This document shows, one piece after another, positions 1 to 34,193 of a stretch of DNA of 34,193 nucleotides. A program made the position numbers and the translations under genes. The notes under the pieces were generated by a model that saw only the letters and a program-made list of their open reading frames with translations, did not search any database and had not been told where the DNA came from. How positions within the stretch are numbered: position 1 is the first letter of the stretch; every line of letters starts with the position of its first letter. The stretch spans positions 1 to 34,193 of the forward strand of contig CADBIO010000023.1 of assembly GCA_902794835.1 (NCBI GenBank), in the 5' to 3' direction. Origin of the DNA: an uncultured Erysipelotrichaceae bacterium (lineage in GTDB: Bacteria > Bacillota_I > Bacilli_A > RFN20 > CAG-826).

Positions 1-1
1 T

Positions 2-2602
2 ACATTGCTCGCTTCAATCCCGTTAGTTCTTGCTGCTTGTGGGGGGCCTTCTTCGGAAGTCCCTTCCAGCGGTGGTGCCGATAGCACTTCCGGAGGGGGT
101 GGATCTTCTTCCGGCAACCTCGATGATGGTTTGGTAACCAATGGCGCAACCGCCAAGGAAAAAGTTGCCACCGTCGCCGATCCTAGAGTGGAAGCCTATA
201 CGGCCCATAAGCCATCAGGCGAAGCTATTGGCAATTTTAAAACTATCGCCGATGCGATTAATGCCGCTGTCGATTATGATGTCGAGCACAATTCTGATTT
301 GCCAGAAGAGCAATGGGTCTTTGATAGCTATGTCACCAAAATCGATGAAGATTTCGTCTATTTCAGAAACAAAGAAGGATTCACCAAAGGCGAAAACGAC
401 GACCAATTCTGGTATTACGAAAACGGCAATGCCTTAGCAGGTTAAGGATTCACCAAAGGCGAAAACGACGACCAATTCTGGTATTACGAAAACGGCAATG
501 CCTTAGCAGGTTACAATTGCTGGGATAATGCGGATTCTCCTCATGTCCTTCGCAACAGCGACCTTATCTCTTATGAAGTCACCGGTTATGGCACGACTTC
601 TCGCCAAGCATGGAACTCTTATCGTCTGTTAGATTCCTATGGCGACCAAGTCGATGATATGTATGCCCAAACTTGGGAACTTTCTTCAACGATGGATGCC
701 GCCGTTTTAGGCTTCCCGGGACGTTTGATTGGCGTTACGGGATTGAAATACACCATCGATTTGACCAACGTCAAAATCGCCCCACCATACGAAGGGACCG
801 ATAAGACTTACGCCTTCATCGGCTTCTATGCATGGCAAGACTATTATGTCATCGCCAACGGCATCGCTTGCGACACCTCCACTGGAAACTGGTATCAGTT
901 CATTGGCACGTCTCGTGATGACTCTTTCTCTGATGTTACTTACAACATCGGGGCTTGCGTCATGACTTCTACCTATAATGAAACTGGGGGATATTTTGTT
1001 CCTGACAACCCATCTTTGACGATGGAAATCAAGACCACGCAACAGTATGATTCCCAATTCGATGAATATTATCAATTGGATAAATTGAAGATCAGCATCG
1101 AAAACGGCGCGACCTTTGAACGCGATATTTCTGACTCCACGGTCAACAATTTCTTCCCTGGCTATCCACTAGGGTATGAAAATAGCTATGCCTTCATCGC
1201 TGGCCTTGATATCAAGAACAACACCGTTCAATCCCAGTACACCGAAGCCACCGATTATTTCAATGGTTCCTTCTTCACTGGTTTAACCGTCACCGATGCT
1301 CAGGCTTATGTCCCAACATCTGAGGAAATCAGCGATGTCGTCTATGGCTATGCGATCAATGAGGAATGGAGAGGAAAATGGCACGATATTCTTCTCTCTA
1401 ATACCGAAGATACGCCAGATCTCTACGACTACACTGTTTTGAATACTTGCGTTTGTTCTTCTTATACTGCCCTAAACGGACACGATGTTTATGACTTCTC
1501 CTATACCGGTAATCCTGTCGGTAATGCCAAACTTGGCGTCGAAGCCAGACAATATCAGACCAAGATCGATTCTTTAGATCAAATGAGTGTCGAAGACCTC
1601 CTTGCGGATTCTTCTGTCCTAGACGAAGTTGCCACTTGGATTGCCGAAGGCTCTACCGTCGTTACTCAAAGAATTCGTTTGGTCTTGGATTTCGCTCCTT
1701 ACTATCGGGCCAAAGAAAAACTCGAGAACTACAACGTTACCGAGGAAGCCAAAGCGGTCATTGAGGCCATCCGTGCCATCGAAATCACCGATTATGCCGG
1801 TTTTGGCGAGATTTACACCACTAGTTATGATGCATTAACGGAAGATGAGAAAAACGTCGTTATGTTAACCATCGGCACCGTGGAATTCGGACATCGTCTT
1901 GGATTATATCAATTCGCCAATGCCCTTCCAGCGGACGCCGCTGATGCGACTGTCTATTCTTCCTATGTCTTTGTCAATGACAGCGGGACTTTAGATACAA
2001 CACAATTGACTGTCAAACAGGCTTTTGATGAGCTTCTAAGACTCCTCGGACTCATTGCCAAGGGAACGAAGTGGAGTGACTACCCAGGCTACAACGACGA
2101 TCCTAACAACGGAATGGTCAAGCAAATGAACGGCGATAACAATTTCTGGCCTTCGTTGCGTGTCCAACAATTGTTGGATTATTTCGGTGGACTTGGACTT
2201 TCCAACCCAAGCTATGTTGACTACCTGCTTGATGCTGTGGAATATCGTAGCTTCTATGATGGTTTCTATTATCCTCTTTATCAGACGACCAAACTTGCTT
2301 TGAGAATCAATAACGAAGGATTAACCACACTTTCGGATTTAACCGCTGACGAACTCCGCTTCTTGAACGAAGTTTGGACTTCTGGTTATGTCATTTCCAT
2401 CCACATTTCTTGGAACTGGAATTCCGGTGACAAATTGGAAACCTATTATTCCACCCGTGCCAGAGGCATCTGCGTCATGGCTGGTGGAGATATGACCACA
2501 AAGTGCCGTGAATATTTCGCCACTGTCGGCGAATTCTTGACCTCACTCGGCTACACCCTTAACAGCAATGGCTGGGGTGTCACTGCATCGGTCATTGAAT
2601 AA
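2..2602 (+). pseudogene. large lipoprotein of unknown family, 5' partial, interrupted by in-frame TAA
   Basis: The frame is open from the window edge, so the true start lies upstream. The first visible residues (LVLAAC then GG) are the end of a lipoprotein signal peptide with a lipobox, followed by a Ser/Gly-rich linker of about 25 residues. The rest (over 800 residues) is rich in Tyr, Asp and Thr, as in extracellular proteins, and I recognise no family. A TAA at 443-445 stops the frame, but the same frame then runs on to 2602 without another stop. The stop lies exactly at the junction of a perfect 69-base tandem duplication; removing one copy turns it back into TAC (Tyr) and restores one reading frame of about 843 codons. 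It precedes a binding protein and permeases, so a role in substrate capture at the cell surface is inferred. The break may be an assembly error. Confidence 0.75.
375..513 (+). repeat. exact 69-base tandem duplication inside lipoprotein 1
   Basis: Bases 375-444 and 444-513 are identical at an offset of 69 bases, with one shared base at the junction. The unit encodes 23 codons in frame, so the frame after it is unchanged, but the junction codon becomes TAA instead of TAC. Perfect identity means it is very recent or an assembly artefact. Confidence 0.95.
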
Positions 2603-2618
2603 AACACCAACAAACCAT

Positions 2619-2652
2619 CCCTTTGGGGCGTGCATTCGTCACGCCCCTAGGG
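2619..2652 (+). terminator. strong GC-rich hairpin between lipoprotein 1 and the binding protein
   Basis: GGGGCGTG (2625-2632) pairs perfectly with CACGCCCC (2640-2647) around a 7-base loop. CCCT (2619-2622) and AGGG (2649-2652) extend it after a small bulge. It follows the lipoprotein stop by about 16 bases. The downstream bases have only a poor T-tract (CTGTTCTT), so it may be a leaky terminator, an mRNA-processing or stabilising hairpin, or an attenuator setting different expression of the two genes. Confidence 0.6.
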
Positions 2653-2671
2653 CTGTTCTTAAAACGATACG

Positions 2672-2687
2672 CGTTGATTCATCAACG
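2672..2687 (+). promoter_or_regulatory. 16-base perfect palindrome directly upstream of the ribosome site
   Basis: CGTTGAT (2672-2678) and ATCAACG (2681-2687) are exact inverted arms around a 2-base centre. It ends two bases before the strong AAGGAGG ribosome site (2689-2695) of the binding-protein gene. It could be a repressor operator, or a hairpin controlling translation of that gene. No binding protein can be assigned. Confidence 0.45.
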
Positions 2688-2702
2688 AAAGGAGGTTTTA
2701 GT

Positions 2703-4673
2703 ATGAATAAAGCAAAATTGTTTCTCACCTCATTGCTTGTTTTAGCTGGGCTTTCTAGCTGTGTCAGAATGCCTGATGATGTGAATGAAGCAACGGAAAA
2801 TATCGATTGGGATGTCGATCTTTCTCAGCCAATTAAATTAAGAGGAATCTATCCGACGACTGGCATCAGTGGTTTCGGCGTGGATGATTCCGCGAAAATC
2901 ATTAAAGAAACCACCGGCTACGACGTTGCTTATGAAGAACTTTCTTCTGCCAACGCCGACAACGACGTTTCCAATATTTTCTTAAACCAAGATAAATATC
3001 ATTTCCTCAAATTGACAGAAGCCCAATACCATCCAAACGCTAAAGATGGCACCCTTTTGGATTTGACCCCATTACTTGAGAAAACCGAATCTGGACGAAT
3101 CTTAAAAGAATTGATTGGCTTGACCAATTATGGCTGGGATGCAACCTCCTTTACCAACAGCAATGGCAAAAAATGCATCTACGCCGTCCCTGATTTTGGT
3201 TATTGTGTCATGGAAGACACCGCCTTCGTGTGGAACACCAGCCATTTAAAAGAGATCGGTTATGTGGATGATGAAGGCAATGCTAGAACGCCAGAAAGCT
3301 TAACGGAATTCACCGATGCTTTAAAATCACGCCTTGGCTTTGGCAGGCAGCAACGCCGTGGAAATTCCTGCGTTGTTAGGAGCTTTCGAATGTCCAAATG
3401 CCTTCTATTTAAATGATCAAGGGAAAATTACTCAAAACGTCTTCTCTGAAACTCAATCCTATTACGTGGAATACCTCCACGAATTAAGAAACAACGGGAT
3501 TATCAATAAGAGCTAAGAAACAACGGGATTATCAATAAGAGCTGGCAAAACAGCGATAACGCTGGCGTTATTAATGATTTCTCTGAGGGCAGAGCCTCTT
3601 GTGTTTCTCTCGCCTATTGGTGGGTTGAATCTTTAGTTAACGGCATTGTTGCGAAAGGCAAGATTGCAGAAGAGTTGGGGATTGAAAACAACTATCAGTC
3701 CGTCCACGATAAAGCGTTAATCTGGAATACCCGCATTCGTGGGGACGGATCTTATCATTCCGTGAATCAAACCAAAGCAAGACACCTTGGCGGTGAAGAT
3801 GGCGTTTCTTATTACACGGCCATCCCATATTACATGGCAAAAGATGCTGTATACACCATCGATTTCTTAGCGAAGAAGATGCTCTATTTCTCCAATTATT
3901 ATGGTGGCACGTCTTTGTCGTTAGAAGAAATTGCCAACATGAAACGTGATGACGGAACTCCAATTGACGAAACTTGGATCCAAAACAACGTTCACTGGCG
4001 TCAAATCGAAACACCAGAAGGCGCAAAAGATTATTATCCGGTGGGCGATTATGGTTTCCAAGAATTCGAAGATATGAGCGAAAAGATCATTTATTTGCGA
4101 CCATATACTCATAAAATCACATACGAAATTGACCCTGCCTTGCCACATGATGTCAAAGACGGGGAAACCTTAACCACCAAACTCAATAACGAGACGACCA
4201 CGCAAACCTTAAATGGCACGACGATGACAAGAACGGTCAGTGGCGGTGGTATTTGGGTGCAACTCACCCCACGTTATATGACTCAGATTGTCGATAATTC
4301 TCAATATTGCAACGGCACCTTATCGCCATCGGCCAATACCCTCTTCCACTTAAGAGAGACCGGCTTTGACGCCTGGCAAGTTACTGTGCCGATGGATGAA
4401 ACCATCATCCTCAATCCGATGACCATGATGCCACCGATGCCACACTGGGCTCCAATTTCCATTCTCTCCCGCACGGTTGCCAAACGCGGTTTAGCAACGG
4501 CAATTGACTGCGCGGCATCTACCACTCCAACCAAAGCGTTAGAAGTTACTCGTCAAGCCCTTTTGACCACTTATAAGAAGGGATCCGACGGAGAACGCTA
4601 TTATTATTGGAGCGAAGAGATTTCGAATGAAATGACCGAATGGTATAACAACGTCAAATTAAAGAGATCTTAA
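2703..4673 (+). pseudogene. extracellular solute-binding lipoprotein (LplA/YtcQ type), frame-disrupted
   Basis: The start at 2703 has a strong ribosome site (AAAGGAGG, 2688-2695) and gives a lipoprotein signal peptide with Cys20 in LSSC. The following sequence resembles family-1 sugar-binding proteins that work with LplB/LplC-type permeases, which follow directly with a 2-base gap. The coding frame shifts near 3323-3333: one extra base, most simply in the AAAA run at 3323-3326, moves it to a second frame that ends in TAA at 3514-3516. That stop is at the junction of an exact 29-base tandem duplication, which shifts the frame again; the third frame runs to 4673. Removing one A and one copy of the 29-mer gives a continuous 646-residue protein. 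As written it is non-functional. It is either a recent pseudogene or two assembly errors. Confidence 0.8.
3485..3543 (+). repeat. exact 29-base tandem duplication inside the binding-protein gene
   Basis: Bases 3485-3514 and 3514-3543 are identical at a 29-base offset. The length is not a multiple of three, so it both creates a TAA at the junction and shifts the frame. Together with the extra base upstream the net gain is 30 bases, so the first and last segments of the gene are back in the same phase. Confidence 0.95.
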
Positions 4674-4675
4674 TT

Positions 4676-5686
4676 ATGACTTCCGCCACCCACGCACTGA
4701 AAAGATCAGCCAAGGAAAACGTCTATAAAAAAGGTTTTTGGCAACGGCAAAAAGAAGGATTCCAGAAAAATAAAGGCATTCTCTGGTTCATCATTCCTGC
4801 TGCCGCCTTCACGATTGTCTTTTCCTACATCCCAATGTTTGGCGTGACTTTCGCCTTCAAAGACACTCTCTTTGATAAGGCGATGCGTAGTAACGCCAAT
4901 ATCTTAGGGGCCTTAGCGTATTCCAATTGGACGTTAGATACATTTGGCTCTATTTTTAACGACACGTTCTTCGTCGCTTTATCAAATTCTCTGATCATCA
5001 ACTTAATTAAACTGTTCTTGGTTTTCCCGTTGTCGATCATCCTCGCCATCCAGCTTTCTGAAATCAAAAGCCAAAAATTGGCCAAACTGATTTTGATTAT
5101 CCTTTGTATCCCAAACTTCTTATCGTGGACGGTTGTCATCAAAGTATGGACCAACTTCTTTGATCCGGAAATTGGGATGTTAGGCCGTTGGCTTTCTGGG
5201 CTCACCAATGGGGAACATATCACCTATTACGAAGCATCCTTTAAGCCATTATTCATTTTCTATGCCGCTTGGAAAGGGGCAGGATGGGGATCCATCCTTT
5301 ATTACGCCGCGATCACAGGAATAGACAAATCTTATTACGAGTCTGCCACTCTAGACGGAGCCAACAAATTCCAAAAAGCGTTATATCTTACGATCCCTTC
5401 AATCGGAGGAACCATTGCTTTGATGTTGGTATTGAACATCTCTGGTTTTACTGGCGTTGGTTTGGAACAAGTCAAACTGATGTTAGATACCGGAAATGCT
5501 TCCGCTTATTATCAGACCCAATGGACATTGGATCTTTATATTTGGGAATTGTCCATCGGCCAAGGAGCGGGCGTTAGTTACGTCCAAGCTGCCGCGGTCG
5601 GCGTATTCAACGGCTTTGTCAGCCTGTTCTTGATGTTACTTGGCAACGCGATTACCACAAAGACGTTGCATCGAGGTCTATGGTGA
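4676..5686 (+). CDS. ABC transporter permease, LplB/UgpA type (CUT1)
   Basis: Integral membrane subunit of a binding-protein-dependent sugar importer, 336 residues, with a cytoplasmic N-terminus of about 30 residues and about six hydrophobic segments. The cytoplasmic loop that docks the ATPase is visible as the EAA motif near residue 220 (YYESATLDGANKFQKALYL, followed by TIPSI). The start is two bases after the binding-protein stop, with only a weak upstream AGAGA, so it is probably translated by coupling. It pairs with the next permease and the upstream binding protein. No ATPase gene is present, as is usual for this subtype, which borrows a shared MsmX-like ATPase. The substrate is inferred to be an oligosaccharide from the surrounding hydrolases. 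Confidence 0.93.
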   Translation: MTSATHALKRSAKENVYKKGFWQRQKEGFQKNKGILWFIIPAAAFTIVFSYIPMFGVTFAFKDTLFDKAMRSNANILGALAYSNWTLDTFGSIFNDTFFVALSNSLIINLIKLFLVFPLSIILAIQLSEIKSQKLAKLILIILCIPNFLSWTVVIKVWTNFFDPEIGMLGRWLSGLTNGEHITYYEASFKPLFIFYAAWKGAGWGSILYYAAITGIDKSYYESATLDGANKFQKALYLTIPSIGGTIALMLVLNISGFTGVGLEQVKLMLDTGNASAYYQTQWTLDLYIWELSIGQGAGVSYVQAAAVGVFNGFVSLFLMLLGNAITTKTLHRGLW

Positions 5687-5700
5687 GGGGGAAAACGACA

Positions 5701-6624
5701 ATGAAAAACGAAAAGAAATTGTCGATGTCTTATTACGCCATCCGACGTCGTAACAAAGTCAAACAGCCTGTCGTTGACTATTTCATTCATGGCGTGTCGT
5801 TGTTTTTGCTCTTTTTCCTGGTGGTAATCACCTTGGTGCCATTGTTGAATTATTTCTCTTTGGCCTTTAATGATCCAAATTTCAATCAATCCGTGACCGT
5901 CTTCCCGGTGAGATGGGATCTTTCTTCGCTTGCTTATATTTTCTCTAGTAAATACAGCGGCTTTTGGCGTTCTTTCTTGAATTCCGTCATCATCACGCTT
6001 GTGGTTACCATTGTCTCGAATTTAGTTGAAGCGATGGCTGCCTATCCTCTTAGCAAAGCCTCTTGCCCATTTAAAGGGGGCATTATGATGTTTTTTGTCA
6101 TCACAATGCTTTTCTCGGCAGGCACCGTTCCGATTTACCTCTTGATGAGAACATTCAATTTATTGGATAACATCTGGTCCATTATCTTGATTTCCATTTC
6201 TAACGTAGGCAACCTCTTGTTCTACAAAAACTTCTTTGAAAACATTCCTAAAGAAGTGGAAGAAGCCGCGATTATCGATGGCGCTGGAGCGTTACGTACC
6301 TTCTTTAACGTTGTCGTTCCGATGGCTTTGCCTGTCTTTGGGTCTTGCTGTTTCTTCTCCATCGTTGGCATGTGGAATGGCTATGGTGCAGCCTTGATTT
6401 TCATCAAATCCTCCGCCGAAAGCCAAATGCCGCTCGCCTATTATCTCTATATCCGTATGACGCAAGATGCGACGGCAACAATGTACGATACGTTCTTGCA
6501 AACCCACCAAGACAACATCCAAGCCGCTTCGTTATTGATTTCCATCATTCCGATCTTGGCAATCTATCCATACGTCATCAAATACATCAAAGGAGGAGCG
6601 ACTATCGGCTCCGTCAAGGGATAA
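5701..6624 (+). CDS. ABC transporter permease, LplC/UgpE type (CUT1)
   Basis: Second membrane subunit of the importer, 307 residues, about six hydrophobic segments. The EAA motif reads VEEAAIIDGAGALRTFFNVV followed by VPMALP, and the C-terminus ends in the subtype-typical KYIKGGATIGSVKG. I chose ATG 5701, with GAGGGGG about nine bases upstream, over an in-frame ATG at 5680 that would overlap the previous gene by 7 bases. It forms a heterodimer with the previous permease. It is followed four bases later by a glycosidase, indicating one transcription unit. Confidence 0.93.
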   Translation: MKNEKKLSMSYYAIRRRNKVKQPVVDYFIHGVSLFLLFFLVVITLVPLLNYFSLAFNDPNFNQSVTVFPVRWDLSSLAYIFSSKYSGFWRSFLNSVIITLVVTIVSNLVEAMAAYPLSKASCPFKGGIMMFFVITMLFSAGTVPIYLLMRTFNLLDNIWSIILISISNVGNLLFYKNFFENIPKEVEEAAIIDGAGALRTFFNVVVPMALPVFGSCCFFSIVGMWNGYGAALIFIKSSAESQMPLAYYLYIRMTQDATATMYDTFLQTHQDNIQAASLLISIIPILAIYPYVIKYIKGGATIGSVKG

Positions 6625-6628
6625 AGAT

Positions 6629-8599
6629 ATGAAAATCATAGATTCCAAAGAACTTCAGTTGGTCAACGGCAAATATCATCTTTATCGTAAAGGCCCTTAT
6701 GGCGCAGTTTATGGTTTCGGTGAAAAATTCGATGAGCCAAACCATGCTGGATTATTCGTCCGTTCCATGGTCAAAGAGAAATGTTTCTATCAAGGGGAAT
6801 TCTCTTATCTTTCGATGCCGTTCTTCTTTTCCACCGAAGGATTTGGCTTCTATATCGATACCTATGTCGAAGTCGATTTTGATTTCCGCGACCCTTCTGT
6901 GATTGACATCTCTTTCGCTCCAGGAAGCAAAGGAGAGGTGGCAAAGATTTATTATTTCGAAGGCCAGCCAAAAGACATCCTGAAAGAATTCCGGACTCTT
7001 CTTGGCATGCCAAGGATGTTCCCTCGCTGGGCTTTAGGGGCTTGGATGAGTTCCAATCGGTGGCAAAGCGAGGCCGAACTTCGTGAACAAATGGCATTGG
7101 CTAAAAAATATGACATTCCTCACAATGTCATGGTCTGCGAGCCTTGGAGCGATGCAACCACCCATTATCTTTGGATGGGCTCGAAACAACCATTGAAACC
7201 AGGAGACGAAGGACCTTCTGCCGATGAATTAGATTTTTCTGAAAGCAAGGTTTGGGTCGATCCCAAAAAGCTAATTTCCGATTTGCACGAAGAAGGATTG
7301 CATTTATTACTATGGCTCGTTCCGATTTATGCCGAAGGGACAGAAGTCCAATCGACTTGGAATGAGGAACAAAGAGTCTCTGACAACCAATATGCGATTG
7401 AACACAAACTTTGTGTCATGAAGCCGAATGGCGAACCTTATCGCATTCCTCATACCTGGTGCATCGAATCAGAAATTCCTGATTTTACCAACCCGAAGAC
7501 CAACGAAATCTGGTTTAAACATTGGCAATATTTATTAGATATGGGCGTGGATGGGTTCAAAACCGATGGTGGCGAATTCGTTCATGAAGAAGATGCCCAA
7601 TTCTTTGACGGCACCACCGGCAGAGAAGGACAACAACGTTACAGTGATCTTTATAATGAGAAATTTTCTCAATTCGCTGGACCCGATCGTTTGATTTTCT
7701 CCCGTGCAGGTGGCCCTAGAACGCCTTCTTATGCCGTCGTGTGGGCAGGGGATCAAGAAAGCACCTGGAGCGAATTCCGTTCGATTACGAAAGCAGGCTT
7801 ATCCGCAGGTTTAAGTGGCATCTCTACCTGGGGATTCGATATTGCTGGTTTCTCTGGTTATCTTCCTACCCGTGAGCTTTATCTTCGTTCCGTGATGATG
7901 GCCGCTTTTGCGCCAATCATGCAATGGCATTCCGATCCCGTGAGAAACGGACGTTGTGATTTCAGTGGGGCATGGACCATCAATGACCGCTCCCCATGGA
8001 ATATGTGCGCTTATCTTAAAGATCCTGCTTTGATGGATATTTTAAGAGATCAATTTAATCTCCATTACAACCTCATCCCTTATCAATACCAATTGATGAA
8101 GGAATCTCATCTCACAGGAATCCCTGCCATCCGTCACCTTGTTTTGGAATATCCAGAAGATAAAAAAGGCTATGACGTGGCTGATGAATTTATGCTCGGT
8201 TCATCCTTATTAATAGCCCCGATTTACGAAGATTACATCAGCACAAGAAAACTGTATCTGCCTAACGACACCTGGTTTGATCTTTATAGCGGCAAAAAAT
8301 TTGTCGGAGGCTATCATGAGGTCGAAATCGCATCAACGCATAGCCCGGTTTTCTTACGGAACAATTCCATCGTTCCTTTAAATTTGAAAGGAAACAAACT
8401 AGCATCCCCAGTCGGAAACGACTTAGAGCATTACCAAACATTGACTTTCCTCGTCTCAGGGGAAGGGACGTATTGCTTCAATGATGACCTAGGCAATGAG
8501 ATTGTCTTGGAATGGAATCGCGATGGACATAAGACGATGAAAAACGTCAGTGGCATCGAATTCCGTGTATTACATGTAGAAAAGGACAGATTGTTCTAA
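6629..8599 (+). CDS. GH31 family glycosidase (alpha-glucosidase/alpha-xylosidase-like), cytoplasmic
   Basis: A 656-residue retaining glycosidase with no signal peptide, so it should act on imported oligosaccharides. The nucleophile motif is GFKTDGGEF with Asp313, and the acid/base region is WAGDQESTW with Asp375; both have the usual GH31 spacing. The N-terminal sandwich is shorter than in YicI-type alpha-xylosidases (about 770 residues), so the exact specificity (glucose, xylose, galactose or a sulfo-sugar) cannot be read from sequence alone. The gene starts four bases after the permease stop with a weak ribosome site, suggesting coupled translation. Its place directly behind the permeases supports processing of the transported sugar. 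Confidence 0.93.
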   Translation: MKIIDSKELQLVNGKYHLYRKGPYGAVYGFGEKFDEPNHAGLFVRSMVKEKCFYQGEFSYLSMPFFFSTEGFGFYIDTYVEVDFDFRDPSVIDISFAPGSKGEVAKIYYFEGQPKDILKEFRTLLGMPRMFPRWALGAWMSSNRWQSEAELREQMALAKKYDIPHNVMVCEPWSDATTHYLWMGSKQPLKPGDEGPSADELDFSESKVWVDPKKLISDLHEEGLHLLLWLVPIYAEGTEVQSTWNEEQRVSDNQYAIEHKLCVMKPNGEPYRIPHTWCIESEIPDFTNPKTNEIWFKHWQYLLDMGVDGFKTDGGEFVHEEDAQFFDGTTGREGQQRYSDLYNEKFSQFAGPDRLIFSRAGGPRTPSYAVVWAGDQESTWSEFRSITKAGLSAGLSGISTWGFDIAGFSGYLPTRELYLRSVMMAAFAPIMQWHSDPVRNGRCDFSGAWTINDRSPWNMCAYLKDPALMDILRDQFNLHYNLIPYQYQLMKESHLTGIPAIRHLVLEYPEDKKGYDVADEFMLGSSLLIAPIYEDYISTRKLYLPNDTWFDLYSGKKFVGGYHEVEIASTHSPVFLRNNSIVPLNLKGNKLASPVGNDLEHYQTLTFLVSGEGTYCFNDDLGNEIVLEWNRDGHKTMKNVSGIEFRVLHVEKDRLF

Positions 8600-8610
8600 T
8601 GAGGTAGCCC

Positions 8611-9201
8611 ATGATTTCGTTTCGGAAACTGACCTCAACCTTCTTCTTCCTGACTTTGCTTGGATCTTGTGCTTCGAATGAAACCAAGCCAGCGAATCTT
8701 TTGGAAGTAGATTCTTCCCCCATCAGCGTGGAACTATATCATGCGGTGACGAGAGAGTTTGTCGTTAAAGAAGATATCGAATTGGTTTTTACCGTGGAAA
8801 ATCCATCGATTGCTACCGTGAATGTCGGAGAAGGGAATTTCACTGTTTATGGTTCTGCGATCGGTGACACCTCTTTAACGATTACCTCCTCTAACGGTGA
8901 CGTTTTAGCCAATATTGACATCGATGTCATTGAGCCGGTGATTTATCTTCCTGTCCCTTCTGGTAGTCTTTACGTTAAGGGAATAGGGAAAACCGTGTCG
9001 GTCAAAGGAGTCATCACGGATTCTAGCGTTGCTGGGGAAGCCATCTGGAGTGTCTCGGACCCAGAAATCATTTCGTTTGAAGCGCAAGAATTGCTTGCAA
9101 TTTTCACCACATTAAAACGAGGCAATGCGTTGGTGACTTTGACCTATGGGGAGCATGAAGCTTCTTTTATGCTTTATGTCACGAATATAAAAGGGGAGTG
9201 A
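8611..9201 (+). CDS. small lipoprotein with Ig-like (BIG2-type) domain
   Basis: A 196-residue lipoprotein with a clear signal peptide and lipobox (LGSC, Cys20). The mature part is beta-rich. A segment around residues 65-110 (FTVENPSIATVNV, then GDTSLTITSSNG) resembles bacterial Ig-like group 2 domains, with a possible second copy around 120-190 (SVSDPEIISF, ALVTLTYGEHEA). No catalytic motif is seen. It lies between the GH31 gene and the phosphodiesterase, with gaps of 11 and 3 bases, so it belongs to the same operon. A structural or adhesive role at the membrane, perhaps holding substrate or enzymes, is inference. Confidence 0.8.
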   Translation: MISFRKLTSTFFFLTLLGSCASNETKPANLLEVDSSPISVELYHAVTREFVVKEDIELVFTVENPSIATVNVGEGNFTVYGSAIGDTSLTITSSNGDVLANIDIDVIEPVIYLPVPSGSLYVKGIGKTVSVKGVITDSSVAGEAIWSVSDPEIISFEAQELLAIFTTLKRGNALVTLTYGEHEASFMLYVTNIKGE

Positions 9202-9204
9202 AAC

Positions 9205-11004
9205 ATGAAAAAGAATCTTTTGTTTTATTTCTCCTTCTTGCTTCCTCTTTCGGGAGTCAATGTTGCTGGCCCTCAGATGGTAAAGGCTGCCACCCCAAAT
9301 GTCACTTATGAGACTTATCTTAACAAGAATATCGTAAATCCAACTTCTCTTACCTATGGACCGGCACTGATTTTAAATCCAAAGACATTAAATGATTTTA
9401 CGAATGTCGATGTGCACGCCAGCTTCTATGACGTTATTTTAGAAACAGACAATAACCTGAATCTGACCTACGAAGGCACAAAATATAACTTAACGGAGAT
9501 CTTAGATACCTACGTGAAAGGAAAATATGTTCCGGTGGTAAGAATCACAGACAGCAACGTGGAACGTTTCCTTTCGTGGTGGAATAACGAATACCGTTAC
9601 TACGATATGATGGTCGTCTCTTCTTCTCTTGACGCCATTGGCAAAATCTATCAAGATTCCAATGCCTATCTTTTGAATTCTGTTTATGATATGACTTCCA
9701 TTACTTTGCCTTCCTCACGTTTTGCTAATTGGCAATATGTAAGAGACGCCAATAAAGTAGGAGCCAACACCTTATTGCTCAACGGCGATGATCCGAATAT
9801 CTCTATCACCGCCGAATATTGTCAAGCCATGGCAAAGGTAGCCTGGGCAATGACGGATTCTTCTTTGGAAGACGCCAAAGCGTTAACCGATGGCTGTTAT
9901 GGGATTGTAAGCGACCACCCTGCAGAAACCATCTCCACTTTAAAAATCTTCGATGAAAGTGGTTGGGCTTCTCCTCAACATCTTGCTGCCCATCGTGGAA
10001 TTACGACTTATTGCAATGAAAATTCCATCACGGCTTGCTTAGCTGCTTATAGCGAGGGCGCCTCTCATATCGAAGTGGACCTTCAAGTCTGCAAAGATGA
10101 AGAGATTTTGCTTTGCCATAATTCGCAAACCAATGGGACCTCTACTAAGAGCGGTTGGTATTTTGTAAACACGACTTCAACGGCTATGTCGGGGGCAACC
10201 TTAAATGATTATAATGAGCGTTATGGAGAAACTTATCCGTCCCTCAGACAATTGATCAAAGAGGTTATGCATGCCGATTTGATCTGTTTGTTGGAATTGA
10301 AATTTGATGGCTGTTCCGACAAAGCTTTGAATGAATTGCATTGCATCGAAAACTTCAAACGGATCATCGATGAGACCCCGGATTTCTATGGTCACTTCTT
10401 CGCGATCACTTTCTACGCTCCATTAGCGGAAAAGATGAAAGAATTAATGCCAGAGATTCCTCTTGGCTACATCGGTGGGGCACGTTCTGGCTATGAATCG
10501 TTAAACAATCTCCCTGCCTGGGGGAATGGAGGAGGACATGTGGCGATGACAGAATATGCCAACAAAGTGAAGTTCCTCCGCCATTACAATATCGGTTTAG
10601 ATGAAAATCATGATCAAAAGACGAATGCTGGGGATTATTATTGTGATGTGACTGGTGAATTCTATTTAGCCCGTGGTTTTGTTCAAAACACCTGGACTTA
10701 TGAAAACGACGTCCATTTCGGGATGAAATCGATGATTGCCACGACGAATGCTGCCGATCTTTGTCACGCTTATCTTAAAGATATCGAAAACCATGAAATT
10801 ACGATGAGCGCTTCCGCTTATGAAAGTGGGAAACTTGTCGTTCAAACCACATCCTATAATGGTTGGCAAAGCGAGAGAGAATGCCAAATCAAAGAAATCT
10901 CTCGCGAAGGGTCTGTTGCCTATGCCACCTTATATGCGACCCAAACTGGGGCGAAAACTTCTTATGGAAGATATTCGAAAATTGTGAAAATCAACATTCA
11001 ATGA
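9205..11004 (+). CDS. secreted glycerophosphodiester phosphodiesterase with two GDPD barrels
   Basis: A 599-residue exported protein (signal peptide about residues 1-29, no lipobox) with strong ribosome site GGGGAG. The C-terminal half is a complete GDPD barrel: HRG at 263-265, EN at 272-273, E290 and D292 in EVDLQ, and H305 match the metal-binding and catalytic residues, and the barrel closes near 530 with an IATTNAADL strand. The N-terminal half (about 45-250) looks like a second, degenerate GDPD barrel: it keeps ILETDNNLNL-like and WAMTDSSLEDAKAL...GIVSDHP-like strands but lacks the HRG signature. GDPDs split glycerophosphodiesters into glycerol-3-phosphate and an alcohol. In this operon a glycerophosphate-containing glycan is a likely substrate, which is inference. 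No membrane anchor is visible, so it is either free or wall-associated. Confidence 0.9.
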   Translation: MKKNLLFYFSFLLPLSGVNVAGPQMVKAATPNVTYETYLNKNIVNPTSLTYGPALILNPKTLNDFTNVDVHASFYDVILETDNNLNLTYEGTKYNLTEILDTYVKGKYVPVVRITDSNVERFLSWWNNEYRYYDMMVVSSSLDAIGKIYQDSNAYLLNSVYDMTSITLPSSRFANWQYVRDANKVGANTLLLNGDDPNISITAEYCQAMAKVAWAMTDSSLEDAKALTDGCYGIVSDHPAETISTLKIFDESGWASPQHLAAHRGITTYCNENSITACLAAYSEGASHIEVDLQVCKDEEILLCHNSQTNGTSTKSGWYFVNTTSTAMSGATLNDYNERYGETYPSLRQLIKEVMHADLICLLELKFDGCSDKALNELHCIENFKRIIDETPDFYGHFFAITFYAPLAEKMKELMPEIPLGYIGGARSGYESLNNLPAWGNGGGHVAMTEYANKVKFLRHYNIGLDENHDQKTNAGDYYCDVTGEFYLARGFVQNTWTYENDVHFGMKSMIATTNAADLCHAYLKDIENHEITMSASAYESGKLVVQTTSYNGWQSERECQIKEISREGSVAYATLYATQTGAKTSYGRYSKIVKINIQ

Positions 11005-11016
11005 CAAGGAGGAAGA

Positions 11017-13017
11017 ATGATGAAAAAACTATTTAACCGATTTTTGATGCTGAGTACGATTACGTTTTTGTCCGCCTGTAATGGAGCGGGAGGAGGAACA
11101 CAGTCCTCTGAGGAATCAGACAGCGTCGCCTCAAACACATCGGAAGAAATTAATCCTAATATCACCGATCAAGATTCGTTGAATTACGCCTTCAGCGGAG
11201 TTTATACCAATGGCGAAGTCAAAGACGCCGCGAATGGATTCAATTCTGTTTCTGATATTCGTTCGATGAAGGCGTTTAATACGGGCAAATATGTCGGTCG
11301 TTTTACTTCTACCTCGAACAGAGAAGATGTGAAACTAGAACTTTATAACGATCACGCGATGCGTTTTGTGAATGTTTCTAATGGTTATGTGTTCTCGCTT
11401 CCATTTAATGAAGTTGCAGTGGATTACAGCATCGCCAAACAACGCACGACCATGACCTTTGGGGATTCCATCTTAAACGTCTCTTTTGAATCCGGAAACC
11501 CATACACGTCCCTCTCCACTCCATGGTATACCTATGGCGAAGAATGGCTCATGCGTTACCTCTTAAGAGATGAATTCATTGGCAAAAACGGTTTGCAACG
11601 TACTGTTCCTTGCAAATATAGCTTTACTCCATCCAACCCATTCGGCGACCTTGAATTCAAAGACGGGTATGACGTGTATTTCTTTGGTGTCAAGATTGCT
11701 GGGGACGACAATAATCAGATTGAAAGACCTTATTACAATATTGGCATCGTCCGTGTGAAAAGCGATCCAAAGAACTTCTGCCTCTTTGTCATGAAATCCA
11801 AGACAGAGCAAAGCAAATTGATGGAAGACATCGTTACTAGCTATTCCCGTATCACCTCCAAAGGAACCGCGCGTAACTATTTCCATTCTCATGCGGCCAA
11901 AGAATGTGAATATTGGGATGAAGACACGAAAGCTTTATTCAAAAAGTTAACCACGACCGAATATGTCAACTGGGGCGTCTTCTCTTATTCGATGCCAGGC
12001 GAAGAAAACGCGATGGAACCAGGGCATGGAAATTATGATTCTTATTATGAATGGTCCAAGACAGTTCGCGATGACATTCAGCAGAAGTGGAACCACAATT
12101 TTGAAATCTACCCAACTTATAACCATTTAATCACCCGTTTCCCAATCCAAATGGCAACCGCTTTAGCTGGTGGCACAGGGACCGATGGCAAACCAGTTTT
12201 GCAATTTACCCTTCAATTCACCACCAACAACAACATCGTTGCTGACAATATCACCCCGATGTTTGACATCATGCGTGGCAAACATGACGCAAGATTCCGT
12301 CAATTCGCCAAAGACATGAAAGCCTATGGCAAACCCATCTTGATCCGTTTGAATAACGAAATGAACACGGACTGGACTTCTTATTGCGGCATGATGACCT
12401 TGCTTGATCCAGATATCTTCGTGATGACTTGGAGAAGGCTTTATGACATCTGTGTCGAAGAAGGCTGCACCAACCTCATCTGGATTTGGAACCCAATTTC
12501 CGTCAGTGCTCCATATTCTTCTTGGGGCGAAGACCTTTGCTACTTCCCAGGAATTGACTATGTTCAATTACTCGGTGGAACGGCTTATGAATTCAACAAC
12601 TATGCCAAAGAACAATCTGCTTCTAGCATCAAATCCTTCAAGAGTCTCTATACTGACTTGTATAAGAAGAACAGCCGTACTTTCGATACGGAATGGAAAT
12701 TGATTATTTCTGAATTTGCCTGCGGATCTGGCGGTGAAACGACCGGGGAGCTTGGCAGAAATAGAGATACTCAAGCTCAATGGGTCAAAGATATGTGGAG
12801 CGAAATCAACGCTAAAGTTCAAGCGGAATACGTCAAACAAATCCGTGGAGCCGTCTGGTTTAACGCCAACGACTATTCTGGCAACAAGATCATGAACCGT
12901 CTCCAAATCGTCAGCCGTCCAACCACGCCAAGCGAGGATTACAGTGACCTTTCTGCGACCATCGAAGCCTTTAGACAGGGCTTTGCCGATCAAGATGCCA
13001 GATTAGGCAATAAATAA
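11017..13017 (+). CDS. GH26-like glycoside hydrolase lipoprotein (beta-mannanase-type)
   Basis: A 666-residue lipoprotein (LSAC, Cys21; AGGAGG six bases upstream). An alternative start at 11020 drops one Met. After a Ser/Glu-rich linker, residues about 45-290 form a beta-rich domain I do not recognise, perhaps substrate-binding. The catalytic barrel follows from about 310. LIRLNNEMNTDW holds the likely acid/base Glu448 and LIISEFACG holds the likely nucleophile Glu566, the arrangement of GH26 (RPxHExN and xxEFG motifs). The usual HE is NE here, a deviation that may alter activity or specificity. It should act outside the membrane on polymer before import. Calling it a mannanase is a family-level guess; other GH26 members act on mixed-linkage glucan or xylan. 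Confidence 0.82.
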   Translation: MMKKLFNRFLMLSTITFLSACNGAGGGTQSSEESDSVASNTSEEINPNITDQDSLNYAFSGVYTNGEVKDAANGFNSVSDIRSMKAFNTGKYVGRFTSTSNREDVKLELYNDHAMRFVNVSNGYVFSLPFNEVAVDYSIAKQRTTMTFGDSILNVSFESGNPYTSLSTPWYTYGEEWLMRYLLRDEFIGKNGLQRTVPCKYSFTPSNPFGDLEFKDGYDVYFFGVKIAGDDNNQIERPYYNIGIVRVKSDPKNFCLFVMKSKTEQSKLMEDIVTSYSRITSKGTARNYFHSHAAKECEYWDEDTKALFKKLTTTEYVNWGVFSYSMPGEENAMEPGHGNYDSYYEWSKTVRDDIQQKWNHNFEIYPTYNHLITRFPIQMATALAGGTGTDGKPVLQFTLQFTTNNNIVADNITPMFDIMRGKHDARFRQFAKDMKAYGKPILIRLNNEMNTDWTSYCGMMTLLDPDIFVMTWRRLYDICVEEGCTNLIWIWNPISVSAPYSSWGEDLCYFPGIDYVQLLGGTAYEFNNYAKEQSASSIKSFKSLYTDLYKKNSRTFDTEWKLIISEFACGSGGETTGELGRNRDTQAQWVKDMWSEINAKVQAEYVKQIRGAVWFNANDYSGNKIMNRLQIVSRPTTPSEDYSDLSATIEAFRQGFADQDARLGNK

Positions 13018-13037
13018 ATCATTTTCGAGAACGTCCT

Positions 13038-14225
13038 ATGTTTGACCAAGATCATTATCTGAAGCTCTATACGGAAGAGCTGGAACGTTATTGCATTCCT
13101 TTTTGGCTGGAACACGGCCAAGATCAGGAATATGGCGGTCTTCTCAATTGCCTAGATAGAAAAGGGGAAGTCTATTCCTTGGACAAAAGTGTCTGGATGC
13201 AAGGGAGATGCGCCTATATGTATTCGCATCTATATAACACCTTCAAGCAAGACCCTCGATATTTGGATTTAGCGAGGTCGTGTATCGATTTTCTGAATGC
13301 TCATTGTTTCGATAAAGATGGCAGGATGTATTTTACCGTCACCCGCGATGGCAAACCATTAAGAAAGAGAAGATATTATTTTTCTGAGACTTTCTATATC
13401 ATGGCCAACATCGAATATTATGGGGCGACCAAAGAGCCATCTTACTTAGCCGCGGCACGTAAGGTATATGACATGACTTATGCCATTTATCAAGACCCGA
13501 AAAACGACCCGTTCCAGATTTTTCCGAAAGTCTATCCTGAAACGAGAAATCTTAAAGCCCAAGGGCCAAGCATGATTTTCCTTAACGTCACATCGATCAT
13601 GCGTCAATTCGATCCAGAACGCACCTCCTTATACAACGAGCACATCGACGAATGCATTGCTGAGATCAAAAAACACAATTTCCCAGAGATGCACGCCCAA
13701 CTGGAATCGATTACCCAAGACAACCGTCCTTTCTTGGACTCTTCCGAAGCGCGGATCATCAATCCAGGGCACGATTTAGAATGTGCCTACTTCTTAGCGG
13801 AAGAGGCTCAATATCGGAACGATAAAAACCTTTTATCATTCGCCGAATCTGTCTTCCGTGACGCCATCAAAAATGGTTGGGACGAAGAATATCAAGGCAT
13901 CCTTTATTTTGTCGATTGCCTTGGCAAACCAGTCGAAGCTTATGAGCACGATATGAAGCTGTGGTGGCCTCATAATGAAGGAATCAACGCCTCTTTGCTG
14001 CTTTATCACCTCACTAAAGATCCATTCTATCTGGAATGGTTTATCAAGATTACAGACTATGCCTTTACGCATTTCACCGATCACGAATATGGAGAATGGT
14101 ATGGCTATTTAAGACGAGATGGCAAAGTTACCGAACCTCCATGCAAAGGGCACACTTACAAAGGCCCATTCCACGTCATGAGATGTCTGAACAACACAGT
14201 TCAGCTTTTAAAGAAAGGGGTCTAG
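13038..14225 (+). CDS. AGE/RenBP-family sugar epimerase (N-acylglucosamine 2-epimerase-like)
   Basis: A 395-residue cytoplasmic (alpha/alpha)6-barrel protein, the usual length for this family. The N-terminus GGLLNCLDRKGEVY...SVWMQGR is close to the RenBP/AGE signature. Conserved histidines are visible at 245 (NPGHDLECAYF), 312 (WWPHNEG) and 379 (YKGPFHVMR), which fits the catalytic histidine pair plus a pocket residue. The family interconverts C2 epimers: GlcNAc/ManNAc in AGE proper, or mannobiose/cellobiose and mannose/fructose in relatives. With a GH26-like enzyme upstream, mannobiose epimerisation is an alternative to a HexNAc substrate. It has no good ribosome site and starts 20 bases after the previous stop. 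Confidence 0.9.
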   Translation: MFDQDHYLKLYTEELERYCIPFWLEHGQDQEYGGLLNCLDRKGEVYSLDKSVWMQGRCAYMYSHLYNTFKQDPRYLDLARSCIDFLNAHCFDKDGRMYFTVTRDGKPLRKRRYYFSETFYIMANIEYYGATKEPSYLAAARKVYDMTYAIYQDPKNDPFQIFPKVYPETRNLKAQGPSMIFLNVTSIMRQFDPERTSLYNEHIDECIAEIKKHNFPEMHAQLESITQDNRPFLDSSEARIINPGHDLECAYFLAEEAQYRNDKNLLSFAESVFRDAIKNGWDEEYQGILYFVDCLGKPVEAYEHDMKLWWPHNEGINASLLLYHLTKDPFYLEWFIKITDYAFTHFTDHEYGEWYGYLRRDGKVTEPPCKGHTYKGPFHVMRCLNNTVQLLKKGV

Positions 14226-14228
14226 TCT

Positions 14229-15623
14229 ATGAAAACGCCAAAACATCGCCTTTTGCTGCTTGTTTTAAGCACGCTCCTTCTATCTTCTTGCGCTGGCAAT
14301 AACAACAACGAGTCACCGACAAGTGAAGAAGTGCCATCCATTAGCCAAGAAACAACTTCTGAAGAAACGGTCTCTCCACGTTTTAAAGCCGATTTTGCCT
14401 TCAGCAAATTCAAAGATGGCGGTACCGAGATTTCAGAGACGATTGTCGATGGTTTGACGCACTATACCCACACGATGACCAAAGAGAACGACAACAAAGT
14501 TCAAGTGCATTCTTTGGAAGTAGACCTTTCGAAGGTGGCCATTGATGCTGGCACGGCAAAAAACGCCTCAATCAAATTCAATAACACCAAGAACGTCCCT
14601 TATCAATCTGCCTTGGATATGGAAGAGAAGACAGGGAAGACCGTCTATGCTTCGTTAAATGCCGATTTCTTTGGCAGTCAAGTCGTCAACGCTTTCGTCA
14701 AAGACGGATATGTAGTTAAAAGTTCTCATAACGATAACGGGAATTATGATTACACCAATTCTAGTTCAGACGTTCCGGCTTCCTATCCAATGCTTTTTGG
14801 CATTAAAAATGGAGTGGCGCAGGTCGCTCCAATTCTTTCCAATGATGGCAAGGATCCAAAAGAGGCCGCAAATAAAAAACGTTATATTCAGGCGTCTTTG
14901 AATTATTCCATCAAATTAGGATCTCGTTCGATTGAGACAAATAACAACATCCGTTTGTCTTCGGAAGCCATCCGTATCGCCGCGAACGATTCTTATTTTG
15001 ATTTGGATATTTCCAAAGGATTGAACCGCGCCTCGGTTACGGCTGCTGAATCCGTCACGGCGGTGACAAAATTGCCTGCCCCAGCGACAGACCACATTTA
15101 TCTCATTTTCGGGAACCAAGATAGTGCAGGCCTTTCTTTTGCTGGAAAGATTGGCGTCGGCAACACCCTATCCATCACAGTTCATTCTCCAGATGGAATT
15201 TGGGACGGCGCAGAAACGATTCTTGGCTGTCGTCAAGAAATCATTAGAGACAACGAAATCGTATCCACGGTATCGTTAGAAAACACGAATGGCTGTCAGA
15301 ATGTGGAAGTTCCTAGAAGCGCCGTAGGCGTGCGAGAAGACGGAACGGTTGTCATTTATGCCGTCGAATCCCTTTATTATGGAAAAAAGAGCACCTCGGA
15401 AGAAGATCCTCATGGTGTTTCTTTGCCTGAGCTTGCCGAATACATGTCTTATAACAATATTCTCAATGGAGCAAATTTCGATGGCGGGGGATCGACTCAA
15501 ATGGTGCTGAAAAAGGCACGTGACGCCACTCCTAAAGTGGTTGTCCGCTCCAGCGACACTGGTTCTTCGGAGCCCTTAAACACCCGAGCCGTGATGAACG
15601 CCATCTTAGTTAGAAGCAAATAA
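14229..15623 (+). CDS. lipoprotein with phosphodiester glycosidase (NAGPA/DUF2233-type) domain
   Basis: A 464-residue lipoprotein (LSSC, Cys21) with a Ser/Thr/Glu-rich linker to about residue 50. The rest resembles the phosphodiester-glycosidase domain found in the mammalian uncovering enzyme NAGPA and many bacterial proteins. ASLNADFF (about 140) matches the conserved NxxFF strand, and NFDGGGSTQM (416-425) is the family's hallmark DGGGS motif, followed by RAVMNAILV at the C-terminus. The known reaction removes a sugar (GlcNAc in NAGPA) from a sugar-1-phosphate diester. It starts three bases after the epimerase stop. Next to a GDPD enzyme it implies a substrate with phosphodiester-linked sugars; that link is inferred from context. 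Confidence 0.88.
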   Translation: MKTPKHRLLLLVLSTLLLSSCAGNNNNESPTSEEVPSISQETTSEETVSPRFKADFAFSKFKDGGTEISETIVDGLTHYTHTMTKENDNKVQVHSLEVDLSKVAIDAGTAKNASIKFNNTKNVPYQSALDMEEKTGKTVYASLNADFFGSQVVNAFVKDGYVVKSSHNDNGNYDYTNSSSDVPASYPMLFGIKNGVAQVAPILSNDGKDPKEAANKKRYIQASLNYSIKLGSRSIETNNNIRLSSEAIRIAANDSYFDLDISKGLNRASVTAAESVTAVTKLPAPATDHIYLIFGNQDSAGLSFAGKIGVGNTLSITVHSPDGIWDGAETILGCRQEIIRDNEIVSTVSLENTNGCQNVEVPRSAVGVREDGTVVIYAVESLYYGKKSTSEEDPHGVSLPELAEYMSYNNILNGANFDGGGSTQMVLKKARDATPKVVVRSSDTGSSEPLNTRAVMNAILVRSK

Positions 15624-15626
15624 CGA

Positions 15627-16716
15627 ATGGAAATCAATCAAGCAGATCATAACATGGCAATCAAAGACGAGCCTGAACAATCGGGGATCGTCTATTACGA
15701 CGCCAAAGACAGCGCTCTTTTCGGTCTCTATGGAATCGACGATAAAAAAGAGAATGGGTATCCTCGTTTTAATGCCAAAGAAAGAGAATTGATCTCTAAG
15801 GTATCTAAAGACGTGGAATTTCTTTCCTACCATTCCGCGGGAATTCAACTGAAATTTGAGACAGATTCCTCGCAGATCTATTTCAAAGCAACCAACCAAA
15901 AGCCTTCGGATATGGACAATCTTTCTAACATCGCCCAATCGGGGATTGCTCTTTATTCTTTTGATGAAAAAGAGAATTGTTATTTCCTCCAAGGGGTGAC
16001 GCGCTTCTCTCCTAAAGCATCTTCTTACAATGTGCCGATGTTAAATTTCCCTCAAAGCCCTCGAAAAAATAGGAAATATGTTGCCTATCTTCCATCCTAT
16101 ATGGGGGTGGTCTCTTTGGAAGTTGGGCTTGAAAAGGGTGCGAAGGTAAAACCTGTCGGTTTCTCCCCAAAGAATTGGAATTTATGGCACCAGCATCACG
16201 CAAGGATGTGCAACTTCACAGCCAGGAGAAAATTATACGAATATGATTTCTCGATCCTTGGATCTCGAAGTCTTGAATTTCGGTTTCTCTGGCAGTGCCA
16301 TGATGGAACCAGAAACCGCCACCATTCTTAGCCAGCGAAATCTCGATCTTCTTCTTATCGATGCCGAACCGAATGCAGGAATGGATTGGAAATTAAAAGA
16401 ACGGTTAGAGCCGTTTCTTGATATCTATTTTGAAAAATGCCCTAAAACTCCGGTGATCTTAGCGTCAAGAACCTACTTAGGAATGGACTTTTATGAGCAA
16501 GAAGATGTTATTGAAAGGCGGGAGTTTTACAGGGGATTTTTGAAAAAAGAATGCGAAAAATATGCGGAAAAAGGATATCGCATTTCTTTTATTGACGGAT
16601 TAAAAATCGTGCCAATCGATAAGGCTGAATTTTCCATTGATGGGCTTCACCCAGATTCCTATGCCTTAGCATTAATTGCGGAAGCCTACATAAAAAAGAT
16701 AAAGGAGTTTTTATGA
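15627..16716 (+). pseudogene. SGNH/GDSL-type esterase, frameshifted
   Basis: Two reading frames together make one SGNH hydrolase of about 362 residues. The first (from 15627) gives an N-terminal beta-sandwich of about 175 residues like the GxDLY-type domain of these esterases (LFGLYGIDD). The second carries the catalytic part: GIYGTSITQGC with the Ser codon at 16192-16194, NFGFSGSAMM, and the C-terminal DGLH with Asp (16639) and His (16648). The join needs removal of one base, most simply from the CCCC run at 16165-16168, giving ...GFSQRIGIYGTS. As written translation runs out of frame to 16331 and loses the active site. The enzyme would remove acyl esters from sugars, preparing substrate for the other hydrolases. 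It has no signal peptide. The start has no clear ribosome site, three bases after the previous stop. Confidence 0.85.
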
Positions 16717-18221
16717 AAAAGATTGTTCTTGTCCCTTTAGATGAAAGACCAGTCAATTATCTCTATCCAAACCTCATTGGAGAAGGGGATTATGAGATTT
16801 GCCTGCCACCCCGCGAATATTTAGGCGATAAAAAGAAAGCAGGGGATGTCAAGAAAATCAGCGATTGGCTGGTAGAGAATAGCAAGGACGCGGATGTCGT
16901 CATTGTTTCTATCGATACCTTGATTTTCGGCGGCATCGTCCCATCGAGATTGCATCATGAGACTTATGAGACCCTGCATCAAAGAATTGCTGTCATTCCT
17001 CAAATCAAAAAGAACAATCCAAAGATGAAATTGTTTGGCTTTGAGCTGATCATGCGTTGCCCAGGATATAACAGCGCAGAGGAAGAGCCGGATTATTATG
17101 AAGAATATGGTTCAATGATCCATCGTTATGGAGAATGCCAGCACAAAGAAAGTCTCGGTTTGCTAACCGAAGAAGAGAAAGAAGAGTTTGCTAAACTCAA
17201 AGAAACTCTTCCTAAGGAATATTTAGATGATTATGTAAACCGCAGACATTTAAATACAGACTTGTTGTTAACCAACCTGGAATATGTGAAAGAAGGCGTT
17301 TTTGATTTCTTCATCGTTCCTCAAGATGATTCCACTGAATACGGGTTCACGATTTTGGATCAAATCAGAGTTAGAAAATATTTTGCCGACAACCATTTAG
17401 AAAAAGTCACCGCCATGTATCCAAGCGCGGATGACACAGGTTTAACCATGTTAGCCAGAGCCGTCTGCACCTTAAATGGGTACGCGCCGAAAATCTTTGT
17501 CAAATATGCTTCCGAGCACGGAGGAGAATGCATCCCATGGTTTGAAGACCGGGCGTTAGATAAGACGATGAATTATCAAATCTCTTCTGCCGGCGCAGAA
17601 CGGGTTTATTCCTTCGAAGAGGCGGATATTGTCTTGGGTGTCACGATGGTGGATGAGATGCTAGATTTCGATAATCCAAGATTCCACCAAGTCTATGAAG
17701 TTCAAAGAGACATCCCCGGTTTCATTTCTTTCTTGAAAGAAGCCCTTGCGAAAGGCAAAGTCGTAACCATTGGTGATAATGCGACCGCGAATGGGGCTGA
17801 CCATCTTGTCTTTGATGAGTTACATAAAGAAAATCTCCTTTATCAAATTCATGGCTACGCCGCATGGAACACATCTTCGAATACCTTAGGAACCTGCATT
17901 TGCCAGTCGATTCTCTATTATTTTTATCGTGACGAGAAAAAGAATCAGGAATTCTTGACGTATCGTTATTATGAAGATTGTGGCTATATGACTTATACCA
18001 GGGAAGAGGTGAGCAAGAATTATTTGCCTGACCTGGGTCTCAATTATTTCAAAGTCGATGGGAAACAAGGCAAAGTCCCGCCCATCATCAAAAAAGTTTT
18101 GATGAATTATATGGCGGAGAATTATCCCGAAGTCGCTGCCAAAGTTTCGGACATTCACGTAAGACAGCCTTGGGAAAGAATGTTCGAAACCGAATTAAAA
18201 ATCGATTTCAAAGACGAATAA
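16713..18221 (+). CDS. DUF4127 family protein
   Basis: A 502-residue protein matching the DUF4127 pattern: the N-terminal LVPLDERPVNYLYPNLI, then VIVSIDTLIFGGIVPSR (about 66-82), IVPQDDSTEYG (about 202-212) and GDNATANGADHLV (about 351-363). No signal peptide or membrane segment is visible, so it is probably cytoplasmic. The biochemical activity is not known to me; the acidic patches in loop motifs (DER, DDS, DNA) would fit a hydrolase. Its ATG overlaps the SGNH stop (ATGA) with AAAGGAG upstream, so the two are translationally coupled and likely act on the same sugar. It is the last gene of the operon. Confidence 0.85.
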   Translation: MKKIVLVPLDERPVNYLYPNLIGEGDYEICLPPREYLGDKKKAGDVKKISDWLVENSKDADVVIVSIDTLIFGGIVPSRLHHETYETLHQRIAVIPQIKKNNPKMKLFGFELIMRCPGYNSAEEEPDYYEEYGSMIHRYGECQHKESLGLLTEEEKEEFAKLKETLPKEYLDDYVNRRHLNTDLLLTNLEYVKEGVFDFFIVPQDDSTEYGFTILDQIRVRKYFADNHLEKVTAMYPSADDTGLTMLARAVCTLNGYAPKIFVKYASEHGGECIPWFEDRALDKTMNYQISSAGAERVYSFEEADIVLGVTMVDEMLDFDNPRFHQVYEVQRDIPGFISFLKEALAKGKVVTIGDNATANGADHLVFDELHKENLLYQIHGYAAWNTSSNTLGTCICQSILYYFYRDEKKNQEFLTYRYYEDCGYMTYTREEVSKNYLPDLGLNYFKVDGKQGKVPPIIKKVLMNYMAENYPEVAAKVSDIHVRQPWERMFETELKIDFKDE

Positions 18222-18330
18222 TAAAACAACGAATTTCAAAAATCGATATCAAAACATCGGTAGTTTTAACTTGTGTTTATTAAAAGATTGCATACAATTT
18301 AAATAGTCTGAAATCTAAGGAGGAACAGTT
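18222..18330 (+). promoter_or_regulatory. promoter and possible OhrR operator before the peroxidase gene
   Basis: A plausible promoter has TTGTGT (18271-18276), a 16-base spacer and TACAAT (18293-18298), followed by ribosome site AAGGAGGA (18317-18324). The -10 element is part of TACAATT, identical to one half of the OhrR operator (TACAATT-AATTGTA), but the second half (AAATAGT) is poor. Since an OhrR-type gene lies in the same operon, autoregulation here is reasonable but unproven. A weak AAAAC/GTTTT repeat at 18251-18267 is not a convincing terminator for the upstream operon. Confidence 0.45.
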
Positions 18331-18813
18331 ATGTCAACAATCTACGATTTCACCGTCAAAGACAGACAAGGAAATGATGTGTCGCTGAAAGAATACGAAG
18401 GAAAAGTGATTCTTGTTGTTAACACCGCGACCGGTTGTGGTTTCACCCCACAATATGAAGGATTAGAAAAAATATATGAAGCCCATAAAGATGAAGGCTT
18501 TGTGATTTTAGATTTCCCTTGCAACCAATTCGGTCATCAGGCTCCAGGTACAGCGGAAGAGATCCATGAATTCTGCACCCTGAAATATAACGCATCCTTC
18601 CCTCAATTTAAGAAGATTGATGTCAACGGGGACAACGCCGACCCCTTGTATCAATGGCTCAAATCTCAAAAGAAAGGAGTGCTTGGAGAAAAGATCAAAT
18701 GGAACTTCACCAAATTTTTGGTTAACAAGAAAGGCGAAGTAGTGGATCGTTTTGGCTCTGCCACAACTCCTGAGAAATTAGAAAAATTCGTGATGGAGGA
18801 ATTGAAAAAATAA
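18331..18813 (+). CDS. glutathione peroxidase-family thiol peroxidase (Cys type)
   Basis: A 160-residue thioredoxin-fold peroxidase, typical length. The peroxidatic residue is Cys36 in NTATGCGFTPQY (codon TGT, not a selenocysteine TGA). FPCNQFGHQAPG supplies the conserved Gln and a second Cys, and KWNFTKFLV supplies the Trp-Asn pair, completing the catalytic tetrad. Bacterial members of this type are usually thioredoxin-dependent and reduce H2O2 and organic hydroperoxides in the cytoplasm. It is followed one base later by an OhrR-type repressor, so it is likely induced by organic peroxides. Confidence 0.95.
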   Translation: MSTIYDFTVKDRQGNDVSLKEYEGKVILVVNTATGCGFTPQYEGLEKIYEAHKDEGFVILDFPCNQFGHQAPGTAEEIHEFCTLKYNASFPQFKKIDVNGDNADPLYQWLKSQKKGVLGEKIKWNFTKFLVNKKGEVVDRFGSATTPEKLEKFVMEELKK

Positions 18814-18814
18814 G

Positions 18815-19255
18815 ATGGAAGACAATTACGAATCGTTGAAGATAGAAAACCAAATCTGTTTTCCTCTTTACGCGACATCCAAAGAGATCATCAGACAATA
18901 TCAGCCTTTTCTTTCTGAATTGGACTTAACCTATACCCAATACATCACGATGTTGGTTCTATGGGAATATGGCGACACCAACATGAAGGAACTGGGCAAA
19001 CATCTCTTTTTGAATTCTGGCACCCTAACCCCATTAGTGAAGAAATTGGAAGACAAAGGGTATGTGAAACGAAAAAGAAATAGAAAAGATGAGCGCAATT
19101 TGATTATCGCCCTGACCCCACAAGGGTTAGCGTTAAAAGAAAAAGCCGTTGTCATTCCCCAGGAGATGGGGCGATGCGTAAAATTGTCTCCCGAAGAAGC
19201 GGGTCAGTTATACAAAATCTTATATAAAGTCCTCGCCCAATTGGAGGAAGAATAA
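18815..19255 (+). CDS. ohrR: MarR-family organic peroxide sensor, OhrR type
   Basis: A 146-residue winged-helix regulator. ICFPLYATSKEI places a Cys at residue 15, the reactive position of Bacillus-type OhrR, followed by the characteristic LTYTQYITMLVLWE, a helix-turn-helix (MKELGKHLFLNSGTLTPLVK) and a wing (RKDERNLIIALT). OhrR represses peroxide-defence genes until Cys15 is oxidised by organic hydroperoxides. Here the partner is a glutathione peroxidase one base upstream and no ohr gene is in view, a less common pairing. Overlap of the ribosome region with the end of the peroxidase gene suggests coupling. Confidence 0.88.
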   Translation: MEDNYESLKIENQICFPLYATSKEIIRQYQPFLSELDLTYTQYITMLVLWEYGDTNMKELGKHLFLNSGTLTPLVKKLEDKGYVKRKRNRKDERNLIIALTPQGLALKEKAVVIPQEMGRCVKLSPEEAGQLYKILYKVLAQLEEE

Positions 19256-19280
19256 AGTCGCAAGACTTTTTTCTTTTTCC
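19254..19280 (+). terminator. rho-independent terminator with GNRA loop
   Basis: AAAGTC (19254-19259) pairs perfectly with GACTTT (19264-19269) around a GCAA tetraloop, and a T-rich tract follows (TTTTTTCTTTTTCC). The stem starts within the ohrR stop codon. It ends the peroxidase-ohrR unit. Confidence 0.8.
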
Positions 19281-19307
19281 TTATTCAAAGTCCCCTGAGA
19301 GATTTGG

Positions 19308-19325
19308 TAAACTATTTATAGTTTA
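19308..19325 (+). promoter_or_regulatory. perfect palindrome and -10-like element abutting the ribokinase start
   Basis: TAAACTA (19308-19314) and TAGTTTA (19319-19325) are exact inverted arms around TTTA; the last base is the A of the ribokinase ATG. A -10-like TATTTA (19313-19318) lies six bases before the ATG, so a transcript starting about seven bases downstream would be nearly leaderless. No ribosome site is visible; the only purine run (GAGAGA, 19297-19302) is too far away. The palindrome would suit a repressor operator covering the promoter. Confidence 0.5.
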
Positions 19326-20215
19326 TGAATAAAGAAATCCTTGTTGTCGGCTCCATCAACGTCGACACGACAATCTACTTAGACCGTTTCCCCAAAGAAG
19401 GAGAAACGATTAACGCTTCCTACAAATCGGTGGCAGCCGGAGGGAAGGGCTCCAATCAAGCATTTGCCGCCAAACGTTCTGGCGCCAACGTTCATTTCCT
19501 AACCGCTTTAGGAAAAGATCAAGAAGGGGATTTTTTATTGCCGATTCTTCAAAAAGAAGGGTTGGACCAGAATGTTGTTTTCTGTGATCTTCCGACAGGG
19601 AACGCGACCATCTTAGTCAATCAAGCAGGGCAAAATGAAATTATGATCATGGAAGGGGCGAATGGGTTTATCTCCCCTGCCGTTATAGAAGAAAAACGGG
19701 AACTTTTCGAAAAAGCCCAATTCATTGTTTTGCAAAATGAAATCTCAATGGCGACCAACGAATATATTCTGAAACGATACGGGGATAGCAAAACCATCCT
19801 TTATAATCCAGCCCCAGCGAAGAAAATATCCCAAGAGGCTCTAAGAAAAGCGGCTTATTTAATTCCCAACGAGACGGAACTGGCTTTGCTTACTGGAACC
19901 TCCAATATTGAAGAAGGGGCTCGTTATTTGCTTTCTTTGGGCGTCAAAAATGTTTTAGTTACCGTTGGCTCCCAAGGCAGTTATTTATTCAATTCCAAAG
20001 GCCAACACCATTGTGCGCCTCATCTTGTGAAAGCAATCGACACGGTGGCGGCTGGCGATACTTATCTTGGTTATTTTGTTGGTTCTTTAGCACAAGGACT
20101 TTCCTCAGAAAAGGCGATGGAAACTGCCTCAAAAGCTTCTGCTATTGCCGTAACGAAAAAAGGTGCTTTGCCTTCTATCCCAACGAAAGAAGAAGTCCAA
20201 GCGGCTCATATTTAA
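19325..20215 (+). CDS. rbsK: ribokinase (PfkB family)
   Basis: A 296-residue sugar kinase of typical ribokinase length. It begins with VVGSINVDTTIYL, has the substrate-binding GGKGSNQAFAAKRSGA segment (about residues 39-54), the NPAPAK and PNETEL motifs, and the DTVAAGDTYLGYF anion-hole motif with catalytic Asp245. Ribokinase phosphorylates D-ribose to ribose-5-phosphate with ATP in the cytoplasm; other PfkB kinases are possible, but GGKGxNQA and AAGDT favour ribokinase. It lies alone with a membrane-protein gene, facing an operon that encodes a nucleoside hydrolase, which could supply ribose. The start lacks a ribosome site (see the palindrome). Confidence 0.9.
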   Translation: MNKEILVVGSINVDTTIYLDRFPKEGETINASYKSVAAGGKGSNQAFAAKRSGANVHFLTALGKDQEGDFLLPILQKEGLDQNVVFCDLPTGNATILVNQAGQNEIMIMEGANGFISPAVIEEKRELFEKAQFIVLQNEISMATNEYILKRYGDSKTILYNPAPAKKISQEALRKAAYLIPNETELALLTGTSNIEEGARYLLSLGVKNVLVTVGSQGSYLFNSKGQHHCAPHLVKAIDTVAAGDTYLGYFVGSLAQGLSSEKAMETASKASAIAVTKKGALPSIPTKEEVQAAHI

Positions 20216-20216
20216 A

Positions 20217-21056
20217 ATGTCCTTATTTCACCCAAATTTTGCGGCAAAAGATTCTCAGCCTCTTCCAAAATCCAGAGGAAGCCAAATTTTCTTTTTGCTC
20301 AAAAATCACTTTTTGGTGCTTTTCTTTTCCTCTTTAACCTATTTTGTCTTCACGATCCCTTTGCTGTTATTGCTATTAAGCTTCCATTTTCAATACACGT
20401 CTTTGCTACAATCCGAAAATCCAGACGCGAATTCCTTGTTTATTCTTTTATTAATCGCAGGCTCATTATTTGCCATTGCTTTAACTATCGTGGGGATTGG
20501 CTCTGCTGGAATGAATGGGGTAGTAGCTAAATTAATGATCGATAATGATGCGGCATATAAAGATTTTTGGATGGCGATAAAAGAACATTGGCTCCGCTTC
20601 CTGTTCTATTACCTAATCTTAGGCATTTTTGTTTTCTTAGTCTTTGCGACTTATGGGGTTTATTTCTATCGCGAATTCAATGCGGCCATGAAATTGATCT
20701 CTTTGATTATCGCATGTCTCTTTTTGTTTCTTTATTGTCTTGGCAAACCTTATTTTCTTTTGGAATGTTTCTATTTCGAAAATGGGTTCTTCTCATCCAT
20801 TAAAGCATCGATTTTCTTTGGCCTTGGAGGCCTTTTCCTGAATGTGGCTTTGTTAATTGCTTCCAACGGTCTTTATCTTGCTATGCTATTCAGTCCCATC
20901 ATCGGGATTTCTATTGAAATGACGTTAGAAATCCTTTTGGGTGGGGCATTGACTTCTCTTTTGAACCTTGAATTTGGAATGATGCGTCTGGAAAAAACAG
21001 TCGGAATAGAAACGTTAGGTTCTCTTTACCGAAAAGGCTTAGGCCCGGAACGTTAG
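20217..21056 (+). CDS. polytopic membrane protein, DUF624/YesL-like
   Basis: A 279-residue hydrophobic protein with about six membrane segments (roughly 30-60, 75-100, 128-155, 158-180, 200-225, 228-255). The loop AGMNGVVAKLMIDNDAAYKDFWMAIKEHW resembles the DUF624/YesL pattern, in which a short acidic loop with a DFxxAxK motif follows the second segment; the match is by eye. YesL-like proteins commonly accompany sugar-uptake operons but their role is unsettled. I chose ATG 20217, one base after the ribokinase stop, over longer in-frame starts inside ribokinase. Its TAG overlaps the stop of the convergent gene by 4 bases. Confidence 0.7.
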   Translation: MSLFHPNFAAKDSQPLPKSRGSQIFFLLKNHFLVLFFSSLTYFVFTIPLLLLLLSFHFQYTSLLQSENPDANSLFILLLIAGSLFAIALTIVGIGSAGMNGVVAKLMIDNDAAYKDFWMAIKEHWLRFLFYYLILGIFVFLVFATYGVYFYREFNAAMKLISLIIACLFLFLYCLGKPYFLLECFYFENGFFSSIKASIFFGLGGLFLNVALLIASNGLYLAMLFSPIIGISIEMTLEILLGGALTSLLNLEFGMMRLEKTVGIETLGSLYRKGLGPER

Positions 21057-22264
21057 TTGACTTTTTCTTGATAAGTCGTTAATGAACCGGTTCCGCCCGC
21101 GGCTTTTTGATAGGCATATGCGCTCTTTTTCGGGGCAGCTAGTGTTTTATTCTCCCCTGCGACCCCATGGTTATTAGGATCGGTGAATAGACCAAAAGTC
21201 TTCTCCGCGGTTGAGCCCCAGCTGGAAGAAAGAACATCAAACATCCGGAAATAATGAAGCGATTCCACGTAAGGGAGTTCTTTTAAGGTTTCGAAAAGGA
21301 GAGGAATGTAATCGGCTTGAACTTGAACAGAAACATTTTCCTCAGAGAAACCGAATTCTGTCATAAAGACCTTCTTGTCCTTTTGCTCGTTTTGTTTGAT
21401 GACGGCATAGATGTCATTATTCAGCTTTTTGAAAGCTTCTTTCCTGAAGTTTGTGACATAAGGATGCCAACAAGCAACTTGGAAAAAGTCATCGGGATAA
21501 GTGGACCAGAAATCACCAGAATCGATATTGTCATAAATATATTGCAAGAAGGTTTCTGCCGAAGAGGTGATTAATCCACCCATGACGGTAATGGCTTTTG
21601 GGTTCGCTTCATGAATTCCCCGGGAAGCATAGAACATCATATCGGTGTAAATATCTGCTTTTTGCCGCAAGGTGAATGTTCCTCCGGAAAGTTTCCCGAA
21701 GAAAACGTCATTATTGTCTTCGTTGTCGATTTCCCAATAAGTGATTTCCGGGAATTGGAGGACTAAATTTTTCCAGGTGCGTTCATAATCTTCCAGCCAT
21801 TTCATATATTCGCTTCCTTCTGTAAGGTCGCGAGCTGGTTTGGCGGTGGTGGATTTTGAATTGACGTACCCCGTGGCATGGAAATTCGAATGATTCATGC
21901 CGATCATTTGCATTCCTCTTCGATCCCAATCTTCCACAATCTTTCTAGCTAGGGCAAGACCGTTTTCATCGTAGGTGTCAGGATTTTTCATAATCCAATT
22001 GCAATGGAGCCAGACCCTCACGGATTTCGCGCCTAAAGCCTCAATCAAATCGTGGGTGTCTTGCCAGGAAGTTCCATTCCAGTTATGCTCACTCCAGGAA
22101 AGGTCGGTCATGCCATAAAGATAAGATTGATCGACAAAGGAATTGATCGGGTCATAGTTTGGACCATAATCACGGGAAGGAATTGAAGACGATGATTCCC
22201 TAGACGAGCATGCCGTCAATAAAATGGCCAGGCCTAAGGCCGCTTGCTTCATGTTTTTCATCAT
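21053..22264 (-). CDS. clan-A glycoside hydrolase lipoprotein (GH5/GH39-like)
   Basis: A 403-residue lipoprotein (LTAC, Cys19) with a TIM-barrel hydrolase. The acid/base motif is TYWEIDNEDN with Glu182 and the nucleophile motif is FMTEFGFS with Glu303, both at the ends of barrel strands 4 and 7 as in clan GH-A. VRVWLHCNW (strand 2) and ACWHPYV (strand 6) also fit. The family within the clan is uncertain; GH5 or GH39-like are the best guesses. It acts outside the membrane on polymers or glycoconjugates. The start is chosen at ATG 22264, which overlaps the binding-protein TGA (ATGA); a longer frame up to 22318 would spoil the signal peptide. It is the last gene of the operon. Confidence 0.82.
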   Translation of the reverse strand: MMKNMKQAALGLAILLTACSSRESSSSIPSRDYGPNYDPINSFVDQSYLYGMTDLSWSEHNWNGTSWQDTHDLIEALGAKSVRVWLHCNWIMKNPDTYDENGLALARKIVEDWDRRGMQMIGMNHSNFHATGYVNSKSTTAKPARDLTEGSEYMKWLEDYERTWKNLVLQFPEITYWEIDNEDNNDVFFGKLSGGTFTLRQKADIYTDMMFYASRGIHEANPKAITVMGGLITSSAETFLQYIYDNIDSGDFWSTYPDDFFQVACWHPYVTNFRKEAFKKLNNDIYAVIKQNEQKDKKVFMTEFGFSEENVSVQVQADYIPLLFETLKELPYVESLHYFRMFDVLSSSWGSTAEKTFGLFTDPNNHGVAGENKTLAAPKKSAYAYQKAAGGTGSLTTYQEKVN

Positions 22265-23901
22265 TTGATCCCCGCCGCGGCTGCGACTTCTTTGATCATC
22301 GCCTGAATCGAACTCCATCCATAGGTGGATTGCTCAATCCTTTCTAGCAATTGAGAATAGTAGTCATCAACCGATGTTCCTTGATTGACCATCGCCTGAA
22401 TCGCATATTGTTCTGACGCATCTTCGACCTTTTTCATTTTGGAACGGAATGATGGATAGAAACCGGTGATGTTGGTTAGATTGGACCGGCACAGAGTGTT
22501 TTTATCTAATGCTTCTTGAATCAAATCGGCATAATTCTTATCCAAAGCGTTTGGATCGATTCTCACTTGGAAATTCGTCGAAGTTTCATCCCAATCAACA
22601 TCATTGGAGAAAGATGCGCCCATTTTGTAATAGCCAGTAGGCTGGAAGATTCCGTCGATTTTAGACCCGTTGAAGATATCTCCCATTTCTGCGGAACGGT
22701 TGTCTAAATTAGGGACAACGTTTCCTTCGCTGTCATAATCCCAATGAGTGCCCTTCAATCCATAGCAACGAGTTTTGCTTCCTTCCGGTGAATACAAATA
22801 GTTGAAAAGACGCAACGCCGCTTCTGGATGAGCGCAATCTTTGGAAATGGAATATCCACCCCAATATCCGCCCCAATCAGAGAATCCACCCGCGCCTTCT
22901 TCGCCTAGGTTTTTGGTGCCGATCGGAGCTTTGCCAAACACGATTTTTGCTTTTGGATTGGCTCGGTAAAGATTATCCGCGATATAAGTAACGTGGGCTT
23001 CTGCGTTCGTGATGAGAATTCCCACCTGTCCATCATAGAATTTGTTACGATCTTGATAATTGCTGTTGGTAGGGAATTGTTTATCCACGTAGCCTGCGCT
23101 AATCATGCTTCTCATCCAATTCAGATAATTTTTGAATTTCGGATTGATAAACATATAAGTAGGGGTGCCATCTTCTAACAATTCATAATCTGGCTTGACC
23201 CCAAAGGCGTGATAGAGAGGATTTTGAAAGAACGCGTCATTCGATGGAGATAGACCGAACGTGTCATTTTTTCCGTTCCCGTCAGGGTCTTTTTCGGTGA
23301 AGTCTTTTAAAACTTCTTGGAATTCTTCAATGGTTTCAGGGACTTTTGCCGTGCCATCTTCGTTGACATGACCTGTGGCGATCAGCCAATCGGCACGATA
23401 ATAAATGCCCCAACCAGAATTAGAGGTGAAATAAGGGATCAACGTATGGGCCCCATCACCGAAAGTGAGGTTTTTGAATTGATCGCTTTTTAGAATCTTT
23501 TCGAGGTAGGGGTAAGCTCCTGGTTCCTCCGCAAGCAACTCGTCGATATTCCAGACAACATCTTGGGTCACCCAATTGTTGTAAGCGTTGCCAGCGGCAT
23601 TTGGGACTGCGAAAATCACATCTGGTACATCGCCGGTATTGATCATCGGGTTTAAGACGGAGTAGTAATCGCTATTGTGATTGGCGCCTTCAATTTGAAG
23701 GGAGACACCTGATTTTTCTTCGATTTCCTGCCAGACGGCATCTTTTTTGATGCCATCATATTCTTGGCCACCGTTCATGAAAATTCGAAGCACGTCCCGG
23801 CCGTGTTCGTCTTGCTTTCCTCCTTCTCCGCCTCCACATGAGGCTAAAGATAATAAGGTTACAGTCAGTAACACGCCTTTTCTAAAAGTGTTCTTTTTCA
23901 T
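22261..23901 (-). CDS. extracellular solute-binding lipoprotein (LplA/YtcQ type)
   Basis: A 546-residue family-1 binding lipoprotein (LASC, Cys22) followed by a Gly/Glu-rich linker. The features include PDVIFAVPNAAGNAYNNW (about 108-125), GWGIYYRADWL (about 169-179) and FGLSPSNDAF (about 217-226), typical of LplA-like proteins that bind oligosaccharides. A strong ribosome site TAGGAGGT lies just upstream on the - strand. It would deliver substrate to the permeases encoded upstream; the nucleoside hydrolase gene sits between them. Unlike the counterpart in region A it is intact. Confidence 0.92.
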   Translation of the reverse strand: MKKNTFRKGVLLTVTLLSLASCGGGEGGKQDEHGRDVLRIFMNGGQEYDGIKKDAVWQEIEEKSGVSLQIEGANHNSDYYSVLNPMINTGDVPDVIFAVPNAAGNAYNNWVTQDVVWNIDELLAEEPGAYPYLEKILKSDQFKNLTFGDGAHTLIPYFTSNSGWGIYYRADWLIATGHVNEDGTAKVPETIEEFQEVLKDFTEKDPDGNGKNDTFGLSPSNDAFFQNPLYHAFGVKPDYELLEDGTPTYMFINPKFKNYLNWMRSMISAGYVDKQFPTNSNYQDRNKFYDGQVGILITNAEAHVTYIADNLYRANPKAKIVFGKAPIGTKNLGEEGAGGFSDWGGYWGGYSISKDCAHPEAALRLFNYLYSPEGSKTRCYGLKGTHWDYDSEGNVVPNLDNRSAEMGDIFNGSKIDGIFQPTGYYKMGASFSNDVDWDETSTNFQVRIDPNALDKNYADLIQEALDKNTLCRSNLTNITGFYPSFRSKMKKVEDASEQYAIQAMVNQGTSVDDYYSQLLERIEQSTYGWSSIQAMIKEVAAAAGIK

Positions 23902-23913
23902 TTTTTCTACCTC

Positions 23914-24810
23914 CTAGTCACAAATTTTATCGAGTATGTTCTTCACGATTTTTTCTTTATTGAATGATTGTGCTATTTTAACCTCGCTCCAAGCCTGATT
24001 GTTGGTGATGGATGTCTCGCTAGGTGATTCGATACCTACGCTGACACGATGAGTCACAAAAGTCAAACTTTCTGGGTGGAATATCGAATAAGCGGCCAAA
24101 GGATCATGAAGAACCATCGTTCTATGAGAGAAATTTTTCCACGCTTGGACGCACCAGGCCCGATATTGATCTAATTCATCGCCTTTAGGATCAAGGAGCC
24201 GAGATTCTTCTTCTGGGGTTAATGCAGTTTCATTGGTTACATCTAATCCAATCGCGGTGATATCGTGAATGTTCGAGAAACAGATTTTTGCCGCCTCTTC
24301 ATCGCATTCGATATTCCATTCGCTTCCTTTTGAGAAGAACCTTCCTCCCATCATAATTAGATGCACGTCCTTCACGGATTCCGATTTTTTCAACGCTAAA
24401 GCTACATTCGTCATCGGGCCAATCGTTAACAAGGTGAGGTCGTTTTTGTATTTCTTCGCTTGTTCGGCAATAAAATTCACGCCACCCATTCCTAGGGAGC
24501 CCTCATGATCGTTGATAGGAGAATATTGTCTTTCTTCTAAGGTTTTCTCATATTGGTCAAAGGTAACATCAACCCCTTGGAAGTGGTGTCCATAAAGAGG
24601 CTTTCCATACCCGGCATAGACAGGAACATCATCACGATGAGCCAAGTGAAGTGCTTTCTTCAATTGTCTGGCCCGTAAATTCGTATTTTGATAGGCAGAG
24701 ACGACACCCAAAAGATTGACGTCTTCTTTCAAAACGAGCAAGAGAGCAAGAACGTCATCGATATCGTCCCCGATATCAGTATCGATAATTAAATTGATTT
24801 GTTTCTTCAT
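23914..24810 (-). CDS. inosine-uridine-type nucleoside hydrolase
   Basis: A 298-residue enzyme without signal peptide. The N-terminal DTDIGDDIDDVLALL is the calcium-binding aspartate cluster of the nucleoside hydrolase superfamily, and TIGPMTNVALAL (about 159-170) and VLHDPLAAYSIF (about 249-260, with the second metal-binding Asp) complete the signature. The reaction hydrolyses the N-glycosidic bond of ribonucleosides to ribose and base; which base cannot be told. I chose ATG 24810, since the 68 codons in front lie in the permease region and lack coding character. It starts two bases after the permease stop, inside a sugar-transport operon, an unusual place for a salvage enzyme. Confidence 0.9.
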   Translation of the reverse strand: MKKQINLIIDTDIGDDIDDVLALLLVLKEDVNLLGVVSAYQNTNLRARQLKKALHLAHRDDVPVYAGYGKPLYGHHFQGVDVTFDQYEKTLEERQYSPINDHEGSLGMGGVNFIAEQAKKYKNDLTLLTIGPMTNVALALKKSESVKDVHLIMMGGRFFSKGSEWNIECDEEAAKICFSNIHDITAIGLDVTNETALTPEEESRLLDPKGDELDQYRAWCVQAWKNFSHRTMVLHDPLAAYSIFHPESLTFVTHRVSVGIESPSETSITNNQAWSEVKIAQSFNKEKIVKNILDKICD

Positions 24811-24812
24811 AA

Positions 24813-25715
24813 TTATCCTTTCACAGCTCCTAACATCGTTCCTTTCACGAAATATTTTTGAATAAATGGATAGATCAAGATGATCGGCACGATGGAGATG
24901 ATGATGGCTGCCATTTTCACAGATTCGGACATGGCCATAATGGATGGATCTACCACGCCTTGGCCTGGCGTAGCCGTTACCAGAATGTTTCTTAAGAACT
25001 GCTGGATTAACCAAAGATCCTTATTATTTTGCATATAGAGAATGCCAGTCATCCAATCGTTCCATTTGCTGACACCCGCCCATAAGGAGATGGTGGCAAT
25101 AATTGGACCAGAAAGAGGCATGACGATTTGGAAAACAATTCTAAATTCTGATGCCCCATCTACCCTTGCGGATTCAAATACTTCATTAGGGATTGAAGAG
25201 ATGAAATTTTTGACGATGATGACATAGAAAGGATTGATTAGTCCAACGAAAATATAGACCAGCCAGTTATTAAATAAACCTAATTGTTTGATCATCAAAT
25301 AATAAGGAATCAATCCGCCGGAGAATAACATCGAGATCAATAACAACACCAACACAAATTTTCGGCCCTTTAATTCTCTCCTTGTCAAAGGATAGGCCGA
25401 GATGACCGTCAAAGTAGTGGAAAGAAGGACATAAATGGCAACCGTCCCTACACTTAATAGGAACGTTCTTCCTAATCCATTGTTATTAAGAATAATGTTG
25501 TAAGATTCGAAAGAAATCGTTTGGACAGACTTGCCATCGATGACTTCTTGGCTTTGCAAAGAAGAGACCAAAACATAGATAAATGGATAAAGACACAGTA
25601 CAAAAAGAATGGCAAAAATGAGATAGTTCACGATGTTAAAAGCAATCTCTCCTCGTGATTTTCCGAAGAGACGTCTAGCGATATTTTCACGATGATATTT
25701 CTGATGAATCACCAT
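24813..25715 (-). CDS. ABC transporter permease, LplC/UgpE type (CUT1)
   Basis: A 300-residue membrane subunit with about six hydrophobic segments. The EAA loop is visible as FESARVDGASEFRIVFQIVM followed by PLSGPI, and the C-terminus KYFVKGTMLGAVKG is typical of this subtype. The gene overlaps the preceding permease by 7 bases and is followed two bases later by the nucleoside hydrolase. It forms a heterodimer with the LplB-type partner. No ATPase is encoded nearby. Confidence 0.93.
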   Translation of the reverse strand: MVIHQKYHRENIARRLFGKSRGEIAFNIVNYLIFAILFVLCLYPFIYVLVSSLQSQEVIDGKSVQTISFESYNIILNNNGLGRTFLLSVGTVAIYVLLSTTLTVISAYPLTRRELKGRKFVLVLLLISMLFSGGLIPYYLMIKQLGLFNNWLVYIFVGLINPFYVIIVKNFISSIPNEVFESARVDGASEFRIVFQIVMPLSGPIIATISLWAGVSKWNDWMTGILYMQNNKDLWLIQQFLRNILVTATPGQGVVDPSIMAMSESVKMAAIIISIVPIILIYPFIQKYFVKGTMLGAVKG

Positions 25716-26683
25716 AGCCCATCTCCTCCAATCTTTTTGATGATTTTGTTTGCTAGCAAGACCAAAATCAGGGATACAACAGAATCAAATAATCCCATCG
25801 CCGTTGCCACATCATAGGAACCATCCGTAATGCCGATACGGAATAGGTAGGTGTCAATGATATCGCCCATTCCATAGACCGTCTCGTTATAGAGGTTGTA
25901 AATTTGATCAAATCCTCCATAAATTACCCCAGAAGCCGTGAGAATCAAATTCACGGAGATGGCGGGGACTAGTCCTGGCAAGGTCACATGAATGATTCTT
26001 TGGAGACGGTTTGCCCCATCAATCTCTGCTGCTTCGTAGAGTTCTGGCGGAATTGCGGCCAATGCAGCGAAATAAATAATCGTAGACCACCCGGCCTCTT
26101 TCCATATGTCGGAGAAGATGACCATCCCTAAAAACAAATGGTCGTTGGTAAAGAAACCGACCTCTTCACCAAAAATGGAAGAAAGGAAATTTTGGAATAC
26201 CGACTTTGATGCCGTCATGGATGTCAAAATGCCCGAGAGAACGACCCAAGAAATAAAGTGGGGGAGGTAAGCGACAATTTGGAAACCCCGACTGATTTTT
26301 CGTGAACGCATCTCATTGAGAAGAATCGTAAGGATAATCGGGACAGGGAAACCGAATAAGATTCTTAATCCCGAAATGCGTAAGGTGTTCATCAGTTTGG
26401 TAGGGAAATCATCATCCATGAACAAGGTCTTGAAGTGTTTGAAAAGATCCAATTGGCCATCGGTAGTAGCCCATGGAGAGCCCCATATCCCTAATCTCAA
26501 CCTCCAATCTTTAAAGGCAATTTGTAAACCCAACATTGGATAATAAGACGAGATCAAAAGATACGCGACCATCGGCAGAAGCAAGGCATATAAAGGCCAC
26601 ATTTGCCTCCAATATGCCTTTCTTCGTTCCTTTTTAGGGTTGCGTTGCGGCAGTGGTTTGATAGAACTAGCTTCCGCGATCAT
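25709..26683 (-). CDS. ABC transporter permease, LplB/UgpA type (CUT1)
   Basis: A 324-residue membrane subunit with a cytoplasmic N-terminus of about 30 residues and about six hydrophobic segments (first LYALLLPMVAYLLISSYYPM). The EAA loop reads YEAAEIDGANRLQRIIHVTL followed by PGL. Its ATG overlaps the stop of the upstream surface-protein gene by 4 bases (ATGA at 26680-26683), so it is translationally coupled to it. It pairs with the next permease. Confidence 0.93.
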   Translation of the reverse strand: MIAEASSIKPLPQRNPKKERRKAYWRQMWPLYALLLPMVAYLLISSYYPMLGLQIAFKDWRLRLGIWGSPWATTDGQLDLFKHFKTLFMDDDFPTKLMNTLRISGLRILFGFPVPIILTILLNEMRSRKISRGFQIVAYLPHFISWVVLSGILTSMTASKSVFQNFLSSIFGEEVGFFTNDHLFLGMVIFSDIWKEAGWSTIIYFAALAAIPPELYEAAEIDGANRLQRIIHVTLPGLVPAISVNLILTASGVIYGGFDQIYNLYNETVYGMGDIIDTYLFRIGITDGSYDVATAMGLFDSVVSLILVLLANKIIKKIGGDGLW

Positions 26684-29070
26684 CGATCCTCCTTATGTTT
26701 TCTAGCAATGGCAATAAGACCGGCGCCAAGTAAAGCAACCGCCATCGTAGCGACAGAGACTACTAATTCGCCACGGCAACCAGTGGATGGTGCTTTTTTC
26801 TCGGTGCGGTTCACGACCGCTTTAAAAGTAGATAAAGCGGAATTGCAAGCGCTCTTGGTTGTCGCTTTGTTGATGGCATCAATTGCATCTTCTTTGGCTT
26901 TGGTTATCTTTTCCCAATCTTCGGAAGTGTATTCGTTTTGATTCAAAGATTGATAAATTTCATTAACCGCGGCAATCGTTTTTTCACGGTAAGCAATTAA
27001 TTCTTCGGCTTCTTCTTTCAAAGTCTTAACATCATCCATTTTAGCGATGGCGTTGCGATAAATTTCATCGATTTCTTCCTTTGAAGAGGCTTCATCAATG
27101 GCAGTTTTTGCCTCATCGACGATATTTAAAATTTGTTGGTAGTTGTCCAACGAATAATTTTCTTCGCCGAGCTCGACGATATGGTCATCAAGGGCTTCCT
27201 TTTTCTCGGCTGCATATTGATTCAAAATCTTGACGGCTTCAAAATCAGGAACATCGTTTTCCTCAAAAGCGGTGGAATCCAATTCATAATGAGGGGCGAA
27301 ATTAACGGAATACCATTCTCCATCCAAAGTATAGTAGTCCATCAATAAAGTTTGCCCCGCTTTCAAAGAAACAGTGATACCATATGCGTTTTCTGGCGAA
27401 TTATCGTATATGACGATCGTTTTTAATAAAGCCATTGTGCCCTCTTCATCGATAGCATAATAACGGATGGCTGAATTAGTGCTGGACCATGCGCTTTGCC
27501 AGATGGCAGTATGAGTTATCGTGATGGAAACATCTGCTTTGACAGTCATTTTAATCATCGCATCCAACCCTTGGTCGCATTGAATTTGCCAACGTTGGAA
27601 GCCAGCCTTTTTCGTGGCAGAGTCCCAAATCGAATCGTTTTCTTTTCCTTCTCCGTCGCCTTCATGATAGGTGCATGGATAACTCATCGTAGGAGTTCCT
27701 ACTAAGTATTGGTAAGACATCAATTGGGAATCGACTACACCATAGTTATGGTTAATTTCCTCAGTGACACCATCCCATAAGTAGAGGGAATCGCTGGCGA
27801 TAACCATCTCTTTCTCATATTCATTGACGTCAAATGAGGAGGAATCGGTGACGAAGGTAGGATAGATTTCCAATAAACGTTGGTCGGCAATCGTCGATCC
27901 GAATGTCCATAAGGCGGTGTCGCCTGCCTTCAAATGGATTGAACCGCCATATTCATCCGCGTCACGTGGAAGGGAAGAGATTTCACGATTCCATTGTTCA
28001 AAAACTTGATCATTATTCTTCAATGAAAGACTGAAGAATTGCCCATATTGATCGATCCAAGAATTGTCTGCCGTTAATGCTGGGTGGGATATGGTGAGCT
28101 TTAAATCTGTTTTGGCAGTAAAAGAGAAGACAACCCAAGAAGAAGATGTCGTTTTGATTCTCCAATCGGTTACCGCGGCCATATCTTCGCCTTCCCAAAC
28201 TCCAGCGTTGGATAACAAACAACTTTCTTTTTCGGCATCATAGGTATAGGAATTGAATTTATCGTAAGTCCCGTTTGGCTTCCCTTGATAAATGTTTGCT
28301 TCTGCCTCTTTAAGGGAAACATCTTTTCCTTCCCCGATCGCCAATTCTTTCACGAGTTGTTTCATGGTGACCGTTGTTTCTTGACTTAAATCGGCTGGTT
28401 CTGGAGCTGGTGTGTTTCCACCTTCTTCCCCTCCCTCGATTTGAGTGAAGGTGAAAGTAGGTAAATTGATGATATTTCGATGGTCGCCTGTCCATTGAAA
28501 ACGAAGCTCATAATATAGCGTTTCGCCTTTATTTAGGCTATACGTGCCTGAATATTCTGCGGCCGTAGTATCCGATTTTAATTCTTTAAGGTATACCGAA
28601 GAGACGGTTCCATCGACCGTTTCGCGGTAGACGGAAAGCGTGACTGCATCAACCCAGTCGCCTCCTGTTACGGTTTTTGTAATATCGACAGAGATGTTCT
28701 CCTTGGCTGTGACTTTAAAAATGGCTCCGTCATTGTTAAGCGTGAACACTTTCCAGTGCGGGTTGATGTAGCAATCGTCGCCTTCCGCGCCTAAAGTTCC
28801 GGCCCAACCATTTCCATCGTAGGTATAAGTGGTGAAAGCGTTGATTGATCCTCCTCCTACATATCCGTGTAGGACTTGGGTGTTAACTAATTTGTACCCA
28901 GAATAAGCACCGCCATTTTGTTGGGCGGTGAAAATCACCATATCGGTGGCTGACATGGATTCACTGATGGCGCCATCTGCTTTAACTCCCATGATGGAAG
29001 TTTGGCCATTCATTGCGACTAATCCAAAAAGCGTCACAATGGGTAATGCTAGTACGTTGCTTTTCTTCAT
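26680..29070 (-). CDS. surface protein with three copies of an unrecognised beta domain and FIVAR-like helical repeats
   Basis: A 796-residue exported, membrane-anchored protein with strong ribosome site AAAGGAG. Residues 1-32 are a signal peptide. Domain 1 (about 41-212) is close to the two domains of the next surface protein; domains 2 (about 231-410) and 3 (about 415-600) look like diverged copies, each keeping an F/MKVxAKxDxxxxIxH strand and a KAGxT strand. A helical region (about 607-755) has two FIVAR-like repeats of about 70 residues. The C-terminus has APSTGC (760-765), a hydrophobic stretch (about 769-789) and a KHKEDR tail, like a sorting signal but without canonical LPxTG. It probably displays glycan-binding modules next to the importer; binding is inference. 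Confidence 0.85.
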   Translation of the reverse strand: MKKSNVLALPIVTLFGLVAMNGQTSIMGVKADGAISESMSATDMVIFTAQQNGGAYSGYKLVNTQVLHGYVGGGSINAFTTYTYDGNGWAGTLGAEGDDCYINPHWKVFTLNNDGAIFKVTAKENISVDITKTVTGGDWVDAVTLSVYRETVDGTVSSVYLKELKSDTTAAEYSGTYSLNKGETLYYELRFQWTGDHRNIINLPTFTFTQIEGGEEGGNTPAPEPADLSQETTVTMKQLVKELAIGEGKDVSLKEAEANIYQGKPNGTYDKFNSYTYDAEKESCLLSNAGVWEGEDMAAVTDWRIKTTSSSWVVFSFTAKTDLKLTISHPALTADNSWIDQYGQFFSLSLKNNDQVFEQWNREISSLPRDADEYGGSIHLKAGDTALWTFGSTIADQRLLEIYPTFVTDSSSFDVNEYEKEMVIASDSLYLWDGVTEEINHNYGVVDSQLMSYQYLVGTPTMSYPCTYHEGDGEGKENDSIWDSATKKAGFQRWQIQCDQGLDAMIKMTVKADVSITITHTAIWQSAWSSTNSAIRYYAIDEEGTMALLKTIVIYDNSPENAYGITVSLKAGQTLLMDYYTLDGEWYSVNFAPHYELDSTAFEENDVPDFEAVKILNQYAAEKKEALDDHIVELGEENYSLDNYQQILNIVDEAKTAIDEASSKEEIDEIYRNAIAKMDDVKTLKEEAEELIAYREKTIAAVNEIYQSLNQNEYTSEDWEKITKAKEDAIDAINKATTKSACNSALSTFKAVVNRTEKKAPSTGCRGELVVSVATMAVALLGAGLIAIARKHKEDR

Positions 29071-29101
29071 TCTTCGCTCCTTTAAAGTTTATTTACCGTT
29101 T

Positions 29102-30640
29102 TTATTGTTTTTTGTGTTTGCGATAAAAGAACAAGGACCCAATTCCAACAAAGGAGGCGATTGTGGTGATAGCAATGATCCACATCGGTTTTTCCTTTGT
29201 TTTCGTTAGATTGTTCTGAACCCATGTCTTATTGCTTGCTCCATAAGTGTTATCGTAAGGATTGGAGTCGCTTTGATTGACTGCCCAGGCTAGATAACGT
29301 TCTCTTGCGGAAACGATTCTGCTGTTGGTGCTCGTTTGGAAAGTAGATTTCTCTGCGCTGCTTAGTGAGTTATAGCGTTTTTTGGCTTCCCAATATTTGG
29401 TTTGACACTGATTTGGCTTATCACTTTCTAAAATAAAGGAAGATAAAGTGCCGACTGTGTTTTCTTTCTCCGTGAAGGTGAAAGATGGAAGCCCATCTAG
29501 ATTTCTCCAGCTTGTCCATTCAAATTTGAATTCCCAATAAAAGATTTCGCCAGCATAAAGATCAGCATTTCCAACAAAATCGCTAGTAGGGCTGGATGCA
29601 TTTACTTTATTAGATGAAATCGTGCTTAATTTTCCGTCTAAATCATATTTATAAATAGAGACAAAGGCATCGTCTGGCCAACCTCCCACCGAAGCAAGGT
29701 CCACGCTGACGTTGACATAACTTTTGGCAGTAACCTTAAAAATGAAACCATCATTTGCTTGAGACCAGAGCTTGTAATGATTGGCATAACAATCATCTGC
29801 ATCTTGTGCCCCAAGAGTTGCTTTCCAAGTTCCAGCATCCGAACTGAAGGTGGTAAAAGCGTTTATGGTTCCATTCGTCACATTTCCATGGACCGCTTGA
29901 TAATCAACAAGAGAGGCATCCGTATAACTTCCGCCATTGTTAAGTGCAGTTCTAACGATGATATCTTGGCCTGATGCCGTTACGGTTTCTAACGATGGGG
30001 CGGGGTGCTCGATTTCCGTGAAGGTGAAACTTGGCAAGGTTTGGGTATTTCTATGACTCCCATCCCATTCAAAACGGAATTCCCAATAAAACGTTTCGCA
30101 GGATGCAATATCAAAGCTACCGGCGAAATCTTCCGTGGTAGAGGAATCGGTTAAGGCTGTTGTCTTCAAAGTGCTGATTGTACCGTCAGCAGCCTCTTTA
30201 TACATAGTGAGATTAGCACCATCAACCCAGCCACTGACAGAACTTTGACTGATAGAAATATTAATGTCTGCTTTAGCGACGACCTTAAAAATAACACCGT
30301 CGTTTTTCAGAGAATAAAAACTCCAGTGATTTCCGTATGCACTATCAGCTGAAGTCCCTAAACTTCCGGTCCATTCATTGGCATTACTTTCGTAAGTGGT
30401 GAACGCATTGATTGATTTATTTGCCACATTTCCGTGAACCACTTGATAATCAACCAACTTACCTGAATAGGCTTTACCGCCATTTAACGCAGTACGAACC
30501 ACCATATCTTGGGCAGAAGCTGATTCCACATCGCCAAGGGTCGCCTTAGCTGATAAATAGGGTTTGGATGAGAGAGCGACCACAGACGTTCCAACGACTG
30601 CCGCGGCCGATAATAAGGAAAATAAATATTCTTTCTTCAT
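29102..30640 (-). CDS. surface protein with two tandem copies of the same unrecognised beta domain
   Basis: A 512-residue exported protein and the first gene of the operon, with a GGGGGG ribosome site. After a signal peptide (about 1-33), copies at about 41-211 and 222-392 are clearly alike: QDMVVRTALNGG / QDIIVRTALNNGG, then VVHGNV / AVHGNV, INAFTT in both, NDGVIFKVVAK / NDGFIFKVTAK, FYWEFRFEW / FYWEFKFEW and LPSFTFTE in both. A short helical module follows (about 398-455: CQTKYWEAKKRYNSLS, then ARERYLAWA), then a membrane segment (about 485-505) and a basic tail. No LPxTG is present. I know no family for the domain; a carbohydrate-binding role is suggested by position only. It lies 31 bases upstream of the second surface protein. 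Confidence 0.87.
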   Translation of the reverse strand: MKKEYLFSLLSAAAVVGTSVVALSSKPYLSAKATLGDVESASAQDMVVRTALNGGKAYSGKLVDYQVVHGNVANKSINAFTTYESNANEWTGSLGTSADSAYGNHWSFYSLKNDGVIFKVVAKADINISISQSSVSGWVDGANLTMYKEAADGTISTLKTTALTDSSTTEDFAGSFDIASCETFYWEFRFEWDGSHRNTQTLPSFTFTEIEHPAPSLETVTASGQDIIVRTALNNGGSYTDASLVDYQAVHGNVTNGTINAFTTFSSDAGTWKATLGAQDADDCYANHYKLWSQANDGFIFKVTAKSYVNVSVDLASVGGWPDDAFVSIYKYDLDGKLSTISSNKVNASSPTSDFVGNADLYAGEIFYWEFKFEWTSWRNLDGLPSFTFTEKENTVGTLSSFILESDKPNQCQTKYWEAKKRYNSLSSAEKSTFQTSTNSRIVSARERYLAWAVNQSDSNPYDNTYGASNKTWVQNNLTKTKEKPMWIIAITTIASFVGIGSLFFYRKHKKQ

Positions 30641-30674
30641 GGTTTCCCCCCGTTTAACTACATTTTAAAAACGA

Positions 30675-30713
30675 GGTAACCGCTTACAATAAAAAGAGAT
30701 GAAACACTCACAA
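30675..30713 (-). promoter_or_regulatory. promoter with CcpA-type cre site for the surface-protein/importer operon
   Basis: Reading the - strand, TGTAAGCGGTTACC (30688-30675) matches the catabolite-responsive element TGWAAGCGNTWWCA at 13 of 14 positions. A plausible promoter is TTGTGA (30713-30708), a 16-base spacer and TATTGT (30691-30686), so the cre covers the -10 end and the early transcript; CcpA binding there would repress the operon when preferred sugars are present. The match is by eye. Confidence 0.7.
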
Positions 30714-30727
30714 TTCTTTAAAAGAAT
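30713..30727. promoter_or_regulatory. 15-base perfect palindrome upstream of the operon promoter
   Basis: ATTCTTT (30713-30719) and AAAGAAT (30721-30727) are exact inverted arms around one A. The site touches the -35 of the leftward promoter, the usual place for an activator. It is a candidate operator for the divergent AraC-type regulator or another protein, although AraC members more often use direct repeats. Confidence 0.4.
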
Positions 30728-30789
30728 AGATAATTAACATACGATTTTTGATATTTTTGTATTGGAATATTGTAAATTAATCCCTTATA

Positions 30790-30843
30790 TAGCAAATTTC
30801 GCTAGTTTCAAAATCACTCAATATTTATAATTTTTGTAAGGTT
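30790..30843 (+). promoter_or_regulatory. promoter of the AraC-type regulator with a perfect -10 close to the ATG
   Basis: A consensus TATAAT (30826-30831) lies 12 bases before the ATG at 30844, so the leader would be only a few bases long; the AAGG at about 30837-30840 would be a poor ribosome site. A near-perfect palindrome, TAGC(AAATTTC)GCTA at 30790-30804, covers the -35 position and may be an autoregulatory operator. No good -35 is seen, which fits an activator-dependent promoter. Confidence 0.5.
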
Positions 30844-31626
30844 ATGTTTGATTGCGACACTAAATTCATCGTCAGCCACAACCACGCTCGATCCTATTCG
30901 GTAAACGCCCACGAACACCCGTGTTATGAGATCGTTTATTACAAAAAAGGACGTGGAACGACCGTTATAGGCGGGAAAAAATATCATTTTGAAGATGATA
31001 CTTTTACGATTATTGAGCCTGGCCTTATGCATAGCGAGGTTGGAAGCGGACCTGTCGATTTGATTTATGTTGGTTTTATGATCAACAATGATTTTGTCCG
31101 TTTGCCAACCGGGTTATATAGCGGGAAAGATATCGATATTCTGGCAGACATGCTTCAGGCCCAGAAAGAGATGGACGAGCAAAAATCGTTTTACGATCGA
31201 ATGCTCAATAACATCACCGAACGGATTGTTGTCAAAATCAAAAGAAAACTTTCACAATCGGCGAATCACACTGACGATGTTTTTGAACGGGCAGAAGGGT
31301 ACATCAAGCAAAATTGCATGAAAAACATCCGAGTGACCGAACTAGCTAAGCTTTTTGGATATAACTACGATTATTTCCGGAACGCCTTTAAAGAAAAATA
31401 CGGCATTTCCATTAAAACTTACATTTCCAATCAACGATTGATCTACGCAGAAGATTTGCTGCGAAATTCCGATTGGAGCATTAAAAAGATTGCCGCCTCT
31501 TCTGGATATAATTCTTCCTCCCATTTCGGACTGGAATTCAAAAAGGCCGTTGGGATGACGCCCAAAGAATATCGTCGTCAGTCTGAATCGGGAGAAATTC
31601 ATAAAGAAGTGGCTGTTTTTAAATAA
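30844..31626 (+). CDS. AraC-family transcriptional regulator
   Basis: A 260-residue regulator. Residues about 10-90 form a cupin ligand-binding domain (HEHPCYEIVYYKKGRGTTV, then FTIIEPGLMHSE). Residues about 150-250 carry two helix-turn-helix motifs: VTELAKLFGYNYDYFRNAFKE and, near the end, KKIAASSGYNSSSHFGLEFK with the family's GMTPKEYR. It is divergent from the surface-protein/importer operon and precedes a hexosaminidase, so it probably activates one or both in response to a sugar ligand. The start is placed at 30844 because the cupin begins soon after. Confidence 0.93.
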   Translation: MFDCDTKFIVSHNHARSYSVNAHEHPCYEIVYYKKGRGTTVIGGKKYHFEDDTFTIIEPGLMHSEVGSGPVDLIYVGFMINNDFVRLPTGLYSGKDIDILADMLQAQKEMDEQKSFYDRMLNNITERIVVKIKRKLSQSANHTDDVFERAEGYIKQNCMKNIRVTELAKLFGYNYDYFRNAFKEKYGISIKTYISNQRLIYAEDLLRNSDWSIKKIAASSGYNSSSHFGLEFKKAVGMTPKEYRRQSESGEIHKEVAVFK

Positions 31627-31728
31627 ACGCTACTTCTCAGTTGGTTAAGAAATAATGCTTAATGTGGTGAAATTATTTGTATCATATAGTTGCGTGACGA
31701 TTTATTAAACACATATTAGGAGCGCCTT
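31627..31728 (+). promoter_or_regulatory. gap before the hexosaminidase gene
   Basis: The gap has no clear sigma-70 promoter. AAATAAT (31650-31656) and ATTATTT (31672-31678) are inverted arms around 15 bases and may be an operator or weak hairpin. AGGAG (about 31720-31724) is the ribosome site of the next gene. The gene may be cotranscribed with the regulator. Confidence 0.3.
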
Positions 31729-33324
31729 ATGGAAAAGAAATCTTATTTTGCCGCGATGGTCGATTGTTCTCGTAATGGGGTCTTAAGCGTATCTTCTTTA
31801 AAACGTTTCATCGATGTTATTTCCTCTTTTGGCTATAACGCTTTGATGATTTACACCGAAGATACCTATGAGATTGAAGGGGAACCTTATTTCGGTTATT
31901 GCAGGGGAAGATACACCAAAGAGGAATTACAAGAGGTGGACCGCTATGGTTTAAGCAAAGGGGTGGAACTTATCCCTTGCATCCAAACCTTGGCTCATTT
32001 AGAAAATATTTTTCGCTGGGGCGTTTATGAAGATATCCATGACAACAAAGGCATTCTTCTCGCCGAAGAAGAGAAAACTTACGAGTTCATCCGCAAGATG
32101 ATCGCCACATGTCGTGAATGTTTCACCTCCAAACTCATCCACATCGGAATGGATGAAGCCATGACTTTGGGCTTGGGGAAATATTTGAAACTTCATGGCT
32201 ACGTTTCCAAATTAGAGATCATGAAGCGCCATCTTCCCCGCGTGACTGCGATTTGCGAGGAATACGGCTTCACTCCGATGATGTGGAGCGACATGTTCTA
32301 TCATAACAGTGACAAAAAGATGACTGTAGAAGATGCCAAAACCATCCCAAGCGATTTAAAAATGATTTATTGGGATTATTATCGCAACAAAGTTTCAGAC
32401 TATGAAAAAATCATCATCGAAAGAAAAGCCCTTCCTAATGAGATTTGGTTTGCCGGAGGCGCTTGGACGTGGTCTGGTTTCTCTCCTTTCAATCGGATGT
32501 CAATCAAACGCACCAAAGCGGCTTTGACTGCCTGCAAGAAACAAGGGGTGAATAATATCATTTTGACCCTTTGGGGAGATGATGGCAGAGAATGTTCCGT
32601 ATTCAGTGTCTTGCCAACCCTTTTCTATGCGAAGAAATTCTTTGATGGGGAAACAAATCTTGCCACCATCAAAAAACAATTTAACGAACTCACGGGTGAG
32701 TCTTTTGATGCCTTCCTGGCCATGGATTTGCTCAATGATCTAGGGGGTCCAAATGATCAGCCATACAACGTGGAGAAGTGGGCTCTTTATAACGACCCAT
32801 TAATTCGCATCTTAGATAATCACGTTGTCCCGGAAAAGAAAAAGGCCCTCCGTTTGGCATATCGCCGTTTATCGAAAGCCGCCAAGGAATCTCCAAATTA
32901 TGGATACATCTTCTCTTCTCAAGCCGATTTGGCCAAGTTGTTGTTGGTGAAATACGACTTGGGAGTCAGGACCCTTGCCGCCTATCGCCAAGGGAAAGAG
33001 GAGTTAAAAGCTTTGCTTCCTGAATATGACAAAGCCATCCGCCTAACCAAAAAATTTTATCTTTCCTTCCGTCGTTATTGGTACACGGACTATAAATTAA
33101 ATGGCATGGAGGTGCAGGATATCCGACTGGGGGGATTGATGACTCGTCTTTGGGATGTCAAAGAAATCCTTTCTTCCTATATTGCAGGAGAGCGTGATTC
33201 GATTGATGAATTAGAACATGAGGTCTTGGACTTTGCCGGTGAGAAAGACGCGGATGGCAAACCAATCAATCACAATTCGTGGGCGGACGCTCTAAGTGCC
33301 AATGTGCTCAGGATGATGATATAA
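31729..33324 (+). CDS. GH20-like beta-N-acetylhexosaminidase, cytoplasmic
   Basis: A 531-residue TIM-barrel hydrolase without signal peptide. The key motif LIHIGMDEAMTLG holds Asp142-Glu143, matching the catalytic DE pair of GH20 (HxGxDE), preceded by barrel strands FGYNALMIYTED (about 34-45) and LIPCIQTLAHLE (about 83-94), and followed by PMMWSDMFY (about 183-191). GH20 enzymes remove terminal GlcNAc or GalNAc using the substrate acetamido group, with Asp orienting it and Glu as acid. The C-terminal 200 residues are helical and unassigned. Location in the cytoplasm implies action on imported oligosaccharides. It follows the AraC gene on the same strand. Confidence 0.85.
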   Translation: MEKKSYFAAMVDCSRNGVLSVSSLKRFIDVISSFGYNALMIYTEDTYEIEGEPYFGYCRGRYTKEELQEVDRYGLSKGVELIPCIQTLAHLENIFRWGVYEDIHDNKGILLAEEEKTYEFIRKMIATCRECFTSKLIHIGMDEAMTLGLGKYLKLHGYVSKLEIMKRHLPRVTAICEEYGFTPMMWSDMFYHNSDKKMTVEDAKTIPSDLKMIYWDYYRNKVSDYEKIIIERKALPNEIWFAGGAWTWSGFSPFNRMSIKRTKAALTACKKQGVNNIILTLWGDDGRECSVFSVLPTLFYAKKFFDGETNLATIKKQFNELTGESFDAFLAMDLLNDLGGPNDQPYNVEKWALYNDPLIRILDNHVVPEKKKALRLAYRRLSKAAKESPNYGYIFSSQADLAKLLLVKYDLGVRTLAAYRQGKEELKALLPEYDKAIRLTKKFYLSFRRYWYTDYKLNGMEVQDIRLGGLMTRLWDVKEILSSYIAGERDSIDELEHEVLDFAGEKDADGKPINHNSWADALSANVLRMMI

Positions 33325-33367
33325 CCCAAGCATCTAGAAAGATTCTTTCCTAACGGGATGCTAAAAT

Positions 33368-33390
33368 GGCTCTGTCAAAGGAGCCTTTTT
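33368..33390 (+). terminator. terminator-like hairpin overlapping the ribosome site of the glutaredoxin-like gene
   Basis: GGCTC (33368-33372) pairs with GAGCC (33381-33385) around an 8-base loop and is followed by TTTTT (33386-33390). The ribosome site AAAGGAG (33377-33383) is partly in the loop and partly in the 3' arm, and the ATG of the next gene follows two bases after the T-run. It can both end hexosaminidase transcription and hide the ribosome site. The stem is short. Confidence 0.55.
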
Positions 33391-33392
33391 CT

Positions 33393-33704
33393 ATGATTAA
33401 AGTGTATGGCAGCGAAATGTGCCCAGATTGTGTTGCGTGCAAAGCGAATTTCGATCGCTATGGCATCGAATATCAATTTATTGACATCAACAAAAATCTT
33501 AAAGACTTGAGGCAGTTTTTGATTTATCGTGACACGCTCCCCGTCTTTGAACATCTAAAGTCGATTCACGATATCGGTCTTCCCGCTTGCGTGGATGGAG
33601 ACGATGTCTTCACAGATTGGGAATCATTTCTTAAAGAAAAAGGATTTGAACCATTCTATCCACAAGAGAAAAAATCCTGCAGCCTCGATCATCGGGGATG
33701 CTAA
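33393..33704 (+). CDS. glutaredoxin-like protein with CPDC motif
   Basis: A 103-residue thioredoxin-fold protein. KVYGSEMCPDCVACK holds Cys10 and Cys13 as a CPDC redox pair (Cys16 adds a third), and IEYQFIDINKNLKDLRQFL and IGLPACVDGDDVFTDW follow the glutaredoxin pattern with a conserved cis-Pro (LPAC). The C-terminus has an extra Cys-rich tail (KSCSLDHRGC). I chose ATG 33393, with AAAGGAG nine bases upstream; an earlier start at 33366 would put the hairpin inside the gene. It would reduce disulfides in the cytoplasm. Its stop overlaps the convergent Nudix gene by 4 bases. Confidence 0.85.
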   Translation: MIKVYGSEMCPDCVACKANFDRYGIEYQFIDINKNLKDLRQFLIYRDTLPVFEHLKSIHDIGLPACVDGDDVFTDWESFLKEKGFEPFYPQEKKSCSLDHRGC

Positions 33705-34123
33705 AAATCAGAATCGTATTTCTTTAATAATGCTAGGTTTGCCAAAGCCAACGTTTCTTTGTCACTTTCGTGCGTCAGCAAAAGATAAGCCTCTTCGTAA
33801 GGCAGCCATTGCGTGAAACTTACTTCCTCGGGTTGGGCGATGATATCAAGGGTTTTTGCCTCCGCTAAAAAGAAAGTGACTTTTTTCATGACCTCAGGCC
33901 TAGGAGAATAAGCAATCGTGTGGGAAAAACTTTGGTCTAATTCGACCTCAAGATTTGTTTCTTCTTTGATTTCCCTTCTCGCACATTGGGCAGGAGTCTC
34001 CCCTTTTTCGATATGTCCCTTGGGCAAAGAGATGTGTCCTAATGTCATATGTTCAATCAAATAAAAGACACGTCCCTGACGGATTTGATAAACAACGGCC
34101 CCGTAACTATATTCTTGACGCAT
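33701..34123 (-). CDS. Nudix hydrolase (Ap4A hydrolase-like)
   Basis: A 140-residue protein of typical length. The Nudix box GHIEKGETPAQCARREIKEE followed by TNLEV matches Gx5Ex7REUxEExGU apart from Asn for the second Gly. SYGAVVYQ at the start and the LPKGH leading into the box resemble bis(5'-nucleosyl)-tetraphosphatase-type members. It cleaves nucleoside diphosphate-linked compounds; the substrate is not determinable. It starts one base after the stop of a partial gene that runs in from the right edge, so they are probably in one operon. Confidence 0.88.
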   Translation of the reverse strand: MRQEYSYGAVVYQIRQGRVFYLIEHMTLGHISLPKGHIEKGETPAQCARREIKEETNLEVELDQSFSHTIAYSPRPEVMKKVTFFLAEAKTLDIIAQPEEVSFTQWLPYEEAYLLLTHESDKETLALANLALLKKYDSDF

Positions 34124-34124
34124 C

Positions 34125-34193
34125 TTATAAATCGGAGGACAAAGACAAATCGCCTTTCTTAATCCAACCCAGTTTGCGGAATAAAAGATCGAT
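34125..34193 (-). CDS. 3' end of an unknown gene running off the right edge
   Basis: On the - strand an open frame enters from 34193 and ends in TAA at 34127-34125, giving the last 22 residues (ending in KKGDLSLSSDL). It stops one base before the Nudix start, an operon-like spacing that supports it being real. Too little is visible to name a function. Confidence 0.5.
   Translation of the reverse strand: MDLLFRKLGWIKKGDLSLSSDL

Follow-up and report, generated by a model that had tools for sequence, protein, structure and literature searches.

The window analysed here is the whole 34,193-nt stretch of contig CADBIO010000023.1 (assembly GCA_902794835.1), from an uncultured Erysipelotrichaceae bacterium (GTDB lineage Bacteria; Bacillota_I; Bacilli_A; RFN20; CAG-826). 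It contains a minus-strand operon that opens with two genes for surface proteins, here called A and B, followed by lplB, lplC and the genes of a nucleoside hydrolase, a solute-binding protein (SBP) and a GH5-like lipoprotein, with an AraC gene divergent upstream. A and B were delimited by open reading frames and domain search. The genes are:

31729..33324, plus strand: GH20 / GH20C family hexosaminidase-like protein, possibly belonging to the locus
30844..31626, plus strand: AraC-family regulator, divergent; its homologues are also divergent in loci L062, L077 and L079
29102..30640, minus strand: protein A, a surface protein of 512 aa with a signal segment, two domain copies, a short anchor module, a membrane helix and a KHKKQ tail
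26680..29070, minus strand: protein B, a surface protein of 796 aa with a signal segment, three domain copies, a helical spacer, APSTGC, a membrane helix and a basic tail
25709..26683, minus strand: LplB-type permease, AlgM1 homologue, overlapping B by 4 nt; AGGAGG, a strong ribosome site, lies within the end of B
24813..25715, minus strand: LplC-type permease
23914..24810, minus strand: inosine-uridine-preferring nucleoside hydrolase family protein, DTDIGDDIDD motif intact
22261..23901, minus strand: extracellular SBP, a relative of AlgQ and of SBP family 1
21053..22318, minus strand: GH5-like lipoprotein, a clan A glycosidase with a likely start at ~22264 and both candidate catalytic Glu conserved

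Importers of the LplB/AlgM1 type take up large oligosaccharides. The operon combines an AlgM1-homologous permease (LplB, E 1e-74) with a family 1 SBP related to AlgQ1/AlgQ2 and to other binding proteins of that family, which points to an importer of this type. Searches of PDB sequences revealed no solved relative of the GH5-like protein, and none of its relatives was found among viral contigs. Scans for promoters and terminators gave results near chance, and a cre-like site at 30675-30688 was dropped because such sites were as numerous as expected by chance. A further LplB homologue, 34% identical, is encoded at 4676-5686 of the window, in another gene cluster that lacks the domain.

The initial annotation had read five copies of one beta domain in A and B. 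The domain is ~165-190 residues long, and its copies and their surroundings are arranged as follows:

29993..30526, minus strand: domain copy A1, A residues 39-216
29459..29992, minus strand: domain copy A2, A residues 217-394
29105..29485, minus strand: C-terminal anchor module of A, residues 386-512, common to many surface proteins of the bacterial family
28429..28962, minus strand: domain copy B1, B residues 37-214
27832..28386, minus strand: domain copy B2, B residues 229-413, diverged
27253..27831, minus strand: domain copy B3, B residues 414-606, diverged, aligning with the second domain of L062 and the last domain of L061
26791..27246, minus strand: helical spacer of B, residues 609-760, aligning with the spacers of L061 and L062
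26683..26790, minus strand: C-terminal anchor of B, with (K)APSTGC, a hydrophobic helix and RKHKEDR

A1, A2 and B1 are 47-53% identical to one another, and their pairs reach z 50-59 in local alignments against 300 shuffles. All pairs involving B2 or B3 gave z 6.8-11.5, with the real score reached by none of the 300 shuffles. Run against the own genome, a profile built from just A1, A2 and B1 recovered B3 (E 1.1e-6) and B2 (E 1.5e-5), as well as a sixth copy on a different contig (E 8.5e-5). Because the shuffle scores and the recovery of B2 and B3 by the profile agree, the claim of five copies holds, and so does its ranking of A1 and A2 as plainly homologous, B1 as close to them and B2 and B3 as diverged.

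Both proteins start with a signal-like segment and end in a hydrophobic segment and a basic tail. The membrane anchors first described were thus recovered in A and B, whereas the helical spacers said to precede them were recovered in part: a long spacer, with a sub-threshold resemblance to DUF1542, is present in B only, and A has instead the anchor module of ~125 residues. This module (QC.TK...F.TS.DYVI..ARERL.AWA, linker, membrane helix, KKKR) ends surface proteins in 51 of 146 genomes of the family (L005-L033) and has no match in Pfam or NCBIfam. In a check for LPXTG-like motifs, B showed APSTG-C followed by the helix and tail, A showed no such motif, and the relatives showed KGCGCG. The surface proteins of L062, L077, L085, L113, L115 and L143 carry a C-terminal Gly/Cys motif (of the KGCGCG, KGGC or KGCGS type), then a membrane helix and a basic tail. 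To judge from their sequences, these C-termini look like a lineage-specific anchoring signal of these Clostridia.

The domain was not recognised at first sight, and it indeed falls outside the families covered by our searches. Neither A nor B has a significant Pfam or NCBIfam match across it, and the 23 copies collected in this study, searched singly against the same databases, gave just isolated weak matches, in each case between a single copy and some unrelated family. Among PDB sequences, the domain profile found no chain at E 10. The AlphaFold model of A1, computed from 11 alignment rows, is a confident beta-sandwich (pLDDT 93.4, pTM 0.89) with some twelve strands and a single helix at the N-terminus. 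Structural comparison assigns it to the jelly-roll type, with Elapor1 as the top match (Z 8.9), followed by GITRL and the Vip3A C-terminal domain (Z 8.5), GlfT2 (7.8) and the Epf adhesin domain (7.5). Carbohydrate-binding modules (CBMs) also occur among the matches: a porphyran-binding CBM (Z 7.5), CBM22 and CBM61 (Z 6.7) and, via Foldseek, CBM6 and CBM32. They are tied with non-CBM proteins (TNF-like, GOLD and phage proteins), the scores lie mostly in the range of a common arrangement, and no match stands apart from jelly-roll folds generally. The viral structure library likewise returned generic matches only, to phage tail/fibre proteins. The jelly-roll sandwich is a common fold that also has roles unrelated to sugars. 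The model therefore supports a beta-sandwich for A1 and singles out no CBM or adhesin family among those matched, while kinship with a CBM family outside that list stays conceivable; its predicted architecture resembles that of CBM6, CBM22, CBM32, CBM61 and similar modules, but there is no sequence match to them, identity is ~10%, and Z values of 6.7-7.5 are in the common-arrangement range. B2 and B3 were modelled alone because an alignment of full-length B with L061 and L062 was unreliable in its middle region owing to the repeats. In the B3 half of the resulting model, the structural elements follow one another as in A1; since this model is of low confidence (pLDDT 55), it is the sequence profiles that support a common fold for the diverged copies.

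A scan of genome contigs with the domain only gave no match, and the GH5-like enzyme was therefore taken as bait. Scanning species genomes with it revealed a locus in Clostridia, L062, with matching gene order including the AraC gene, and domain searches around the L062 genome added the operons L077, L085, L113, L115 and L117. A domain search of the own family yielded L061, from a Bacilli bacterium of horse faeces. Hence L062 was located via the GH5-like gene alone, and L061, L077, L085, L113, L115 and L117 via the domain alone. Together with the window, these make eight loci, from Bacilli and Clostridia, in which the downstream gene is on the contig; L079, L092 and L114 are further loci cut by contig ends. 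A domain protein lies upstream of lplB in all eight and directly so in seven, including L061 where the two are joined; the exception is L113, where one GDPD surface gene stands in between. After lplB come lplC, usually the nucleoside hydrolase (7/8), the SBP and the GH5-like enzyme, and an AraC gene is often present. The coupling to permease genes suggested by the initial annotation thus recurs across genomes, once as a joined reading frame.

This joined frame of L061 encodes 1526 aa. Besides four recognisable copies of the domain it contains a helical spacer, a membrane helix and, after a short linker, the whole of LplB. Downstream of it are lplC, the nucleoside hydrolase, the SBP and the GH5-like enzyme. 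The predicted topology, with the domains outside, a membrane helix, a cytoplasmic linker and the permease, makes sense, while the frame is known from one metagenome assembly and an internal start is possible. Residues ~431-588 were considered as a fifth domain and rejected, as the iterated profile recognises just four.

The association extends to the permease itself. In a tree with other LplBs, the eight that are linked to the domain group into a single clade (support 92/97), and none of 500 shuffles was equally clustered. They are 52-59% identical across classes, versus 26-45% to three other LplB homologues of the own genome. In the reverse direction, GH5-like genes belonging to this subfamily (E <= 1e-80), located independently of the domain, were accompanied by the domain protein in every importer operon seen; the exception, L142, is a GH5-like gene standing alone, with no importer genes nearby.

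The domain also occurs in a second operon type. In L046, on contig 24 of the own genome, a lipoprotein (11419-12711) ends in the sixth copy and is found near another SBP/LplC/LplB set, a pectate-lyase-like protein and a glycoside phosphorylase-like gene, the last two labels being read from sequence with no profile match behind them. L086 is similar, combining such a lipoprotein with one C-terminal copy (144-2270) with an SBP, LplC and a lyase-like gene, and in L116 a lipoprotein of this kind (9020-10798) is encoded beside a lyase-like gene. Two arrangements thus connect the domain with this importer family. It is rare even among relatives, with a convincing match in 2 of 196 genomes of the own family, in the own genome only among a phylum sample of 392, and in 7 of 396 genomes of the order of L062, which implies that most LplBC importers work without it. 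Two further LplB homologues of the own genome indeed have no adjoining copy.

From these results we infer that A and B are displayed at the surface, bind a ligand and work with the importer: they are probably non-catalytic, membrane-tethered capture proteins of a Gram-positive polysaccharide-utilisation-type locus (gpPUL). In the mechanism we propose, 1) A and B would display repeated beta-sandwich binding domains outside the membrane, next to the LplB/LplC-type ABC importer; 2) together they would keep polymers or large oligosaccharides bound to the cell surface; 3) the GH5-like lipoprotein would trim the held polymer; 4) the SBP would hand fragments over to LplBC; and 5) the nucleoside hydrolase-family enzyme would process the product. 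Glycans, as the initial annotation suggested, are putative ligands: the jelly-roll fold is a common one, and no residue invariant across the copies marks a binding site. The number of domains per operon, from 2 to 5 or more, fits capture by avidity better than a fixed docking part.

Other readings of A and B have been considered. The domains could belong to an adhesin with which the bacterium attaches to other cells, plant fibre or host mucus; their proximity to the importer genes would then reflect no more than co-expression in one niche. A membrane-anchored helical stalk bearing repeated beta-sandwich domains is a common build among adhesins, and the Epf domain is among the structural matches; yet an adhesin would not be expected upstream of lplB in every one of the eight loci, joined to the permease in one reading frame, or tracking one LplB clade, and we regard this as unlikely. 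Somewhat less likely still is an accessory permease subunit whose extracellular part, in a place like that of the MalF P2 loop, docks the SBP or stabilises LplBC without binding substrate. The joined frame of L061 and the 4-nt overlap with lplB in the window are what such a subunit predicts, but a docking part should be more constant than these proteins with their variable domain number and long spacers, and the one-copy lipoprotein exists without a joined permease. Catalysis by the domain itself, as an esterase, a lyase or a phosphodiesterase-like enzyme attacking the substrate, is very improbable: several degradative enzymes are encoded in the operons and jelly-roll folds may be catalytic, but the 23 copies share no invariant column and no invariant polar residue, which argues against catalysis, one Gly being nearly invariant, and 3-5 strongly diverged tandem copies are unusual for enzymes.

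Capture at the surface is thus the reading that we compare with known systems. gpPULs bring together a regulator, a transporter and enzymes in one locus, and have been described as devoid of surface glycan-binding proteins (SGBPs), a role often filled by CBMs on the enzymes (PMC10318527). The A/B locus resembles them in that the AraC regulator, the ABC transporter (LplBC and SBP) and glycosidases, including the GH5-like enzyme, are co-located, in the window and in most relatives; it differs in having a nucleoside hydrolase and, ahead of the importer genes, a dedicated surface protein with repeated domains. In the proposed role, multi-domain and non-catalytic capture from a locus shared with an importer and glycosidases, A and B resemble the SusE/SusF-like SGBPs of Bacteroidota. 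However, the locus has a Gram-positive ABC importer and no SusC/SusD, the domain is not recognised by Pfam as that of SusE/F, and A and B are anchored by a membrane helix and are not lipoproteins. The permease and SBP are homologous to those of the AlgM1-AlgM2 and LplB-LplC importers with AlgQ-type binding proteins. To our knowledge AlgM1 has no extracellular multi-domain partner, whereas here such a protein is encoded upstream of LplB or joined to it. The open literature, within our incomplete coverage, yielded no description of an importer-linked repeated-domain surface protein. We therefore file the A/B locus as a gpPUL-type locus with an importer-linked surface protein from an undescribed domain family.

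If true, an importer-linked family of non-enzymatic surface proteins would fill a gap, as the sugar-utilisation loci of Gram-positive gut bacteria are described as lacking stand-alone SGBPs. More tentatively, some Gram-positive ABC importers may possess a surface subunit dedicated to capture and coupled to the permease, built from repeats of this new family and in the extreme case covalently linked to LplB; polymer capture and import would then be one machine, in bacteria described as devoid of SGBPs. The domain would offer a new family for carbohydrate-binding tests, and the LplB-joined frame would make the coupling of capture and import directly testable.

The accompanying enzymes give a hint of the substrate. 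In L061 the GH5-like enzyme carries a fused GDPD domain (9914-11803), L113 encodes a GDPD surface protein (5941-7896), and the last gene of the L117 operon (14807-16339) specifies a calcineurin-like phosphoesterase. Three of the eight operons thus include a phosphodiesterase or phosphoesterase, which together with the nucleoside hydrolase suggests a phosphate-bearing substrate, and our weak guess is a phosphate-containing glycan, e.g., a teichoic-acid-like polymer.

The more distant GH5-like loci L143 to L149 have no domain copy nearby. In L143, L145, L148 and L149, other surface-anchored proteins of 680-1005 residues, with no Pfam match, adjoin the GH5-like or importer genes; a surface protein may be a general pattern of such GH5-like loci.
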